Shown: one piece after another, positions 1-64,000 of the stretch
Layout of the letters: each line of letters begins with the position of its first letter
How positions within the stretch are numbered: position 1 is the first letter of the stretch
Position numbers and translations under genes: made by a program
Source of the DNA: Thiogranum longum
GTDB taxonomy: Bacteria > Pseudomonadota > Gammaproteobacteria > DSM-19610
Reading direction: 5' to 3'
Assembly (NCBI RefSeq): GCF_004339085.1
Contig: NZ_SMFX01000001.1
Coordinates: 1,315,227 to 1,379,226, forward strand
Length of the DNA: 64,000 nucleotides
The notes under the pieces: model-generated
The model's input: only the letters and a program-made list of their open reading frames with translations
Told to the model about the DNA's origin: nothing
The model's database searches: none

Positions 1-699
1 GCACATGCCCTGGGCATGAATGTTATTGGCTATGACCCTGACATTACCGTACAGAGCGCCTGGCAGATGTCTTCGGACGTGGAACAGGCGGCAGGTGTCG
101 ATGACCTGTTGTCACGCAGCGATTTCGTGACTTTCCATGTGCCGCTGGTCGATGCTACCCGTCATATGATCAACGAAGAGCGCCTGCACAGCATGCGCGA
201 TAATGTGGTGCTGCTCAATTTCTCGCGTAACGGCATCATCGATGACGAGGCTGTCGTCAAGGCGCTGGAGGAAGGCAAGGTCTACTCCTATGTCTGCGAC
301 TTCCCAAGCAACCTGCTCAAGGATCACCCACGCGTCATTACCCTGCCGCACCTGGGGGCCTCAACGAAAGAAGCCGAGGACAACTGTGCCATTATGGTTG
401 CCGACCAGGTCAGTGACTTCCTGGAAAACGGTAACGTACGCAACTCGGTCAATTTCCCCAAGGTCTACATGAAGCGTGGTGGCAAGTCGCGGCTGGCAGT
501 CGTCAATGCCAATGTTCCCAATATGCTCGGCCAGATTTCGACATCACTGGCGGAATCCGGTCTGAATATTGTCGATATGATCAACAAGTCGCGGGGAGAA
601 CTTGCCTATACGCTGGTCGATGTGGAGGGTGAAATCACTCAGGAATGCACCGACAGGATCGCTGCTACCGAAGGTGTGTTGTCGGTACGGACCCTGTAA
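1..699 (+). CDS. serA: D-3-phosphoglycerate dehydrogenase, C-terminal part (5' end outside window)
   Basis: This is the end of an NAD-dependent 2-hydroxyacid dehydrogenase. The reading frame is open from base 1 and encodes a nucleotide-binding-fold sequence (ALGMNVIGYDP), the substrate/catalytic region (VVLLNFSRNGIIDDEAV, then LPHLGAST with the catalytic His) and a C-terminal ACT domain over the last 75 residues or so (SRLAVVNANVPNMLGQIS). The ACT domain marks it as a SerA-type enzyme, which oxidises 3-phosphoglycerate in the first step of serine synthesis; that domain usually gives serine feedback. The pheA start follows 14 bp after the stop, so the two are probably cotranscribed. In Pseudomonas serC rather than serA sits at this point. 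Confidence 0.9.
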   Translation, partial: AHALGMNVIGYDPDITVQSAWQMSSDVEQAAGVDDLLSRSDFVTFHVPLVDATRHMINEERLHSMRDNVVLLNFSRNGIIDDEAVVKALEEGKVYSYVCDFPSNLLKDHPRVITLPHLGASTKEAEDNCAIMVADQVSDFLENGNVRNSVNFPKVYMKRGGKSRLAVVNANVPNMLGQISTSLAESGLNIVDMINKSRGELAYTLVDVEGEITQECTDRIAATEGVLSVRTL

Positions 700-713
700 A
701 GGACATTTGCACA

Positions 714-1796
714 ATGGCAAATCCGACACTTGATCAACTGCGCAAACACATCGACGCGCTGGATGAGAAAATCCAGGCGCTGTTGAATGAGCGCGCCAGT
801 TGCGCTCAACAGGTGGCGGAAGCCAAACGCAGTGAAGACCCTGACACAGTCTTTTACCGGCCGGAACGCGAGGCGGAAGTGCTGCGTATGGTGCGCGAAC
901 GTAACAACGGCCCACTTTCCGACGATGAAGTGGCACGCCTGTTCCGCGAGATCATGTCAGCCTGCCTTGCACTGGAACAACCGCTGACCATTGCTTACCT
1001 GGGGCCGGAAGGTACCTACACCCAGGAGGCTGCACTCAAGCACTTCGGGCATTCCGTACAGCTCAAGCCCCTGGCGGCGATTGACGAAATCTTCCGTGAA
1101 GTGGAGGCTGGTAGCGCCGACTTTGGCGTTGTACCGGTCGAAAATTCCATTGAAGGTGCCATCAACCACACGCTGGACATGTTCATCCGTTCGCCGCTGA
1201 AGATTTGCGGCGATGTCGAGCTGCGAATTCATCACCAGTTGATCACCAACAGCGAGAGTCTTGCTGCCGTGAAATCGGTGCATGCACATCAGCAGGCGCT
1301 TGCACAATGCCGGGAATGGCTGGACGCAAACCTGCCGGGCGTGGAACGCGTGGCGGTCAGCAGTAATGGTGAGGCGGCACGACAGGCGAGCGAGGACAGC
1401 GCCATTGCGGCCATTGCCAGCGATGCGGCGGCTGAAACCTATGGCCTGGATACGCTGGCCTCGAATATCGAGGATGACCCGAACAACACCACGCGCTTTC
1501 TGGTGGTGGGCGACCAGTCTGTTGGATCCAGCGGAAACGACAAGACCACGTTGATGGTGACAGTGCAAAACGAGGCCGGCGCCCTGTATTCCCTGCTGGA
1601 ACCGGTGTCGCGCCACGGTGTAAGTATGACCAAAATCGAATCGCGGCCATCACGCATGAGCAAATGGGACTATGTGTTCTTTGTCGACGTTGAAGGCCAC
1701 CGTGATGATGAAAGCGTCGCTGCTGCGCTGAAGGAACTGGAAACACGCGCATCGATGCTCAAGGTACTGGGGTCCTACCCCAAATGCGAGCTGTAG
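714..1796 (+). CDS. pheA: Bifunctional chorismate mutase / prephenate dehydratase (P-protein)
   Basis: This 360-residue protein converts chorismate to prephenate and prephenate to phenylpyruvate. The N-terminal 85 residues or so are an AroQ chorismate mutase helix bundle (LRKHIDALDEKIQALLNER). The prephenate dehydratase domain follows from about residue 92 (IAYLGPEGTYTQEAAL, then NNTTRFLVVG with the conserved Thr-Arg-Phe). A C-terminal ACT domain carries ESRPSR, the phenylalanine-sensing motif of the family. I chose ATG 714 because the longer frame beginning at 645 would run back into serA and add residues outside the mutase domain. Its stop codon directly abuts the next start, indicating translational coupling. 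Confidence 0.95.
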   Translation: MANPTLDQLRKHIDALDEKIQALLNERASCAQQVAEAKRSEDPDTVFYRPEREAEVLRMVRERNNGPLSDDEVARLFREIMSACLALEQPLTIAYLGPEGTYTQEAALKHFGHSVQLKPLAAIDEIFREVEAGSADFGVVPVENSIEGAINHTLDMFIRSPLKICGDVELRIHHQLITNSESLAAVKSVHAHQQALAQCREWLDANLPGVERVAVSSNGEAARQASEDSAIAAIASDAAAETYGLDTLASNIEDDPNNTTRFLVVGDQSVGSSGNDKTTLMVTVQNEAGALYSLLEPVSRHGVSMTKIESRPSRMSKWDYVFFVDVEGHRDDESVAAALKELETRASMLKVLGSYPKCEL

Positions 1797-2915
1797 ATGA
1801 CGGCAAGCCTGCTTGAATCCGCTATTCCCGGTGTACAGGGGTTGCGGCCGTATGCGCCAGGCAAGCCGCTCAGCGAGCTGGAGCGTGAATACGGCATCAC
1901 AGATGCTGTCAAGCTTGCTTCCAACGAAAACCCCCTCGGCCCTTCAAAATCTGTACTGGACGCCTTGCAGTGTGGTTACCACGAACTGGCGCGTTACCCG
2001 GACGGTAACGGTTTTGAACTGAAATCCGCGCTGGCGGAACGGCATGACGTCAAAGCGGAATGGATAACACTGGGAAATGGTTCCAATGATGTGCTGGAGA
2101 TGGTGGCGCGGGCCTTCCTGTCGCCTCAATCATCTGCTGTATTCTCGGCGCATGCTTTTGCGGTGTACCCGATTGTGACCCAGGCGATTGGTGCGAGGTC
2201 GCGGGTGGCAGCAGCACACAATGGCAGGCGCGGTCCCCTGTTCGGCCACGATCTCGATGCCATGCATGCGCAGATCGATGCGGATACCCGCGTGGTATTT
2301 ATTGCCAATCCCAACAACCCGACCGGGACGTGGTTGCCGCATAATGCCTTGCGGAGTTTTATCGAAAGTGTTCCGGCTGAGGTAGTGGTTGTAATCGATG
2401 AGGCCTACTTTGAGTATGTGGATGAAGAAGATTACCCGGATACGTCTCAGTGGGTGGATGAGTTCCCTAACCTGCTGGTGACGCGTACTTTCTCCAAAGC
2501 CTACGGCCTGGCCTCGCTACGTATCGGATATGGCGTCAGCCAACCGATCCTGGCGGACGTGCTGAACCGTGTCCGTCAGCCATTCAACGTGAACAGTTTT
2601 GCCCAACTGGCGGCGCGTGCAGCGCTGGACGACAGGGAGCATCTGGCGCGTGCTGTCGAAATAAACCGGCAGGGCATGGCGCAACTGACGAAAGGCTTTG
2701 ATGAGCTGACCCTGCCTTATATCCCTTCGGCAGGAAATTTTATCTCGGTTGATGTCGGACGAGACCCCGGCACGGTTTACGAAGCCTTGCTGCACGAAGG
2801 TGTCATTGTGCGACCGGTTGATAACTATGGCATGCCCGGTTACCTGCGCGTCAGCATTGGCCTTGAAGACGAGAACCGACGTTGCCTGGAAGCGCTGGGC
2901 AAGGTGCTGGCATGA
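1797..2915 (+). CDS. hisC: Histidinol-phosphate / aromatic aminotransferase (HisC2 type)
   Basis: This 372-residue fold-type I PLP aminotransferase shows the HisC family signatures: LASNENPLGPS near residue 40, ANPNNPTG in the middle, and TRTFSKAYGLASLRIGYG with the Schiff-base lysine. HisC enzymes transaminate imidazole acetol phosphate, and HisC2 paralogues beside pheA and tyrA commonly act on phenylpyruvate, hydroxyphenylpyruvate or prephenate. The position between pheA and tyrA, rather than in a his operon, suggests the aromatic role. The start abuts the pheA stop and the end overlaps tyrA by four bases (ATGA), so the three genes look tightly coupled. Confidence 0.9.
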   Translation: MTASLLESAIPGVQGLRPYAPGKPLSELEREYGITDAVKLASNENPLGPSKSVLDALQCGYHELARYPDGNGFELKSALAERHDVKAEWITLGNGSNDVLEMVARAFLSPQSSAVFSAHAFAVYPIVTQAIGARSRVAAAHNGRRGPLFGHDLDAMHAQIDADTRVVFIANPNNPTGTWLPHNALRSFIESVPAEVVVVIDEAYFEYVDEEDYPDTSQWVDEFPNLLVTRTFSKAYGLASLRIGYGVSQPILADVLNRVRQPFNVNSFAQLAARAALDDREHLARAVEINRQGMAQLTKGFDELTLPYIPSAGNFISVDVGRDPGTVYEALLHEGVIVRPVDNYGMPGYLRVSIGLEDENRRCLEALGKVLA

Positions 2916-3790
2916 TCAGGCGACTGTGCATAATCGGTGTGGGACTGATCGGTGGTTCGCTGGCGAGAGCGCTGCGGGAAGCCGGTTATGTCGAAGAGAT
3001 TGTTGGTTCCAGCCGCCGCGAGGAACACCTGCAGGAAGCGCTCGATCTGGGTGTCATCGATCGTTTCGATAGCGACCCGGCGCGCGCTGTTGAAGGTGCG
3101 GATATGGTGTTTGTCGCTGTACCGCTGGGTGCGATGGGCAAAGTCTTTGAAAGCATTGCGGGCAAGCTGGCGACAGGTGCCGTGGTGACGGATGGCGGCA
3201 GCGCCAAGGCCAGCGTGGTGCGTGATGTCTGTACAGCGGTCGGGGACACACCGGACTGGTTTGTGCCCGGGCACCCCATCGCCGGCACAGAACAAAGTGG
3301 CGTGGCGGCCTCATTCGCGGGGCTATACCAGGGACGGCGGGTGATATTGACGCCACTCGAACAGACCCGGCCAGAGGCTACTGCCAGGGTTCGCGCCATG
3401 TGGGAGGCCGCGGGTGCAACGGTTAATGAAATGAGCGTGGAGCACCACGACGAAGTGCTTGCCGCCACCAGTCACTTGCCGCACATGCTGGCGTTTGCGC
3501 TGGTGGAAAGCCTGGCGCGACTTTCCGAGCAACGTGAAATATTTGAATATGCCGCAGGTGGCTTTACCGATTTTACGCGTATCGCATCCAGTGACCCGGT
3601 GATGTGGCGCGATATCTGTATCGCCAACCGCGATGCGCTGCTAAAGATGCTGGAGCGTTTCAATACTGACCTTGAAACGCTGCATACGGCTATCGACAGC
3701 CGTGATGAAGAAACCCTGTTGCGTATATTTACCGAAGCCAAAGTGGCGCGTGATGCCTTTTCCCGCCCCGCCGAAAAGTCAAAGGACTAG
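2912..3790 (+). CDS. tyrA: Prephenate (arogenate) dehydrogenase
   Basis: This 292-residue NAD(P)-dependent dehydrogenase makes 4-hydroxyphenylpyruvate from prephenate, or tyrosine from arogenate. The dinucleotide motif GVGLIGGSLARALREAG is near the N terminus, and VPGHPIAGTEQSGV around residue 115 is the TyrA substrate region with its conserved His. The helical C-terminal dimerisation domain contains ATSHLPHMLAFALV and FTRIASSDPVMW. There is no fused chorismate mutase or ACT domain. ATG 2912 overlaps the hisC stop. In Pseudomonas relatives tyrA and aroA are fused into one polypeptide; here they are separate and the gap holds a palindromic repeat. Confidence 0.92.
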   Translation: MIRRLCIIGVGLIGGSLARALREAGYVEEIVGSSRREEHLQEALDLGVIDRFDSDPARAVEGADMVFVAVPLGAMGKVFESIAGKLATGAVVTDGGSAKASVVRDVCTAVGDTPDWFVPGHPIAGTEQSGVAASFAGLYQGRRVILTPLEQTRPEATARVRAMWEAAGATVNEMSVEHHDEVLAATSHLPHMLAFALVESLARLSEQREIFEYAAGGFTDFTRIASSDPVMWRDICIANRDALLKMLERFNTDLETLHTAIDSRDEETLLRIFTEAKVARDAFSRPAEKSKD

Positions 3791-3808
3791 TTTGTTGTTA
3801 TGAGCATG

Positions 3809-3912
3809 CTGATTAAAACGTCATGCCGGCGCAGGCCGGCATCCAGTTATGTCAAATGTCATGGATTCCGGCATTCGCCGGAATGACGGAAGAGAAATTA
3901 ATCAGGGGTTCC
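3809..3912. repeat. Palindromic interspersed repeat, family A copy 1
   Basis: The block contains two hairpins: CATGCCGGCGCAGGCCGGCAT on the left, read in part as CCGGC/GCCGG arms, and TTCCGGCATTCGCCGGAA on the right. They are bounded by CTGATTAAAACGTCAT and GAATGACGG...AATTAATCAGGGGTTCC. The same modules recur at 8240-8305, 58051-58096 and 59210-59318. The copy fills the tyrA-aroA gap, and its right end lies only a few bases before the aroA start. Confidence 0.85.
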
Positions 3913-3917
3913 TGTCT

Positions 3918-5237
3918 ATGAACAAGCATTCATCACCTCAATTTAAAGCCACACCGGGTGGTTCGCTGAAAGGCAAGCTCCGCGTGCCCGGCGACAAGTC
4001 GATTTCCCATCGTTCCATCATGCTGGGTGCGCTGGCCGATGGTGTGACGGAAATCCAGGGCTTTCTGGAAGGCGAGGACAGCCTGGCGACGCTGAAGGCA
4101 TTCCTTGCCATGGGTGTTTCCATCGACGGACCCCATGAGGGCCGTGTAGTGGTAAAGGGTGTCGGCATGCACGGTCTGACAGCGCCCGCCACTGCACTCG
4201 ATCTGGGTAATTCCGGCACCTCAATGCGCCTGTTGTCCGGGCTACTGGCAGGACAGGAATTTGATGTTGAGCTGGTGGGTGACCACTCGTTGATGAGTCG
4301 TCCCATGCGACGTGTGACCGAACCACTGGCAAAGATGGGCGCTGTTATTGAAACCACGGATGAGGGTACCGCACCGTTACGTATTCGCGGTGGACAGACA
4401 TTAAAGGGTATCGATTACGACATGCCGGTTGCCAGTGCCCAGGTGAAATCCTGTTTATTACTGGCCGGTCTGTATGCGCAGGGCAAAACCTGTGTCACCG
4501 AACCGGCGCCGACCCGCGACCATACCGAGCGCATGTTGTCGGGCATGGGCTACGAGGTCGTGCGAAACACGAGTCGCGCCTGTGTGGAGGGTGGCGGTCA
4601 CCTGAAGGCAGCGGCAATCGACGTGCCGTCTGATATTTCATCGGCGGCTTTTTTTCTGGTCGGTGCTTCCATCGCCCCCGGTTCAGACCTGTTGATCGAA
4701 CATGTCGGTATCAACCCGACGCGCACGGGGGTACTGGAAATACTGCGCCTGATGGGGGCTGATATTGAAGTGCAGAACCCGCGAGAGGTCGGTGGAGAAC
4801 CGGTCGCGGACCTGCGCGTACGCTACGCGCCACTGAAAGGAATCGATATCCCCGTTGAGCAGGTGCCACTGGCTATTGATGAATTCCCGGCCCTGTTTGT
4901 TGCGGCCGCCTGTGCAGAAGGACGCACTGTGCTGGCCGGTGCAGAAGAATTACGCGTCAAGGAAAGTGACCGTATCCAGGTGATGGCTGATGGTTTGCAG
5001 GCACTCGGTGTCGATGCGCAGGCGACACCTGACGGTATGATCATCGAGGGTGGCGCGATCAATGGCGGTCGCGTCGACAGTTGCGGTGATCACCGTATCG
5101 CCATGTCTTTTGCCATGGCAGCATTACGTTCCAGGAGCGAAATCGTTATCGACGATTGCGATAACGTAAACACCTCATTTCCTGACTTTGTCGGGCTGGC
5201 TTCAACAGCCGGTCTTTCCATTCAGGCGGTGCGCTAG
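3918..5237 (+). CDS. aroA: 3-phosphoshikimate 1-carboxyvinyltransferase (EPSP synthase)
   Basis: This 439-residue enzyme joins PEP to shikimate-3-phosphate in the sixth step of the shikimate pathway. Visible family motifs are [17 protein letters not shown] near residue 20, [17 protein letters not shown] near residue 95, and [17 protein letters not shown] with the conserved Lys/Glu/Asp/Arg run near residue 350. The C terminus contains [16 protein letters not shown]. An in-frame ATG at 3849 lies inside the palindromic repeat and would add repeat-encoded residues, so ATG 3918 is preferred; the AGGGG at 3904-3908 that could serve as its ribosome binding site belongs to the repeat end. The cmk gene follows after 2 bp. 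Confidence 0.96.
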
Positions 5238-5239
5238 TT

Positions 5240-5932
5240 ATGGCAGGTCAGGGCAGCATGTCTGTACCCGTTATTACCGTGGATGGCCCCAGTGGTTCCG
5301 GCAAGGGCACCATCAGTCACGCCGTGGCAAAAGCGCTGGGCTTTCATTTTCTCGACAGTGGGGCGCTGTACCGCATTCTGGCCTATGCCGCACAACAAAA
5401 AGGTATTGCCCTTGATGATGAGCCGGCGCTGGCGGAACTGGCCGGAAAACTCGACATCCACTTCCCTGCCGAGGGCGAAAATGACGTTGTCCTGCTGGAC
5501 GGGGTGAATGTCGGTAATAACATCCGCACCGAGGCCGCCGGCGCGGGTGCGTCGAGAGTTGCCGCTCTGCCAGCGGTGCGCGAGGCGCTGCTGCAGCGCC
5601 AGCGTGATTTCCGCCAGTCGCCCGGGCTGGTGGCGGATGGCCGCGACATGGGGACCGTGGTTTTCCCCGATGCCGCGGTAAAATTCTTCCTCACCGCCAG
5701 CGCAGAAGAACGTGCAAGAAGGCGATTCAACCAGCTGAAGGAAAAAGGAAAAGAATCACCTTACGAGGAAATCCTGGCAGACATTCAGGCCCGGGACGAG
5801 CGAGATTCCAGCCGCGCTGTAGCACCCCTGAAACCTGCGCAGGATGCGATACAGATCGATACCACTTCGCTGGATATTCCCACCACCATTACACGGGTTC
5901 TCGACGCGATAAAAAACCGTCTAAACCCGTGA
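5240..5932 (+). CDS. cmk: Cytidylate kinase
   Basis: This protein of 230 residues is the usual length for bacterial CMP/dCMP kinase, which recycles CMP to CDP with ATP. The P-loop is [11 protein letters not shown] at about residues 12-22, followed by DSGALYR, and [15 protein letters not shown] is the Cmk signature. The C-terminal lid/CMP region contains [13 protein letters not shown] and [13 protein letters not shown]. Translation may start at 5240 or at ATG 5258; the first is two bases after the aroA stop and would couple translation. The aroA-cmk-rpsA order is conserved in gammaproteobacteria. Confidence 0.95.
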
Positions 5933-6092
5933 AATTCAAAGACTATAAGGTTATACTTCACGGTTACGCGGTCTGGTAGCGTTTTTAATTGCTCCCAGTT
6001 TGTCTAACCTCAACCCGCCCACCGGGATGTTTGCCGGTCGAGCGGATATTACTTATGCCGTTGCATTTGCGCTGCGGAAGGATTTTTAACCC
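5933..6092 (+). promoter_or_regulatory. rpsA leader region
   Basis: These 160 bases separate cmk from rpsA and encode nothing recognisable. A strong ribosome binding site, GGAAGGA at 6076-6082, lies ten bases before the rpsA ATG. In E. coli the rpsA leader folds into hairpins recognised by S1 for autogenous control; I see AT-rich, possibly foldable sequence here but cannot demonstrate equivalent hairpins. Confidence 0.4.
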
Positions 6093-7769
6093 ATGTCTGA
6101 AAGTTTTGCTGAACTGTTTGAAGAGAGCCTGGCCAATAAAGAAATGCGCCCGGGCACCATTGTTACTGGTACCGTTGTTGATATTCAGCCCGATGCCGTC
6201 ATCGTTAATGCTGGTCTGAAGTCCGAAGGTGTCATCCCGATAGAACAGTTCAAGAACAGTCAGGGTGAACTCGAAGTCGCTGTTGGCGACCCCGTTGAGG
6301 TTTCACTGGAGGCCGTTGAAGACGGCTTTGGCGCCACGCGTCTTTCACGCGAAAAAGCCAAACGCGCACAGGTCTGGATACGACTGGAAAAAGCTTTCGA
6401 AGAAGGCGAGGTCGTCAAGGGTATTATCAGCGGAAAGGTCAAGGGCGGCTTCACCGTCGACATCGAAGACATCCGCGCCTTCCTGCCGGGCTCACTGGTC
6501 GATGTCCGTCCGGTACGCGACACCACTTACCTGGAAGGTAAGGAACTCGAATTCAAGGTTATCAAGCTGGACCAGCGCCGCAACAACGTGGTGGTATCCC
6601 GTCGCGCCGTGGTCGAGACCGAATACAGTGCAGAGCGCGAAGAACTGCTGGAAAGCCTGCAGGAAGGTGCGGAAGTCAAGGGTATCGTCAAGAACCTCAC
6701 CGACTACGGTGTGTTCGTCGACCTGGGCGGCATCGATGGTCTGCTGCACATCACCGACATGGCCTGGAAGCGCGTCAAGCATCCTTCCGAGATTGTTGAA
6801 GTCGGCCAGGAGATCGACGTCAAGGTGCTCAAGTTCGATCGCGAGCGCAACCGCGTATCGCTGGGCCTGAAACAGCTGGGCCAGGATCCGTGGGCAGATC
6901 TCGCGCGCCGTTACCCGGAAGGCAAGCGCCTGTTCGGCAAGGTTACCAACATTGCCGACTACGGTTGCTTCGTGGAACTCGAAGATGGCGTGGAAGGCCT
7001 GGTGCACGTTTCCGAAATGGACTGGACCAACAAGAACGTCAACCCGGGCAAGATGGTTCATATCGGCCAGGAAGTCGAAGTCATTGTGCTGGACATCGAC
7101 GAAGAGCGTCGCCGCATCTCGCTGGGCATGAAGCAGATCCACAACAACCCGTGGGACGAGTTCTCCGCAACCCACAACAAGGGCGATCATGTGAAGGGCA
7201 CCATCAAGTCGATTACCGACTTCGGTATCTTCATCGGTCTGGATGGTGGCATCGATGGTCTGATCCATCTGTCCGACATCTCCTGGCACGATCCGGGCGA
7301 AGAAGCGGTACGTAATTACAAAAAAGGTGATGAGCTGGAAGCCGTGGTACTGTCGGTTGACGCCGAGCGCGAGCGAATTTCCTTGGGTATCAAACAGCTT
7401 GAGAAAGATCCTTTCTCCAATTTCTCAGCAGATAACGCTAAAGGAAGTATTGTTAAGGGCGTTATTAAGGAAGTCGACGCCAAAGCGGCGATTGTTGACC
7501 TTGGCGACGGCATCGAAGGCACCCTGCGTGCGTCCGAACTGGCCCGCGACCGGGTCGAGGATGCCCGCACCGTGTTGACGGTAGGCCAGGAAATTGAAGC
7601 CAAGTACATTGGTATGGATCGCAAGACCCGCACCATTGCGCTGTCTATCAAGGCCAAGGATACCGAAGAGGAAGCCGCCGCAGTGAAGGATTATACACGC
7701 AGCTCCGGCGCCACAGGCGCAACATTGGGCGACGTGTTGAAGGAACAACTTGAAAATAGTGGTGACTAA
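6093..7769 (+). CDS. rpsA: 30S ribosomal protein S1
   Basis: This 558-residue protein has six tandem S1 (OB-fold) RNA-binding repeats, matching E. coli S1 (557). Repeats 1 and 2 are divergent ribosome-anchoring modules ([21 protein letters not shown], near residue 27). Repeats 3 to 6 are canonical, for example [41 protein letters not shown] and [19 protein letters not shown]1 binds mRNA leaders and docks them on the 30S subunit. The next gene is ihfB, as in E. coli and Pseudomonas. Confidence 0.98.
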
Positions 7770-7850
7770 TCAGTAATTTGGTCTAAACTATAGCGCATAG
7801 AGGCAGGAGGGGGCCATTTCAGGCCTCCGAGCCGAAACGGGGACAGTTTT

Positions 7851-8216
7851 ATGACAAAATCTGAATTAATTGAAATACTTGCAGCCAAGAACAGCCATCT
7901 GAACCATAAAGATGTCGAGCTCGCGGTGAAGAGTCTGATTGAACAGATGAGTCAGTCCCTGTCGACCGGTAACCGGATTGAAATTCGTGGTTTTGGCAGT
8001 TTTTCGCTGCACTATCGTCCACCACGGATGGGACGTAACCCCAAAACCGGTGAAGCCGTTGCGCTGGCCGCCAAATATGTGCCGCATTTCAAGCCTGGCA
8101 AGGAATTGCGTGAGCGGGTGAATATCTATGGTCGCACCGATCAGCAGCCGGCCGAGAATGCGTCATCAGCTCCGGAAGGTGATCAGACACCTTCCAGCAG
8201 TGGTAGCCTGTTCTGA
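7851..8216 (+). CDS. ihfB: Integration host factor subunit beta with extended C-terminal tail
   Basis: This 121-residue DNA-bending HU/IHF-family protein is assigned to the beta subunit from [14 protein letters not shown], the beta-arm [10 protein letters not shown] and its place after rpsA. Residues 1 to about 94 cover the whole fold. The extra 27 residues or so ([19 protein letters not shown]...) are polar, proline/serine-rich and probably disordered, whereas E. coli IhfB stops near residue 94. It would pair with IhfA encoded at 47518-47820. The 81-bp gap before it contains a GGCC/GGCC hairpin but no clear promoter. Confidence 0.93.
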
Positions 8217-8239
8217 AAATCTAATAAATAACGTCACAT

Positions 8240-8305
8240 CGTCACACCGGCGCAGGCCGGTGTCCATAAACAAACCACTGGATTCCGGCATGCACCGGAA
8301 TGACG
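8240..8305. repeat. Palindromic interspersed repeat, family A copy 2
   Basis: Two hairpins, CACCGGCGCAGGCCGGTG and TTCCGGCATGCACCGGAA, are flanked by CGTCA and TGACG. The linker contains AAACCACTGGATTC, as in the copy at 59210-59318. It lacks the outer GGAACCT ends, so it looks truncated. It sits downstream of ihfB just before that gene's terminator. Confidence 0.8.
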
Positions 8306-8335
8306 ATACTTGCGGGAATGACGACGCAAAACACC

Positions 8336-8362
8336 AAACGCCGGCTTGTCCGGCGTTTTTTT
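8336..8362 (+). terminator. Rho-independent terminator after ihfB
   Basis: AAACGCCGG and CCGGCGTTT form a nine-base-pair stem with the five-base loop CTTGT, followed by a run of T. It ends the rpsA-ihfB transcript before the lapA unit. Confidence 0.85.
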
Positions 8363-8439
8363 ATGGCCGGGTGATTGCCGCCAACCGGTAAAGCACCGAT
8401 AATCTGTTCCTGTCCTGATGCAAGCCTCAAAGGAACCAC

Positions 8440-8727
8440 ATGCTGCGCCTTATCAACATACTTTTGCTTATTACGCTCACTGTTCTGGGTCTTTCCTTCG
8501 CCGTGCTGAATGCTGACCCGGTACCACTCAACTACTATTTTGGTTACCGGGATATACCGCTATCCATGATCGTCGTCGTAGCGTTGGCGACCGGCGCGGT
8601 GATCGGTGTGCTGGTCAGTATGGGTATACTGCTGCGACAAAAGCAGCAGACCTTCCGTCTGCGCCGCCAGTTGAAGAAAGCTGAAAAGTCGGTATCCACC
8701 ACCAGCGTTTTGCCGGCCGGTAAATAA
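8440..8727 (+). CDS. lapA: Lipopolysaccharide assembly protein A (DUF1049 family)
   Basis: This 95-residue inner-membrane protein has two predicted transmembrane helices, at roughly residues 3-22 (LINILLLITLTVLGLSFAVL) and 40-65 (SMIVVVALATGAVIGVLVSM). A short basic coiled-coil-like tail follows (LRRQLKKAEKS). LapA pairs with LapB in enterics, where the pair tunes LpxC degradation by FtsH and so lipid A output. AGGA lies a few bases before the ATG, and lapB begins 14 bp after the stop, the standard arrangement. Confidence 0.88.
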   Translation: MLRLINILLLITLTVLGLSFAVLNADPVPLNYYFGYRDIPLSMIVVVALATGAVIGVLVSMGILLRQKQQTFRLRRQLKKAEKSVSTTSVLPAGK

Positions 8728-8741
8728 AGGGCGCTGACGAT

Positions 8742-9758
8742 ATGCAATACCTGCTCTGGTTACTGCTGCCGGTTGCCGCCGCTTCAGGCTGGTGGGCTGC
8801 GACCTGGCGCCAGAGAAAGCAGCAGCGCCGCACCAAGGCCGTACAGAATTCAGCCTATGGGCAGGGATTGAACTACCTTCTCAACGAGCAGCCTGACAAG
8901 GCGACCGAGGTGCTGGTGCAGATGGTCGAGGTCGACCCCGATACAGTCGAGTTGCACCTTGCCCTCGGCAGTCTGTTCCGGCGGCGTGGTGAGGTTGATC
9001 GTGCCATCCGTGTGCACCGCAACATCATTGCGCGTTCGGGTCTCAGTGAGTCGCTGCACGAACAGGCGACACTGGAACTGGGTCGGGATTTCCTCAAGGC
9101 CGGTTTGCTGGATCGTGCCGAGGTACTGTTTCAGCAGTTGCTGGAAACACACCGCTATAACGATGATGCGCGTGCTCATCTCATCGACCTTTACCAGCAG
9201 GAAAAGGAGTGGAGCAAAGCGGCCGAGCTGGCGCGTACCTTTGCGGTCCGGGGTGATGTTGCCTGGCGATCACGCCTTGCCCAGTATCTTTGCGCACTGG
9301 GAGAGATCTCGCTGGAACACGGTAATACCATCCGTGCCGAAGGTTATGCCGATGATGCGCTGGTCGAAGACCCGGACTGTGTACGTGCCACCCTGTTGAA
9401 GGGGCGTTGCCTGCGGGCATCGGGCCGGCTGGCCGATGCGGTTGAGTGCTTCCGTCGTGTGGAAGACCAGTGTGCCGAGCTGTTACCGGAAGTGCTGGGT
9501 GAAATTCGTGACGGGTTACTGGAACTGGGGCGGGATGCTGACTGGACAGCCTATGTCGATGCACTTGCAAGTCGTCACACCTGGCTGGTTTTTTATCGCA
9601 AGAATGTCGTTGAACAGCATGTGGCCCAGGCCGTTGTTCCCCGGTCGCGGTACCGTTGTCAGCAGTGCGGGTTCACGGCAGGCAAGCTCTTTTGGCAGTG
9701 CCCGGGCTGCCAGAACTGGAGCAGTGTCAAACCGATAAAAACAGGAAGTGCTGAATGA
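8742..9758 (+). CDS. lapB: Lipopolysaccharide assembly protein B, shortened TPR region
   Basis: LapB (YciM) is a membrane-anchored TPR protein with a rubredoxin-like metal knuckle that brings LpxC to FtsH. The N-terminal anchor ([18 protein letters not shown]) is followed by several TPRs (for example [20 protein letters not shown]). The C-terminal zinc motif is YRCQQCGF...WQCPGCQNW. The protein has 338 residues, whereas E. coli LapB has 389. The missing segment lies just before the metal motif, where the last TPR unit should be, and the frame is intact, so this looks like an in-frame shortening. The stop overlaps the pyrF start (ATGA). Confidence 0.9.
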
Positions 9759-10486
9759 GTTCGAACTTGATGGATGGGCCCCGCGTTATCGTTGCGCTGG
9801 ATTTCCCGGACGGCCCGACGGCACTGAAATTTGTTCAGCAATTGCCACCCGGCAGCTGCCGGCTGAAAGTCGGCAAGGAACTGTTTACCAGCGCAGGACC
9901 AGAGCTGGTGCGCCAGCTGGTGGCTATGGGGCACGACGTGTTCCTGGACCTCAAGTTCCACGATATCCCCAATACCGTAGCGCGTGCCTGCGGGGCAGCT
10001 GCACAGCTGGGTGTATGGATGATGAACGTGCATGCTTCTGGCGGTCGCCGGATGATGGAAGCTGCGGCAGCGGCGTTGAAGGATTGCGACGGGGAACGCA
10101 AACCCCTGTTGATTGGTGTGACCGTGTTGACCAGTATGGGTGCAGAGGACCTGGCTGAAATCGGTGTGAACGTCGAGCCGGCGGCACAGGTGGAGCGCCT
10201 GGCGCAACTGGCCAAAGTATCAGGACTGGATGGTGTTGTCTGCTCGCCTCGGGAAGCCGGCCAATTACGCGCACAGCTGGGTGACGATTTTGTGCTGGTG
10301 ACCCCGGGTGTTCGGCCTGCCGGCGCATCAAAGGATGACCAGACGCGTGTCATGACACCGGCTGACGCCATTCGTGACGGTGCAGGTTACCTGGTTATCG
10401 GCCGGCCCGTGACGCAGGCTACTGATCCCGTCAGTGCGCTTGAAGCCATCAATGCCGAGATTCAGGGCATAGTCCAAGGAACCTGA
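9755..10486 (+). CDS. pyrF: Orotidine 5'-phosphate decarboxylase
   Basis: This 243-residue TIM-barrel enzyme converts OMP to UMP in the last step of de novo pyrimidine synthesis. Family motifs are [14 protein letters not shown] near the start, [13 protein letters not shown], the catalytic [12 protein letters not shown] (Asp-x-Lys-x-x-Asp) around residues 67-78, and VTPGVRPAG toward the C terminus. It overlaps lapB by four bases. The lapA-lapB-pyrF order is widespread in gammaproteobacteria. Confidence 0.97.
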
Positions 10487-10491
10487 TTAAT

Positions 10492-10592
10492 TCAGAGTTC
10501 ACGTCATTGCGAGCGAAGCGCGGCAATCTCCGTCAGTCTGGCACCAGGCCAAAGAGATTGCCGCGCTTCGCTCGCAATGACGTGAACTCTGA
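10492..10592. repeat. Long perfect inverted repeat, family B copy 1
   Basis: Two 39-base arms (10492-10530 and 10554-10592) are perfect reverse complements, beginning TCAGAGTTCACGTCATTGCG. They flank a 23-base spacer containing TCTGGCACCAGGCCA. A related copy in opposite orientation lies at 57096-57174. The sequence just before the left arm, GGAACCTGATTAA, resembles the ends of the family A repeats. As RNA it would form a very stable hairpin after pyrF but lacks a T run. Confidence 0.9.
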
Positions 10593-10780
10593 CGCTGCGC
10601 CGGCATAACGGATCAATCAAATCCACCCTGAAGATCATTTGTAAGAAATATCCTACGACATAATCAGAAATTCCCGCTTGTACGGCTGCTGCTTTCTTGT
10701 AGCATCCGGGCTGCGCAGTGCTTTGATACTGCACCCGGACACAGGGTGTGTCCGCTGACAAACTGCATGGAGGATACAAC
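10593..10780. other. Intergenic region before the helix-hairpin-helix gene
   Basis: I find no gene in this stretch. It contains CATCCGGGCTGCGCAGTG followed by TGCACCCGGACACAGGGTGTGTCCG, whose CCGG(G) and GGACAC/GTGTCC words could form short hairpins ahead of the next gene. A ribosome binding site GGAGGA lies at 10769-10774. Confidence 0.4.
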
Positions 10781-11056
10781 ATGAACCTTAAAACACTGAT
10801 GGCGTCACTGTTACTGGCGCCGGTACTGGCATTCGCCAACCCCACCATCAATATCAACACCGCAGATTCCGAAGCCCTGGTGGATGGGCTGACGGGCGTA
10901 GGCCCGGAAAAGGCCATGGCCATTATTCGTTACCGGCAGACCAACGGGCCATTCAGGCAAGTGAATGACCTGGTCCAGGTCAAGGGGATAGGCCAGGGCA
11001 CCGTCGAACGAAACCGTGCTTACCTGTCCGTTGGTGAGCAGGCCAGCCAGCCCTGA
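10781..11056 (+). CDS. Secreted ComEA-family helix-hairpin-helix protein
   Basis: This 91-residue protein has a signal peptide (MNLKTLMASLLLAPVLAFA, cleavage probably after residue 19) followed by a single ComEA-type helix-hairpin-helix DNA-binding domain: ININTADSEAL, LTGVGPEKAMAIIRYR and VKGIGQGTVERNR. Such small periplasmic proteins resemble the DNA-binding half of ComEA, which captures incoming DNA during natural transformation, but a competence role is an inference. Start ATG 10781 has GGAGGA seven bases upstream. A strong terminator follows. Confidence 0.88.
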   Translation: MNLKTLMASLLLAPVLAFANPTININTADSEALVDGLTGVGPEKAMAIIRYRQTNGPFRQVNDLVQVKGIGQGTVERNRAYLSVGEQASQP

Positions 11057-11063
11057 GGGCTTT

Positions 11064-11113
11064 GGGCATCCCCTGACAGCCCTGGCAGGGCTGCATGGGG
11101 GCTGCCCGTTTTT
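11064..11113 (+). terminator. Rho-independent terminator after the ComEA-like gene
   Basis: GGGCA and TGCCC, then CCCC and GGGG, then CAGCCCT and CAGGGCTG form a nested stem spanning 11064-11107. GTTTTT follows immediately. It separates the ComEA-like gene from the polysaccharide locus. Confidence 0.75.
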
Positions 11114-11125
11114 CACGAAGTAACC

Positions 11126-11224
11126 GGTTATGCCTCTGTCGGGCAGGTGACACAGGGATCGTGTTGTGCCTGGGCAGGGAGCCGATACAGGTGCCTTTCA
11201 GAGGCATATCCCGTTGCTTCGGGA
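11126..11224 (+). other. Branched inverted-repeat structure upstream of manC
   Basis: ATGCCTCTG (11130-11138) and CAGAGGCAT (11199-11207) are perfect complements. Inside them lie GGCA/TGCC with GACAC/GTGTT (11142-11170) and a second GGCA/TGCC pair (11173-11195), so the segment can fold as a three-way junction. A separate TCCCG/CGGGA hairpin with loop TTGCTT follows at 11209-11224. I do not recognise it as a known riboswitch class. It lies upstream of the most likely manC promoter, so it may be DNA-level structure or the end of another transcript. Confidence 0.4.
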
Positions 11225-11280
11225 ACCATTTAACACCGGAGTTTTAACAAGATAAGTCAAGTGCAAGAACGGCTTTCTCA

Positions 11281-11309
11281 TTGACCGGTCAGGCGCTTTT
11301 GGGTATTGT
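11281..11309 (+). promoter_or_regulatory. Candidate sigma-70 promoter for the polysaccharide locus
   Basis: TTGACC at 11281-11286 and TATTGT at 11304-11309 are separated by 17 bases, close to consensus spacing. Transcription would start near 11316, giving a leader of roughly 44 bases before manC. The assignment rests on sequence only. Confidence 0.45.
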
Positions 11310-11325
11310 CAGGCCAATAATTTCA

Positions 11326-11337
11326 GGCCATAGCGTC
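11326..11337 (+). promoter_or_regulatory. ops-like element in the manC leader
   Basis: GGCCATAGCGTC matches the RfaH-recruiting ops element GGCGGTAGCGTG at nine of twelve positions, including the TAGCGT core. It is followed by a T-rich stretch as in enteric operons. It lies in the leader of a long polysaccharide locus, which is where ops elements occur. The mismatches fall at positions important for RfaH contact, so function is uncertain. Confidence 0.3.
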
Positions 11338-11359
11338 GTTTTTTGAGATACCCGATATC

Positions 11360-12778
11360 ATGCACTATTACCCGGTAATATTGTCCGGTGGGGCAGGTAG
11401 CCGCCTGTGGCCCGCATCCCGCGAGTTCTACCCTAAACCGATGTTGCCAATGTTTGGCAAGCACACCCTGTTACAGGACACCACCACCCGGTTAGATGGT
11501 GTCGATTCCGTCCAGTCCCCGCTTTTTGTGTGCAATGAAGAACACCGCTTCCTGGTCGCCGAACAGGTTCGTGCGCTGGATAAGGAAGCGGAGGCCATTA
11601 TGCTGGAGCCGGAAGGTCGCAACACAGCGCCAGCGCTGACACTGGCGGCCCTGCACCTGGCGGGCAAAGATCCCGATGCCGTCATGGTCGTTATGCCGGC
11701 AGACCACGTTATTCCTGACCGGGCCTCGTTTACGGAAACCGTCGAGCGGGGTGGTGAGCTTGCGCAAAAAGGTTACCTTGTCACCTTCGGCGTGGTGGCC
11801 GACAAGCCCGAGACCGGTTATGGGTATATCAATCGCGGTAAAGAAATCGAAGACAGTGGCAGCTTTACAGTGGACCGCTTTGTAGAAAAACCCGACGCGA
11901 CTACAGCACAAGGCTACGTGGATTCCGGCGACTACTACTGGAACAGCGGTATCTTCGTCATGCGCGCAGACCGCTGGCTGGAAGAGATTGGAAAATACCA
12001 GCCGGATATCCTGGCAGCCTGTCGCGTCGCCATGGAGCATGGCAAGAGTGACGCAGACTTTCTGCGTGCAGACAAGAGCGCTTTTCTTGAATCACCCTCT
12101 GATTCGATTGACTACGCCGTGATGGAAAAAACCGATCGTGCCGCCGTGGTGCCGATGGAAACGCACTGGTCGGATGTAGGTTCGTGGTCATCCATCTGGG
12201 AGGTTTCCGAACGCGATGAGGACGGCAACGTTGCGCGTGGCGACGTGCTGACACACGATACAAAAAACTCCCTGTTAATGGCCGACCAGCGCTGTATTGC
12301 TGCCGTTGGCCTGGACAACATGATTGTGGTTGAAACGGCCGATGCAGTGCTCGTCGCAGACAAAAGGAACAGCCAGGACGTCAAGTCCATTGTGTCCCAG
12401 CTCAAGGCGAGTGATCGTGAGGAATACCGCTTTCACAGTCGCGTGTATCGACCCTGGGGTGATTATGAGGGGATCGATAACGGCGCACGCTACCAGGTCA
12501 AGCGCCTGACGGTAAAACCCGGAGCTCAGCTTTCATTGCAAATGCACCACCACCGCGCAGAACACTGGATTGTGGTGTCAGGGACGGCAAAAGTAACGCG
12601 TGGTGATGACGTTTTCATGCTGTCGGAAAACGAATCGACCTATATTCCGCTTGGTACTACGCACCGGCTGGAGAACCCCGGGAACATTCCGCTGGAAATT
12701 ATCGAGGTGCAGTCGGGGAGTTATCTTGGAGAAGACGATATTGTGCGGTTTGAAGATGTGTATAACAGGGTTGAGTGA
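11360..12778 (+). CDS. manC: Mannose-1-phosphate guanylyltransferase / mannose-6-phosphate isomerase
   Basis: This 472-residue bifunctional AlgA/ManC-type enzyme makes GDP-mannose. The N-terminal pyrophosphorylase domain has LSGGAGSRLWPASRE at residues 8-22 and the FVEKP motif at residues 174-178. The C-terminal cupin isomerase domain carries QLSLQMHHHRAEHWIVVSG near residue 390, with the metal-binding histidines. GDP-mannose is a precursor for mannose, fucose or rhamnose in surface glycans, and the gene opens the locus. Only 3 bp separate it from the following Wzz gene. No gmd or fcl follows, so mannose itself may be used. Confidence 0.95.
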   Translation: MHYYPVILSGGAGSRLWPASREFYPKPMLPMFGKHTLLQDTTTRLDGVDSVQSPLFVCNEEHRFLVAEQVRALDKEAEAIMLEPEGRNTAPALTLAALHLAGKDPDAVMVVMPADHVIPDRASFTETVERGGELAQKGYLVTFGVVADKPETGYGYINRGKEIEDSGSFTVDRFVEKPDATTAQGYVDSGDYYWNSGIFVMRADRWLEEIGKYQPDILAACRVAMEHGKSDADFLRADKSAFLESPSDSIDYAVMEKTDRAAVVPMETHWSDVGSWSSIWEVSERDEDGNVARGDVLTHDTKNSLLMADQRCIAAVGLDNMIVVETADAVLVADKRNSQDVKSIVSQLKASDREEYRFHSRVYRPWGDYEGIDNGARYQVKRLTVKPGAQLSLQMHHHRAEHWIVVSGTAKVTRGDDVFMLSENESTYIPLGTTHRLENPGNIPLEIIEVQSGSYLGEDDIVRFEDVYNRVE

Positions 12779-12781
12779 CGA

Positions 12782-13906
12782 GTGAATATGGATCCGGAAT
12801 CCAGGTCTGTTGATAGTCGATCAGGTGGTCAACCTGTACCGGTTTGTGTGGTTCCCTACACGAACAGTGAAAGTGAAATCAGCCTTGTTGATCTATGGCG
12901 GATTATTGCGGCACGCAAATATCTTGTTCTGATGAGTGTGCTGGTGGCTGTTGCGCTGGCGACGGTTTATGTTTTTGTTGCTGAACCTTCGTATCGGGCC
13001 GAGGCGAATTTGCTGCCGCCGCAGCAGCAGGATATTCAGGCGCTTGCGGTAAATATTAACGGAAGCTCAGATTTGGGTGTGGAACGGTACACGCCGGAAC
13101 TTGTCTACCAGGCTTTCCTGAAGAACCTCAGATCGAAGGGCTTGCGCAGAGAGTTTTTCGACGCCAATGATCTGGTAATGCATTATCTAAATGATGCTTC
13201 GGACAAGGACGCCAATATTGATCGTGTTTTTGATAGGAAGTTCAACGTAAACCTCCAGGTCCAGGAGGATAAAGCAGACCCTTCGTTGGCTGTTGTCAGT
13301 CTTTCTGACACGGACCCACAGCTGGCTTCACAATGGCTCAATCAACTTGTTGAGTTTGCTGATAAGCGAACCGTTCGCCAGTTGGTAAATGATGTAAATT
13401 CTGCAATTCGATCTGAAATTGACGGGATTCAGCGTCAGATGGATAGCAAGTTAAAGCTTGCTGCACAGAGAAGGTTTGACAGGATTAATCAGTTACGGGA
13501 AGCACTTCGCATAGCTAAAGAGACGGCTGCCACAGGTGCAAGTGTTTCCCCGGTTGTGCCAGGAAAAAAACAGCCTAATATTGTTGTAAGTACAGGCCAG
13601 ATGCCTCTGTATATGAGAGGGGAAGAGGCGCTCAAGGCAGAGATATCAGTACTAGAGTCACGGAAATCAGATGAACCATTCATTCCAGCTTTGCGTAACT
13701 TACAGGAGCGTAAAGCCTTCCTGGATGGCGCGCTGATCGATGCGGGTCAATTATCTTCAATCACTATTGATATGGCTGCCAGGGTTCCATATAAGGCCGA
13801 GAAGCCACGCAAAAGTTTTGTGTTTTTACTCGCTTCGGTACTAGGTTTAATGTTCGGGATCTTTGCGGCAATGATCAGCGAAGTATTTAATCACTCTCGG
13901 CAGTAG
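12782..13906 (+). CDS. wzz: Wzz-type polysaccharide chain length determinant (first copy)
   Basis: This 374-residue polysaccharide co-polymerase has two transmembrane helices bracketing a large periplasmic coiled-coil domain. TM1 is around residues 46-67 (YLVLMSVLVAVALATVYVFV) and TM2 around 345-367 (SFVFLLASVLGLMFGIFAAM), the latter preceded by the usual proline-rich VPYKAEKPRK. There is no cytoplasmic tyrosine kinase domain, so it belongs with Wzz rather than Wzc. A GTG at 12782 and an ATG at 12788 are both possible starts. The cytoplasmic leader of about 35 residues before the ISLVDLWRIIAARK motif is longer than in E. coli Wzz. Confidence 0.88.
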   Translation: MNMDPESRSVDSRSGGQPVPVCVVPYTNSESEISLVDLWRIIAARKYLVLMSVLVAVALATVYVFVAEPSYRAEANLLPPQQQDIQALAVNINGSSDLGVERYTPELVYQAFLKNLRSKGLRREFFDANDLVMHYLNDASDKDANIDRVFDRKFNVNLQVQEDKADPSLAVVSLSDTDPQLASQWLNQLVEFADKRTVRQLVNDVNSAIRSEIDGIQRQMDSKLKLAAQRRFDRINQLREALRIAKETAATGASVSPVVPGKKQPNIVVSTGQMPLYMRGEEALKAEISVLESRKSDEPFIPALRNLQERKAFLDGALIDAGQLSSITIDMAARVPYKAEKPRKSFVFLLASVLGLMFGIFAAMISEVFNHSRQ

Positions 13907-14018
13907 TTACGAGCGGTAAATTCAAGAACAATGGCCCGCGTTGTCCCGGAAACCGGTACCTGACAGGTCATGAAGCAGGGTTCTGGAATTTCCTGTGCAG
14001 TAATGTCTTGTTGAGTAT

Positions 14019-14984
14019 TTGAGAGATATTATTTTGGCAGACTGTACGTGCCCGTCATGTGGATCAGGTTTGATTAAGCGTGTTGGGAAGTTGCCCGCAA
14101 GCAATCGATTTGCCGGAAATATTCAACCCGGAAAACTGGATACAGGCGCTCTCTACCATTGCTCCAAATGTAGTCTCAAGTTTCGTTATCCTCGGCCTGA
14201 AAAAGAAGAACTGGAAAGACTTTATCGTTCAGGCTCTGATACAAATTGGAGCGACGCCAAAGAAAACAGGAAGGACTGGAAAGTCGTTTCTGAAATAATT
14301 CAGAAAAATTGTCGAAAAGGAAAAGTGCTTGATGTTGGTTGTTTTGATGGAGGGTTTCTCCTTTCGCTTGATGGAGAGTATGAGTTATTCGGGATAGAAG
14401 TTAATGATGGCGCGGTTGCGAGAGCGCGTTCACGTGGCATCAGGATTGTCAGGCAGGATTACGATGGACTTGGGGAAGTTGTCGAAAAGTTCGATGTCAT
14501 CGTCGCAATAGATGTGATTGAGCATGTTATTGATCCAAAGACTTTTCTGAGTAATCTTTTGTCTATGCTGGCACCTGATGGATTAGTGGTATTAAGTACC
14601 GGTAATGCAGATTCAGCCTCATGGAAATTTATGGGGAGCAGGTATTGGTATTGTGCAAACCCGGAGCATATCTCTTTCATCAGTCCGGCGTGGTGTGAGA
14701 AGACATGTAGTAAAATGGGCGCTGTAGTAGGTGAATATGCTTGTTTCTCTTACAGGTCGAAAGGGCTCACATACAGAATATTGGATTTGTTAAAAAACAC
14801 AACTTATAAATATTCCCCCTGGATATTTGCTGCATCAAGAATATTGGGTCTGGGTAAGCGTGGAGTATATGGTGATGTGTCGCTCGCATATTACCCACCA
14901 ACCTGGCTGTCAGCAAAGGACCATTTCGCTGTTGAAATCCTAAAAGATAAAAGCAGGCTGAAAAGTAAACGTGATGCCGTATGA
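14019..14984 (+). CDS. SAM-dependent methyltransferase with N-terminal zinc ribbon
   Basis: This class I methyltransferase of about 320 residues has an N-terminal zinc ribbon (CTCPSCGSG and YHCSKCSLKFRYPRP, residues 8-55). The SAM-binding motif VLDVGCFDGGFL and the post-motif FDVIVAIDVIEHVIDP follow. The layout resembles sugar C-methyltransferase or methionine-type SAM enzymes of O-antigen clusters, but the substrate is unknown. No ATG lies near the start: TTG 14019 and TTG 14034 are in frame, the latter with GAGAG about eight bases upstream. The gene is AT-rich and overlaps the next start (ATGA). Confidence 0.75.
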   Translation: MRDIILADCTCPSCGSGLIKRVGKLPASNRFAGNIQPGKLDTGALYHCSKCSLKFRYPRPEKEELERLYRSGSDTNWSDAKENRKDWKVVSEIIQKNCRKGKVLDVGCFDGGFLLSLDGEYELFGIEVNDGAVARARSRGIRIVRQDYDGLGEVVEKFDVIVAIDVIEHVIDPKTFLSNLLSMLAPDGLVVLSTGNADSASWKFMGSRYWYCANPEHISFISPAWCEKTCSKMGAVVGEYACFSYRSKGLTYRILDLLKNTTYKYSPWIFAASRILGLGKRGVYGDVSLAYYPPTWLSAKDHFAVEILKDKSRLKSKRDAV

Positions 14985-15496
14985 ATAATATTCTGGAAAA
15001 TAGCCTTATATCATTGTTTCGTCTTGTGTGGCGGTTTGAGAACATATCTTTGGTGAGACGTGCATTTATTTATTTGAGATGGATAAAGTGGGGTGCTCGA
15101 CTTGGCTCAATCGGTAAGAAGTCCAAGATATGTCCTTATGTTGTAATCCGCGCACCAAAAAATGTTTTTATCGGTAGTGGTGTGGTAATTGCCGAGTTTG
15201 TGCATGTCTGGGGTGGGGGTGGTGTGATAATAGGTGATAACGTAATCATAGCATCTCATGTAGCAATTACATCCCAGACTCATGATATTCTCTCAAATAA
15301 TTATCGGGATAGCGCGGTTATGAGCAATGTCACAATCGAAAGCAATGTATGGATTGGTAGTGGTGTTACTGTGTTGCCCGGAGTGCGAATAGGAAGGAAT
15401 AGTATAGTTGGTGCGGGCGCAGTTGTGACAAGAGATGTACCTGAAAATGTAGTTGTTGCAGGTATACCAGCGAAGATTTTGCGAAAACTGAACTGA
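14981..15496 (+). CDS. Left-handed beta-helix acyltransferase (WbbJ/CysE-like)
   Basis: This 171-residue protein is dominated by hexapeptide repeats from about residue 48 onward (VFIGSGVVIAEFVHV, GVIIGDNVIIASHVAI, VWIGSGVTVLPGVRIG). It ends with the standard GAGAVVTRDVPENVVVAGIPA cap. TSQTHD carries the catalytic-type histidine of this acetyltransferase family. It most likely O-acetylates a sugar of the glycan repeat unit; the acceptor cannot be read from sequence. It overlaps the methyltransferase by four bases, so the two are coupled. Confidence 0.85.
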   Translation: MNNILENSLISLFRLVWRFENISLVRRAFIYLRWIKWGARLGSIGKKSKICPYVVIRAPKNVFIGSGVVIAEFVHVWGGGGVIIGDNVIIASHVAITSQTHDILSNNYRDSAVMSNVTIESNVWIGSGVTVLPGVRIGRNSIVGAGAVVTRDVPENVVVAGIPAKILRKLN

Positions 15497-15503
15497 TTTT
15501 ATC

Positions 15504-17000
15504 GTGTCTTTCTTTGATAACAGCTTCTGGGGTGCGGTATCAGCTGTGCTCCGAATGTCTCTGTCTGTATTCACAACCATATTGGCAATTCGACTGCTTG
15601 GCGATGAAGGCTATGGGTATGTAGTTTTGATAAGCACAGTGACCATGCTCTGGGTTATGCTTAATAATGGTTTTTATACTGTCCTGGTCAGACGAATAAT
15701 ATTCATCTGTGCCGATGACATTTCAGCGTTGCGCGAGATGATACTACTTGGGCTGGTTTATACTGGTCTTTCAGCGTTAATCTTTCTGTTTATTGCTTTG
15801 ACATCAGAAAATGAACTGATGGAGAAAGTGATACTGGGTTCCAGCAGCAATAAAACATCAGGCGAACTGTCTATAGCCTTCAAGTATGCATTAACGCTTA
15901 TAGTTGCCCGGTTGTTTGTTTTGTATTCTCTGGCATTGTTTGAAGGTGTGGGAAGATTTTCCACTGCCGCAAAAATACAGCTGACTTCTCCCGTGATCCT
16001 GTTGTTGGGACTATTGATTATGCCGCAATTACTTGAGGGCGGTCTTACAGTAAAAATGTACTTCCAGATATTCCTGGCATCCCTGGTATGTGAATTGCTG
16101 GTGTCGACTACTATGCTGCTTATTAGTGAGTGGCCTGCAGATACCGGAAAAACTAGTGTTTCAAGAATGGTGGGTCGGTTACCAGAACTTATTGGTGAAT
16201 CAATCAGGCTTCAGTTGTCGAATATATTTTCGATGTTTGTTGACCCCTTAAACAAGCTTGTAATTAACCATTTCATAGGCGTTTCACAGGTTACTTCATA
16301 TGAGCTTGTATCAAAAATAATTATCGCGGTTAGAGGGGTCTTTTCTGCCGCATTCAGAGCATTTCTCCAGCTTGCACCAGATAAAACGCTTGCTTCGGTT
16401 CAATACAAGAAGGTTATTATTTATATATTCTTGCCATCCATAATTCTTCACATGGTTGTGTTTTTACTGTTTTTATATGGAATAAACAGCGGTGCGCTGG
16501 GGGTTTCCCACCAATCTGTCCAGTTAATGTTGGTTATGCTGATCCCGAGTATTGCGATTGTTCTTGTTGCGCCCCTCTATTCACTTCTGATTGGCGCCGG
16601 AGACTATAAATATATACTTGTTCTGCACGCGCGTCTTGCAGTTCTTAACTCGATTGTTTCGGTTTTGTTGGTGCCGTTGATCGGAATTATTGGCGCCGGG
16701 ATAGGTGTCTCTGTCGCCACGATTTATAATGGTTTTTCAGTTTATAGGCGATTTGAGATGAAATACGGGAAATTGGGTGGTGTTTTTAATCTTGTGAAGC
16801 GGAGCGATAACAACGCCGTTGTCGTGTTCACTATATTTATTATTACCTGGCTTGCTCTTTTGCTGATACCACCGGAGGATTCATATTTGTACTTCTGCAT
16901 TGCAAGTCTGGGGGTCTTACTGTTGTTTTGGAGGCTATGGAGAGAGCCGTTAACATCCGGCGTGTTGAGGAAGATAAATATACTGGGTTCAAAACTATGA
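15504..17000 (+). CDS. wzx: Wzx-type lipid-linked oligosaccharide flippase
   Basis: This 498-residue, highly hydrophobic protein has about twelve to fourteen predicted transmembrane helices and the N-terminal pattern of the polysaccharide transporter family (SFWGAVSAVLRMSLSVFTTILAIRLLG...GYGYVVLISTV). Wzx proteins flip undecaprenyl-linked repeat units to the periplasmic side. The start is GTG 15504, seven bases after the acyltransferase stop. Only one such gene is present and a Wzy candidate follows in the same locus, which supports the assignment. Confidence 0.85.
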   Translation: MSFFDNSFWGAVSAVLRMSLSVFTTILAIRLLGDEGYGYVVLISTVTMLWVMLNNGFYTVLVRRIIFICADDISALREMILLGLVYTGLSALIFLFIALTSENELMEKVILGSSSNKTSGELSIAFKYALTLIVARLFVLYSLALFEGVGRFSTAAKIQLTSPVILLLGLLIMPQLLEGGLTVKMYFQIFLASLVCELLVSTTMLLISEWPADTGKTSVSRMVGRLPELIGESIRLQLSNIFSMFVDPLNKLVINHFIGVSQVTSYELVSKIIIAVRGVFSAAFRAFLQLAPDKTLASVQYKKVIIYIFLPSIILHMVVFLLFLYGINSGALGVSHQSVQLMLVMLIPSIAIVLVAPLYSLLIGAGDYKYILVLHARLAVLNSIVSVLLVPLIGIIGAGIGVSVATIYNGFSVYRRFEMKYGKLGGVFNLVKRSDNNAVVVFTIFIITWLALLLIPPEDSYLYFCIASLGVLLLFWRLWREPLTSGVLRKINILGSKL

Positions 17001-17034
17001 CATACAACATTTATGATTATTTGGTATCGGGCTG

Positions 17035-17904
17035 ATGAGGCTGGGTATCCTAAAGGAAAAACTGGTACGAAATTTCTGTCTTAAAACATGGAAGTTATGG
17101 GAGTACCTGGGCGTTCATCTTGTGCCTAACCACTTTTATTGGCCAATAGGTGATACCAGGAAACTGGAAGAGTTCGACTTCGATAAAAAATTTCCTATGG
17201 ATGGAGTTAATATCGATCTTGAATTGAGCCGAGAAATAGTTGAAAGAATAGGTTCCTATAGAGATGAATATGAGCCTATTCATGTAAATTGTGGATATGC
17301 GTCAAATGGAGATGGTTCGATACTGTATGGAATGATTCGTGATCTAAAGCCACGGAAAGTTATTGAAGTGGGTTCTGGATATTCTACGACTATCATAGAA
17401 CACGCAATGAAGAAAAATAATTGCGGTAAAATCGTATCTATAGAACCCTACCCAAAACCCGTTCTTCGGGACATAGTCAGCACAAGTGCAAATGTCGAGC
17501 TTATAGAAAGTAAAGTCGAGAATGTAGATCAAAAGATATTCCAGGATCTGGGTGAAGGAGATGTGCTGTTTATCGATTCATCGCATGTTGTGGATATTGG
17601 TAATGACGTTCACTACCTGTATTTACATCTTCTGCCTAAAATTCCCGTCGGTACAATTATCCATATTCATGATATCAGATACCCTTATGAGTACCCCAGA
17701 GAGTGGGTTCTGGGGGCCAAAAAGTTCTGGGCTGAGCAATATTTACTGCATATGTTTCTGGCTTTTAATGATAGTTTTGAAGTGCTTTTCGCTTCGAATT
17801 ATTATTTTCAGAACCACAAGGAGGATCTTGTAAGTGCATGCGTTGGTCTGGATATAAACTCAGATGGTTGGCCCGGTTCATTTTGGTTAAGGCGATGCAA
17901 GTAA
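17035..17904 (+). CDS. Class I SAM-dependent methyltransferase (Methyltransf_24-like)
   Basis: This 289-residue protein has the SAM motif KVIEVGSGYSTTIIEHAM near residue 108. An acidic motif follows (IVSIEPYPKP), then DVLFIDSSHVVDIGNDVHY and GTIIHIHDIRYPYEYPREW, a His/Asp-rich region typical of metal-assisted class I O-methyltransferases such as cephalosporin hydroxylase/TylF relatives. A role in O-methylating a sugar of the repeat unit is inferred from location. It is AT-rich like its neighbours and has no transmembrane segment. Confidence 0.75.
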   Translation: MRLGILKEKLVRNFCLKTWKLWEYLGVHLVPNHFYWPIGDTRKLEEFDFDKKFPMDGVNIDLELSREIVERIGSYRDEYEPIHVNCGYASNGDGSILYGMIRDLKPRKVIEVGSGYSTTIIEHAMKKNNCGKIVSIEPYPKPVLRDIVSTSANVELIESKVENVDQKIFQDLGEGDVLFIDSSHVVDIGNDVHYLYLHLLPKIPVGTIIHIHDIRYPYEYPREWVLGAKKFWAEQYLLHMFLAFNDSFEVLFASNYYFQNHKEDLVSACVGLDINSDGWPGSFWLRRCK

Positions 17905-17940
17905 AATGCCAGTAGTACTATATCTCGGGTGCTTTACAAT

Positions 17941-18732
17941 ATGAATATGCCTCTGGTTACCATAATCACCGTGACTAAGAATTCAGAGTCGTATTTGGAA
18001 GAGACCATTGAAAGTGTTATTACGCAATCATACCCTAATATTGAGTATCTGATTATTGATGGAAAATCTGATGATGGAACAGTCGATATCATAAAAAAAT
18101 ATGAGAAACACATTGCATACTGGTGCAGTGAGCCTGACGGGAGTATGTATCACGCTATAAACAAAGGCATACAACGTTCGAATGGCGATATCATCGCTGT
18201 TCTGAATTCCGATGACCGTTATTACAGCAATGAAGCAGTAGAGACAGCTGTAGATCTGTTAAGAAAAGGAGATGCTGTTGGTGTATACGGCAATATGCTG
18301 GTTGATTATGGGAAGAAGTTGCGTACCAGGCGAGTTTTTGATGTCAGCTTTGAAAGCTACCTCATGTCGATGAAGGGTACTTTTGTTCCGCATATCACTT
18401 TGTTTGTAAAGCGAAGTGTGATTAATGAGCTGAATGGTTATCAGGAAAAATACCGCTATGCGGCAGATTATGATTTCATTCTAAGGGTACTGAAAAATTA
18501 CAGGCTTCAGTTTATACCTGTGACACTTGCTGTTTTCCGAAGACATGCTTCGAGTATTACCGCATCGGGAAAGATAGCCCCTGAAAGAGATCTGGTGCTG
18601 CAGGACAACGGGTTGTACGAGTATTCAATATTTCGACGAAAGTTTACCTATTTCTGGGGCTGGGTCAAATATTATGCTCTTAATTCTTTAGGGCTTGTTA
18701 AAGATGTTTTGAGGGGCGAGCGTGCCGTTTAA
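17941..18732 (+). CDS. Family 2 glycosyltransferase
   Basis: This GT-A fold glycosyltransferase of about 263 residues begins PLVTIITVTKNSESYLEETI. It has the nucleotide-binding region LIIDGKSDDGTVDII and the DxD-type motif VLNSDDRYY, near residue 90. It resembles WcaE/WcaA-type transferases that add a sugar to an undecaprenyl-linked intermediate on the cytoplasmic face. ATG 17941 is preferred over GTG 17929; ATG 17947 is also possible. Donor and acceptor are unknown. Its stop codon lies inside the following gene. Confidence 0.85.
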   Translation: MNMPLVTIITVTKNSESYLEETIESVITQSYPNIEYLIIDGKSDDGTVDIIKKYEKHIAYWCSEPDGSMYHAINKGIQRSNGDIIAVLNSDDRYYSNEAVETAVDLLRKGDAVGVYGNMLVDYGKKLRTRRVFDVSFESYLMSMKGTFVPHITLFVKRSVINELNGYQEKYRYAADYDFILRVLKNYRLQFIPVTLAVFRRHASSITASGKIAPERDLVLQDNGLYEYSIFRRKFTYFWGWVKYYALNSLGLVKDVLRGERAV

Positions 18733-20068
18733 TGCGGATCTGGCAGAGAAGTTATTCAGGCGCTCAGGTGTAATCCTGATACAGCTTTATCTCGTATTCC
18801 TTGGATGGACCGATGCCTTTTCTGTAAGCTCATGGTTCCCCTTGCATGTGGTTCTGCTGACGATGGCGTCAATATTGTTTCTCCCATATATGCCGATTTT
18901 TCTCTCCGGTAAGAAATTATTATTCCCTGCTTCAGATTTGATGCTGGTATTCGCGTTACTTCTCTACTTCGGTGCTGCAATTACCAATTGGAACGACAAG
19001 ACACTGAACTATATTGCCGCGTATGGGTATACATTTATAATCGGTTACTGGGGCCTTAAAATACTCATGTCGAGCCTGGTTACCAGAGAGCAGATTCTTA
19101 ATGCAAATCTGGCCGGAATACTACTGGTATCTCTATATGCAGTTCTGGAAGTATCAATTGAGAGTATTAGTGGTGTAGATATTCAGAGTTATATTCCCAG
19201 ACATCGGGAAACGACGGCTACCTTTTTGCATGGAATGATACCTCGCGCCTACGGTATGGCGACCGAGCCAACAATACTTGTTATGTATATAAATACACTG
19301 GGCCCCTTGGCGTGGTGGCATATAGCCCGTATCTGCCCATATAAAAGAAGTGTAGTCATATTTGTAAGGGGCGCAATATTCCTGGCGTGGATAGCAACAT
19401 TCTCTGTTGGCGGTTATGTATTTATGCTACTGGCAATATCCATTGCATTTATAGCGCATTTTATAATATCCCAGATCAGGGATATACGTAATGCATCGAA
19501 TGTTTCTCGGTTTAAAGACAAGCGATACGCATTTAAAGCGGGTGTCAGTAAAAATACATTAGTATTCCTTCTTGCGATTATAGCGCTGCTGTCGTTGTCA
19601 CAGATAAGTGTGGTGAAGGACTATGCGTTTCTTGCCGCGCAGGCAATAACATCGAAAGCATCTTTAAGCGACAAAAATCCTTCAGCCAGTATAAGGAAGC
19701 ATCAGTGGTCTCGATCTGTTGAAACCATTATTAATACAAATGGAATGCCTGTTGGTCCCGGCAGCACTTCGTCAGCAGGTTCATCCAGTTCACTTAACTG
19801 GTACCTTTTTGTCGCACTGGAAGGTGGTGTATATTCCGCAATCGCATTTATTCTCTTCCTGGTATCCAACGGTTTTCTCATCATGATTTCTGATATTGAG
19901 GCGAAATACTACATATTGGTCGGATTTATAGCATCAGTGTTACATCTAACAATAGTTTCTACTTTCTACCACCCATTCCTGTGGGTTCTTATTGCGATAT
20001 TCCATGTATTTAGAATGAATTCTGCGAATCAGAAAAGATTAATCTACACGGCTGGTAACTCAGGATGA
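18722..20068 (+). CDS. wzy: Wzy-type O-antigen/exopolysaccharide polymerase
   Basis: This 448-residue integral membrane protein has about ten predicted helices and a periplasmic loop between roughly residues 300 and 360 (including SIRKHQWSRSVETIINTNG and VGPGSTSSAGSS). That layout and the lack of conserved catalytic signatures fit Wzy polymerases, which join flipped repeat units. The call rests on topology, on the neighbouring Wzx, Wzz and glycosyltransferases, and on the absence of another candidate. A GTG start at 18722 overlaps the previous gene by 11 bases. Confidence 0.75.
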   Translation: MPFNADLAEKLFRRSGVILIQLYLVFLGWTDAFSVSSWFPLHVVLLTMASILFLPYMPIFLSGKKLLFPASDLMLVFALLLYFGAAITNWNDKTLNYIAAYGYTFIIGYWGLKILMSSLVTREQILNANLAGILLVSLYAVLEVSIESISGVDIQSYIPRHRETTATFLHGMIPRAYGMATEPTILVMYINTLGPLAWWHIARICPYKRSVVIFVRGAIFLAWIATFSVGGYVFMLLAISIAFIAHFIISQIRDIRNASNVSRFKDKRYAFKAGVSKNTLVFLLAIIALLSLSQISVVKDYAFLAAQAITSKASLSDKNPSASIRKHQWSRSVETIINTNGMPVGPGSTSSAGSSSSLNWYLFVALEGGVYSAIAFILFLVSNGFLIMISDIEAKYYILVGFIASVLHLTIVSTFYHPFLWVLIAIFHVFRMNSANQKRLIYTAGNSG

Positions 20069-21156
20069 AGATTCTGGCTGTATTTAACGGAGTATCCGAG
20101 ACAAATATACCGTTTGAAAACTTTATGATGGTTTCCGATTTGGAGATTGATAAAGCCGTTTGCACTTTTAACGGCGTTATAATGAGCAGTGCATTGGGTG
20201 AACAAACGATTACAACGACAGAAGCACAAGCAGCAAACAAACCGGGAAATAAATTATCTGGACTTTTCGTTATCGCTAAATCAACGCTTGAATACCGTCC
20301 AGACATTATTCATGTACATCATGCATTATCAGGTTTTGTGGCATCGATTGTCGGCAAGGTGTTTCTCAGGAGCAAATTGATTGTAACTATTCATACTGAT
20401 TATCGACATCTTTATTGGCTTCATAAAGCATTTATCTGGCTGAATATGCGTATGGCGGATTATGTTGTTTGTAATTCTGCCAGTACAAAACAGTCAATAA
20501 AGAATGCAGTGCCGTCACAATACTGGCATAAAAATGTCACTGTAATTTACAATGGTGTTGACGCTTCAAGGATAATGTCCAGAACGGAGTGTTCTGATGG
20601 TATAACAGGGTCGCAACCCGTGAGAATGTTAATTATTGGTCGCTTGGTCAGCGCTAAGGGCCACGATGTTCTCCTGAAATCAATCAGTTTGTTGAAGGAG
20701 GGAGGGCTTGATGTATTCGTGGATATTATTGGTGACGGAATACTTAAGAACAGCCTCATGGATCTTGTTCGGGTTTACAAAATTGATTACAACGTAAGGT
20801 TCCTCGGACTGTTGGGACGGGATGATGTTTACGCTAGGCTGGCAGGTGCAGATTGTCTGATTGTTTCCTCGCGTTGGGAGGGGTTTTGTAATGCTATGGT
20901 TGAGGCAATGTTTTCTGGTGTGCCAGTCATTGCTTCAAATCTTGATGTGCTTGTTGAAGTTCTCGGAAAAGAGAATGGATTGTTTTTTGAGTCTGGTAAT
21001 GCAGATAGTCTGGCTGATAAAATCAGGTACATGACTAATAACTATAAGATCATCCTTGAAAGGGCCAGGCAAGCAAAGCAAAGGGCATTCGATTTGTATG
21101 AGTTAGAAAAGAGTTCGAGTGCCTACGCAAAAGTATATCGGAATGTTTCTAGTTGA
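20065..21156 (+). CDS. Family 4 glycosyltransferase (first copy)
   Basis: This 363-residue GT-B protein has an N-terminal Rossmann domain containing PDIIHVHHALSGFVASIVG. The C-terminal domain contains LLIIGRLVSAKGHDVLLK and the retaining E-x7-E motif, EGFCNAMVE, followed by AMFSGVPVIASN. It probably transfers a hexose from a nucleotide sugar during assembly of the repeat unit. It starts within the wzy stop (ATGA) and ends in the TGATG overlap with the next gene, so the block looks like one coupled operon. Confidence 0.88.
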   Translation: MKILAVFNGVSETNIPFENFMMVSDLEIDKAVCTFNGVIMSSALGEQTITTTEAQAANKPGNKLSGLFVIAKSTLEYRPDIIHVHHALSGFVASIVGKVFLRSKLIVTIHTDYRHLYWLHKAFIWLNMRMADYVVCNSASTKQSIKNAVPSQYWHKNVTVIYNGVDASRIMSRTECSDGITGSQPVRMLIIGRLVSAKGHDVLLKSISLLKEGGLDVFVDIIGDGILKNSLMDLVRVYKIDYNVRFLGLLGRDDVYARLAGADCLIVSSRWEGFCNAMVEAMFSGVPVIASNLDVLVEVLGKENGLFFESGNADSLADKIRYMTNNYKIILERARQAKQRAFDLYELEKSSSAYAKVYRNVSS

Positions 21157-21857
21157 TGGGTGAAATCATAGAAATTACGGGCATACCCGGTGTTGGTAAA
21201 ACAACCTTGGTGAATGAACTTTCAGGACTGTGTGGTGAGAACTGCTGTATTTATAATGACGCTATGATTCTGCCCTGGTCTGATAGCCTGTATTCATCAG
21301 AATTATTAACCAGGTTTGTTTGTGACGCCTTGCTTGTGTTTTATGGTTTTCGTAGTGGCTGGATGGGTCTTGCTCTCATGAAATATACGGGACGTGTCCT
21401 TTTTAACAGGAAAATGTCAATATGGTTCAAGCTCAGAGTTTTTGGAAATATTGTAAGGAAGTTAGGCAGAATACAGTATTGCAAGGAAAATCTTGGCAAT
21501 TTGCGTGTTTTTATTGACGAAGGCCTGGGACATGTACCCTTCAACCTTCAGGACTATCATGAGAACGCTGATATTACGTGCATAAGTGAATATTATAAAT
21601 ATGCCAAAAAGTTTACTGCGGATAGCAGGCTTATAGTGCTGGACGATGAAGGTGTTGATGTATTCGAAAGATTGCTTGATAGAGGGCACGCCAGGACATA
21701 CAACAGGTCAGTCGAATGGGCTAAAAAGTTTAATCTGATTAACAAGGAAGTTATAACGGCTATTAAACGTGAAGCAATATGTGCATTCAAGGACGTTCGA
21801 GTGATAAAAATCAACGATAATACTGCAAGTTATATTGCACAGGAAGCTGTCGGGTAA
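21156..21857 (+). CDS. P-loop NTPase/kinase-like protein of the polysaccharide locus
   Basis: This protein of about 233 residues starts with a Walker A motif, ITGIPGVGKTTLVNEL (P-loop residues 9-16). A possible Walker B-type segment is NLRVFIDEGLGHVPF and another acidic strand is SRLIVLDDEGVDVF, with R-rich RLLDRGHARTYNRS as a lid-like region. This is the general layout of small nucleoside/nucleotide kinases, but I cannot match it to a named family. It overlaps the GT4 gene (TGATG) and lies 5 bp before the thymidylate-kinase-like fusion, so the two may work together. Confidence 0.65.
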   Translation: MGEIIEITGIPGVGKTTLVNELSGLCGENCCIYNDAMILPWSDSLYSSELLTRFVCDALLVFYGFRSGWMGLALMKYTGRVLFNRKMSIWFKLRVFGNIVRKLGRIQYCKENLGNLRVFIDEGLGHVPFNLQDYHENADITCISEYYKYAKKFTADSRLIVLDDEGVDVFERLLDRGHARTYNRSVEWAKKFNLINKEVITAIKREAICAFKDVRVIKINDNTASYIAQEAVG

Positions 21858-21862
21858 GTCGT

Positions 21863-23305
21863 ATGTCGGGTATTTCAGAACATGGTTTGCATCTGTTTAA
21901 AGAGCTCGATAGAAATAACATTAGATACTGTCATTGGAAGAACAACCAAACAGTAGAAGAAGGACTTCGGGGTGAAGATGATCTGGACATCCTGGTCGCA
22001 CGGGATGATGCGCAGTCGTTCTTTCAGGTATTGCTGGCGTTTGGTTTTCATGAAGCCGAAAATCGATATATGAAGGTTCCTTTCGTTTACCATTACTATG
22101 GGCTTGATGAACATACCGGGGTAATTCTCCATATACATGTCTACTTAAAACTGTATACGGGTGAGAGCCACACGAAAAACTTCCATTTCCCATTTGAAAA
22201 ACAGTTGCTCGAAAGCAGCAATCAAAGAATATCCGGCTGTCCGGTTCCTTCATGGGAGTGGCAGTTGTTTATATACCTGGTCAGGTATTATCTGAAAATA
22301 TCATGTGTCATAGGTTTTATCCTGCTGTATTCACGCCAGTCTGAGTTCAAGCGTGAATATAAACGGATAATTGATGAGCTGGATGAAGTGGCCTGGGATG
22401 CTCTTGTTAGTAACATGCGTGCTCCATTCAGCGTTCAAACGATTGAATCATTACGTATGGCCTTTAACGAAAAAGGACCAAATATCAGGAGTGTTCTGCT
22501 GGGGATCAGTCTGAGGTGGAGATTGTTTGCCTGGCGAAGGAGAGGAGTGTTCAGGGATATGTCCTCCCGTTACTCGCAGATTCTCTATAGAGTCATCAAT
22601 AAATATTTACTACATCAAAAAAAGAGGTTGGTCAGGGGCGGGGCAGTGATTGCCATTACCGGGTTTGATGGAACAGGAAAAACAACCACATGCAGCGAGC
22701 TAGAGCATTGGTTTGGTAAGCAGTTCGATGTAAGGCTGGACCACTTCGGTCGCCCAAAAGCAAAACTGATTACATTGCCTTTACGTATTATGATTGGAAT
22801 GTACAGGTCATGGAAAAGGAAAAAGCACTTTACCAGCCCTGTCAGTAAGAAGGATGGAGTTATAGCTGCAATTCGATATTGTTCACTGGCCTTTGAAAGA
22901 TATTCGGTTCTTCGTCGTTCAGCCATGCTTAGAGACAAAGGATACGTCGTTATTCTGGATCGTTATCCCTCATTGACAACAGGCGGGATGGATAGTCCAC
23001 AGCTAAAAAGTACGGTGGAGACCGGATATATATACCGGTTCTTTGAGAGACTGGAGGGGTGGCTATACTCATCAATGCCCCAGGCAGATCTATTGCTTGT
23101 ACTCGAAGTTCCTGTAGAAACAGCATTGCTCAGGAATCAGAAAAGGATTAAAAAATTCAAGGAGTCAGACGATGAATTATTGGCAAGACATGTTGATAAT
23201 CAGGGTCTGGAATATGAAGCTAACGTAATCAAAACTATAGATGTGACGTCTTCGTTAGACGAAACTATGAAAGTGATCAAGTCTTCGGTCTGGTCTGCCC
23301 TGTAG
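21863..23305 (+). CDS. Nucleotidyltransferase-like / thymidylate-kinase-like fusion protein
   Basis: This 480-residue two-part protein has an N-terminal half (about 1-240) with GEDDLDILVARDD at residues 37-49, a pattern like the GS-x-D-x-D acidic pair of nucleotidyltransferases, followed by ILHIHVYLKL. The C-terminal half (about 258-480) is a thymidylate-kinase-like P-loop domain: ITGFDGTGKTTTCSEL with P-loop at 267-275, YVVILDRYPS (the DRY/DR motif of TMK) near 370, and a late ADLLLVLEVPVETALLRN strand with a lid region. Housekeeping Tmk proteins are about 210 residues and lack the N-terminal half. Its substrate is unknown; a phosphorylated sugar, lipid or nucleotide is possible. Confidence 0.65.
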   Translation: MSGISEHGLHLFKELDRNNIRYCHWKNNQTVEEGLRGEDDLDILVARDDAQSFFQVLLAFGFHEAENRYMKVPFVYHYYGLDEHTGVILHIHVYLKLYTGESHTKNFHFPFEKQLLESSNQRISGCPVPSWEWQLFIYLVRYYLKISCVIGFILLYSRQSEFKREYKRIIDELDEVAWDALVSNMRAPFSVQTIESLRMAFNEKGPNIRSVLLGISLRWRLFAWRRRGVFRDMSSRYSQILYRVINKYLLHQKKRLVRGGAVIAITGFDGTGKTTTCSELEHWFGKQFDVRLDHFGRPKAKLITLPLRIMIGMYRSWKRKKHFTSPVSKKDGVIAAIRYCSLAFERYSVLRRSAMLRDKGYVVILDRYPSLTTGGMDSPQLKSTVETGYIYRFFERLEGWLYSSMPQADLLLVLEVPVETALLRNQKRIKKFKESDDELLARHVDNQGLEYEANVIKTIDVTSSLDETMKVIKSSVWSAL

Positions 23306-23390
23306 AGGCTCACCGTAATATGCATCACCTGGTCATTTTATATATTTTGGGTAAAACTCCCGCATTTCATTTCGCGCGCATCATTCTGAC
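23306..23390. other. Short gap in the polysaccharide locus
   Basis: Eighty-five AT-rich bases separate the kinase-like fusion from the next glycosyltransferase, one of the few real gaps in the block. I see no convincing promoter, terminator or hairpin in it. Confidence 0.4.
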
Positions 23391-24521
23391 ATGAAAAAAC
23401 TATTGCTTGTTGTAACGGAAGACAAGTGGGTGCTAACTCATCGCATGCCATTAATAAGAGCGGCTATAGATCATGGTTTCAGTGTCTCTGTTGTTACCCG
23501 AATTACACAGTACAAGGAAGATATCGAAAAGCATGGGGTGGAAGTAATCCCTGTCTCGGTAACAAGAGGAGGTGTCAACCCATTCGATGAAATCAGAGCG
23601 ATAGTTGAGCTTTCCTCGATCTATAAACGTATAAAACCTGATCTTGTTCATCATATTGGAATTAAGAATATCCTCTATGGGAGTATAGCTGCTCGTATAT
23701 TAAAAGTGCCTGGTATCGTAAATGCATTTGCCGGGCTTGGTTACATTTACTCATCGGAGCATTGGAAAGCCAGATCGATCCGTCCTTTTCTGAATATGGT
23801 CCTGAGACTTCTCCATCGCGGATGCAAGATACGCGTCATTTTCCAGAATCCCGATGATCTAAATCTTATGTTGAATCTGGGTGTGGTAAGTTCTTCACAG
23901 GCAGTCCTCATACGAAGCTCAGGCGTGGACCTTGAAAGGTTCAGTCAGACATTAGAACCTCGTAACAATATGACTGCTGTTATGGCTGGCCGGTTGTTAT
24001 GGGATAAAGGTGTGGGAGTATTTGCCGAGGCGGGAAAACTATTAAACAACAGGAATGTCAACGTACGGCTCCAACTTGTAGGAGAACCCGACAGCCAAAA
24101 TCCATCTTCTGTGAACCAGAAACAGCTGGAGCAATGGCAGGCAGATGGTTATCTCGTATGGTCGGGCCATTCTGAGGATATGCCTGGTATATGGGCTAAT
24201 TCCAATATTGGTGTATTGCCATCATTCTATGGAGAGGGTGTGCCTAAAACCCTGTTAGAGGCCGGCGCATCCGGGCGACCTTTGATCGCAACAGATTCTC
24301 CTGGTTGCAGGGAAATTGTCAGGCATGACTTTAATGGAGTACTGATTCCGGAAAGAGACCCGGTTGCACTTGCAGATGCAATTGAGCGACTCGTAAATGA
24401 TCCTGAATTACGCAAAAGAATGGGAGATAACAGTCGAAAAATCGTGGAAGATGAATTTTCTGACAAACTGGTGGCATCCCAAACAATGGAGCTATATCGG
24501 GAGATTCTCTGTGATGCCTGA
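23391..24521 (+). CDS. Family 4 glycosyltransferase (second copy)
   Basis: This 376-residue GT-B glycosyltransferase resembles the PglA/WbpH-like group. The N-terminal domain begins KKLLLVVTEDKWVLTHRM and includes PDLVHHIGIKNILYGSIAAR and NAFAGLGYIYSS. The C-terminal domain carries the E-x7-E motif in GEGVPKTLLEAGASGRPLIA, followed by TDSPGCREIV. Members of this group often add the second sugar to undecaprenyl-PP-linked QuiNAc or di-N-acetyl sugars. That fits the WbpV-like, PglC-like and WbpM-like genes downstream, although the linkage is inferred. Confidence 0.87.
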   Translation: MKKLLLVVTEDKWVLTHRMPLIRAAIDHGFSVSVVTRITQYKEDIEKHGVEVIPVSVTRGGVNPFDEIRAIVELSSIYKRIKPDLVHHIGIKNILYGSIAARILKVPGIVNAFAGLGYIYSSEHWKARSIRPFLNMVLRLLHRGCKIRVIFQNPDDLNLMLNLGVVSSSQAVLIRSSGVDLERFSQTLEPRNNMTAVMAGRLLWDKGVGVFAEAGKLLNNRNVNVRLQLVGEPDSQNPSSVNQKQLEQWQADGYLVWSGHSEDMPGIWANSNIGVLPSFYGEGVPKTLLEAGASGRPLIATDSPGCREIVRHDFNGVLIPERDPVALADAIERLVNDPELRKRMGDNSRKIVEDEFSDKLVASQTMELYREILCDA

Positions 24522-24602
24522 GTATCCGGGATTGTCACTGTGCGCTGGGATCGCTTGTCCCTCTACTCCTGTGACTGGCAAATTCACCTCTCCTCTCATT
24601 AC

Positions 24603-25583
24603 ATGAACAATCAGCGAATTCTCGTTACCGGCTCGAATGGTTTTATTGGTAGTGCGTTGTCTGATGAATTGTGTAAACGCAACTATAAAGTGCGTAACGC
24701 AGTACGTGATGATTGCGCCAATAGTCACTTGTCAGGTGAACTGGTATATATTCATGACATAAATTCAGTCACAGACTGGGGTAGTGTGCTCAACGATGTG
24801 GATATTGTTGTCCATCTAATAGGGCGTGCACATATAATGGATGAAACATCTAATGATCCGCTGGAGGAATTTCGTACTGTTAATGTTGGCGCAACAGAGT
24901 CTATTGCACGCGCAGCCGCAGATAATGGTGTCAAAAGGTTTTTATATCTCAGTTCCATAGGTGTTTTAGGTAGTAGATCAGGCGAAAGCCCACTGACAGA
25001 GCAATCTCATTTTGCACCGCATAGCCCCTATGCAGTTTCCAAGTACGAGGCTGAGCAGGCACTACACCGTGTCACAAGCGAGACGGGTCTTGAAACGGTA
25101 ATTCTACGACCGCCACTGGTTTACGGTCCGGGCAATCCCGGTAACTTTCTTCGGTTGCTGCGCTTTGTCGCGAAAGGTATTCCACTCCCATTTTCCTCAA
25201 TTAACAATATCAGGAGCATGATTTATATAGACAATCTTGTGGACGCTATTATAGCCTGTATGTTTCACCCCAAAGCCGCAGGCCAAACATATCTGGTAAG
25301 TGATTCTGATAATGTTTCCACACCTCAGATGATACGCGAGCTTGCTGAATTGATGGGGCGAGCGCCACGCTTGTGGAGGCTGCCGCCAGCAATTCTGCGC
25401 TTATCGGGGAAAATTTCTGGCAAGTCATCCGAATTCGAGAGCCTGATAGGTGATTTGGCTGTTGACAACAGGAAGATCTGTGAGCAACTAGACTGGACTC
25501 CTCCATTCACCAGATATGAAGGATTTTCTGAGACTGTGAAGTGGTTTCTCGAATCAAACCATATCGATTCTTCCCTGATATAA
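24603..25583 (+). CDS. NAD-dependent sugar epimerase/reductase (WbpV-like)
   Basis: This 326-residue extended SDR protein begins with ILVTGSNGFIGSALSDEL, carries a catalytic S-Y-K set (SSIGVLGS... and SPYAVSKYEAE) and has VILRPPLVYGPGNPGNF in the middle. The neighbours are an initiating sugar transferase and a WbpM-type 4,6-dehydratase. The same trio occurs in O-antigen loci that start with N-acetyl-quinovosamine, where WbpV reduces UDP-4-keto-6-deoxy-GlcNAc. A C4-epimerase function remains possible. ATG 24603 was chosen because the frame from 24540 adds a non-SDR N terminus. Confidence 0.8.
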   Translation: MNNQRILVTGSNGFIGSALSDELCKRNYKVRNAVRDDCANSHLSGELVYIHDINSVTDWGSVLNDVDIVVHLIGRAHIMDETSNDPLEEFRTVNVGATESIARAAADNGVKRFLYLSSIGVLGSRSGESPLTEQSHFAPHSPYAVSKYEAEQALHRVTSETGLETVILRPPLVYGPGNPGNFLRLLRFVAKGIPLPFSSINNIRSMIYIDNLVDAIIACMFHPKAAGQTYLVSDSDNVSTPQMIRELAELMGRAPRLWRLPPAILRLSGKISGKSSEFESLIGDLAVDNRKICEQLDWTPPFTRYEGFSETVKWFLESNHIDSSLI

Positions 25584-25590
25584 ATCACGT

Positions 25591-26163
25591 ATGCGATATC
25601 CAGGAAAAAGAGTTTTTGATCTTGCTCTGGCAATATTTTCACTATTTTTTGCCATTCTACCAATGTTGATGATTGCTGTGCTTGTAAAAGCCACTTCTGC
25701 AGGCCCGGTCATTTATTGGTCTAAACGCGTGGGGCGGAATAACAGGCATTTCAAGATGCCCAAGTTTCGTACCATGCAGGTTGGCACTCCTGTACTTGCA
25801 ACACACTTGATAAGCAATCCGGAAAACCATGTAACCACAATAGGTAAGTTTCTTCGTCGTACCAGTCTGGATGAGTTACCACAACTTTGGTCCATTCTTG
25901 TTGGAGACATGAGTTTTGTTGGACCGAGACCGGCGTTATTCAATCAGGATGATTTAATAGCATTACGGACAAGCAAGGGCATTGATCAATTAGTGCCAGG
26001 TTTGACCGGATGGGCACAGATCAATGGCCGAGATGATCTGCCAATCCCCGAGAAAGTCATGCTTGATGCCGAATACCTTGCCAGGTTTTCGTTCAGACTT
26101 GATCTTAAGATACTGTTTCTGACTTTCTTTAACGTTATGCGCCGAAAGAATATTTCCCACTGA
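25591..26163 (+). CDS. Initiating phosphoglycosyl transferase (PglC-type sugar transferase)
   Basis: This 190-residue monotopic polyprenyl-phosphate sugar-1-phosphate transferase consists of an N-terminal membrane helix (FDLALAIFSLFFAILPMLMIAVLV) and the conserved catalytic core. The core contains RVGRNNRHFKMPKFRTM, the Asp-Glu dyad in RRTSLDELPQLWSIL, GDMSFVGPRPAL and PGLTGWAQINGRD. It lacks the N-terminal membrane region of WcaJ/WbaP, so it is the minimal PglC-like form. It should start the repeat unit on undecaprenyl phosphate, probably with the sugar made by its two neighbours. The gap after it (26164-26312) holds a TATAAT. Confidence 0.92.
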   Translation: MRYPGKRVFDLALAIFSLFFAILPMLMIAVLVKATSAGPVIYWSKRVGRNNRHFKMPKFRTMQVGTPVLATHLISNPENHVTTIGKFLRRTSLDELPQLWSILVGDMSFVGPRPALFNQDDLIALRTSKGIDQLVPGLTGWAQINGRDDLPIPEKVMLDAEYLARFSFRLDLKILFLTFFNVMRRKNISH

Positions 26164-26273
26164 ACAGTTAGATAACCGTCTGTCCAGAAGAAAATTCCCG
26201 TCTGCTTTTATACTGCCTGGTCGGTATTCCATGAAACAGGCAGAGTGAAGGTCTATTTAATCGAGATTTAAAG

Positions 26274-26279
26274 TATAAT
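26274..26279 (+). promoter_or_regulatory. Candidate -10 element before the wbpM-like gene
   Basis: A perfect TATAAT lies 33 bases before the start codon in an AT-rich 149-base gap. No good -35 hexamer is found at 16 to 18 bases upstream, so the promoter assignment is weak. It would allow separate expression of the wbpM-galU-export half of the locus. Confidence 0.3.
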
Positions 26280-26312
26280 CGTACCAGCGGTGTGTTTTAA
26301 CAAGACCAGGGC

Positions 26313-28217
26313 ATGATAAAGAAGATAGACAATAAGCTGTTGGCGATTACCCATGATCTGGCAATGATTCCTGTTGCCTGGATAGGGGCGTATTGGCTCA
26401 GATTTAATCTGGGTTCGATACCTGAGACGTACCTGTCAGCAGCCTTTACCAGTTTGATTGTCGTGGTTCTCGTTCAAGGTATAGCGTTCAGATATTTTGG
26501 CCTGTATAGAGGCGTTTGGCGATTTGCTTCAATTCCTGACCTTATACGTATAAGCAAAGCGGTCCTGGTTGGAATGGCGTTTTCCGCAATAGTCATTTTT
26601 CTGATGACACGGATGGAAGGTGTACCAAGATCAGTTTTCCCTCTTTATGGCCTTTTATTGACGACACTACTTGGCAGTTCCCGCCTACTTGTGCGTTGGT
26701 CGAAGGACCATCATATATACAGGAAGGATGGCCAGCGCGTACTAATTGTCGGGGCAGGAAAGGCAGGTGAAATGCTTGTTCGTGATTTGTTACGAAGCCG
26801 TGATGAACTTTACTATGTGGTAGGTTTTGTCGATGACAGCATCAGAAAGCATGGCCAGGAGATTCATGGTGTACGCGTACTTGGGGCATGCGACGAAATT
26901 ACAGATTTCACTGAACGTTTGAATATTGATCTGATTGTCCTTGCATTGCCTTCAGCAACTTCTGCGCAGATGCGTCGTCTGGTCAGGTTGTGTGACAAAA
27001 CAGAGATTCCAGTCAGAACGTTGCCACCCATGGATCGCCTGATGTCCGGCCAGGTGATTCTCAATCAGCTGCGTGAAGTATCTATAGATGACTTGCTGGG
27101 CCGCGAACCCGTCAGACTTGACTGGCAAGCTATCAAGTCGGAACTACGTGGCAGGATAGTGCTGGTGTCTGGTTCAGGTGGTTCCATTGGGTCAGAACTT
27201 TGTCGTCAAATCGCCCGCCTGGAACCGTCCCGGTTAATTCTGCTGGATAACAGCGAATTCAATCTCTACTCCATTGAAATGGAAATGCAGAAACATTTTC
27301 CCGGCCTGGAAATAAACCGCTGCCTGAACGATGTCGTTGACCGGCCTGCCATTGAAAAGATTTTTGAGCAATTTCAGCCTGAAATCGTTTTTCATGCCGC
27401 CGCGTACAAACATGTTCCTATGCTGGAAGATCAAATCAGGGAAGCCGCCAGGAACAATGTGCTGGGTACCCGGGTGATGGCAGAAATGGCCGACCTCTAC
27501 GGTAGTGAAGCCTTCGTGATGATTTCCACTGACAAGGCCGTCAATCCCGCCAATGTCATGGGTACCAGCAAGCGGGCCGCGGAAATTTTTTGTCAGAACC
27601 TGAATCAGCGTTCTCGAACCCGTTTTGTCACTGTGCGATTTGGCAATGTCCTGGGGTCTGCCGGAAGCGTAGTTCCACTGTTTAAACAACAGATTGAGGC
27701 AGGTGGTCCGGTTACGGTGACTCATAGAGAAATAACTCGATATTTCATGACGATACCGGAAGCATGTCAACTGATACTTCAAGCCAGTATTATGGGCGCA
27801 GGCGGAGAAATATTTGTCCTGGATATGGGGGAGTCTGTCAAAATAACGTTCCTGGCAGAGCAAATGATTCGTTTGTCGGGTAAAGTTCCGGGTGAAGACA
27901 TCGACATAATCTATACAGGTCTGCGTCCAGGTGAAAAATTATACGAAGAACTGTTTCATGAAAAAGAGGCGTTGCAAAGCACGCCGCATGACAAGATTCT
28001 TCTGGCGCGCTACCGTGAATTTGACTGGCAGTGTTTAAGCGGGATATTGGATGGAATGGCAATCGCCTGTAATGATTGCAATGAAGATACATTAAGAAGT
28101 CTACTGGCCGAATTGGTGCCAGAGTGGAGCGGTTACGATGCCGGGGAGTCCCAGCCTGTTGATCTGGCCAAAGGGGATGCTTCCTCACCAGGGCCTGAAT
28201 CGCCGATATTGCACTAA
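26313..28217 (+). CDS. wbpM: UDP-N-acetylglucosamine 4,6-dehydratase, membrane type (WbpM-like)
   Basis: This 634-residue protein has four predicted N-terminal transmembrane helices (to about residue 130). A first Rossmann fold follows (RVLIVGAGKAGEMLVRDLL, near 147), then the catalytic SDR domain (VLVSGSGGSIGSELCRQI, near 285). The catalytic region contains STDKAVNPANVMGTSKRAAE with Met replacing the usual Tyr, the hallmark of the large WbpM/CapD/FlaA1 subgroup. It should convert UDP-GlcNAc to UDP-4-keto-6-deoxy-GlcNAc, the substrate for the WbpV-like gene. The last residues, after about 600, are polar and poorly conserved. Confidence 0.93.
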   Translation: MIKKIDNKLLAITHDLAMIPVAWIGAYWLRFNLGSIPETYLSAAFTSLIVVVLVQGIAFRYFGLYRGVWRFASIPDLIRISKAVLVGMAFSAIVIFLMTRMEGVPRSVFPLYGLLLTTLLGSSRLLVRWSKDHHIYRKDGQRVLIVGAGKAGEMLVRDLLRSRDELYYVVGFVDDSIRKHGQEIHGVRVLGACDEITDFTERLNIDLIVLALPSATSAQMRRLVRLCDKTEIPVRTLPPMDRLMSGQVILNQLREVSIDDLLGREPVRLDWQAIKSELRGRIVLVSGSGGSIGSELCRQIARLEPSRLILLDNSEFNLYSIEMEMQKHFPGLEINRCLNDVVDRPAIEKIFEQFQPEIVFHAAAYKHVPMLEDQIREAARNNVLGTRVMAEMADLYGSEAFVMISTDKAVNPANVMGTSKRAAEIFCQNLNQRSRTRFVTVRFGNVLGSAGSVVPLFKQQIEAGGPVTVTHREITRYFMTIPEACQLILQASIMGAGGEIFVLDMGESVKITFLAEQMIRLSGKVPGEDIDIIYTGLRPGEKLYEELFHEKEALQSTPHDKILLARYREFDWQCLSGILDGMAIACNDCNEDTLRSLLAELVPEWSGYDAGESQPVDLAKGDASSPGPESPILH

Positions 28218-28238
28218 TAATATGCAAGGTAAACGATT

Positions 28239-29156
28239 ATGAGCAACAACAAGATAAGAAAAGCCGTCTTCCCCGTGGCGGGTCTGGGGACCCGCTTCCT
28301 TCCCGCCACCAAGGCCAATCCCAAGGAAATGTTGACCATCGTCGACAAGCCGTTGATCCAGTACGCGGCCGAAGAGGCCATTGCGGCGGGGATCGAGGAA
28401 CTGATCTTTGTGACCAGTAGCAGCAAGCGGGCCATTGAAGACCATTTTGACAAGAATTTCGAGATGGAAACCGAACTGGAACGCAAGGGTAAAACAAAGC
28501 TGCTCGAAATGGTGCGCAATGTTGTGCCTAAAGGCATTTCCTGTATTTATGTACGTCAGCCTGAGGCACTGGGGCTTGGCCATGCCGTGTTATGCGCAAG
28601 ATCTGTGGTCGGTAACGAGCCGTTTGCCGTCATTCTGGCGGATGATCTGATCGATGGTGGTGATAACCCCTGCATGGCTCAGATGGCGAAAACCTTTGAA
28701 TACAACCGTTGCAGTGTGCTGGGTGTTGAGCAGGTGCCGAAAGAAGAAACCGAGAAATACGGTATCGTCCAGTCTGACGAGGTCACTAAAGGACTTGGCC
28801 GTGTCAGCAGCATTATCGAGAAACCCAGTCCGGAAGATGCCCCGACCAATCTTGCTGTGGTTGGCCGTTACATCCTGACTCCACGAATCTTTAATCTTCT
28901 GGAGACTATACCGAAGGGTGCGGGTGGTGAAATCCAGTTGACCGATGCCATTGCTCAATTGCTCAAGGAAGAACAGGTGCTGGCCTACGAGTTCGAGGGC
29001 GAGCGCTTTGATTGCGGCAGCAAGCAGGGTTATTTGCAGGCGACGGTAGAATATGCCTTGAAGCACCCGGATTTGAGCGAGGAGTTCCGCGATTACCTCA
29101 GGAAGCGATGCGGTGGAGACGGCTGCGATATAGAGCCTCTGTTCAAACGCGCCTGA
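28239..29156 (+). CDS. galU: UTP-glucose-1-phosphate uridylyltransferase
   Basis: This 305-residue GalU-family protein makes UDP-glucose. The N-terminal signature is [19 protein letters not shown] at residues 8-26, with [20 protein letters not shown] following. Also visible are [34 protein letters not shown] and [15 protein letters not shown]-glucose feeds glycan synthesis here and, through GalE at 59382-60365, UDP-galactose. It sits 21 bp after wbpM and is followed by a hairpin terminator. Base composition is back to the level of the flanking chromosome. Confidence 0.96.
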
Positions 29157-29181
29157 TACCACAAGGCTCCCGTTTTACGCT

Positions 29182-29211
29182 GAACGCGCCCGTATGGGCG
29201 TGTTCTTGTTT
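29182..29211 (+). terminator. Probable terminator after galU
   Basis: GAACGCGCCC and GGGCGTGTTC form a ten-pair stem (one G-T) around the loop GTAT at 29182-29205. TTGTTTGTT follows. The T run is interrupted, so read-through into the export genes is likely. Confidence 0.6.
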
Positions 29212-29236
29212 GTTACACACACAAAAAACACATCCA

Positions 29237-31348
29237 ATGTCCCGTAACTGGCTGAATGTTCCGCTGTACCTGATGCTGGCGGTTATTGCCGTTTTCGCTT
29301 GCCCGGTTTCTGCCGAGCCCAGCACGACTGGCCAGACAGGTTTGATTAACATGCCGGACGCGCGTTTCGAAGAGGAGGGCACGTTTCGCCTGGGAACCAG
29401 CTACTTTCGACCCTATCTGCCGATCTGGAGCAGTATATCCTTGCTGCCGCGGCTTGAGCTGTCCGCTCGCTACACCGTCATCAGAGGGTTGTCGACCAGC
29501 CTGGGACAGGGGTTTGGTGACTACAAGGACAGGGCTTTCGATACCAAGTTACTGCTCTGGAAAGAGAACAAGTGGTTGCCTGATTTCGCGCTGGGCAGTC
29601 AGGACTTTACCGGCACCGGTGTATTCCGGGCCCGGTATGCGGTGGCGTCCAAACGTGTGGGTAATTCCGATTATACGCTGGGCTATGGTGACGACCGTAT
29701 CGATGGCGTATTTGGCGGCGTCCGCCACCGGTTCGACTGGAACAAAAACCTTTCTGTCGTCGTCGAATATGACGCCAATGATTATCGGAACGATCTTCGT
29801 GCATCGGAATCAGGGGTTGACCGACGTGACGGCGGTTGGACGTATGGTGTGGAATACAGGAAGGATTGGTACGGCGTACAGCTTGCCACAGATGGAGATG
29901 ATGTCGGTGGCAATGTCTATGTGACAGTGCCGCTCATGAAGCCGAGGTTTGTACCAAGGTTTCAGGAGCCGGCACCCTATCCCGTCAGCCAACCCGATGT
30001 AACCATTGATCAGTGGCACGCCGACACTGATGCCGCCGCCAGGCTGGCGCGGGAGCTTTATCGCCAGGAATATAAAAATATCCGTCTTGGATTTGATGGC
30101 CATACGCTGGTTGCGAGTTTGACCAATACACGTATATCCCGTATCGGCAGGGCTGTCGGCCGTGCTGCGCGTGTGATGTTGTCACTGGGTCCGATCGAGA
30201 CACAGGCGCTGGAAATCACCTATACCAGAAACGATATGCCGTTGTTGACCTACCGGTTCAGTGATACAAGCAAACTGCGGCGCTATTTCCAGGGGCTCTT
30301 GTCACGTGACCAACTGGATCGCTACCTGGAGATAACTTATACAGATCCTTCATTCAATACTCGATTGACAGCAAATGAAATCGACATTCCTGCAGCGGTT
30401 ATCGATGACCTTGACCTGAATGACGATGTGCAACGCTCTGACGAAGGTCATGTACTCAGCTACCGTTTTGAAAGCCGGGACCTGAGTGGTTTTCAGTTCG
30501 TGCCCTTCAATGCAGGTGTTATTTTTAACGACCGTAACGGTGTGGCGCGTTTCAACCTGTTTGCAAGTGCCAACTATACCCAGCAGCTCAGGCACGGTCT
30601 TTTCCTTGAAACGGGCGCAGAGCTCATCTGGTATGAAGATGTCAGCGAATCTTCACGCGGTTCCAACAACAGTACGCTGCCGCATGTGCGTTCTGATATC
30701 GCGCGCTACCTGCAAAGTAGTCGTCTCAAGCTGACCCGCCTGCTGGTGAACCAGTACTTCCAGCCACGAAGGCAGGTGTACGCCCGCCTGAGTGCAGGTA
30801 TCTATGAAATGATGTTCGCCGGTGCCGGCGGGCAGGTGTTGTACCTGCCGCAGCGGGGTAACTGGGCGGCAGACCTGTCGGTTGACTGGCTGCGCCAGCG
30901 TGACCCGGACGGGGGCTTTGCTTTTCGTGACTACAGTACGGTCACTGCACTGGGGGCGCTGCATTACCGCTTCCCGGTGTGGGGCGTGACGGCTACGGCC
31001 CGTGCGGGCCGCTTCCTGGCCAAAGACAAGGGTGTACGCTTTGAGCTGAAGCGGCGTTTCCGCTCGGGGGTTACCTTTGGCGCCTGGTACACGCGTACCG
31101 ATGGCAACGACATCACAAACCCGGGTAGTCCGGGTTCACCCTATTTCGACAAGGGCATCTTTATGTCGATCCCGCTTGACCCTCTGTTGACCCGCGATAC
31201 CCGGGCGCGCAGTGAATTCTCACTGGCGCCCTGGGCGCGGGACGTTGGACAAATGGTGGTTTCGCCCGGTGATCTGTACACTATAACGGAACGCGCCCTC
31301 CTGCTGGATGCGCCAGATGAAGACACCGCAAGCCAGTTGGGCCAGTGA
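29237..31348 (+). CDS. YjbH/GfcD-type outer membrane exopolysaccharide protein
   Basis: This 703-residue exported protein has a signal peptide (about residues 1-29, ending CPVSA). The N-terminal domain begins PSTTGQTGLINMPDARFEEEGTFRLGTSYFRP, the recognisable opening of the YjbH family. Alternating amphipathic strands through the rest suggest one or two beta-barrels. YjbH and GfcD accompany Wza-type channels in E. coli exopolysaccharide and group 4 capsule operons. ATG 29237 was chosen because upstream in-frame codons overlap galU in another frame and would precede the signal peptide. The next gene starts 17 bp after the stop. Confidence 0.85.
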   Translation: MSRNWLNVPLYLMLAVIAVFACPVSAEPSTTGQTGLINMPDARFEEEGTFRLGTSYFRPYLPIWSSISLLPRLELSARYTVIRGLSTSLGQGFGDYKDRAFDTKLLLWKENKWLPDFALGSQDFTGTGVFRARYAVASKRVGNSDYTLGYGDDRIDGVFGGVRHRFDWNKNLSVVVEYDANDYRNDLRASESGVDRRDGGWTYGVEYRKDWYGVQLATDGDDVGGNVYVTVPLMKPRFVPRFQEPAPYPVSQPDVTIDQWHADTDAAARLARELYRQEYKNIRLGFDGHTLVASLTNTRISRIGRAVGRAARVMLSLGPIETQALEITYTRNDMPLLTYRFSDTSKLRRYFQGLLSRDQLDRYLEITYTDPSFNTRLTANEIDIPAAVIDDLDLNDDVQRSDEGHVLSYRFESRDLSGFQFVPFNAGVIFNDRNGVARFNLFASANYTQQLRHGLFLETGAELIWYEDVSESSRGSNNSTLPHVRSDIARYLQSSRLKLTRLLVNQYFQPRRQVYARLSAGIYEMMFAGAGGQVLYLPQRGNWAADLSVDWLRQRDPDGGFAFRDYSTVTALGALHYRFPVWGVTATARAGRFLAKDKGVRFELKRRFRSGVTFGAWYTRTDGNDITNPGSPGSPYFDKGIFMSIPLDPLLTRDTRARSEFSLAPWARDVGQMVVSPGDLYTITERALLLDAPDEDTASQLGQ

Positions 31349-31365
31349 TTGACCAGATAGCGATA

Positions 31366-33879
31366 ATGTCCATGACAAAACATCAAAAATCCGCCTTCCT
31401 GGCCCGCCTGACAGGTTTTATCCTGATGTTCGGTCTTGCGATGGTTGCTGCCGCACAAACGCTCACGGCGGAACAGGTGCAGCGCTTTGAGCAACTTACG
31501 CCCGCACAGCAGGCTCGTGTGATGGAAGTCATCGGGCAGGACATACCCAAACAGGTGGATGAACCTGCACTCGAACAGCCGCAACTGGTTCTGCCCCTGC
31601 CGGTTGAGCCCGGGCACGCTCCGGAAGAAGAGGATGAAAACGCCGTCACGGAAAGTGCTGAGACCGAAGCCGACAAATCCCGGGAGCCGCTCAAGCCGTT
31701 TGGCTATGACCTGTTCACCGGTGTCCCCACGACCTTTGCGCCGGCGACGGATATTCCCATTGATGTTGACTATGTGCTGGGCCCCGGCGACACGGTAAAA
31801 ATCCAGCTGTTCGGCAAGGAGCATGCCGAGTACAGCCTGGTCGTGTCCCGTGAAGGGCGGTTGCACTTTCCCAAACTTGGCCCCATCCCGGTGGCCGGTT
31901 TGACGTTCCGCGAGATGCAGGATGTCGTCAAGACGCAGATAGAAAAACAGATGATTGGCGAGAAGGCCGTTATCACCCTCGGCGCCTTGCGCTCGATCCG
32001 TGTTTTCATTCTCGGTGATGTCAATCAGCCCGGTTCCTATACCGTCAGCGCACTGTCGACCATGACCAATGCGTTATTCGTGAGTGGCGGTGTCAGTGAA
32101 GTGGGTTCCTTACGCAAGATCCAGCTGAAACGTCGAGGCAAGGTCGTCGCGCACCTGGACCTGTATGACCTGTTGCTACAGGGCGATACCGGTAATGATG
32201 TCCGCCTGCAACCGGGCGATGTCATTTTTGTGCCGCCCCTTGGGCAAACTGTCGGAGTGGCGGGCGAAGTAAGGCGTCCAGCGATCTATGAGCTCAAGCA
32301 TGAACGCAATCTTCAGCAGTTGCTGGAACTGTCCGGTGGTCTGCTGCCCACCGCATACCCGCAGGCCTCGCAAATCGAGCGGATCAATTCCCGTGGCGAA
32401 CGTACGCTGGTCGATGTGGATCTCAGTGACAAATCAGTGCTGTCGACCCGTATACAGTCCGGCGACACACTGCATGTCTTTTCCATTCTGGAAAAGATGG
32501 AAAATATTGTTGTACTGTCAGGACATGTCCACCGGCCGGGCGGTTACCAGTGGCGTAAGGGTATGCGCCTCTCGGATCTGATTCACTCCATCCGGGATGA
32601 TTTGCTGCCACGGCCCGATCTTGATTATGCCCTGGTGCGGCGCGAGTTGATGCCGGACCAGCGCATTGAGGTTTTTTCCGTTCACCTGGGACAGGCGTTG
32701 CAACACCCGCAGTCACAGGACAATGTTGTACTCCAGTCGCGTGATGAAGTGATTGTGTTTGGTGCCAGCGAAGATCGCCGTGAGATTGTCGACCCCCTGG
32801 TTGAACAGCTCAGGTTGCAGGCCAGCTTTCGCCAGCCCGCACGTACCGTGCATATCGGAGGTGTTGTACGCCACCCGGGGGACTATCCGCTTGAAACTGG
32901 GATGAAGGTCAGCGATCTGATACGCGCCGGTGGTGGACTGTCAGAAGCCGCCTATGCCCTGGGCGCAGAGTTGACCCGTTACGCCGTTGTCGACGGCAGC
33001 TACCGTGAAATTGCCCACGTGAATGTTGATCTTGCATCCATACTGAAGAATGAAGGCGATGCGGATATTGATTTGCTACCCCACGACGTTCTCAATATAA
33101 AACGCTTGCCGGAATGGGCCACGGCCGAGACGGTAGAAATTCATGGTGAGGTGCGTTTCCCGGGAATTTATCCTATCGCGCGTGGTGAACAGCTCAGTAA
33201 AGTACTGCAACGTGCAGGTGGAGTTACCGACATGGCGTTTCCGCAGGGGGCGGTTTTTCTCAGGGAAGAACTGCGCAAGCGCGAGAAACAGCGTATCGAT
33301 GAAATGAGCCGCAGGCTGGAATCTGACCTTGCCTCGGTGTCGCTCAAGCTGGCGCAGGAAAAGGGTGGTAATGCCGGCTCACTGGACATAATTCGCGAGC
33401 TTGGAGATCAGTTGCGCTCTGTTCGACCCATTGGTCGTCTTGTCATCAACCTGCCAAAGCTGATCGAGGAAACCCGGCAAGGTCGTCGCAGTGACTATGA
33501 TGTGACACTTGCCGACGGTGACAAGCTTTATGTTCCGCCAGTCACGCAGGAAGTCACCGTGACAGGTGAGGTTTTTTATCCCACTTCACACTTGTATGCT
33601 AAAGGACTGGATCGTGATCGCTATATCAATATGAGCGGTGGTGCCACCGGCAAGGCAGATACCAGCCGCACTTATGTGATCCGTGCTGATGGCAGTGTTG
33701 AAACCGGCGGTAACTGGTACCAGGATTTCAATGGCGGTGGTGTAAAGCCGGGGGATACAATCGTCGTACCACTGGATGTCGAGCGTGTGCGTCCAATTAC
33801 CTTGTGGACCAATGTCAGCCAGATTATTTACCAGTTGGCGATAACCGCTGCCAGCGCCAACGCGATTGGAGTATTCTAG
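31366..33879 (+). CDS. Large SLBB-domain outer membrane polysaccharide export protein (OPX)
   Basis: This protein of about 837 residues has an N-terminal signal peptide (FILMFGLAMVAAAQ) and a short acidic linker. A Poly_export domain (YVLGPGDTVKIQLFGKEHAEYSL) is followed by several SLBB/SLBB-like repeats, for example FILGDVNQPGSYTVSALSTM, VVLSGHVHRPGGYQWRKGM, VHIGGVVRHPGDYPLETGM, VEIHGEVRFPGIYPIARG and VTVTGEVFYPTSHLYAKGL. Wza is only about 380 residues with two SLBB units, so this is the long OtnA/WbfF-like class known from Vibrio capsule loci. There is no lipobox cysteine. Starts 31366 and 31372 are both possible. A Wzz gene follows after 7 bp. Confidence 0.88.
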   Translation: MSMTKHQKSAFLARLTGFILMFGLAMVAAAQTLTAEQVQRFEQLTPAQQARVMEVIGQDIPKQVDEPALEQPQLVLPLPVEPGHAPEEEDENAVTESAETEADKSREPLKPFGYDLFTGVPTTFAPATDIPIDVDYVLGPGDTVKIQLFGKEHAEYSLVVSREGRLHFPKLGPIPVAGLTFREMQDVVKTQIEKQMIGEKAVITLGALRSIRVFILGDVNQPGSYTVSALSTMTNALFVSGGVSEVGSLRKIQLKRRGKVVAHLDLYDLLLQGDTGNDVRLQPGDVIFVPPLGQTVGVAGEVRRPAIYELKHERNLQQLLELSGGLLPTAYPQASQIERINSRGERTLVDVDLSDKSVLSTRIQSGDTLHVFSILEKMENIVVLSGHVHRPGGYQWRKGMRLSDLIHSIRDDLLPRPDLDYALVRRELMPDQRIEVFSVHLGQALQHPQSQDNVVLQSRDEVIVFGASEDRREIVDPLVEQLRLQASFRQPARTVHIGGVVRHPGDYPLETGMKVSDLIRAGGGLSEAAYALGAELTRYAVVDGSYREIAHVNVDLASILKNEGDADIDLLPHDVLNIKRLPEWATAETVEIHGEVRFPGIYPIARGEQLSKVLQRAGGVTDMAFPQGAVFLREELRKREKQRIDEMSRRLESDLASVSLKLAQEKGGNAGSLDIIRELGDQLRSVRPIGRLVINLPKLIEETRQGRRSDYDVTLADGDKLYVPPVTQEVTVTGEVFYPTSHLYAKGLDRDRYINMSGGATGKADTSRTYVIRADGSVETGGNWYQDFNGGGVKPGDTIVVPLDVERVRPITLWTNVSQIIYQLAITAASANAIGVF

Positions 33880-33886
33880 GATCCGC

Positions 33887-34870
33887 ATGTACGCCAGAGA
33901 CAAACTGTTACGCGATAAACGCAAGGGGGCAGGGCATCAATTACCCGGCATTGCACGTGTTCCTGTGTCGGGCGACAGAGCAGAGACCTACGCTGATGAA
34001 GGGGAGATAAGTCTCTACGACCTCTGGCAGGTTGTCAGCAAGTACCGGATGCTGGTACTTGGCATTGCCATGTCGGCCATTGTGCTGGCGATGCTGGCAT
34101 CGTGGCTGAAAACACCCCTGTATCGCGCCGAGGTATTACTGGCACCGGTCACAGAACAGGATGGAGGGAGCCGGTACCTGCAACCCTTCAAGGAGTTTGG
34201 CGGCATTGCCGCGCTGGCGGGCGTTAACCTGAACCGGGGTGACAAAAAGAGCGAGTCAATCGCAACACTGAAATCGCGCAAATTCAACGAGCAGTTCATC
34301 CAGGACAACAAGCTGGACCGAATCCTGTTTTCTGACCGGTGGGATGAAAAGAGCGAGCGCTGGGATGTTTCGGACAAGAAGGATGAGCCGACATTGTGGG
34401 ACAGCTATGAAAAATTCAACAAACAGGTCCGTACAGTTCGCGAAGACCGGAATACCGGCCTGGTGACCTTGTCGATTGAATGGAACGATCCCGAGATCGC
34501 TGCGCAGTGGGCCAATGCGCTGGTGTCCAGCATTAACCAGACCCTGCGTCAGCAGACCGTTGAAACATCAAGGCAGGCGATCGCCTATCTTCAGGAACAG
34601 CTGGGTAAAACCAGTGTGGTCGAGTTGCAGCAGGTACTGCACCAGTTGATCGAGTCTGAAATGAAGAAAATCATTTTCGCCAACATCAATGAAGCTTATG
34701 CCTTCAAGGTCATCGATCCGGCCACAGCGCCAGAGGAGCCATTTAACGTCCGGCTAGTGATGACCCTCGTGCTGTCAGCGATTTTCGGATTAATATTCGG
34801 TATTGTCGTGGCGCTGGTCGTAAACGCCATTCGGGGTGAGCGCAATGCAGCAGGCGCCAGCGCTGACTGA
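33887..34870 (+). CDS. wzz: Wzz-type chain length determinant (second copy)
   Basis: This 327-residue protein has the co-polymerase layout: GEISLYDLWQVVSKYRMLVL leads into TM1 (about residues 50-75), then a periplasmic coiled-coil region. TM2 is near the C terminus (LVMTLVLSAIFGLIFGIVVALVV), with the preceding proline motif ATAPEEPFNV. There is no kinase domain. AGGA a few bases before ATG 33887 supports that start over TTG 33866, which lies within the preceding gene. Pairing with the large SLBB protein parallels otnA-otnB. Its stop abuts the stop of the opposite-strand gene. Confidence 0.87.
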   Translation: MYARDKLLRDKRKGAGHQLPGIARVPVSGDRAETYADEGEISLYDLWQVVSKYRMLVLGIAMSAIVLAMLASWLKTPLYRAEVLLAPVTEQDGGSRYLQPFKEFGGIAALAGVNLNRGDKKSESIATLKSRKFNEQFIQDNKLDRILFSDRWDEKSERWDVSDKKDEPTLWDSYEKFNKQVRTVREDRNTGLVTLSIEWNDPEIAAQWANALVSSINQTLRQQTVETSRQAIAYLQEQLGKTSVVELQQVLHQLIESEMKKIIFANINEAYAFKVIDPATAPEEPFNVRLVMTLVLSAIFGLIFGIVVALVVNAIRGERNAAGASAD

Positions 34871-35185
34871 TCAGTGTCCCGGGGTGGAACTCCCGCCACC
34901 GGAGCCAGAACCACCGCCACCGCCCAGTGCCGCCAGTGCTCCGGCTACCAGCGCGCCAATACCTACTGCGACCCCGTAACCACCGGATTTGGCCTTTTTC
35001 GGTTCTTCCTTACTGGCCTGTTTGGGCGGTGCCGGTTCCGGAGGTTTTGCAGGCGCAGGTGGTGGTTTGATCTCGACCTCGACCGGGGCGCTGTCGATTT
35101 CGATCTGGATCGCTTCCTGTGCAAAAACGGGGTTGTTAAGGAAAAGTGCCCAGATGACAAACTGGAATACGGGGTTTTTGGTCAC
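34871..35185 (-). CDS. Small secreted Pro/Gly-rich protein (GfcA/YjbE-like layout)
   Basis: This protein of about 104 residues has a signal peptide ending in VFAQEA and a short acidic stretch. A proline/lysine-rich linker (KPPPAPAKPPEPAPPKQ) leads to a hydrophobic Ala/Gly segment (GVAVGIGALVAGALAALG) and a Gly/Ser tail. E. coli GfcA (YmcD) and YjbE, which sit beside YjbH-family genes, share this order of modules though not obvious sequence identity. GTG 35185 has GGGAG upstream and puts the signal peptide first; ATG 35215 would add ten residues. It is on the strand opposite the export genes with convergent abutting stops. Confidence 0.6.
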   Translation of the reverse strand: MTKNPVFQFVIWALFLNNPVFAQEAIQIEIDSAPVEVEIKPPPAPAKPPEPAPPKQASKEEPKKAKSGGYGVAVGIGALVAGALAALGGGGGSGSGGGSSTPGH

Positions 35186-35346
35186 GTTATCATGCTCCCT
35201 GGCTGGCCTGCTCATGGCGGTTTGCCTGACTTGCGGCCAGAATCGTAAATGAACGAAGCGAAGTCAAGTTTTATTTGCTGAGTAAGGCTCCGGATTCAGT
35301 GCGTTACTGAAAATGGAACGTGAAGTATTCCTGGGTAAGTTGCAAT

Positions 35347-35382
35347 AAAAAAGGCCAGTGAAGAGATTCACTGGCCTTTTTC
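35347..35382 (-). terminator. Bidirectional terminator after tRNA-Asn
   Basis: GGCCAGTGAA (35353-35362) and TTCACTGGCC (35368-35377) form a ten-pair perfect stem, with A-rich sequence on one side and T-rich on the other. It can stop the tRNA-Asn transcript running leftward and any transcript arriving from the opposite side. Confidence 0.88.
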
Positions 35383-35388
35383 TGTAGA

Positions 35389-35464
35389 TGGCTCCCCGGG
35401 ACAGGCTCGAACTGCCGACCTAGTGATTAACAGTCACCCGCTCTACCAACTGAGCTACCGGGGA
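35389..35464 (-). tRNA. tRNA-Asn (GUU)
   Basis: On the minus strand the 76-base sequence starts TCCCCGGTAGCTCAGTTGG, has the anticodon loop CTGTTAA (anticodon GTT), the T-arm GGTTCGA-type sequence GCAGTTCGAGCCTGT, and an encoded CCA end. Acceptor arms TCCCCGG and CCGGGGA pair fully. Confidence 0.97.
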
Positions 35465-35531
35465 ATCGCGTTTCGCGAAGCCGGGGATGATACGGAACTG
35501 CCCCCGGCCGGTCAACCGGATAGCATTAGCG

Positions 35532-36716
35532 TCAAAGAACGCCGGCGATACGTCCCAGCGCGTCTTTCAGGGTGTCCATGCCGGTGGCGAAGGACAGGCG
35601 CAGGTAGCCGGGAGCACCGAAGGCAGAGCCGGGCACCAGCGCTACGCCGGCTTCATTCAGCAGATGCTCGGCCAGTTCGGCATCATCGTTGATACCGTCC
35701 AGCTGTTCGATAACGGAGCTGAAATCCGGAAAGGCGTAAAAGGTGCCATCGGCTTCGGCGCAGCGCACGCCATCCAGCGCGTTGAGCGCGGCGACTACAT
35801 AATCATGGCGTTCATGAAAGGCCGCCAGCATGGGTGCAATACAGGACTGGTCGCCGTCCAGTGCTTCCACGGCGGCCGCCTGTGACACGGCGGCGGGGTT
35901 CGAAGTGCTTTGTGACTGGATTTTTTTCATCGCCTGGATCAGCGGCTTTGGTCCGCCGGCATAGCCAATGCGCCAGCCGGTCATGGCGTAGGCCTTGGAA
36001 ACCCCGTTCAGCACAATACTGCGTGGAACCAGTTCTTCCGCTACATTGACGATGTTTACGAACGGTTCATCCGACCACAGGATGTGTTCGTACATATCAT
36101 CAGTGGCCACCAGGATCTGCGGGTTTCTCAACAGCACTGCCGCCAGTGCTTCCAGCTCGGCGCGGCTGTAGGCGACGCCGGTGGGGTTGGAAGGACTGTT
36201 GATGACAAACAGCCGTGTCCTGGGTGAAATGGCGGCTTCCAGCTGCTCCGGCGTGATCTTGAAGCGTTGCTCCAGTCCGGCACGCACGATGACCGGTTCG
36301 CCGTCAGCCAGCCGCACCATGTCCGGGTAGGATACCCAGTAGGGTGCCGGAATGATGACCTCGTCACCCGGGTTGAGCAGCGCCTGGCACAGGTTGTAGA
36401 AGCTCTGCTTGCCACCGCACGACACCAGAATCTCGTCGGGTTGGCAGGTTAATCCGTTATCGCGCCTAAACTTGTTTATAATGGCGCTTTTGAGTTCTGC
36501 TGTGCCGTCCACCGCCGTGTAACGGGTGGCGCCATTGCGGATCGCCTGGATGGCGGCTTCCTTGATGTGATCCGGGGTGTCGAAATCCGGCTCGCCGGCC
36601 CCAAGGCCGATAATGTCCTTGCCCGCGGCGCGTAGCTCAGCGGCACGTGCGGTGACGGCGAGGGTCGGTGAGGGCTTAACCCGTTGCACACGTTGTGACA
36701 GGGTGATGTCATTCAC
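35532..36716 (-). CDS. Class I aspartate-type aminotransferase
   Basis: This PLP-dependent fold-type I aminotransferase of about 394 residues has the N-terminal LSQRVQRVKPSPTLAVTARAA typical of the AspC-alpha group. It also shows INSPSNPTGVAY and SIVLNGVSKAYAMTGWRIGY with the PLP lysine. It probably exchanges amino groups between aspartate, glutamate and aromatic or other keto acids. GTG 36716 (VNDITLSQ) is preferred: AGGA lies about eight bases upstream and the protein then has family length, while the ATG at 36758 adds 14 residues. It is divergent from uvrB with a 74-bp gap. Confidence 0.9.
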   Translation of the reverse strand: MNDITLSQRVQRVKPSPTLAVTARAAELRAAGKDIIGLGAGEPDFDTPDHIKEAAIQAIRNGATRYTAVDGTAELKSAIINKFRRDNGLTCQPDEILVSCGGKQSFYNLCQALLNPGDEVIIPAPYWVSYPDMVRLADGEPVIVRAGLEQRFKITPEQLEAAISPRTRLFVINSPSNPTGVAYSRAELEALAAVLLRNPQILVATDDMYEHILWSDEPFVNIVNVAEELVPRSIVLNGVSKAYAMTGWRIGYAGGPKPLIQAMKKIQSQSTSNPAAVSQAAAVEALDGDQSCIAPMLAAFHERHDYVVAALNALDGVRCAEADGTFYAFPDFSSVIEQLDGINDDAELAEHLLNEAGVALVPGSAFGAPGYLRLSFATGMDTLKDALGRIAGVL

Positions 36717-36790
36717 TCCGGCGATCCTTTTGATAATGGCTGCATGATGGCGGCCCATGATACTGAAACCCGACGCATTACTTAATCCCT

Positions 36791-38809
<2,019 letters not shown>

Positions 38810-38888
38810 GAGATAACCCTCGGGGAACCTGATTAACCCGTCATTGACATGCCTGCCGGGCCACCTATAATGCCCGTTTTACGACTTC

Positions 38889-38965
38889 AGGCGCGTAGCT
38901 CAGTTGGTTAGAGCACCACCTTGACATGGTGGGGGTCGTTGGTTCGAATCCAATCGCGCCTACCA
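38889..38965 (+). tRNA. tRNA-Val (GAC)
   Basis: This 77-base cloverleaf has acceptor arms AGGCGCG and CGCGCCT, D-arm GCTCAGTTGGTTAGAGC, anticodon loop CTTGACATG region (anticodon GAC), T-arm GTTGGTTCGAATCCAAT and an encoded CCA. A terminator follows. Confidence 0.97.
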
Positions 38966-38978
38966 AATTCCGGAAATC

Positions 38979-39004
38979 AGGCCGCCTTCGGGTGGCCTTT
39001 TTTA
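38979..39004 (+). terminator. Terminator after tRNA-Val
   Basis: AGGCCGCC and GGTGGCCT form a stem with the stable TTCG loop, followed by TTTTTT. It ends the tRNA-Val transcript. Confidence 0.85.
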
Positions 39005-39101
39005 TGCCGGTAACGCCTTGCGAACCGGTGCAGAGCATCGACGAGCATTTCCCGGTGCGTTAACCTTGGCCCGGACAAGCTTGAGTTAACCAGGATGACC
39101 T

Positions 39102-40691
39102 GTGCAGCCAGACTTCATCGCTATTGGTATCGCTTTTGTATTGGGCCTGGGTGCGCGGCTGGTGGGTCTGCCGCCGCTGGTCGGTTACCTGATTACCGGG
39201 TTTATCCTGTACGCCATCGGTTTCCGCATCACACCCACGCTGGAAGAATTTTCTGACATCGGCGTAACGCTGTTGTTGTTCAGTATCGGGCTCAAGCTCC
39301 GCCTTGGCAGCCTGCTTATGCCGCAGATCTGGGCCGTGGCTTCCCTGCATATGCTGATCACTGTAGCAGTGACGGCAATCTTTATAGCCATCATGGGTGG
39401 CATCAGCGTGTCGCTGTTCACCGGTCTGGATCCGTCAGCGATCGCCCTGATTGCGTTTGCGTTGAGCTTCTCCAGCACCGTGTTTGCCGTCAAGGTACTG
39501 GAAGAAAAGGGCGAGATGAGTTCGCTGTATGGCCGCATTTCCATTGGTATCCTTATTGTTCAGGATATCGTTGCGGTGATTTTTCTGGCGGTATCTGCCG
39601 GCAAGGTTCCTTCTGTGTGGGCGCTGGGTCTTTTACTGCTGATCCCGCTAAGACCGCTCTTGCATAAATTGCTGGAATTTTCCGGACGCGGTGAGTTGCA
39701 AATACTGTTCGGCCTGGTGCTGGCGCTGGGTGGAGCGCATTTGTTTGAACTGGTCAGCGTTAAAGGCGATCTTGGTGCGTTGATTCTGGGTGTCATGCTC
39801 GCGAGCCATTCCCGCGCTTCCGAGCTGGCGCGCCAGCTACTGGGATTCAAGGATCTTTTCCTGGTCGGGTTTTTTCTGTCCATCGGTTTGTCCGGCCCGC
39901 TCAGCCGGGAAGCGCTTGTCACAGGTGTCGTGTTGTTGTTGCTCGTGCCATTTAAAACGCTGCTGTTTTTCGGTCTGTTGAGTCGATTCCGCCTGCGTGT
40001 TCGAACCGCGCTGCTGGCCTCGTTGAGTCTGGCCAATTACAGCGAATTCGGATTGATCGTGGCGGCTATCTGTGTCACTAACGGCTGGCTTGGTGGTGAA
40101 TGGCTTATCGCCATCGCTATTGCACTGTCGCTGTCGTTTATCGGGGCAGCCAGCCTGAACCGGGTGTCTTATGCCTTATATTCAGCCATGCGAATGCCGT
40201 TGTCCCGGTTTGAAACAAAAGAACGTATTACCGAGGAAGAGTCGATCGATCCGGGTGAGGTGAACGTCGTGGTGTTCGGCATGGGGCGTGTCGGAAGCGG
40301 CACCTATGACGCTATCCGCCAACGACTGGGCGAGCAAGTGCTCGGCGTGGATGTGGACAAGGATACCGTCGACAAGCTTAAAGCCAGTGGCCGAAATGTG
40401 ATCCGCGGCAGTGCGACTGACCCGGAGTTCTGGGACCGTATCAACCTGGACTTTGACCGGGTCAGCCTGATTCTGCTGGCCATGCCCAATACGCAGGAAA
40501 ACCTGTTTGCTGCCAGACAGCTCGCGCAAGCCGGTTACAAAGGCAAGGTGGCCGCTGTTGCCAAGTACGCAGACGAAGTCGAGAAACTGAAGCAGGCCGG
40601 TGTAGATGCCGCCTTCAACCTGTATGCAGAGGCCGGCGCAGGTTTTGCCGAACACGTCTGTAAAGCGCTGCTCCCGGAAGCGGACAAGTGA
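39102..40691 (+). CDS. CPA2-family cation/proton antiporter with TrkA-N domain (Kef/YbaL-like)
   Basis: This 529-residue protein has about twelve transmembrane helices in the first 360 residues, beginning FIAIGIAFVLGLGARLVGLPPLVGYL with the LVGYLITGF motif of the family. A cytoplasmic RCK/TrkA-N domain starts near residue 385 (VNVVVFGMGRVGSGTYDAI), with the nucleotide-binding glycines and a following acidic residue. Kef/YbaL-type proteins move potassium or sodium against protons and can respond to electrophile or nucleotide signals. No partner subunit is seen nearby, so the transported ion is not certain. The start is GTG 39102. Confidence 0.88.
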   Translation: MQPDFIAIGIAFVLGLGARLVGLPPLVGYLITGFILYAIGFRITPTLEEFSDIGVTLLLFSIGLKLRLGSLLMPQIWAVASLHMLITVAVTAIFIAIMGGISVSLFTGLDPSAIALIAFALSFSSTVFAVKVLEEKGEMSSLYGRISIGILIVQDIVAVIFLAVSAGKVPSVWALGLLLLIPLRPLLHKLLEFSGRGELQILFGLVLALGGAHLFELVSVKGDLGALILGVMLASHSRASELARQLLGFKDLFLVGFFLSIGLSGPLSREALVTGVVLLLLVPFKTLLFFGLLSRFRLRVRTALLASLSLANYSEFGLIVAAICVTNGWLGGEWLIAIAIALSLSFIGAASLNRVSYALYSAMRMPLSRFETKERITEEESIDPGEVNVVVFGMGRVGSGTYDAIRQRLGEQVLGVDVDKDTVDKLKASGRNVIRGSATDPEFWDRINLDFDRVSLILLAMPNTQENLFAARQLAQAGYKGKVAAVAKYADEVEKLKQAGVDAAFNLYAEAGAGFAEHVCKALLPEADK

Positions 40692-40846
40692 ATGTTGAGC
40701 CCGGGACGCCGATTGCGAAGGTGTTAACGGCAGTGTAGTATCCGCGTTCCCGTATCGTCCGGAACCGCAAGGGTTTCGGCCGATGGCGCGAATTTAAATT
40801 TTATACAAGTGGCCTCTCGTACCGGCCACCACTGGAGAAGCAGAGC
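40692..40846 (+). promoter_or_regulatory. thrS leader with hairpin
   Basis: This is a 155-base gap without a gene. An AT-rich stretch (GAATTTAAATTTTATACAAG) could hold the promoter -10. GTGGCC (40809-40814) and GGCCAC (40824-40829) form a hairpin immediately before the GGAG ribosome binding site at 40833-40836. In E. coli ThrS represses its own mRNA through hairpins that mimic tRNA-Thr. I only see one short hairpin here, so equivalence is speculative. Confidence 0.35.
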
Positions 40847-42778
40847 ATGCCCGTAGTCACCCTCCCCGATGGAAGTCAGCGCAGTTTTGATCACCCTGTC
40901 ACCGTCGCTGAAGTCGCAGCCGACATTGGCCCGGGTCTGGCCAGGGCCGCGCTGGCCGGCAAGGTCAACGGCGAGCTGGTGGATACCAGTTACTGTATCG
41001 AGAACGATGCTGACCTCGCTATCGTTACCAACAAGGATGACGATGCGCTGGAACTGGTCCGCCACGATGCCGCGCACATTATGGCGCAGGCGGTGCAGGA
41101 GCTGTATCCCGGCACCCAGGTGACTATCGGTCCGGCCATTGAAAACGGTTTCTACTATGACTTTGCACGCGAAGAGCCGTTCACCCCGGAAGACCTGAAG
41201 AAAATCGAAAAGCGCATGAGTGAAATCGTCAAGCGTAACCTGCCGATCGAGCGTGAAGTGTGGACACGCGAACAGGCGATCAAAACCTTCAGCGAGCTGG
41301 GTGAGACCTACAAGGTCGAAATCATCGAGGACATTATCCCGGAAGGCGAGGAGTTATCCATCTACCGCCAGGGTGAATGGTTCGATGTGTGTCGTGGTCC
41401 GCATTTGCCCAGCACCGCCAAACTGCCAAAAGCTTTCAAGCTGATGAGCGTGGCCGGCGCCTACTGGCGTGGCGATTCCAACAACCCCATGTTGCAACGC
41501 ATCTATGGAACGGCGTGGCGCAACAAGGACGAACTCAAGGCCTACCTGCACCGGCTGGAAGAAGCCGAGAAGCGCGACCATCGCAAGCTCGGCAAGACCA
41601 TGAACCTGTTCCATACCCAGGAAGAAGCGCCGGGTATGGTGTTCTGGCACGACAAGGGCTGGCGCATTTACCTGATGGTTCAGGAGTACATTCGCGACAA
41701 GTTACGCGATCATGATTACCAGGAAGTGCATACACCCACGATCATCGACCGTAGTCTGTGGGAGAAGTCCGGCCACTGGGAGAAATTCCAGGATGACATG
41801 TTCATCACCGAATCGGAGAAGCGCACCTTTGCGATCAAGCCGATGAACTGTCCCGCGCATATCCAGATCTATAACCAGGGCCTGAAAAGCTATCGCGATT
41901 TACCCTTGCGGCTGGCCGAGTTCGGTTCCTGCCACCGTAACGAACCGTCCGGCACACTGCACGGGCTGATGCGCGTGCGCGGTTTCGTGCAGGACGACGC
42001 GCACATCTTTTGTACCGAAGCGCAGGTGCTCAATGAAGTGTCGGCGTTTATCGACCTGCTGTTCGAGGTCTACCGTGATTTCGGTTTCGAGGATGTCATC
42101 ATCAAGTTCTCCACGCGCCCGGATAAACGTGTCGGTGCCGACGCGTTGTGGGACAAGGCCGAGAAATCGCTGCAAGATGCGCTCGAGCATAAAAAACTCG
42201 ACTGGGAACTGCAGCCGGGTGAGGGCGCCTTCTATGGCCCCAAGATCGAATTCTCGTTGAAGGACTGCCTGGACCGTGTCTGGCAGCTGGGCACCATCCA
42301 GCTCGATTTCTCCATGCCGGACCGGCTCGGTGCCACCTATATCGCCGAGGACGGCAGCAAGCATGTGCCGGTGATGCTGCACCGTGCTATCCTCGGTTCG
42401 CTGGAGCGATTCATCGGCATTTTGATCGAACATTACGCCGGTGCACTGCCGCTGTGGCTGGCCCCGATTCAGGCCGTGGTGATGAATATCACCGACAATC
42501 AGGCCGAATATGTCAAAAAAGTTGCAGAAACCTTGAAAAATCAGGGAATCAGGGTCAATTCGGACTTGAGAAACGAGAAAATCGGCTTTAAAATCCGCGA
42601 GCACACAATTCAGCGCACCCCGTACTTGCTGGTCGTCGGCGACCGGGAAGCTGAATCGAATACTGTGGCCGTGCGCACGCGAAGCGGCAAGGACCTGGGA
42701 AGCCTGTCCTTGCAAGCCCTGTCAGAAGGGCTGACCGCTGAAATCGCGAGCCGCGGCCGAAACGTTTTGGAGAACTGA
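40847..42778 (+). CDS. thrS: Threonyl-tRNA synthetase
   Basis: This 643-residue protein is the usual length for bacterial ThrRS (E. coli 642). An N-terminal TGS domain starts [18 protein letters not shown]. The editing domain follows ([19 protein letters not shown], with the HxxxH zinc-like site, and [11 protein letters not shown]). The class II catalytic core contains [27 protein letters not shown], FRNEPSGxLHG-type and zinc-ligand residues, and an anticodon-binding domain closes it. It begins the conserved thrS-infC-rpmI-rplT-pheS-pheT-ihfA cluster. The infC start is three bases after its stop. Confidence 0.98.
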
Positions 42779-42781
42779 ACT

Positions 42782-43306
42782 ATCGCTGCAGCAAACAAAC
42801 TGAAACACCGGCTCAACCAGAGCATTGATGCAACTGAAGTCCGCCTGGTTGGCGCCGAAGGTGAACAAATCGGCGTCGTTCCACTTGCCGAGGCCCTGGA
42901 AAAAGCGGCGGAAGCCAGTCTTGATCTGGTCGAGATCTCACCACAGGCAGAACCGCCTGTCTGCAAGATCATGGATTACGGCAAGTACCGTTTCGATGAG
43001 CAGAAGAAACGACAGGCTGCACGCAAGAAGCAGAAGCAGACCCAGGTCAAGGAAATCAAGTTCCGGCCCGGTACCGATATTGGCGATTACAATATCAAGC
43101 TGCGTAACCTGACCCGGTTCCTGAATGACGGGGACAAGGTCAAGGTTACCCTGCGCTTTCGCGGCCGCGAGATGGCGCACCAGGAACTGGGGCGTGATTT
43201 GCTGAAGCGTGTAGAGGGTGATTTGTCGGAGCTTGCTACGGTAGAGCAGTTTCCGAAAATGGAAGGCCGTCAGATGATTATGGTGATGGCACCAAAGAAG
43301 AAGTAA
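42782..43306 (+). CDS. infC: Translation initiation factor IF-3 with AUC start codon
   Basis: This 174-residue IF-3 has an N domain ([20 protein letters not shown], then [21 protein letters not shown]), a basic linker ([22 protein letters not shown]) and a C domain ([18 protein letters not shown], ending [11 protein letters not shown]). Conserved N-domain sequence extends well upstream of the first ATG at 42971, and the only start with a proper ribosome binding site is ATC at 42782 (GGAG at 42769-42772, nine bases away). E. coli infC uses AUU for autoregulation by IF-3's rejection of non-canonical starts. An AUC here would serve the same function. A standard ATG/GTG/TTG search misses the true start. 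Confidence 0.93.
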
Positions 43307-43308
43307 GT

Positions 43309-43338
43309 AATGGGGACAGGTTTAAACCTGTCCCCATT
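43309..43338. repeat. Perfect 30-bp palindrome after infC
   Basis: The two 15-base arms are perfect complements with no spacer, centred on TTTAAA and containing TGGGGACAGG/CCTGTCCCCA. It begins two bases after the infC stop. The GGGGACAG core is shared with the hairpin at 43385-43409. Confidence 0.88.
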
Positions 43339-43384
43339 GATGGTGTTCGACCCGGGTACTCACCGCACCTTGGGGCGACTTTGA

Positions 43385-43409
43385 GGGGACAGATATTAAA
43401 TCTGTCCCC
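43385..43409. repeat. GGGGACAGAT hairpin before rpmI
   Basis: GGGGACAGAT (43385-43394) and ATCTGTCCCC (43400-43409) form a ten-pair perfect stem with an ATTAA loop. The sequence is a relative of the palindrome 46 bp upstream. Short GGGGACAG palindromes of this kind are a recurring repeat type in proteobacteria; the link to REP-associated transposases is inference. Confidence 0.8.
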
Positions 43410-43433
43410 CTTTAATTAAGCGGGAGAGATACT

Positions 43434-43631
43434 ATGCCTAAGATGAAAACCAATCGTGGGGCCGCCAAGCGGTTCCGCAAGACCGCCAGTGGCGGTTTCA
43501 AGCGTGGCCAGTCGCATCTGCGCCATATCCTCACCAAGAAAAGCAGCAAGCGCAAGCGCCATCTCGGCAGCACCGAACAGGTGCACGAAGCCGATCAGCG
43601 TGCCGTTCGCCGCATGTTGCCATTTGTCTAA
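43434..43631 (+). CDS. rpmI: 50S ribosomal protein L35
   Basis: This basic 65-residue protein matches L35 exactly in length and pattern ([20 protein letters not shown], then [20 protein letters not shown]). L35 lies on the solvent side of the large subunit. A GGGAGAG ribosome binding site lies about seven bases before ATG 43434. rplT follows after 16 bp. The leader, which in E. coli contains the L20 translational operator, is interrupted here by two palindromes. Confidence 0.97.
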
Positions 43632-43647
43632 CCGGAGGGGATAAGCC

Positions 43648-44007
43648 ATGCCTAGAGTAAAACGTGGTGTTCAGGCGCGAGCCAAACACAAGAAGGTCCT
43701 CGACAAGGCCAAGGGTTATTACGGCGCACGCCGCAAGGTCTACCGTGTCGCCAAACAGGCGGTCATCAAGGCCGGCCAGTACGCCTACCGTGACCGTCGT
43801 CAACGCAAGCGTCAGTTCCGTGCATTGTGGATTGCCCGTATCAACGCCGCAGCCCGGGAGAACGGCATGTCCTACAGCCGTTTCATCAACGGACTGAGCA
43901 AGGCCGGTATCGAAGTCGACCGCAAGGTGCTTGCCGATCTGGCCGTGTTTGATGCGCCTGCCTTTAGTGCGCTGGCAGAACAAGCGAAAGCCAGCCTCGC
44001 AGGTTAG
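43648..44007 (+). CDS. rplT: 50S ribosomal protein L20
   Basis: This 119-residue L20 begins [21 protein letters not shown], with [20 protein letters not shown] following and an extended basic N-terminal helix. It is essential for early 50S assembly and in E. coli represses rpmI-rplT translation. The start has a GGAGGGG ribosome binding site. A hairpin with T run follows the gene. Confidence 0.98.
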
Positions 44008-44048
44008 TCCACACGCTGTGTAACAGCAGCGTTAAAACCAAACCCGTT

Positions 44049-45125
<1,077 letters not shown>

Positions 45126-45143
45126 CCACAAGAGTTACCCGAT

Positions 45144-47513
45144 ATGAAATTCAGTGAAGCCTGGTTACGTGAATGGGTCAACCCGGATCTCGAAACCGCA
45201 CAGCTTGCCGAGCAATTGACCATGGCAGGCCTGGAAGTGGATTCCATCGAACCGGCGGCGGGTGAGTTCAGTGGCGTGGTGGTGGCAGAAGTGTTGTCCG
45301 TTGAAGCGCACCCGGATGCCGACAAGCTGCGTGTCTGCCAGGTATCGACAGGCGAGGGCGAGCCGCTGCAGATTGTCTGCGGTGCGCCCAATGTCCGCGC
45401 CGCAATGAAAGCACCGCTGGCGACCATCGGTGGCCGCATCGGCGACATGAAAATCAAAAAAGCCAAACTGCGTGGTGTGCCATCGTTCGGCATGCTGTGT
45501 TCCGCAAGAGAACTGGGCCTGAGTGAAGACCACGAAGGTCTCATGGACCTGCCGGTGGATGCACCGGTCGGGCAGGACATCCGCGATTACCTTTCGCTGG
45601 ATGATACCTTGATTGAAATCGATCTGACGCCCAACCGGGGTGACTGTCTTGGTATGGAGGGCGTGGCGCGAGAAGTCGGCGCGTTAACAAAGACCGATGT
45701 GACAACTCCGGACATGACGCCCGTAAAGACCGCGATCGAGGATGCGCTGGATGTTTCAGTCAGGGCGCCGGAGGCTTGCCCACGCTACCTGGGGCGGGTG
45801 ATTCGCGGTATTGACCCGGACGCACAGACACCCTTGTGGATGAAGGAGAAGTTGCGCCGCGGGGGGTTGCGCAGCCTGGGCCCGGTGGTGGATGTTACCA
45901 ACTACGTGCTGCTGGAACTGGGCCAGCCGATGCATGCCTTCGACCTGGCACAACTGTCCGGCGGAATCGAAGTCCGTTATCCCAAAGCCGGTGAAACCCT
46001 GACGCTGCTTGATGAACGCGAGATTGAACCGGCCAGTGACACCCTGCTGATCTGCGATCAGGACAAGCCGCTTGCGCTGGCCGGCATTATGGGAGGAGAA
46101 CATTCGGGTATCTCGGCAAACACACACGACCTGTTTCTGGAAGTGGCATTCTTTACGCCGGAGAAAATTGCCGGGCACGCACGGCGCTATGGACTGGCAA
46201 CCGACTCGGCGTTTCGCTTTGAACGAGGTGTCGATGCCGGTTTGCAGTCGCGCGCGATGGAGCGTGCAACTGCACTGTTGCTTGAACTGGTCGGTGGTGA
46301 AGCCGGACCGGTTTCGGAAACCGTGTCTGAAGCTCACTTGCCGCAGAAAACACCTGTAACACTGCGTCGCGACCGAATCAGGCGATTGCTTGGCTTCGTG
46401 CCGGATGATGCAGAAGTCGAGAATATACTGGCCCGGCTCGGCATTGCTGTTGAATCCGTGGATAGCGGCTGGCTGGCGATCCCGCCGGGATTCCGTTTCG
46501 ACCTTGCTATCGAGGCTGACCTGATAGAGGAGGTCGGACGTGTGTTCGGTTACAACAACCTGCCCTCGGCCAACAACCGGGGTGATCTCAAACTTCGCCC
46601 GGTACCGGAGACGGTCACGCCGCTGGAGCGGGTGAAGGCCATGCTGGTAGATCGCGATTACAGCGAGGTGATCAGCTACAGCTTTGTCGATGCGGATACG
46701 CAGTCTGTCATCGTGCCGGGTATCGAAGCCGTGGCGCTGGCCAACCCCATCTCGTCTGAGATGTCCGTCATGCGCACCAGTCTGTGGCCCGGTCTGGCGG
46801 GCGTGGTGAAATTCAATATTGCGCGCCAGCAGAGCCGCATCAGAATCTTCGAGTCGGGCCTTAAGTTTATTCAGCAACATAATGAATTAAAACAGGAAAG
46901 AGTAATAGCAGGTGCTGTGGTCGGCGACCGTCTTCCGGAGCAGTGGGGCGCAAAACCCGAGCCGTCCGACTTCTTTGACGTTAAAGCCGACCTGCAATGT
47001 CTGCTCGATTACGCGGGCGTCGAGGCCCGTTTCGAGGCTGGCGAGCAGCCAGCACTGCACCCCGGCCAGAGTGCTGCCATCTATGTCGAGGAACGCCGGG
47101 TGGGCTGGCTTGGCCGTGTACACCCCCAGGTGGCCCAAAAACTGGAAATTCCCGGTAAAACCTTCCTGTTTGAGCTTGAACTGGATGTTGTGCTTAAAGG
47201 GCGGGTGCCAAGTTTTGAAAAACTCTCAAGATTTCCGTCAATCCGCCGTGACTTGTCTGTAGTAGTGAGTGCGGAGACATCAGCCGGCGCACTTTGTGAC
47301 ACGATACGGGCGGAAGCGGGGCCATTGCTCCAGGATCTGCGGGTTTTCGATGTCTACGAAGGTAAAGGTATAGAATCCGGGCGAAAAAGCATCGCTTTTG
47401 GCTTGATTCTACAGGATTCTTCACGCACACTAACTGACAATGACGTTGACGCGGTTATCACGGTTATTACCGGTCAGCTGGAACAAAAATTCGGGGCAAT
47501 TTTAAGAGAGTGA
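45144..47513 (+). CDS. pheT: Phenylalanyl-tRNA synthetase beta subunit
   Basis: This 789-residue protein matches bacterial PheT (E. coli 795). An N-terminal domain ([16 protein letters not shown]) is followed by the EMAP-type tRNA-binding OB fold (residues about 40-150, [18 protein letters not shown]). The B3/B4 editing module, B5 and catalytic-like modules ([17 protein letters not shown]) come next. It closes with a C-terminal FDX-ACB anticodon domain ([12 protein letters not shown] and [18 protein letters not shown]). ihfA begins four bases after its stop, as in other gammaproteobacteria. Confidence 0.98.
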
Positions 47514-47517
47514 TCCC

Positions 47518-47820
47518 ATGGCGCTAACGAAAGCCGATATGGCAGAAAAGCTGTTCGAGGATCTGGGGCTCAACAAACGCGAAGCCAAGGAACTGGTTGA
47601 AATGTTCTTCGAGGAAATCCGTAGTGCCCTCGAAAATGGCAAGCAGGTTAAGCTCTCCGGATTCGGAAATTTTGACTTGCGTGAAAAGAATCAACGACCA
47701 GGCCGTAACCCCAAAACGGGTGAGGAAATTCCGATTTCCGCCCGTCGGGTTGTAACCTTCCGTCCTGGTCAAAAACTCAAAGCACGCGTAGAGGCCTATG
47801 CTGGAAGCCAGCAACAATAA
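47518..47820 (+). CDS. ihfA: Integration host factor subunit alpha
   Basis: This 100-residue HU/IHF-fold DNA-bending protein is identified as the alpha subunit from [44 protein letters not shown] and its location after pheT. It pairs with IhfB (7851-8216) to bend DNA sharply at promoters, origins and recombination sites. The merR-family start codon lies inside its last codons, so translation of the two is coupled. Confidence 0.97.
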
Positions 47821-48154
47821 CGAACTACCCGCGATTCCTGGCAAACGTTACTTCACCATAGGTGAGGTCTCTGAGCTGTGTGGCGTAAAACCGCACGTGC
47901 TGCGTTACTGGGAGCAGGAATTTCCTCAACTCAAGCCGGTAAAGCGCCGTGGTAATCGTCGCTATTACCAGCGTCATGACGTCATCATGATTCGTCAGAT
48001 CCGCAGCTTGCTGTACGAGCAGGGTTTCACCATCGGTGGGGCTCGCCAGCAACTGTCCGGCGACGAGGCGAAGGAAGATGTCAGTCAGCGACAGCAGATC
48101 GTGCGCCAGATGCGCATGGAGCTGGAAGAGTTGTTACAGATACTCAAACGCTAG
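47798..48154 (+). CDS. MerR-family transcriptional regulator
   Basis: This 118-residue regulator has an N-terminal winged-helix domain, [41 protein letters not shown], starting near residue 17. A C-terminal dimerisation helix follows ([20 protein letters not shown]). There is no cysteine-rich metal site, so it is not a classic heavy-metal sensor. The ihfA-merR-tRNA-Pro order is common in gammaproteobacteria, where the regulator's target is still poorly defined. It overlaps ihfA by 23 bases. Confidence 0.92.
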
Positions 48155-48181
48155 CAGATGCTGTATCATGCAGCGCTCTTT

Positions 48182-48258
<77 letters not shown>

Positions 48259-48279
48259 TTTCTCCAAGTAGTACTCTCA

Positions 48280-49665
48280 ATGACGACAATCGCTTTCTCC
48301 AGTCTGCAACTGGACCCCGCTTTGGTGGCAAACCTGGATTCCATGGGTTACGAAGCCATGACACCTGTCCAGGCACAAAGTTTGCCGGTTATCCTGCAGG
48401 GCAAGGATCTCATTGTCCAGGCCGAGACCGGCAGCGGGAAAACAGCCGCCTTCGGGATCGGTCTCCTTACCCGCCTGAACACACGCCGTGCTTATATACA
48501 GGCACTGGTGTTGTGCCCGACCCGGGAACTTGCCGACCAGGTTGGCAAAGAGATTCGTCGCCTGGCAAGCGTGATCCCGAATATCAAATTACTCATGTTG
48601 TGCGGTGGTGTGCCCTATGGGCCGCAGTCGGGTTCACTGAAACATGGCGCGCATATTATTGTCGGGACACCGGGACGGGTGTTGAAGCACCTGCGCAAGG
48701 GGTCGCTCGACCTGGGCCAGCTTCAGACACTGGTGCTGGATGAGGCAGACCGGATGCTGGATATGGGCTTCTATGATGACATGGCGGAAATCATTTCCGC
48801 CACACCGGTGGAACGGCAAACCCTGTTATTTTCCGCGACGTTCCCGGATACGATCAAACAGATCAGCGCATCCATGCAAAAGAACCCCGAGCGAGTCTGT
48901 GTAAAGCCAACGCATACGCCAAACAGGATTGAGCAGGTGTTTTACGAAGTGGCTGGCAAGGGCGAGCGTGGCGCTGCGCTGGTGACGTTGCTGGGACATT
49001 ACAGTCCGGCCTCCTGTGTGGTCTTCTGTAATACGAAACAGCAATGCCAGGAGGTTGCCGACACACTGAGCAGAAAAGGGTTCAGTGCGCTTGCCCTGCA
49101 TGGCGACCTCGAGCAACGCGAGCGTGACCAGGTGCTGGTGCAGTTCTCCAACAGAAGTTGTTCCATCCTGGTGGCTACCGATGTTGCGGCACGCGGTCTG
49201 GACATCAAGGACCTCGAGGTCGTAATCAACTTCGAGTTGAGCCAGGACCCGGAAGTGCATGTTCACCGTATCGGGCGTACCGGTCGTGCGGGCAAATCAG
49301 GGTTGGCGCTTGGTCTGTATATTGCTGCAGAGTCTCACCGGGTGAATGCCATTGAGGATTACCAGCAGAGTCCGCTGGAATTTTCGGATATCGGCAGCCT
49401 GAAAGTGGATGAAAAGTCGGACCGTCGGCCACCTATGGTCACCCTGTGTATCGACGGGGGACGCAAGAGCAAGGTACGTCCCGGTGATATTCTGGGGGCA
49501 TTGACCAATGCCTCAGGTATTGCCGGTGACCAGGTTGGCAAGATCGATATTTTCGATCGCCGTTCCTACGTGGCTATCGAGCGAGACAGGGTGGACAAGG
49601 CGTTGCAGCAACTTACTTCGGGAAAGATAAAAGGGCGCTATTTCAAGGCCAGCAAGCTCCGCTAG
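48280..49665 (+). CDS. dbpA: ATP-dependent RNA helicase DbpA
   Basis: This 461-residue DEAD-box helicase has a Q motif region (MTPVQAQSLPVILQGKDLIV), Walker A AETGSGKT, VLDEADRMLDMGF, SATFP and HRIGRTGRAG. It also carries the C-terminal DbpA RNA-binding domain (KVRPGDILGALTNASGIAG and GKIDIFDRRSYVAIER). That domain anchors the enzyme to hairpin 92 of 23S rRNA during 50S assembly. ATG 48280 was chosen because the longer frame would run into tRNA-Pro. E. coli DbpA has 457 residues. Confidence 0.96.
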   Translation: MTTIAFSSLQLDPALVANLDSMGYEAMTPVQAQSLPVILQGKDLIVQAETGSGKTAAFGIGLLTRLNTRRAYIQALVLCPTRELADQVGKEIRRLASVIPNIKLLMLCGGVPYGPQSGSLKHGAHIIVGTPGRVLKHLRKGSLDLGQLQTLVLDEADRMLDMGFYDDMAEIISATPVERQTLLFSATFPDTIKQISASMQKNPERVCVKPTHTPNRIEQVFYEVAGKGERGAALVTLLGHYSPASCVVFCNTKQQCQEVADTLSRKGFSALALHGDLEQRERDQVLVQFSNRSCSILVATDVAARGLDIKDLEVVINFELSQDPEVHVHRIGRTGRAGKSGLALGLYIAAESHRVNAIEDYQQSPLEFSDIGSLKVDEKSDRRPPMVTLCIDGGRKSKVRPGDILGALTNASGIAGDQVGKIDIFDRRSYVAIERDRVDKALQQLTSGKIKGRYFKASKLR

Positions 49666-49722
49666 CGGACTGACATTCTGGATGAAACGAATCATGAACA
49701 AACTGATGGGGTATCCAGGATC

Positions 49723-50400
49723 ATGACACCCTGGGTTTTACTCGATCGTGCACCGGTGCCCGGTGATGGCGGCGAGTTGTGCCTGTACCGGCGCGGCGAT
49801 GAATTCTCCATAAAAATCGCAGGTGGCGGTGAGTTGATGAACAGTCGCGTTCATGGTTCTGAAGACGCGCTGGCGGAGCAAACCTGTGCCAGGCTGGCGG
49901 AGTGTGAAAGCCCCCGGTTGCTCATCGGGGGCCTGGGCATGGGGTTTACGCTGGCGGCGGCGCTTCGGCATTTCAAGAGCCGGGTACAGGTTGTGGTGGC
50001 AGAGCTGGTTCCGGCCGTGGTGGTGTGGAACAAGGGGCCACTTGGTGAGTGTGCCGGTCACCCGCTGGAAGATCCACGCGTGGCTGTGCGTGAAGTGGAC
50101 GTCGCCCGTATTCTCGGGGGTGCTCAGTCGTCATTTGAGGCCATTTTGCTGGACGTGGACAACGGTCCCGAGGGACTGACGCGTAAGGAAAACGACTGGC
50201 TATACGGAATGAGTGGGTTGAACGCAGCCTATGCCGCACTGACGCCAGGCGGGGTGCTGGCGGTATGGTCGGCCGGGCCGAATCGGGACTTTCAGCAGCG
50301 CTTGCGGAAAGTGGGCTTTGACGTGGAAGAAGTGCGTGTATATGCACACGGGTCGAAGGGCGCGCGGCACACCCTCTGGTTTGCCCGGCGTACGGCTTGA
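49723..50400 (+). CDS. Spermidine synthase-like SAM-binding protein
   Basis: This 225-residue protein has the fold pattern of polyamine-synthase-type methyltransferases. RLLIGGLGMGFTLAAALRHF is the nucleotide-binding motif, VVVAELVPAVVVWNKGPLG the following acidic strand, and FEAILLDVDNGPEGL carries the Asp-rich active-site-like segment. It lacks the N-terminal strand domain of true SpeE, so spermidine synthesis is unlikely and the substrate is unknown. It begins 57 bp after dbpA and a terminator follows it. Confidence 0.75.
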   Translation: MTPWVLLDRAPVPGDGGELCLYRRGDEFSIKIAGGGELMNSRVHGSEDALAEQTCARLAECESPRLLIGGLGMGFTLAAALRHFKSRVQVVVAELVPAVVVWNKGPLGECAGHPLEDPRVAVREVDVARILGGAQSSFEAILLDVDNGPEGLTRKENDWLYGMSGLNAAYAALTPGGVLAVWSAGPNRDFQQRLRKVGFDVEEVRVYAHGSKGARHTLWFARRTA

Positions 50401-50434
50401 GTTTAAAGACTCCGCGCGGTATTCAGCCTGTAGA

Positions 50435-50470
50435 AGCGGCCACCTGCATCAACAGGTAGCCGCTTTTTTT
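50435..50470 (+). terminator. Terminator between the convergent SAM-protein and peroxiredoxin genes
   Basis: AGCGGC, ACCTG and CAGGT, GCCGCT form a two-part stem around the loop CATCAA, followed by seven T. It ends the dbpA-side transcript and lies just beyond the end of the peroxiredoxin gene. Confidence 0.88.
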
Positions 50471-50491
50471 CAGGCAGACCGGTTTCGTCGG

Positions 50492-51136
50492 TTATAAAGC
50501 CTTCTTGCAGAAGTACCAGTCCACACATTCGTGGCCCTCGGCAAGCCTCGCTTCGGCAGCGTCGGCCGTTGCCGGAGGCGGGACGATAACCTTGTCACCT
50601 GGCTGCCAGCCTTCCGGTGTAGCCACGCCGTTGGCGTCCGATGTCTGCAGTGCTGTGACCAGGCGAATGAATTCGTCAATGGAACGACCGTTGGTCATGG
50701 GATAGTAGACCATTGCACGTAACACACCCTTGTCATCGATAATAAAGGTGGCACGCACGGCAGAAGTGTCGGCCGCGCCGGGATGGATCATTCCGTAGGT
50801 CTTTGCCACTTTCATATCGAGGTCGGCGATGATCGGGAACGGAATGTCTACATCGAATTTCTCCTTGATATTGCGTACCCAGGCAAGATGCGAGTAGTGG
50901 CTGTCGATAGACAGGCCCAGCAATTCGGTGTTGATCTTCCGGAACTCGCCATGACGCTTCGCGAAGGCCATGAACTCGGTGGTGCACACAGGAGTAAAGT
51001 CCGCCGGGTGTGAAAACAGCACCAGCCACTTGCCCTTGTAGTCGGACAGCGTTTTCTGTCCATGGGTGGTGAGGGCATTAAAATCCGGTGCCGGTTCGTT
51101 GAGGCGCGGCATATGCATTTCAGTTGCTTCAGTCAT
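50492..51136 (-). CDS. Peroxiredoxin (Prx6/1-Cys-like class)
   Basis: This 214-residue AhpC/TSA-family thiol peroxidase has the peroxidatic cysteine in HPADFTPVCTTEFMAF, near residue 50. The C-terminal 1-Cys-Prx domain contains YPMTNGRSIDEFIRLV, and two more cysteines lie close to the C terminus (GHECVDWYFCKKAL). It reduces hydrogen peroxide and organic peroxides, with thioredoxin or glutathione as likely reductants. An ATAG-N7-CTAT palindrome lies 112 bp upstream at 51248-51262, matching one between oxyR and the cytochrome c peroxidase gene. OxyR control is therefore likely. Confidence 0.92.
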   Translation of the reverse strand: MTEATEMHMPRLNEPAPDFNALTTHGQKTLSDYKGKWLVLFSHPADFTPVCTTEFMAFAKRHGEFRKINTELLGLSIDSHYSHLAWVRNIKEKFDVDIPFPIIADLDMKVAKTYGMIHPGAADTSAVRATFIIDDKGVLRAMVYYPMTNGRSIDEFIRLVTALQTSDANGVATPEGWQPGDKVIVPPPATADAAEARLAEGHECVDWYFCKKAL

Positions 51137-51247
51137 GGTTGTCTCTCCTTCAGAGTGTTCGTCCTGCCGGCCAACGACTGGCCCGGCTTGACTGGAATAT
51201 TAGGAGAGGCTTATAGATAAGTCGAATTAATTATAAATATTTAAATG

Positions 51248-51262
51248 ATAGCCAATGGCTAT
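51248..51262 (-). promoter_or_regulatory. Putative OxyR half-site upstream of the peroxiredoxin gene
   Basis: ATAGCCAATGGCTAT is a perfect palindrome fitting ATAG-N7-CTAT, the outer bases of the OxyR 15-bp unit. A second, weaker AT-rich unit may lie one 22-bp period away (51226-51240). The same form occurs at 54367-54381. Confidence 0.5.
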
Positions 51263-51289
51263 TAGTCTGGGAGACACATTGCGCGGGGA

Positions 51290-52369
51290 TCAGTCTTTTT
51301 GACCAAATCGTTCAGTGCGCAACATCCGGTGGGTGACGCGGCGGGTTTCAATGGCCTGCTTGCGAAGCTTGCGGCCAAGTTCCTTCAGCTCCATTGTATC
51401 TATTTCACCTTCATCGAGGCGCTTGAGCATCAGGCTGGCATCAACGGCGATATCGACAAGGCCATCCGAGACACGATCGACCATGGGGTTGTTGATGTGA
51501 AGTGGAGGTGTAGCCGGGGGTTCATCGATAGCAGGTTGTACGATAGGTTGCCGGGTAAGTTGTGTAGCAGAAACTTCAGCTTCAGCGGGAATGTCGACAG
51601 GCACTTCCCGTCGTTCCGCCGGCGAGTCGTTAAAGTTCATCGTGAGCTGGTAATGATTGGTATCACTCGAGGTCTGTCTGGTTCCTGGTTCCGTTGCGGG
51701 TCGCCAGCATAATCCGGCGCTGGCGAGAAACAGCAGAAAACCCAAAGGCGCCAGGTAAGCGGTATGCACCAGTCCGGCATAGACCAGAGAGTCATATGCC
51801 GTGGTACCGAATAGCAACAGCAGTCCGGCCAGGGGTATGGCAGGAACAGACTTGCCGTGAGTCCTGAACTGCCTTGCACACAGGTACATTGCATATACCA
51901 GTGTGCCCAGCATAGCGATTTCGACCAAATGCCAGATCGGGTTGGCAGCAGTTGTGAATGCAATCGATGGTTGCCCGGAAGCAAGTACAGCACGTGTTTC
52001 TGTAACCTGCCTGAACAACAGGCTGTAGGGGGACGCGATGTTAATCAACAGTAATGCGCCCCACGCAAAGCTGACCAGTGCCGGAAGTACGCTTGCCCGT
52101 TGTTTAAGAATTAAAATGATGAACCACGGCAGGGTAGCAAACAGTAACAGACCCAGGGACACGGAGAGTTTACTGTATAAAGACAACTCTTCGGCGGAAT
52201 GAACGAGGCTGCGGCTGGTATCCGACAGTGCGAATCCGGCCAGTAGCAGAAACAATACGGCGTGCAGAACGTGAGGATACCCGCCAGGGTTTTTAGCGCC
52301 CTGGTAAAGGTGGTGCATACCTCCATAGAGTGCAGCACCGCATGTCATAAAAAGAACAGGTTCAATCAT
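51290..52369 (-). CDS. Seven-helix membrane protein with cytoplasmic tail, unknown function
   Basis: I do not recognise this 359-residue protein. Seven hydrophobic segments fill residues 1 to about 225 (for example HVLHAVLFLLLAGFALSD, LGLLLFATLPWFIILIL, APLGFLLFLASAGLCW). A linker of polar, proline-rich sequence and a predicted helical tail follow (VSDGLVDIAVDASLMLKRLDE...KELGRKLRKQAIETRRVTHRM). The layout resembles the 7-TM input half of some sensor kinases, but no kinase, GGDEF, EAL or HTH output domain follows. The gene reads toward the peroxiredoxin gene with 153 bp between. No strong promoter was found. Confidence 0.6.
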   Translation of the reverse strand: MIEPVLFMTCGAALYGGMHHLYQGAKNPGGYPHVLHAVLFLLLAGFALSDTSRSLVHSAEELSLYSKLSVSLGLLLFATLPWFIILILKQRASVLPALVSFAWGALLLINIASPYSLLFRQVTETRAVLASGQPSIAFTTAANPIWHLVEIAMLGTLVYAMYLCARQFRTHGKSVPAIPLAGLLLLFGTTAYDSLVYAGLVHTAYLAPLGFLLFLASAGLCWRPATEPGTRQTSSDTNHYQLTMNFNDSPAERREVPVDIPAEAEVSATQLTRQPIVQPAIDEPPATPPLHINNPMVDRVSDGLVDIAVDASLMLKRLDEGEIDTMELKELGRKLRKQAIETRRVTHRMLRTERFGQKD

Positions 52370-52568
52370 AAGCTTCCGGGCCTTTCAGCCTCTTTGTACG
52401 GTGAGGATACTGCAAACAGGCTTTGCGGGCTAATGCCTTGCGACGCCGGGCCTGAAATCAGCGCGGGCACTGCTGCTAAGCCGTTGAGGCGGCGCAATAT
52501 TCTGTTTCCGGGTGGCTTTCGGGCGTTGCGAAAAAAATGGCCGTACGCGGCTCAGTAATGTTTTTAAA

Positions 52569-53372
52569 CTACGAGTGATCAGTCTCAGGATTAAGCGGTT
52601 TATGGACCGGCCTCTCTTCTGCCCACAGCAGGGTTTTATAATCAAAGCTTTTTACGATAGTCGGTTTGACGATTTCAAAATAAGGGGAGACATCGAAATC
52701 CCTGGGTGTATACAAGCTGTGGTGCCTGATGTGAAGGTATTCCCTTGTGTAATAGCTTCCTCTCAGGCCCGCTACTTTCCTGACTTTTATTTTTGGCAAA
52801 ATCGGGTAGCCAATCAGTTGGTAAGCCTGTGCAATCAGCGTGGAACAGATAGCGCGGGTAGGATCACCACTGCCGAGAGCCAGTAAACGCCTGCGCCAAC
52901 GGACCGGTACGGGGGGATTGGGTAGCAGGTAACGCACCAGATCTATCACGTTTTTCAGGTCGTACTTTGCGCCAATGCTGTTGATTGCAAAGTGCACCAC
53001 TTTTTCGAGGTCTTTCGGGTCCAGGTTCACCGGGCGACAAATGCGGGTATTGAACCCGGCATACCTGGACAGGGGTACGGCAACGACTCCACTGGTCAGG
53101 TCAGCTTCGACCAGGGTGGCCGGCTCGGAGCCATCTTGAGGTGTAGGCAGTGCATCACCTACATAGAGTGCGGCATGTGACCAGGTGGACTGGGTGACGT
53201 ACTTGATGGCGGCACTGATTCTCAGATTGCCTTCTACCAGCAGAATGTCGCCTTTTTGCAGGCAGTTCTGCAACGCTTCCGGGTGAATGGCGGAAAATGG
53301 CTCATAGTTTTTTGACGGTTGCTTAAGGTATCGTGCCAGTAGTCCGCCCAGTTTTTCACCTAACCAGTTCAT
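52569..53372 (-). CDS. YiiX/YaeF-type permuted papain-like amidase (C92 family)
   Basis: This 267-residue protein has the permuted NlpC/P60 pattern. GDILLVEGNLRISAAIKYVTQSTWSHAALYVGD carries the His of the active site, and RAICSTLIAQAYQLIGYPILP around residue 190 carries the Cys. Relatives such as YiiX and YebB are predicted amidases or lipid hydrolases; the natural substrate is not established. No signal peptide is visible. It lies between the 7-TM gene and oxyR on the same strand, with 22 bp to oxyR's stop. Confidence 0.75.
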   Translation of the reverse strand: MNWLGEKLGGLLARYLKQPSKNYEPFSAIHPEALQNCLQKGDILLVEGNLRISAAIKYVTQSTWSHAALYVGDALPTPQDGSEPATLVEADLTSGVVAVPLSRYAGFNTRICRPVNLDPKDLEKVVHFAINSIGAKYDLKNVIDLVRYLLPNPPVPVRWRRRLLALGSGDPTRAICSTLIAQAYQLIGYPILPKIKVRKVAGLRGSYYTREYLHIRHHSLYTPRDFDVSPYFEIVKPTIVKSFDYKTLLWAEERPVHKPLNPETDHS

Positions 53373-53394
53373 GTGATACCTCTTGTGCCTTTTG

Positions 53395-54351
53395 TCAGCC
53401 GGCGGCGCTCGTTTTCCGTGTCTTGCGCAATCGGGGGCGTATGCAGCTCAGCTGTGAAGCTGCAATGGCCTCTTTTACGACGTCAATTACCCGGGGGCGA
53501 GGGAATGTTGCCCGCCAGGCCAGCGCCACAACGCGGCTGGGCGCCGGCTTGGTAAAGCGGCGGATCGCCAGCAAGCGTTGTGAGTAGCGATCTGCGCCAG
53601 CCGCAGTGCACGGCAGTACCGTCAGACCCATGCCAGAAGCGACCATATGGCGGATGGTTTCCAGCGAGCTGCCTTCTGCCGTGTATACGGGATTGCCCTC
53701 GCCGATGGCCCGGGGTGCACAGGCGGGGCAGGCTTCAATGACCTGGTCCCGAAAACAGTGGCCGGCGCCGAGCATCAGAATCGTTTCACCTTCCAGGTTC
53801 CCGGAGCGCAGGGTGTTCCGTGCTGTCAACGGGTGTGAGGCAGGCAGAAGAATAACAAAGGGCTCTTCGTACAGTGGCAGGGTGAGAATGTTCGGTTCAT
53901 CGAAAGGTAACGAGATGACGATGACGTCCAGGTCACCCTGCTTGAGTTTTTCCGCCAGCACCGCCGTGTAGTTTTCCTCCACGATAAGCGGCATTTCAGG
54001 TGCACGCTCGGACAGGTTCGGGATAAGGTCAGGAAACAGGTAGGGTCCAATGGTGAAAATAGCACCAATCCGTAGCGGGCCTGCCAACTGGTCACCTTCA
54101 CTGCGGGCCACCTGGCGGACTGACTCAACAGCTTCCAGTGCCTGTTGCGCCTTTTCAACGACGCGTTCACCCGCAGGCGTAATCCGGACCTCATGACTGG
54201 CTCGCTCGAATAGCGCGATGCCAAGCTCTTTTTCAAGCTTCTTTACCGCTATGCTGAGCGTTGGCTGGCTGACAAAGCACGAAGCTGCCGCGCGCCCGAA
54301 ATGCCGCTCCCGGGCAAGTGCGATCACATAACGCAGTTCGGAAAGGTTCAT
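53395..54351 (-). CDS. oxyR: Hydrogen peroxide-inducible regulator OxyR
   Basis: This 318-residue LysR-type regulator has an N-terminal winged helix (LSELRYVIALARERHFGRAA, then SQPTLSIAVKKLEKELG). The redox loop has Cys199 in LGAGHCFRDQ and Cys208 in VIEACPAC, the same positions as the E. coli disulfide pair. An additional Cys at 211 is unusual. ATG 54351 (MNLSELRYV) gives the family N terminus; the frame from 54402 adds 17 residues. It is divergent from a cytochrome c peroxidase gene, and the shared gap contains a 15-bp OxyR-like palindrome 16 bp before this start, which suggests autoregulation. Confidence 0.92.
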   Translation of the reverse strand: MNLSELRYVIALARERHFGRAAASCFVSQPTLSIAVKKLEKELGIALFERASHEVRITPAGERVVEKAQQALEAVESVRQVARSEGDQLAGPLRIGAIFTIGPYLFPDLIPNLSERAPEMPLIVEENYTAVLAEKLKQGDLDVIVISLPFDEPNILTLPLYEEPFVILLPASHPLTARNTLRSGNLEGETILMLGAGHCFRDQVIEACPACAPRAIGEGNPVYTAEGSSLETIRHMVASGMGLTVLPCTAAGADRYSQRLLAIRRFTKPAPSRVVALAWRATFPRPRVIDVVKEAIAASQLSCIRPRLRKTRKTSAAG

Positions 54352-54366
54352 ATCTCGGTTCCATTG

Positions 54367-54381
54367 ATAGGCGTTGGCTAT
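54367..54381. promoter_or_regulatory. Putative OxyR half-site between oxyR and the peroxidase operon
   Basis: ATAGGCGTTGGCTAT fits ATAG-N7-CTAT and resembles the palindrome upstream of the peroxiredoxin gene. It is 16 bp before the oxyR start and 79 bp before the peroxidase start, a location able to control both directions. Confidence 0.55.
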
Positions 54382-54459
54382 TACACCACTTGCTAAATCC
54401 AATTGGCAACCTCTTTAGACCGGGTCTAGACTTGCCTTCAAGTCAAAGGAGGGCTTGAG

Positions 54460-55566
54460 ATGATAAAGAAACTTGCCATTGTGCTGGTATTCGGCAGTGT
54501 GGTGGGCGGCGCGTTAGCTGCACCACTGGGTCTGCCGCCTGTACCCGTCCCTGAGAGTAATCCACAGACACCGGAAAAAATCGCACTGGGCGACAAGTTG
54601 TTCCACGACGCCCGTTTCAGTGCCGATGGAAAAGTCAGTTGCGCCACCTGTCATTCACAGGCGAAGGCTTTTACCGACAACTTGCCGGTATCGAAAGGAT
54701 TCAATGGAATGACCGGTACCCGTAATGCGCCAACCGTCATCAACTCGGCCTACATGAAGACACTGTTCTGGGACGGTCGCGAACCGGACCTGGAAGGCCA
54801 GTCAAAACAGCCACCGATCAACCCGGTCGAGGGTGGTCTTCCGGATCATGGGCCGATCCTGGCTGTGATCCGCAAGGACAGTGATTATGTAGAGGCGTTT
54901 AAAGACGTCTTCGGTGTCGATGCCTCCACCATCAACATGGATCATGTCGCAAAGGCCATTGCCAGTTTTGAGCGCACGGTTGTGGCCGGCGATTCACCTT
55001 TTGATCGTTATTATTTTGCCGGTGACGAGAAAGCCATGACCCCGGAGCAGACCCGTGGGCTGGCTGTTTTTACCGGCAAGGGACGTTGTGTGTCCTGCCA
55101 CAGAATCGAACAGACGCAGGCGCTGTTTATGGATAACCGTTTTCATAACATCGGTGTCGGGTTCAAGAAGATTCGTGGCAAGGAAGCGCTGACGGCCGAG
55201 CAGTTCCTGCATGACAAGCGCAAGGGTGCGGATGTCGATGTGACTGTGCTGACAAGGCAGAACATGTCTGAGCTGGGTCGCTTTGCAGTGACGGAGAATA
55301 TCACCGAGGTTGGTGCTTTCAAGACGCCGACCCTGCGCAACATTGACAAGACCGGCCCCTACATGCACGACGGCAGTCTGGAAACACTGGCCGATGTGGT
55401 GGATTTCTATAACAACGGTGGACGGGTCAAGGAAACTGACCCGGTATCCGCTTTTCTGAGTGGCGGTATCCGCCCGCTCGACCTGAGTGACGACGAAAAA
55501 AGTGATCTCGTCGAATTTATGAAAGCGCTGACCAGTCCTGACCTGGACCGCTTCACCAAACGTTGA
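54460..55566 (+). CDS. Di-haem cytochrome c peroxidase
   Basis: This 368-residue periplasmic protein has a signal peptide ending near residue 20 (GGALA). Two CxxCH haem sites are visible: CATCH at residues 61-65 and CVSCH at 210-214. Conserved family blocks include KLFHDARFSADGKVSCATCH, RNAPTVINSAYMKTLFWDGR and VGAFKTPTLRNIDKTGPYMH. It reduces hydrogen peroxide to water with electrons from a small cytochrome or copper protein. AAGGAGGG provides a strong ribosome binding site six bases before ATG 54460. It heads an operon with a metallophosphoesterase and a mono-haem cytochrome, divergent from oxyR. Confidence 0.94.
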   Translation: MIKKLAIVLVFGSVVGGALAAPLGLPPVPVPESNPQTPEKIALGDKLFHDARFSADGKVSCATCHSQAKAFTDNLPVSKGFNGMTGTRNAPTVINSAYMKTLFWDGREPDLEGQSKQPPINPVEGGLPDHGPILAVIRKDSDYVEAFKDVFGVDASTINMDHVAKAIASFERTVVAGDSPFDRYYFAGDEKAMTPEQTRGLAVFTGKGRCVSCHRIEQTQALFMDNRFHNIGVGFKKIRGKEALTAEQFLHDKRKGADVDVTVLTRQNMSELGRFAVTENITEVGAFKTPTLRNIDKTGPYMHDGSLETLADVVDFYNNGGRVKETDPVSAFLSGGIRPLDLSDDEKSDLVEFMKALTSPDLDRFTKR

Positions 55567-55576
55567 GGAGAACGTC

Positions 55577-56650
55577 ATGAGCAACAACAGTCGTCGTAAG
55601 TTTTTAAAGCAGAGTGGCGCACTGCTGGCCGCCAGTACGCTTCCACTCACCATGGTGGAACTGGCGTTCGGCAAGGGCAGCGAGGACACGTTCACGTTCG
55701 CCTATATTTCTGATTCACACATTACCCAGATCAAGGGCAACAAATTTGTGCGCAACTGGGACCGTGGCCTGACTCGTGCGGTCGCGGAAGCGAACCTGCT
55801 GGACCCGCGCCCTGACTTCGTGTTTTACGGTGGTGACATTGCCCAGCTGGGCAAGCCGGAAGAAATCGATCATGGTCTGGAAATTCTCGGTGCCCTGCGT
55901 GGGAAAACACACTACGTTATGGGTGAGCACGATTACTACGTTGACCTCGGTGACTACTGGCGCAAACAACTGGGGCCGGACCATTACAGCTTCGACCACA
56001 AGGGCGTCCATTTTGTGGTGCTGAACAGTATTCTTACCCATGAAAGCTGGATGCATCAGAAATGGGATTCCGGTATGGATCGTATGAAGCAGATGGCAAG
56101 ACTGGATAACCCGAACGGCCAGCCTTTCATGGTCGGTGATGCGCAGCGCGACTGGCTGAAAAAAGACCTGGACAAGGTCAGCAAGGACACGCCGGTAGTG
56201 GTGTTCTCGCACTCGCCGCTTCAGAAGATCTACAAGGGCTGGAACTTCTGGACCGACGATGCCGAACAGGTGCAGGCACTGCTCAAGCCGTTCGACAAGG
56301 TGACCGTGCTGTATGGACACGTTCACCAGATACAGACCAACCAGATCGGCAATATCAGCTTCCATTCAGCCATGGCAACAGCATGGCCCTGGCCCTATCC
56401 GGCCACCTACCGGCAGAAGGCCAGCTACATGCCCAGGCTGACGGTCGATATGAACCGGGCCGACCCGTTCTTTGAGCGCGATGCAACCGGCTGGCAGTTT
56501 ATCGATGTCCACAGCGGGCGGGCGGATGTGAATTATATTCTGCCGGACAATACCAACCGCAAGGTCGTATTTGACGAGAAGGCCGGGCACCCGGTAGACA
56601 CGAAGTACCAGGAACCGGACAAGCGTATTCCCCCGCAGAAACACTTTTGA
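55577..56650 (+). CDS. Tat-exported calcineurin-like metallophosphoesterase
   Basis: This 357-residue protein has a twin-arginine signal (NSRRKFLKQSGALLAAS, residues 4-20). The metal-binding motifs of the calcineurin-like fold come in order: YISDSHI (Asp46, His48), FYGGDIAQLG, GEHDYY in place of the usual GNHD, VVFSHSPL and LYGHVH. Proteins of this group hydrolyse phosphate esters, but the substrate is unknown. Export by Tat implies folding and metal loading in the cytoplasm. It lies 10 bp after the peroxidase stop and 11 bp before the cytochrome gene, so it is probably part of that operon. Confidence 0.85.
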   Translation: MSNNSRRKFLKQSGALLAASTLPLTMVELAFGKGSEDTFTFAYISDSHITQIKGNKFVRNWDRGLTRAVAEANLLDPRPDFVFYGGDIAQLGKPEEIDHGLEILGALRGKTHYVMGEHDYYVDLGDYWRKQLGPDHYSFDHKGVHFVVLNSILTHESWMHQKWDSGMDRMKQMARLDNPNGQPFMVGDAQRDWLKKDLDKVSKDTPVVVFSHSPLQKIYKGWNFWTDDAEQVQALLKPFDKVTVLYGHVHQIQTNQIGNISFHSAMATAWPWPYPATYRQKASYMPRLTVDMNRADPFFERDATGWQFIDVHSGRADVNYILPDNTNRKVVFDEKAGHPVDTKYQEPDKRIPPQKHF

Positions 56651-56661
56651 AGGAGCAGGTG

Positions 56662-57078
56662 ATGATGAACAGAAAAATCAATCGTGCCCTGGCGGCGATT
56701 ACGTCCCTGTTGGTACTGGCACTGGCTTCACCCGCACAGGCGGATGAATTTACCAAAGAAGACCTTGCACGCTGGCAGCAGGAGTATATGACGGTAGTGA
56801 ACAAGGGCGAGAAACTGTTTCACGGCGGTCTGCCCAGTGTGAACACCGTGTCCTGTGACCAGTGTCATCCCAATGCCAGCAACACTCACCCGGAGACCTA
56901 CCCGAAATTTCAGCAACAGCTGGGTCGCGTGGCGGAACTGTGGGAGATGATTAACTGGTGTATCCAGAACCCGCTGGAAAGTGAACCACTGGCCGCGGAT
57001 GACCCGCGTATGATCGCCCTGCAGGCGTATATTGCCGAGGAGCGCAGAGGAGCGGCCCTGGAACCGGGAAAACACTAG
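56662..57078 (+). CDS. Small periplasmic mono-haem cytochrome c
   Basis: This protein of about 138 residues has a signal peptide (LAAITSLLVLALASPAQA) and one haem site, CDQCH at residues 65-69. The C-terminal helix contains DDPRMIALQAYI with a candidate axial Met117, and NWCIQNPLESEPL includes an extra Cys100. The C-terminal pattern resembles SoxX/SoxA/TsdA-type cytochromes. As the third gene of the peroxidase operon it is a good candidate electron donor to the di-haem enzyme. ATG 56662 and 56665 are both possible; AGGAG lies six or nine bases upstream. Confidence 0.85.
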   Translation: MMNRKINRALAAITSLLVLALASPAQADEFTKEDLARWQQEYMTVVNKGEKLFHGGLPSVNTVSCDQCHPNASNTHPETYPKFQQQLGRVAELWEMINWCIQNPLESEPLAADDPRMIALQAYIAEERRGAALEPGKH

Positions 57079-57095
57079 CAAGCGTCTGAAACTCC

Positions 57096-57174
57096 GTCAT
57101 TGCGAGCGCAGCGCGGCAATCTTTCTGGCCTGGTGCCAGATTTTGGGAGATTGCCGCGCTGCGCTCGCAATGAC
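57096..57174. repeat. Long perfect inverted repeat, family B copy 2
   Basis: Two 27-base arms (57096-57122 and 57148-57174) are perfect complements starting GTCATTGCGAGCGCAGCGCG. The spacer TTCTGGCCTGGTGCCAGATTTTGGG contains the reverse complement of the spacer core of copy 1 (10492-10592), so this copy is inverted relative to that one. It lies just after the cytochrome gene and could act as the operon's end hairpin. Confidence 0.88.
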
Positions 57175-57261
57175 AGTGAGTGCTTTCTCCGGTGGAGCTG
57201 TTCAGAGCAGTCGACTATGATGCGCCGGGTGAATTAACTCACCCGGCACCTGGTCCTGTTC

Positions 57262-57990
57262 ATGAACCTGTTTGACAAGCTGCATATGCAACTCCGGTTT
57301 CGCCGTTATCGCCGGCGCAAGGAAGCCGAAGAAATCCGCTTCATGCAGTCACTTCCCCTCAGCGGACAGACCGTCATCGACATCGGCGCCAACAAGGGCG
57401 TGTACAGTTACTGGATGTCGCGCGCAGTGGGTCCGGAAGGACGGGTTATCGCCTTCGAGCCCCAGCCTGAACTTGAAAAGCATCTGCAGGATGTCATGGC
57501 CGGTTTTTCCCTGTCCAATGTCGAACTGGTCACTCGTGCCCTGTCTGCGCAGCCGGGCGATACCCCGCTGTATCGTCGCAGTGCTGGTGCGGGGGATGCC
57601 TCGTTCGAGGCCATGCCGGATACTGAAGCTATCAGCGTGCCTTGCACAACACTGGATGTTTTTGCCGCTGAATCCGGCCTGGGAAAGGTGGCATACATCA
57701 AGTGCGATGTGGAAGGGCATGAGCTGGCCGTGATGCAGGGGGCCGAACAGTTGCTGAAAAGCACTTCTCCGGTTTTACAGGTGGAATGTCATCACCGCGA
57801 GGCTGGACAGGGCAAGTTGTTCGATTTTCTGTCCGGCCTGGGCTATGAAGGCTTTTTCCTGCACGACGGACGTCGAATAGCGTGTCGGGAGTTCAACCGC
57901 TACCCCTGCCGCAAGGTGACGACGGATCACCGAAATTACCTGTTTGTCCGCACGGTCCCCCGGACGACAGAAACAAACCCGGGTGGGTAG
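57262..57990 (+). CDS. FkbM-family methyltransferase
   Basis: This 242-residue SAM-dependent methyltransferase shows the FkbM pattern: TVIDIGANKGVYSYWMSRAV near residue 34, GRVIAFEPQPELEKHL after it, and VAYIKCDVEGHELAVMQGAE around residue 145. The final strands contain HHREAGQGKLFDFLSGLGYE. FkbM enzymes methylate hydroxyls of sugars, lipids or antibiotics, and many act in glycan or natural-product pathways. It is outside the polysaccharide locus, with a repeat upstream and a short gap before the DAHP synthase, so its substrate cannot be assigned. Confidence 0.85.
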   Translation: MNLFDKLHMQLRFRRYRRRKEAEEIRFMQSLPLSGQTVIDIGANKGVYSYWMSRAVGPEGRVIAFEPQPELEKHLQDVMAGFSLSNVELVTRALSAQPGDTPLYRRSAGAGDASFEAMPDTEAISVPCTTLDVFAAESGLGKVAYIKCDVEGHELAVMQGAEQLLKSTSPVLQVECHHREAGQGKLFDFLSGLGYEGFFLHDGRRIACREFNRYPCRKVTTDHRNYLFVRTVPRTTETNPGG

Positions 57991-58050
57991 TGTATAATGC
58001 TGCGCTTTATTGCTGTCATGGGCCAAACCCCATGCAGTTCAGGGCGTTAG

Positions 58051-58096
58051 GGAAGCCCTGATTGATTCGTCATTGCGGCGCAGGCCGGAATCCAGA
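58051..58096. repeat. Partial copy of interspersed repeat, family A
   Basis: CCTGATTGATTCGTCATTGCGGCGCAGGCCGGAATCCAG corresponds to the left half of the family A element, with the right half missing. It lies between the FkbM gene and the DAHP synthase gene. A CAGGGC/GCCCTG hairpin precedes it at about 58040-58060. Confidence 0.6.
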
Positions 58097-58125
58097 CCCA
58101 TAGACTGAATACTGATATTTTGATC

Positions 58126-59199
58126 ATGCCTTACCAGACCGACGATCTGAGAATTGTTGAAATGCGCGAAGTGGTTCCCTATGCGGAGCTGCATGCCGAA
58201 TTCCCGGTGACGGAAGCGGCTTCACATACCACCCACGAGACCCGCCAGGCCATTCACCGCATTCTTCACGGTGAGGACGACAGGGTGCTGGTTATCGTTG
58301 GCCCCTGTTCCATTCATGATCCTGCTGCAGCGCTGGAATACGGCGACCGTCTGAAGGCCGTGCGTGAAAGGCTTTCCGATGACTTGCTGATTGTCATGCG
58401 CGTGTACTTCGAAAAGCCGCGTACCACGGTTGGCTGGAAGGGTTTGATCAATGATCCGGATCTTGATGGAAGTTTCAATATCAACAAGGGTCTGAGGCTG
58501 GCGCGTAAGCTTTTGCTGGAACTCAACGACAACGGGATTCCTGCTGCAACGGAATACCTTGACCTCATGTCGCCGCAATATGTTTCTGACCTGATCAGCT
58601 GGGGCGCGATCGGTGCGCGTACCACGGAAAGTCAGGTACATCGCGAACTGGCATCGGGATTGTCCTGTGCCGTGGGTTTCAAGAACGGAACCGATGGTTC
58701 GATGAGCATTGCGATTGATGCGATTCGTTCTGCTTCACAACCGCACAACTTCCTGGCGTTGACAAAACAGGGTCGCTCGGCGATTTTCTCGACCTCCGGA
58801 AATGAAGACTGCCATATTATTTTACGTGGTGGTCTTGAGCCAAACTATGACGCTGCGGCTGTTGCTGCTGCGTCGGAGCAGCTTGAAAAAGCCGGGTTGC
58901 CCACGCGACTGATGGTTGATTTCAGCCATGGAAACAGCTGTAAACAGTTTAAGCGCCAGTTGACCGTAGGTGATGACGTGGCAGGGCAGATTGCTTCCGG
59001 TGATAGCCGTATCGTCGGTGCCATGATCGAAAGTCACCTCAAGGAAGGCCGCCAGAACAGTGAGCCGGGTGGTGAACTGGAATACGGCAAGAGCATTACC
59101 GATGCCTGTATCAGCTGGGAAGATACGGTGCCGTTGCTGGAAAAACTGGCCGATGCCGTGCGCCACCGACGTGAACAGAAGGTGCTGGCCTCGGCCTGA
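58126..59199 (+). CDS. 3-deoxy-7-phosphoheptulonate synthase (DAHP synthase, AroFGH type)
   Basis: This 357-residue class I DAHP synthase joins PEP and erythrose-4-phosphate in the first shikimate step. Motifs are IVGPCSIHDP near residue 65, VMRVYFEKPRTTVGWKGLINDPDLDGSF, IGARTTESQVHRE and MVDFSHGNS. Feedback class (Phe, Tyr or Trp) cannot be decided from sequence alone. ATG 58126 is preferred over the in-frame TTG 58120. The other aromatic genes are at 0.7-5.2 kb of this window. Confidence 0.95.
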   Translation: MPYQTDDLRIVEMREVVPYAELHAEFPVTEAASHTTHETRQAIHRILHGEDDRVLVIVGPCSIHDPAAALEYGDRLKAVRERLSDDLLIVMRVYFEKPRTTVGWKGLINDPDLDGSFNINKGLRLARKLLLELNDNGIPAATEYLDLMSPQYVSDLISWGAIGARTTESQVHRELASGLSCAVGFKNGTDGSMSIAIDAIRSASQPHNFLALTKQGRSAIFSTSGNEDCHIILRGGLEPNYDAAAVAAASEQLEKAGLPTRLMVDFSHGNSCKQFKRQLTVGDDVAGQIASGDSRIVGAMIESHLKEGRQNSEPGGELEYGKSITDACISWEDTVPLLEKLADAVRHRREQKVLASA

Positions 59200-59209
59200 T
59201 ATCTTCTAA

Positions 59210-59318
59210 GGAACCTCTGAATAATCCGTCATACCGGCGCAGGCCGGTATCCATCTCATTGAAACCACTGGATTCTGGCATACGCCAGAATGACGGAAAT
59301 TAATTAATCAGAGGTTCC
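59210..59318. repeat. Full-length interspersed palindromic element, family A copy 3
   Basis: This 109-bp element has perfect 11-bp terminal inverted repeats GGAACCTCTGA and TCAGAGGTTCC. Inside it are an ACCGGCGCAGGCCGGT hairpin and a TTCTGGCATACGCCAGAA hairpin, flanked by CGTCAT and ATGACGG. It is the most complete copy in the window and lies between the DAHP synthase gene and galE. No transposase is encoded, so it looks like a non-autonomous MITE-like element. Confidence 0.85.
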
Positions 59319-59381
59319 CTAATATGGGCACCGGTACCGGATCGAGTCCGGCAGGCTCTGTGCCGGTGTGATGAGAAGGTT

Positions 59382-60365
59382 TTACCCCGCCAGCTTGCGT
59401 TCCCACTCCAGTGACGTTTTGACGATAAAATCGAGATCGTCATGACGTGGCGTCCAGCCCAGCACTTCACGCGCCCGATCGGCCTTTGCGATCAGCGCAG
59501 GCGGGTCTCCGGCACGTCGTGCTTCTTCGATGACCTTGATCGAGGTTCCGTTGACACGGTTCACCGAATCGATCACTTCCTTGACACTGTAGCCGTGACC
59601 GTAGCCGCAGTTGAGCGTAACGGACGCTCCACCACCGGCCAGGTAGTCCACCGCCTTGATGTGTGCATCGGCAAGGTCATCAACATGAATGTAATCCCGC
59701 ACCCCGGTACCATCCGGTGTCGGGTAATCCGTGCCGAACACATACAGCTGTTCACGCTTGCCGACAGCAACTTCTGCTGCCACCTTGATGAGCAGCGTCG
59801 CTTTCTCGGTGGACTGACCGATACGGCCTTCCGGGTCGGAGCCGGCCACATTGAAGTAACGCAAAATCACATGGCGCATGTCAGTGGCTTTGCCGAGGTC
59901 GCGCAACATCATCTCGCTCATCAGCTTTGACGTGCCGTACGGGTTGATGGGCGACAGAGGGCTGTCCTCGGTACACATCGAGTCCTCGGGAATACCATAG
60001 ACCGCAGCCGTCGACGAAAAGATAAAATGTTTTACACCGGCTTCAGAGCAGCATTCCAGCAGGTTGCGGGTACAGCAGGTATTGTTGCCATAGTACTTGA
60101 GCGGCTTTTCGACAGATTCAGGAACGATGGTATGTGCTGCAAAGTGCAGGACAGTATCGACGTTGTGATCCGCGAGCACCTTGCTGACCAGTGCCTTGTC
60201 CCCTGTATCGCCCTCAACCAGTTCCGCACCGATCACCGCATCGCGAAAACCGGTAGAAAGATTATCCAGTACGACAACGGGCCGCCCGGCCCCGGTCAAC
60301 ATACGCACAACATGGCTGCCAATATAGCCAGCCCCCCCTGTTACAAGAATTTTACTTTCCGACAC
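59382..60365 (-). CDS. galE: UDP-glucose 4-epimerase
   Basis: This 327-residue extended SDR enzyme interconverts UDP-glucose and UDP-galactose. The N terminus is KILVTGGAGYIGSHVVRML (NAD-binding GxxGxxG), the catalytic Ser-Tyr-Lys are in FSSTAAVYG and NPYGTSKLMSEMM, and RYFNVAGSDPEGRIGQS follows. UDP-galactose would be available to the polysaccharide locus 30 kb away. It reads leftward toward the family A repeat and is preceded on the same strand by the glutamate-synthase-like gene. Confidence 0.94.
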   Translation of the reverse strand: MSESKILVTGGAGYIGSHVVRMLTGAGRPVVVLDNLSTGFRDAVIGAELVEGDTGDKALVSKVLADHNVDTVLHFAAHTIVPESVEKPLKYYGNNTCCTRNLLECCSEAGVKHFIFSSTAAVYGIPEDSMCTEDSPLSPINPYGTSKLMSEMMLRDLGKATDMRHVILRYFNVAGSDPEGRIGQSTEKATLLIKVAAEVAVGKREQLYVFGTDYPTPDGTGVRDYIHVDDLADAHIKAVDYLAGGGASVTLNCGYGHGYSVKEVIDSVNRVNGTSIKVIEEARRAGDPPALIAKADRAREVLGWTPRHDDLDFIVKTSLEWERKLAG

Positions 60366-60427
60366 GGCTTCGATCCTTTCTGTTTATGTTCCGGTGCCGC
60401 ACATCATAGCGTTATTTTGTACCGGAT

Positions 60428-61957
60428 TCATGGGGTGCCGCCCTGGCGTTTGAGCATGGCGCGCATGGCGTGGTCGGAATACATGTCGTCCAGCGACAGG
60501 GACTGGCCACTTTCGGTCACAATACGTGCATGGAAACGTTTGAGTTCGCGTGGCTCGCGTACCCCGCATGAGTGTGAAATGACACCGATTTCATACACCA
60601 TATTTTTCACATAATTGGTGACACGCGTTGCCTTTATTTTCGGCACCAGGCCCTTTTGCAGCCGCCGGTCATGGGTGGTGATACCGGTCGGACAGGTATT
60701 CTTGTTGCAATGCAGCGCCTGGATACAACCCAGGGCAAACATGAAACCGCGGGCCGAAACCACGAAATCGGCACCGACACACAGTGCCCAGGCGACTTCT
60801 GCCGGTGTTACCAGCTTGCCGGAGGCGATGACCTTGACGCGGTCTTTCAGGCCGTGTTCGGTAAGCTTGTCGGTGACCAGAGGCAGGCTTTCCTGGATGG
60901 GCAGACCCATGTAATCCATCAGGCTCATGGGGGCGGCGCCAGTGCCACCATCGGAACTGTCGACGGTAATGAAGTCAGGTGCGGCCTGCTGGCCGCGCTT
61001 GTTGACCTCAAGAAACAGTTCATCCAGCCAGCCATAGGCGCCGATCACCGCCTTGAAGCCAACCGGTTTGCCGGTCACTGTGCGGATGTGTTCAATCATA
61101 TTCAGCAGGTCGGCAACAGAGTTGATATCCGGGTGCCGGTTGGGGCTGATCGAATCCTCGCCAACAGGTATGCCACGTATCTTTGCAATTTCTTCTGTCA
61201 CCTTGGCGCCGGGCAGTATGCCGCCTTTGCCGGGTTTGGCGCCCTGGCTGAGTTTTATCTCGAACATTTTTACCTGTTCGTGGGCTGCAACTTCGCGTAA
61301 CTTGTCATCGCTGAGATTGCCGTGTTCATCGCGTACGCCATATTTCGCCGTGCCGATCTGGAACACGATATCGGCACCACCTTCCAGGTGGTATGGCGAC
61401 AGACCGCCTTCGCCGGTATTCATCCAGCAATCACTTTTTGCAGCACCGGCAGACAATGCCTGCACGGCAGGTTTTGAAAGCGCGCCGTAGCTCATGCCGG
61501 AAATATTGAACAAGGAATCGGTGACATAAGGGTTTTCACATTCAGGTCCGATCGTGATGTCACGGGGTTTGGCGGCATCGGTGCCGAGCGTCGGAAACGG
61601 ACAGTTGACGAACAGAACGGTACCCGGCGGTGACAGGGTGCGCGTGGAGCCAAATGCCGTGGTGTTGTCGAGATCCTTTGCCGCGCGATAGACCCAGGAG
61701 CGGTCGGCACGATTGAAGGGCATCTCCTCGCGATCCATGGCAAAGAAATACTGGCGGAAAAATTTGCCCAGTTCCTCGAAGAAATAGCGGAAGTGCGCAA
61801 TGACAGGGTAGTTGCGCCGGATCGCCTGCTTGGTCTGGGTGATGTCTATGATGAAGACGATGACAATCGTGATGACTACCAGCCCCACCAGGATGACGAA
61901 AAATGATGCCAGGAACTCCAGTGAGCGGAACATAAACCCTGTGTCTGGTATGGTCAT
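60428..61957 (-). CDS. Membrane-anchored FMN-binding glutamate-synthase-like protein
   Basis: This 509-residue protein has an N-terminal transmembrane helix (residues about 10-35, FLASFFVILVGLVVITIVIV) and a glutamate synthase alpha-barrel domain from residue 75 or so. The core contains GMSYGALSKPAVQALSAGA, GEGGLSPYHLEGGADIVFQI, KPGKGGILPGAKVT and ITVDSSDGGTGAAPMSLMDY. The cysteine cluster CIQALHCNKNTCPTG could bind a 3Fe-4S centre as in GltB. It lacks the amidotransferase domain of GltB. Many bacteria have such GltS-like proteins whose substrate is not established. Confidence 0.85.
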   Translation of the reverse strand: MTIPDTGFMFRSLEFLASFFVILVGLVVITIVIVFIIDITQTKQAIRRNYPVIAHFRYFFEELGKFFRQYFFAMDREEMPFNRADRSWVYRAAKDLDNTTAFGSTRTLSPPGTVLFVNCPFPTLGTDAAKPRDITIGPECENPYVTDSLFNISGMSYGALSKPAVQALSAGAAKSDCWMNTGEGGLSPYHLEGGADIVFQIGTAKYGVRDEHGNLSDDKLREVAAHEQVKMFEIKLSQGAKPGKGGILPGAKVTEEIAKIRGIPVGEDSISPNRHPDINSVADLLNMIEHIRTVTGKPVGFKAVIGAYGWLDELFLEVNKRGQQAAPDFITVDSSDGGTGAAPMSLMDYMGLPIQESLPLVTDKLTEHGLKDRVKVIASGKLVTPAEVAWALCVGADFVVSARGFMFALGCIQALHCNKNTCPTGITTHDRRLQKGLVPKIKATRVTNYVKNMVYEIGVISHSCGVREPRELKRFHARIVTESGQSLSLDDMYSDHAMRAMLKRQGGTP

Positions 61958-62066
61958 TACCTGTATTCTCCCTGTTTTGATAGTACCTGGGTCGGTGCCC
62001 GTCTCTTTAACGGCAAGTTACTGCAACAGTGTAGTCTAAGCACTTCGGAAATCTGGACATTTTCAC

Positions 62067-62072
62067 TACAAT
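62067..62072 (+). promoter_or_regulatory. Candidate -10 element before dusA
   Basis: TACAAT lies 17 bases after TTCGGA (62044-62049) and only eight bases before the dusA ATG. If used, transcription would start at or next to the start codon, giving a nearly leaderless mRNA. No Shine-Dalgarno-like sequence is visible before the ATG. Confidence 0.35.
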
Positions 62073-62079
62073 AGGCGCC

Positions 62080-63066
62080 ATGAAACCAGACCCACGTTCA
62101 GTCTCGGTTGCACCCATGCTGGACTGGACAGACCAGCATTGCCGCTATTTTTTACGCCTGCTGGCGCCGTCGGCGCGTCTGTTTACCGAGATGATCACCA
62201 CTGGCGCGCTGACGCACGGTGATCGTGAGCGCTTTCTGCGACACCATCCGGCGGAGCAGCCCGTTGCTGTTCAGCTTGGAGGCAGCGACCCGCAGGCATT
62301 GGCACTGTGCGCGGAATGGTCAGAGCGGGCGGGCTTTAATGAAGTGAATCTGAATGCAGGGTGTCCGAGTGACCGGGTTCAGTCCGGACGTTTTGGCGCC
62401 TGCCTGATGCTGGAACCGGCTACCGTGGCAGCTTCGGTTGCGGCCATGCGCGAGACCGTGGATATCCCGGTCACGGTCAAGTGCCGGCTGGGCGTGGATG
62501 AGCAGGACAGTTATGCCATCCTGCATGATTTTACCGCCAGACTGGCTGAAGCAGGTGTGTCGCGCCTGTACGTTCACGCACGCAAGGCGTGGCTGAAAGG
62601 TCTGAGCCCCAAACAGAATCGTGAAGTCCCGCCGCTTGATTATTCACGCGTGTACCGCCTCAAGCAGGACTTCCCCGGACTCGAGATTCATATCAACGGC
62701 GGTGTGAAAACCCTGGAAGAGGTTGTCACTCACCTGCAAAACGTTGACGGTGTGATGATCGGCCGGGAGGCCTACCACAACCCGTGGTTTCTGGCCCGGC
62801 TCGAGATGAGGTTGTCGGGAGTTTCACAAATGCCAACACGACACGCCGTAGTGTACCGGTTGCTGCCCTATATAGAACAACAGCTGGCAGAAGGCGTTCG
62901 TTTGCACGCCATCACCCGCCATATCCTGGGGCTGTTCCAGGGTTGCCCTGGCGCACGCGCCTGGCGACGCACCCTGAGTGAACAGGTGCATCAGCCAGAC
63001 GCCGGTATCGAGATCATCGGGCAGGCGCTGAACTGCCTGCCTCCCGAGGATGAATGCGCCGGGTGA
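62080..63066 (+). CDS. dusA: tRNA-dihydrouridine(20/20a) synthase
   Basis: This 328-residue flavoenzyme reduces uridines in the tRNA D-loop. FMN-binding and catalytic blocks are RSVSVAPMLDWTDQHCRYFLR near the start, VNLNAGCPSDRVQSGRFGACLM with the catalytic Cys, VTVKCRLGVDEQDSY, YVHARKAWLKGLSPKQNR and HINGGVKTLEEV. The length and SPKQNR-type sequence fit DusA rather than DusB or DusC. The stop is immediately followed by the stop of trxC on the other strand. Confidence 0.94.
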   Translation: MKPDPRSVSVAPMLDWTDQHCRYFLRLLAPSARLFTEMITTGALTHGDRERFLRHHPAEQPVAVQLGGSDPQALALCAEWSERAGFNEVNLNAGCPSDRVQSGRFGACLMLEPATVAASVAAMRETVDIPVTVKCRLGVDEQDSYAILHDFTARLAEAGVSRLYVHARKAWLKGLSPKQNREVPPLDYSRVYRLKQDFPGLEIHINGGVKTLEEVVTHLQNVDGVMIGREAYHNPWFLARLEMRLSGVSQMPTRHAVVYRLLPYIEQQLAEGVRLHAITRHILGLFQGCPGARAWRRTLSEQVHQPDAGIEIIGQALNCLPPEDECAG

Positions 63067-63504
63067 CTAGCGGAGTTGTGACTGAATCCACTGGTTGAGC
63101 GAGCGAGCATCCATGGCGCCGGCCTGGCGCGTGACTTCTCGTCCGTTTTTAAATACGGCGAGTGTCGGGATGCTGCGTATACCGTATTTTGCCGCCGTAC
63201 CTTGTGCCTGTTCGGTATTGAGTTTGGCAAGCCGTACGCGCGGTTCAAGCTGTCTGGCTGCCGACTCGAAATGTGGCGCCATCATCTTGCACGGGCCACA
63301 CCAGGGTGCCCAGAAATCCACCACCACGGGCAGGTCGTTGTTGCTGATATGACGGGCAAAATTACCATCATTCAGTTCAACCGGATGTCCGGTAAACAAC
63401 GGTTTTTTGCACTTGCCACAAGTCGGTTTGTGATCGATCCGGTCTGCGGGAATGCGGTTGATGGCATCGCAGTGTGGACAGACCAGGTGAATAGGTTGTG
63501 TCAC
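63067..63504 (-). CDS. trxC: Thioredoxin 2 (zinc-binding TrxC)
   Basis: This 145-residue protein combines an N-terminal zinc ribbon (CPHCDAINRIP...CGKCKKPLF, four cysteines in residues 9-32) with a thioredoxin domain carrying WAPWCGPCKMMAP near residue 70. In E. coli TrxC is OxyR-induced and backs up thioredoxin 1 in reducing disulfides. This copy abuts dusA with zero bases between the stops. I did not see an ATAG-N7-CTAT site in the short region upstream. Confidence 0.95.
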   Translation of the reverse strand: MTQPIHLVCPHCDAINRIPADRIDHKPTCGKCKKPLFTGHPVELNDGNFARHISNNDLPVVVDFWAPWCGPCKMMAPHFESAARQLEPRVRLAKLNTEQAQGTAAKYGIRSIPTLAVFKNGREVTRQAGAMDARSLNQWIQSQLR

Positions 63505-63572
63505 GGGCAGTCGCTCCCTGTCTGAATACGGTTGTTACACAGATGGGGACAAATGTCGTGGATTCAAGGTCA

Positions 63573-64000
63573 TCAGGTAATTTTAGGGCTAGCGTCCAGG
63601 CTTTTCGAGACGATTTCGAATACATCCCTCGAGAGCGGTTCGTGTGACAGGATACGTTCCAGCTGCTGTGTCATGTGATGCTGGCGGGTGGGGTCATAGC
63701 GTTTCCAGCGACTCAGTGCGCTGACCAGGCGGGCCGCGATTTGCGGGTTCATGCTGTCCAGCTCAAGTACGCGATCGGCGAGGAACCGGTAACCGCGTCC
63801 GTCGGCCGCGTGGAACCGTACCGGGTTACCCTGGCAGAAGCGTCCGATCAGGGCGCGTACCTTGTTGGGGTTCTTCAGAGTAAAGGCCGGGTGTTCCAGT
63901 AATGCAGTAACTCGCTGCAGTGTCTCGGGCAGGCGTGATCCGGCCTGGATGGCAAACCATTTTTCCACCACCTGCGGATCATCTTTCCATTGCGTATAGA
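63573..64000 (-). CDS. pepN: Aminopeptidase N, C-terminal fragment (5' end outside window)
   Basis: The visible 142 codons or so run to the right edge of the window and contain WKDDPQVVEKWFAIQAGSRLP, TLKNPNKVRALIGRFCQGNPVRFH and NPQIAARLVSALSRWKRYDP. These match the helical C-terminal domain of gammaproteobacterial PepN, a zinc metallopeptidase of the M1 family. The catalytic HExxH domain would lie outside the window. The reading frame has no break within the visible part. Confidence 0.88.
   Translation of the reverse strand, partial: YTQWKDDPQVVEKWFAIQAGSRLPETLQRVTALLEHPAFTLKNPNKVRALIGRFCQGNPVRFHAADGRGYRFLADRVLELDSMNPQIAARLVSALSRWKRYDPTRQHHMTQQLERILSHEPLSRDVFEIVSKSLDASPKIT

Follow-up and report, generated by a model that had tools for sequence, protein, structure and literature searches.

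A nucleotidyltransferase–kinase fusion and its neighbouring kinase form a co-inherited module of bacterial polysaccharide loci

Introduction

Kinase activity and nucleotidyl transfer are combined in one polypeptide in FKP and HldE, and LicD/FKRP-type proteins, nucleotidyltransferase (NTase)-fold phosphotransferases of glycan loci, attach phospho-groups from CDP donors. NTases of the MNT type and P-loop kinases are also known from toxin-antitoxin systems. The arrangement that appears nearest, by analogy, to the one described here is the pair of an NTP_transf_5 protein and an HprK-related kinase A: an HprK-related kinase lies within 1.53 kb of NTP_transf_5 genes in 24 of 27 genomes, in 15 of them at 130 bp or less. 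In the cluster for the lasso peptide pseudomycoidin, genetic evidence indicates that PsmK phosphorylates a serine and that PsmN is needed to add a hexose to the phosphorylated residue (PMC9266682); PsmN is annotated as a nucleotidyltransferase, and its chemistry is described as unsettled in that review. For sphingolipid synthesis in E. coli, spt, an epimerase gene and yghO are listed (PMC9386255).

Here we analyze a stretch of 64,000 nucleotides of the Thiogranum longum genome (the window). A preliminary description of this DNA had singled out a 480-codon frame in a polysaccharide locus, with an NTase-like N-terminal half and a thymidylate-kinase-like (Tmk-like) C-terminal half, and had proposed a kinase acting on a phosphorylated sugar, a lipid carrier or a nucleotide-linked modification. 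A literature search returned no name for this module and no paper on thymidylate-kinase-like proteins in polysaccharide synthesis.

Results

A conserved fusion of two catalytic-type domains

The fusion gene (21863..23305, + strand) is a single ATG-initiated, uninterrupted frame of 480 codons, as the preliminary description had it, and the motifs GEDDLDILV, GFDGTGKTT and DRYP lie at residues 37-45, 267-275 and 366-369. Its product comprises an N-terminal NTase domain with a helical tail (aa 1-252, 21863..22618), marked by the hallmark Y-C-H-W-K-S/N-N, and a thymidylate-kinase-fold domain, denoted K2 (aa 258-480, 22634..23302). An AlphaFold2 model built with an alignment of 37 homologues has a mean pLDDT of 92.2 and a pTM of 0.90.

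These homologues share 21-40% identity and come from many phyla. Residues Y22, H24, K26, D40, D42, D82, H92, G100, K105, R141 and E165 are invariant across the alignment in the N-terminal half, as are G260, G267, G272, K273, G296, D366, R367, D377, E398 and R424 in the K2 half. The invariant positions include the two Asp residues (D40, D42; Asp at both in 37/37) of DLDILV (21980..21997), which would bind metal in the predicted NTase active site, and D366 and R367 of the K2 DRYP motif (22958..22969); G37 of GEDDLDILV is kept in 35 of the 37. Given this conservation in 37 distant homologues, the sequence motifs of the fusion are not attributable to chance.

Profile comparison and the catalytic motif support the assignment of the N-terminal half as a nucleotidyltransferase. 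Aligned with hhalign against 20 NTP_transf_5 proteins, the domain reaches a probability of 94.7% (E 6e-8, 133 columns), with DLDILV on DIDILV, DxD on DxD, consistent with the NTase-like half named in the preliminary description. The Pfam NTP_transf_5 model itself (PF14907) matches the window protein at E 0.0019 and 18.3 bits, under its gathering cut-off of 31.2 bits, and matches 11 of the 37 family members at E<=0.01. The third acidic residue of the NTP_transf_5 active site (hDhH) aligns with H90 of an HIH motif (H90-H92, 22130..22138); this position holds His in 34/37 homologues, Asp in 2/37 and Asn in 1/37, so the activity of the domain is not certain. A structural search with the whole fusion model (Foldseek/VIA) gave a match list filled by the kinase half, and the NTase-domain profile matched no chain among PDB sequences. 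LicD (PF04991) was absent from the Pfam matches at E<=0.01 across the 37 members. The window protein has only sub-cut-off NCBIfam and Pfam matches, and the scans of the 37 members found no family dedicated to the fusion.

K2 has the thymidylate kinase fold and different conserved residues

The modelled K2 domain has the dTMP kinase fold (VIA-align to 2plr: Z 16.8, rmsd 2.9, 184 residues, 20% identity), in agreement with the Tmk-like domain reported before, and its profile matches dTMP kinases at E 1e-11. It shares with housekeeping thymidylate kinases (PF02223/TIGR00041) the fold, the Walker A motif (GFDGTGKTT, residues 267-275, 22661..22687) and the DR motif. The resemblance, together with a weak similarity to TIGR00041, could point to a local dTMP kinase that raises dTDP or dTTP for dTDP-sugar synthesis. 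However, K2 scores 22 bits against TIGR00041, where the cut-off is 83.25, and Pfam Thymidylate_kin (PF02223) matches the fusion at E 1.6e-5 with 25.2 bits against a cut-off of 27. The dTMP-binding motifs RxPGG and SxxAYQ, which are found in E. coli Tmk and in the Tmk of T. longum itself (TREPGGT, AYQGG), are missing from K2 in 37/37 homologues; in their stead K2 has the invariant residues D377, E398 and G296, with D377 (MDS/MDG, 22991..22993; Asp in 37/37) occupying the place of S-x-x-A-Y-Q. An ordinary tmk lies elsewhere in the genome at C1:1573920 (179.8 bits against the same cut-off of 83.25), with both dTMP-kinase motifs, and no dTDP-sugar gene was seen in the locus. The missing motifs, the low score and the separate tmk lead us to reject a local dTMP kinase, the least probable of the readings considered and a negligible one. 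On its motifs, K2 is not a thymidylate kinase, and the earlier view that the gene is not the housekeeping enzyme holds.

K1, a second kinase, travels with the fusion

Directly upstream of the fusion we identified a second P-loop kinase, K1 (21156..21857, + strand, 233 aa from ATG), from its AlphaFold2 model and its adjacency. The ORF list places its start at a TTG (21153); the ATG at 21156 shares bases with the stop codon of the glycosyltransferase gene before it (TGATG), and K1 ends 5 nt ahead of the fusion start. The model (pLDDT 87.8) has a Tmk/NMP-kinase fold, its top structural matches being thymidylate kinases (Z 13.8, 12% identity), and the K1 profile is similar to PSTK, adenylate kinases and deoxynucleoside kinases. 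In a profile comparison K1 and K2 have the P-loop alone in common.

We assessed linkage in 42 loci that carry the fusion, made up of 41 loci from a profile scan of genome contigs, less one truncated locus (L063), plus the window and a Chelatococcus plasmid. K1 adjoins or is fused to NTase-K2 in 33 of the 42: in 27 it stands beside the fusion as a gene of its own, in four (L071, L081, L085, L086) it follows K2 within one protein, and in two, both from Chloroflexi (L064, L080), it is part of a K1-APH fusion gene next to NTase-K2. In one clade NTase-K2-K1 is a single protein of 690 aa, and a further triple fusion of 695 aa occurs in another genome (L022 in G351). About one fifth of the fusion loci have no adjacent K1. 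Most of these belong to a single group, largely of Alphaproteobacteria; within it, Mesorhizobium carries a gene for an APH-like kinase downstream. APH kinases occur as fusions with K1 or, in lineages where K1 is scarce, as neighbours.

Of 59 adjacent slots, 26 hold a K1-like pattern, compared with 1 of the 435 slots elsewhere (Fisher p 7e-26). Distances between K1 sequences and between fusion sequences correlate with r 0.91, no permutation exceeding 0.30, a correlation that co-inheritance alone would also yield. On the tree, the arrangements with K1 upstream, K1 downstream and K1 fused are clade-specific, and the adjacency has therefore outlived rearrangement. The three catalytic-type domains encoded by 21156-23305 (NTase, K2 and K1) are inherited together, and the functional unit is the fusion together with the adjacent K1 rather than the fusion alone. 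The preliminary description was right that the fusion is real and had missed this partner, which is adjacent or fused in those 33 of 42 loci.

Several loci show further arrangements. In Chloroflexota, K1 and an APH-type phosphotransferase are fused directly behind NTase-K2 (L064:3007-4932, L080:11491-13320). At L048 a single locus contains the module twice, as diverged copies within about 12 kb (3203-5278 on the − strand and 9980-11416 on the + strand), and Methylobacter marinus likewise carries two diverged copies (L056, L087) on one contig, within about 12 kb in one locus. In Sulfurovum, one of two nearby copies is triple-fused.

The three domains are predicted to be soluble, apart from a questionable hydrophobic segment of the fusion protein. 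This prediction and the kinship of K1 with small-molecule alcohol or NMP kinases (PSTK, dNK, AK) are consistent with activation of a soluble precursor, in which a free sugar, polyol or acid would be phosphorylated by K1, K2 or both and then coupled to a nucleotide by the NTase, giving an NDP-activated building block for use by another enzyme, a glycosyl- or phosphotransferase. A fused kinase and NTase is also the classic architecture of such activation, in the manner of FKP and HldE. Two considerations weigh against it: the nearest relatives of the NTase (NTP_transf_5, Lnu-like) modify acceptors rather than acting as sugar-1-phosphate pyrophosphorylases, and a single activation would seem to call for fewer than two or three kinases. 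We regard precursor activation as a possible reading, though less likely than not.

The module belongs to polysaccharide loci

The window locus has the components of a polymer pathway, in keeping with the polysaccharide locus named in the preliminary description. Wzx- and Wzy-like proteins, GT4 and GT2 glycosyltransferases and an initiating transferase surround the fusion, all on the + strand. A Wzx-like protein with 12 predicted TM segments (15504..17000) and a Wzy-like protein with nine (18722..20068) are assigned by hydropathy alone and have no Pfam match. Between them lies a family-2 glycosyltransferase (17929..18732; Pfam Glycos_transf_2, E 4.7e-25). One GT4 glycosyltransferase precedes K1 (20065..21156; Pfam E 1e-29), its stop overlapping the K1 start, and another follows the fusion (23391..24521; Pfam E 9e-29). 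Further downstream are an NAD-dependent sugar epimerase/dehydratase (24540..25583; Pfam Epimerase, E 9e-38), a small initiating phosphoglycosyl transferase of the WbaP/WcaJ C-terminal type (25591..26163; NCBIfam EPS_sugtrans, E 2e-64), a PseB/FlaA1-like UDP-HexNAc 4,6-dehydratase (26313..28217; NCBIfam PseB, E 2e-46) and GalU (28239..29156; NCBIfam galU, 387 bits, over the cut-off). A GMP-PMI enzyme is also encoded; the nucleotide-sugar enzymes identified in the locus are GalU (UDP) and GMP-PMI (GDP), and no dTDP-sugar gene was seen.

The locus core (14019-25583) has a GC content of 42.5%, against about 56.5% in both flanks, which suggests horizontal acquisition. Promoter and terminator scans gave results at or under shuffled background. 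The export part of the locus contains an ORF of 778 aa (29012-31348) that has no NCBIfam match; as called, the ORF overlaps galU at its beginning, and translation therefore probably starts further downstream. A second glycan locus of the same genome (C1:2819313-2822399, L003; wider region L026:4570-5918), with a GT4, a GT2 and a sulfotransferase-like protein, has an unfused Tmk-like kinase of 216 aa directly beside a nucleotidyltransferase of 233 aa (GSLSKGCYRETSDIDI), the N-terminal half of which is hydrophobic.

The family is patchy in distribution. It occurs in more than ten phyla, including Pseudomonadota, Nitrospirota, Campylobacterota, Chloroflexota, Calditrichota, Planctomycetota, Acidobacteriota, Cyanobacteriota, Actinomycetota, Bacteroidota, Bacillota and Thermodesulfobacteriota, yet the fusion was found in 0 of 16 other genomes sampled from the same genus, and only a handful of full-length fusions were found among 398 genomes sampled from the same phylum. 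The fusion is thus a widespread family and is not confined to this locus. Culturable, non-pathogenic carriers of the module include Methylobacter marinus A45, Mesorhizobium and Nostoc/Calothrix. The scan of genome contigs used a three-sequence alignment as the query, and the sample of loci is therefore biased to the YCHWK subgroup. The nearest sequence to the window fusion comes from Nitrospirota (40% identity).

In a neighbourhood survey of the kind that had been proposed for this fusion, glycosyltransferases lie within 10 kb in 33 of 43 loci, Wzz/BY-kinase proteins in 21 (Pfam-checked on a representative), initiating sugar transferases in 20 and Wza-type proteins in 13. The module thus belongs to polysaccharide loci. 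The frequency of BY-kinases among the neighbours, and the precedent of pseudomycoidin, where an HprK-type kinase and NTP_transf_5 pair acts on a peptide (PMC9266682), would fit a regulatory pair in which kinase and NTase together target a protein (a chain-length regulator, an initiating transferase or a small peptide) and so control polymer output. We consider this improbable: the kinase fold is of the small-molecule NMP-kinase type, and no conserved peptide-substrate gene was seen beside the module.

A toxin-antitoxin or anti-phage defence module, built from the NTase and a zeta-like kinase, has in its favour that both protein types occur in toxin-antitoxin systems. It is very improbable, since PADLOC models were matched by weak P-loop stretches only, the genes are translationally coupled within a polysaccharide operon, the polysaccharide context recurs across phyla, and no phage relative was found. 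For the same want of a phage relative, phage origin was set aside. Carriage as plasmid cargo was also rejected, the one full-length plasmid homologue being on a Chelatococcus megaplasmid, where it lies within a polysaccharide locus.

K2 is related to YghR, YghS and YghT of E. coli

K2 aligns over its full length with the uncharacterised ATP-binding proteins YghR, YghS and YghT of E. coli (hhalign probability 99.7-99.8), and by this comparison K2 is the same domain. In K-12 (L043) yghO is followed by an IS5LO copy and then yghQ-R-S-T, and spt and its neighbours are absent. In another E. coli genome (L119, FDAARGOS_144) the order is yghO, a fatty acyl-AMP ligase, an NAD-dependent epimerase-like SDR, ACP, spt, lptG, lptF, a YtfJ family gene, a gene of unknown type, a flippase-type protein, yghR, yghS and yghT. 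The laboratory strain BL21 retains the spt locus, under the locus tags ECD_02850-02854 (PMC9386255). A version of the locus on a Klebsiella plasmid scores 613 bits for serine palmitoyltransferase. As spt is present in 4077 of 5426 complete E. coli genomes, yghR, yghS and yghT are tied to the sphingolipid locus of about three quarters of them.

A literature search found no reported role for YghR, YghS or YghT; they stand out as candidates for the head-group kinases that the E. coli sphingolipid pathway still lacks. Free-standing YghR/S/T adjoin a flippase, LptF and LptG in a sphingolipid locus, which makes lipid-linked or lipid-destined acceptors the most likely substrates of K2, though the genomic context could mean common ancestry without a common substrate. 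The occurrence of these proteins in triplicate, without any NTase of that kind, also speaks against activation of a soluble precursor.

Discussion

The K1 and NTase-K2 unit is previously undescribed, although kinase and NTase pairs in glycan and peptide clusters are already known, and there is a real chance that it carries a new enzymatic activity. Its probable role is to produce a phosphate-linked decoration of cell-surface polysaccharides, or to attach one, and not to supply DNA precursors. The class of function proposed in the preliminary description, a kinase for a phosphorylated sugar, a lipid carrier or a nucleotide-linked modification, remains the best one, and any particular substrate is a candidate. 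The two findings that the description had named as counting against it did not appear: the N-terminal half scores as an NTase by profile, and tmk is found elsewhere in the genome.

We tentatively favor a route, its chance somewhat short of even, in which the module installs a phosphate-containing substituent on the glycan of its locus. With ATP as donor, one or both kinases would phosphorylate a hydroxyl group, either in a precursor (a sugar or a small polyol) or in the undecaprenyl-linked repeat unit, and the fused NTase domain would then react with the phosphate so made. Alternatively, the NTase may draw a phospho-group from an NDP donor and transfer it, in the manner of LicD-type enzymes of the NTase fold. 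The outcome would be a phosphodiester-linked decoration, added before Wzx export. Activation of a precursor to an NDP-compound is the chief rival to this substituent-installing route; regulation and the supply of dTDP are the less probable readings.

A bolder and doubtful version would have the module act as a three-step phospho-decoration machine for surface glycans, in which an alcohol kinase, a phosphate kinase and an NTase, carried on one or two proteins, work on lipid-linked intermediates, while the K2-class proteins YghR/S/T of E. coli would phosphorylate the head-group of ceramide. Were the K2 class to act on both kinds of lipid, it would constitute a new family of Tmk-fold lipid-linked-glycan kinases. 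If the substituent-installing route is right, a conserved unnamed module would account for a class of phosphate-containing surface-polysaccharide decorations in more than ten phyla. For annotation, the pattern Y-C-H-W-K ... GxxDLDxLV ... GxDGxGKS ... DRYP ... MDG may serve as a rule against the label 'thymidylate kinase'.

Compared with known systems, the module joins familiar elements in a different way. FKP and HldE differ from the fusion in both folds, their kinases being of the GHMP or PfkB type and their transferases GT-A-like or cytidylyltransferases. LicD/FKRP-type proteins place an NTase fold in glycan loci, as the module does, but LicD is not among the Pfam matches of the 37 members. 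YghR, YghS and YghT, like the module, have a flippase-type protein close by, in their case within a locus for an envelope glycolipid; they are free-standing, as three paralogues in a row with neither NTase domain nor K1, whereas K2 is fused to the NTase, and their locus makes a sphingolipid (spt, FAAL, ACP, LptF/G), whereas the window module lies in a polymer locus of the Wzx/Wzy type. PsmK and PsmN, a kinase and an NTP_transf-like protein acting in succession on one acceptor, are likened to the module by role; their substrate is a peptide and their kinase is of the HPr type, a different family from the Tmk-fold kinases here. The NTP_transf_5 and HprK-related kinase A pairs of exopolysaccharide/XrtA-type loci share with the module an NTase of a related type, a dedicated neighbouring kinase and a setting in glycan-type clusters, but there the kinase is an HPr-kinase homologue encoded by a separate gene, whereas the module has Tmk-fold kinases and an NTase fused to K2, and the NTP_transf_5 proteins carry Asp where the fusion carries His (H90). 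In T. longum, TIGR04352 has a single weak match (E 1.3e-5, C1:785955), outside the window, and the partner kinases have the Tmk fold. Given the proximity of an HprK-related kinase to NTP_transf_5 in 24 of 27 genomes, the pairing of an NTase with a kinase of its own is a recurring arrangement, realized here with Tmk-fold kinases.

Follow-up and report, generated by a model that had tools for sequence, protein, structure and literature searches.

The closest described systems pair a MauG-type di-haem enzyme with a neighbouring partner protein on which it is known or proposed to act. According to PMC3621798 these include MbnH/MbnP and SACCP/MopE, and the comparison group that they form with CorB/CorA provides a precedent for the conversion of Trp to kynurenine. 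Another such case, according to PMC5739008, is the mtoX-SCO1-mauG methanethiol oxidase operon. We compared these systems with a locus in a 64,000-nucleotide stretch of DNA (the window) from the complete, 2.92 Mb genome of Thiogranum longum, where genes for a di-haem enzyme, a calcineurin-fold protein annotated as a metallophosphoesterase (MPE) and a mono-haem cytochrome c lie beside a gene for OxyR. With MauG and pre-methylamine dehydrogenase (TTQ biosynthesis) the locus shares the predicted His/Tyr ligation, the peroxide-site residues and a neighbouring partner protein, but that partner has a calcineurin fold and is not methylamine dehydrogenase, and the cut-off of TIGR03791 is not reached. 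With MbnH/MbnP, SACCP/MopE and CorB/CorA it has in common a di-haem enzyme accompanied by a partner, MbnH (PDB 6e1c) being the closest solved relative of the enzyme, whereas the partner here is unrelated and no copper link is shown at this locus. The mtoX-SCO1-mauG operon likewise joins a metalloprotein gene to mauG, and SCO accompanies the MPE in other lineages; it differs in having SBP56 instead of the MPE fold, and in lacking the extra SoxA-like cytochrome and the OxyR control seen here. Each protein of the trio belongs to a known superfamily, and operons joining mauG to a partner gene are already known. In the open PMC literature we found no paper that brings metallophosphoesterase together with MauG and cytochrome c, with cytochrome c peroxidase, or with cupredoxin and an operon, none that joins phosphoesterase to SoxA and MauG, and no description of the MauG-MPE-cytochrome trio; metallophosphoesterase, OxyR and cytochrome are mentioned together in two papers on Bacteroidetes from the same collection.

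The features of the locus are collected in Table 1. The OxyR gene is divergent from the genes for the di-haem enzyme, the MPE and the cytochrome, which follow one another in this order, and one intergenic region lies between the two. What the sequence itself establishes are the genes, their export signals, the predicted ligands, the conservation of the operator and the linkage described below. The gaps measure 10 nt between the di-haem enzyme and MPE genes and about 11-14 nt between the MPE and cytochrome genes, and both hold a Shine-Dalgarno-like sequence. Relatives among the best 80 of 570 loci are similarly spaced: the distance from the mauG stop to the codon of MPE Arg6 has a median of 26 nt (78 loci; 25 in the window), and that from the MPE stop to the codon of cytochrome Ala26 a median of 90.5 nt (64 loci; 89 in the window). 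Because of this spacing and its conservation the three genes are probably cotranscribed, in agreement with the operon of the original prediction, which had also correctly placed a mono-haem cytochrome gene 3' of the phosphoesterase gene.

Table 1. Coordinates of the genes and regulatory features of the locus within the window.
Feature	Position	Strand	Remarks
OxyR gene	53395..54351	-	ATG 54351 at the start position of homologues, stop 53395
Di-haem enzyme gene	54460..55566	+	MauG/MbnH-type, two CxxCH
MPE (calcineurin-fold protein) gene	55577..56650	+	PF00149, Tat motif of the SRRKFLK type, GEHD
Mono-haem cytochrome c gene	about 56665..57078	+	PF21342; ATG 56662 or 56665
Peroxiredoxin gene	50492..51136	-	AhpC/TSA with 1-Cys Prx C-terminal domain
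OxyR-type operator ATAG-N7-CTAT	54367..54381	.	shared intergenic region, exact match
Second ATAG-N7-CTAT	51248..51262	.	intergenic, 5' of the peroxiredoxin gene
Possible sigma-70-like promoter	54403..54432	+	TTGGCA-18-TAGACT, 9/12 consensus, just 3' of the operator

Linkage was surveyed with the MPE as sole query, and the best 80 of 570 loci were compared. A mauG gene lies directly 5' of the MPE gene in 78 of these 80, and in the other two (L116 and L126) the contig begins inside or at the MPE gene. The cytochrome gene lies directly 3' in 79 of the 80 (64 matched as ORFs, 15 read from the sequence), the sole exception being L083, whose contig ends inside the MPE gene. According to the sequence records, the trio occurs in Gammaproteobacteria, Desulfobulbaceae, Arcobacter, Bdellovibrionaceae, Zixibacteriota and Acidobacteria, so that it behaves as a unit inherited across several phyla. 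MPE carriers made up 37 of the 369 genomes of the class sample and 3 of the 398 of the phylum-wide sample, and the MPE is therefore not common. The sequence sets used were A1 (P0001 with 12 relatives) and A2 (51 of the 81 MPEs). The domains of direct neighbours were read from 135 of 139 proteins, four downstream neighbours having been left out for size; AhpC-TSA/Redoxin and rhodanese were jointly the most frequent Pfam families among them, with 5 members each, counts that are small and come from related species.

Beyond these 80 loci, the company of the MPE varies. Of 20 additional MPE loci from the class sample, 19 have the cytochrome gene downstream, L156 and L160 among them, and in the remaining one (L143) the contig runs out. 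A MauG-type gene stands beside the MPE gene at four of these loci (L142, L143 and the trio-type L160 and L161), and in L148 a bCCP-type di-haem enzyme gene adjoins the MPE-cytochrome pair; other class loci carry a DUF1566-like gene or cbb3 subunits 3' (domain names assigned by eye). Rhizobial plasmids combine SCO, a cupredoxin-like protein, the MPE and the cytochrome, with a cbb3-type oxidase adjacent or nearby, and pSymA of Sinorhizobium meliloti has an MPE-cytochrome pair without MauG. Actinobacterial plasmids hold cupredoxin-MPE pairs, one of them accompanied by genes for a Rieske protein and a molybdopterin enzyme, and one Methylocystis plasmid copy of the MPE has no annotated di-haem or cytochrome neighbours. 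On a tree of 40 of the 108 MPE rows, in which several forks are open and some branches are flagged as long, the six contexts require 7 label changes (minimum 5, shuffled 20.5). Partner exchange around the MPE is therefore likely. The MPE and the cytochrome form the core, and MauG, SCO/cupredoxin/cbb3, bCCP or DUF1566 genes are partners specific to lineages. Since MPE-cytochrome pairs without MauG exist, the MPE does not depend on MauG in every case. The phosphoesterase is no odd extra in a peroxide operon: of all the parts, it and the cytochrome vary least.

The regulator carries the LysR helix-turn-helix and substrate domains (PF00126/PF03466) and the redox Cys pair, GHC-FRDQVIEA-C, a C-x8-C arrangement with the Cys199/Cys208 spacing of E. 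coli OxyR. These domains and cysteines bear out the identification of an OxyR with both redox cysteines encoded divergently from the di-haem enzyme. Its best NCBIfam match is OxyR (PRK11151), which leads the next family by 87 bits and, at 241.8 bits, is below the 329 cut-off. Among the best 80 of 570 loci, a close OxyR homologue adjoins 17 of the 78 loci that contain MauG, and the C-x8-C pair is kept in all 16 full-length close homologues beside the trio; LysR frames 5' of mauG with the helix-turn-helix alone were set apart and not scored as OxyR. At L097 and L110, distant OxyR-like genes that retain the Cys pair adjoin the trio. OxyR was rejected as a defining part of the system, being missing beside most trio loci; many lineages have the trio without it, and it is a local addition. 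The proposed OxyR link is upheld for this lineage, through the conserved operator, and does not extend to the conserved system.

The operator, ATAGGCGTTGGCTAT, lies between the two start codons, its near end 15 bases from that of OxyR and its far end 78 bases 5' of that of the di-haem enzyme. It is an exact match to the intergenic palindrome that had been predicted, and is kept in relatives. It is a single dyad, where the full E. coli OxyR consensus has a double site. ATAG-N7-CTAT occurs 13 times in the whole genome and the reversed control pattern 32 times, so the genome count carries no meaning. Two copies stand apart in being outside any longer ORF or 5' of a true start: the oxyR/di-haem site and, 3.1 kb from it, the site of the peroxiredoxin gene; three of the other 11 fall within short ORFs (94, 128 and 173 aa) that are possibly not genes. 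The peroxiredoxin (PRK13189 in NCBIfam, 309 bits against a cut-off of 211; PF00578 and PF10417 in Pfam) probably belongs to the same OxyR regulon. Within 501 nt of a fixed di-haem enzyme codon, and again among the best 80 of 570 loci, the operator is exact in 11 of the 17 relatives with a close adjacent OxyR and has one mismatch in a further 3; it was not found within this distance in L079, L094 and L111, and L094 has an exact copy farther upstream. Loci without a close OxyR and with at least 400 nt upstream have it in 2 of 53 cases, both of them near relatives with the site at the same distance, and two more occur among eight loci with shorter upstream sequence; the rate expected by chance is 0.0023 per region. 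The seven-base spacer varies among species while the position clusters at 142-149 or 180-220 nt, and in L084 and L086, where the OxyR start is about 500-600 nt off, the site is still close to mauG; the operator therefore tracks the operon. A chance palindrome was rejected on position and conservation across species, though the genome count is at chance level. The promoter listed in Table 1 comes from a scan that found 3 sigma-70-like sites against a shuffled mean of 1.5, which is not above expectation. Compared with an E. coli-type OxyR regulon, the Cys pair, the ATAG-N7-CTAT operator and a peroxiredoxin as a second likely target are the same, and the target operon is one without earlier description in the literature searched.

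The di-haem enzyme matches PF03150 with 184 bits and has, by eye, a Sec-type signal peptide. It scores 261.6 bits with TIGR04039 (MbnH; cut-off 363) and 213 bits with TIGR03791 (MauG; equivalog cut-off 444), and the five scanned di-haem enzymes beside other MPE loci are also below both cut-offs. Tyr317 aligns with the Tyr of MbnH 6e1c and with Met297 of MacA 3hq9; it is the predicted axial ligand and is present in 79 of 79 di-haem enzymes of the trio loci among the best 80 of 570. In the same loci Gln114 and Glu124 are conserved in 76 of 76 and Trp104 in 74 of 76, residues that have peroxide-site and inter-haem roles, respectively, in bCCPs. The enzyme has the two CxxCH motifs and the Gln/Glu pair of a canonical bCCP and lacks the Met ligand on the electron-transfer haem, and a separate bCCP with the Met-type motif is encoded elsewhere in the genome. 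Because of the Tyr at the axial ligand position, which corresponds to the Tyr-His ligation given for a MauG haem in PMC6405878, the enzyme is best assigned to the MauG/MbnH type; the earlier description as a peroxidase is right about the two CxxCH motifs, and the canonical peroxidase has to be given up. No NCBIfam MbnP match was found among the eight window proteins scanned around the di-haem enzyme gene.

These observations bear on the reading that competes best with ours, that of plain peroxide defence as originally proposed, in which the cytochrome would pass electrons to the di-haem enzyme, the enzyme would reduce H2O2 to water, and the MPE would be a co-regulated phosphatase with a separate task. 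The OxyR operator, the co-regulated peroxiredoxin, the intact peroxide-site residues and the bCCP-type enzyme of L148 all agree with it, but the MauG-type Tyr ligand and the separate Met-type bCCP argue against it, as do the cytochrome's constant partner, which is the MPE and not the peroxidase, and its predicted His/Cys haem, which would be of low potential, unlike the usual bCCP donors. We regard this explanation as rather unlikely.

The MPE is a member of PF00149 (42.1 bits, family cut-off 21.5), and its Tat RR motif is present in 81 of 81 sequences from the best 80 of 570 loci, so that the predicted Tat-exported metallophosphoesterase stands as to export and domain. It departs from phosphoesterases in its metal motif, which is GEHD in place of GNHD in all 108 sequences, paralogues included, and also in MPE-like proteins of Burkholderia, Streptomyces and Mycobacteroides; the 10 other PF00149 loci of its own genome comprise two with GNHD and eight without G[NE]H[DE] in a plus-strand ORF. 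Glu117 aligns with the GNHD Asn of GpdQ; for Rv0805, another relative, an N97A mutant is represented by PDB 2hyo. In its AlphaFold model, whose mean pLDDT is 65.9 with most of the core at 70-90, the MPE resembles GpdQ (Z 20.8, the closest fold), Rv0805 and purple acid phosphatases; the protein has the fold and the other metal-ligand positions in common with these, and is set apart by Glu117 for Asn, Tat export and electron-carrier partners. The fold search with this model returned phosphoesterases only, and a redox role of the MPE is therefore unsupported by fold; since the remaining calcineurin metal ligands are retained, the protein may still be a hydrolase. A MauG-specific Trp as proof of modification of the MPE was rejected: no Trp is common to all MauG-linked members and limited to them, Trp163 being missing in four distant MauG-linked members and Trp225 occurring in some MauG-less ones. 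That the MPE is an ordinary phosphatase or phosphodiesterase of the periplasm, its gene travelling with two haem proteins by happenstance, would fit the PF00149 fold, the remaining intact ligands and the proximity to GpdQ; it is improbable given the invariant GEHD, the strictness with which many lineages link the gene to electron carriers, and the scores of 29.8 and 27.8 bits with the CpdA and SpdA equivalogs (cut-offs 225 and 400). We infer that the protein is something other than a plain phosphatase.

The cytochrome (PF21342, 48.9 bits) is a one-haem protein of the SoxA/TsdA-domain type that resembles SoxA domain 1 and scores 46.2 bits with the SoxA NCBIfam model, below the 110 cut-off. Its predicted second haem ligand, Cys99, is conserved in 86 of 86 sequences and aligns with TsdA Cys96 (chain numbering) and the Cys of both SoxA domains. 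In TsdA, according to PMC4423706, the haem is ligated by the corresponding Cys123, and the active-site residues are Arg109, Arg119 and Ser127; with the offset inferred from Cys123, these three map to Gln85, Met95 and Pro103, and SoxA domain 1 likewise has Met at the second position. The protein thus has the domain and Cys ligand of the SoxA and TsdA cytochromes, one haem, and none of these thiosulfate-binding residues, and because they are replaced it is more probably an electron-transfer His/Cys cytochrome than a thiosulfate enzyme. The role of electron donor first proposed for it can be retained in so far as it concerns electron transfer, and donation to the peroxidase is recast, with the MPE as the constant partner. 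When 36 of the 80 loci, from several phyla, were looked at, 15 of the 36 trio genomes proved to have SoxB, so the module does not require Sox. A sulfur-oxidation module, in which the cytochrome would conjugate thiosulfate and the MPE hydrolyse the conjugate like SoxB, could claim the SoxA/TsdA domain with its Cys ligand, SoxYZ close to the MPE in Sinorhizobium, rhodanese among the neighbours and the frequency of SoxB, which 14 of 16 trio-type genomes of the class have, compared with 131 of 332 that lack the MPE (uncorrected for kinship), but it is very improbable and membership in the Sox pathway was rejected, given the mapping of the TsdA residues, the 21 of 36 trio genomes, methanotroph and steroidobacter ones included, in which SoxB was not found, and the non-significant figure for all MPE carriers (19 of 37 against 131 of 332).

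That the trio stands side by side in many unrelated bacteria, here under a peroxide-sensing regulator, suggests a shared redox job undescribed so far. Our preferred reading, to which we give a probability of roughly 40%, is a peroxide-linked periplasmic redox module in which the MPE is a redox-partnered metalloenzyme and the likely target of the MauG-type enzyme. The products of the three genes would handle or use hydrogen peroxide, the working core being the MPE, folded and metallated in the cytoplasm before Tat export, together with the SoxA-like His/Cys cytochrome that carries its electrons. In most relatives, as in this lineage, the MauG/MbnH-type enzyme would oxidise a protein partner with H2O2, most likely the MPE or, alternatively, the MPE-cytochrome pair, and this oxidation may mature the partner, or mend a residue or metal site that has become oxidised, in the way that MauG acts on pre-methylamine dehydrogenase. 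In this lineage OxyR would switch the module on through the shared operator, jointly with the peroxiredoxin. Peroxide induction, electron flow and the MPE as target are the parts that we infer.

Strict linkage, the conservation of Tyr317, the Gln/Glu pair and the operator, the OxyR-like genes at L097 and L110, the frequency of AhpC-TSA/Redoxin among the neighbours and the invariant Glu for Asn in the MPE metal motif speak for this module, as do the pairing of the MPE with cytochrome, cupredoxin, SCO, cbb3-type oxidase or bCCP in other lineages and, in the literature cited above, the action, known or proposed, of MauG-type enzymes on neighbouring proteins. Against it stand the MauG-less MPE-cytochrome pairs, an MPE in which no residue marks MauG dependence, the curated MauG, MbnH and OxyR cut-offs that are not reached, and the other metal ligands kept in a protein whose model, of modest pLDDT, matches phosphoesterases only.

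A wider and more doubtful proposal takes the GEHD calcineurin-fold proteins as a whole for redox metalloenzymes that are exported, and not for phosphatases. Members of this broad family would hand their electrons to a cytochrome or cupredoxin dedicated to them; in one of its branches a MauG-type enzyme would make or repair the active site with H2O2, and peroxide would be both the signal, through OxyR, and a cofactor-building substrate. The MPE system is present in tractable organisms, namely Sinorhizobium meliloti (the pSymA pair), Methylocystis, Steroidobacter and Thiohalobacter, of which the cultured T. thiocyanaticus has the trio at L074, and is therefore directly testable. If the redox reading is true, proteins that everywhere carry the annotation 'metallophosphoesterase' would make up a new class of redox enzyme, and the MPE would be a further type of client of the MauG family.

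Downstream of the mauG-MPE-cytochrome operon, where MPE is the Tat-exported calcineurin-fold metalloprotein, lies a palindromic repeat that is a REP/MITE-like element, its 18-base core being present in 71 copies genome-wide versus 0 for the reversed control.

At seven MPE loci, HTH-only LysR/OxyR-like mini-proteins of about 90-110 aa, which have no effector domain, are encoded immediately 5' of the mauG-MPE-cytochrome operon or MPE-cytochrome pair and in the same direction; those of the steroidobacter type share the C-terminal tail Glu-Ile-Asn-Cys. The small cupredoxin that follows the MPE paralogues of L051 and L052 carries the CuA-like motif CDIFCGDGH. Judged by eye, the 445 aa protein of L151 resembles a fusion between a 5'-nucleotidase-type domain and a cytochrome with four CxxCH motifs.

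Features around the operon in the window and at MPE-bearing loci (L) of other genomes
Feature	Location	Context
Palindromic repeat whose GTCATTGCGAGCGCAGCG arms are separated by about 61 bp	window 57096-57180	3' of operon
C92-family permuted papain-like amidase, YaeF/YiiX type	window 52569-53372	directly 3' of oxyR
HTH-only mini-protein	L100:5373-5687	
HTH-only mini-protein	L102:5354-5686	
HTH-only mini-protein	L105:5411-5740	
HTH-only mini-protein	L113:5319-5750	
HTH-only mini-protein	L117:5369-5695	
HTH-only mini-protein	L095:1382-1891	
HTH-only mini-protein	L049:6952-7284	
GEHD-type MPE paralogue, then small cupredoxin	L051:7335-8599	
GEHD-type MPE paralogue, then small cupredoxin	L052:7421-8676	
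445 aa protein	L151:7816-9153	adjoins MPE-cytochrome-DUF1566 cluster
SoxY, SoxZ, c-type cytochrome	L165:11077-12226	adjoin MPE-cytochrome pair, Sinorhizobium meliloti pSymA
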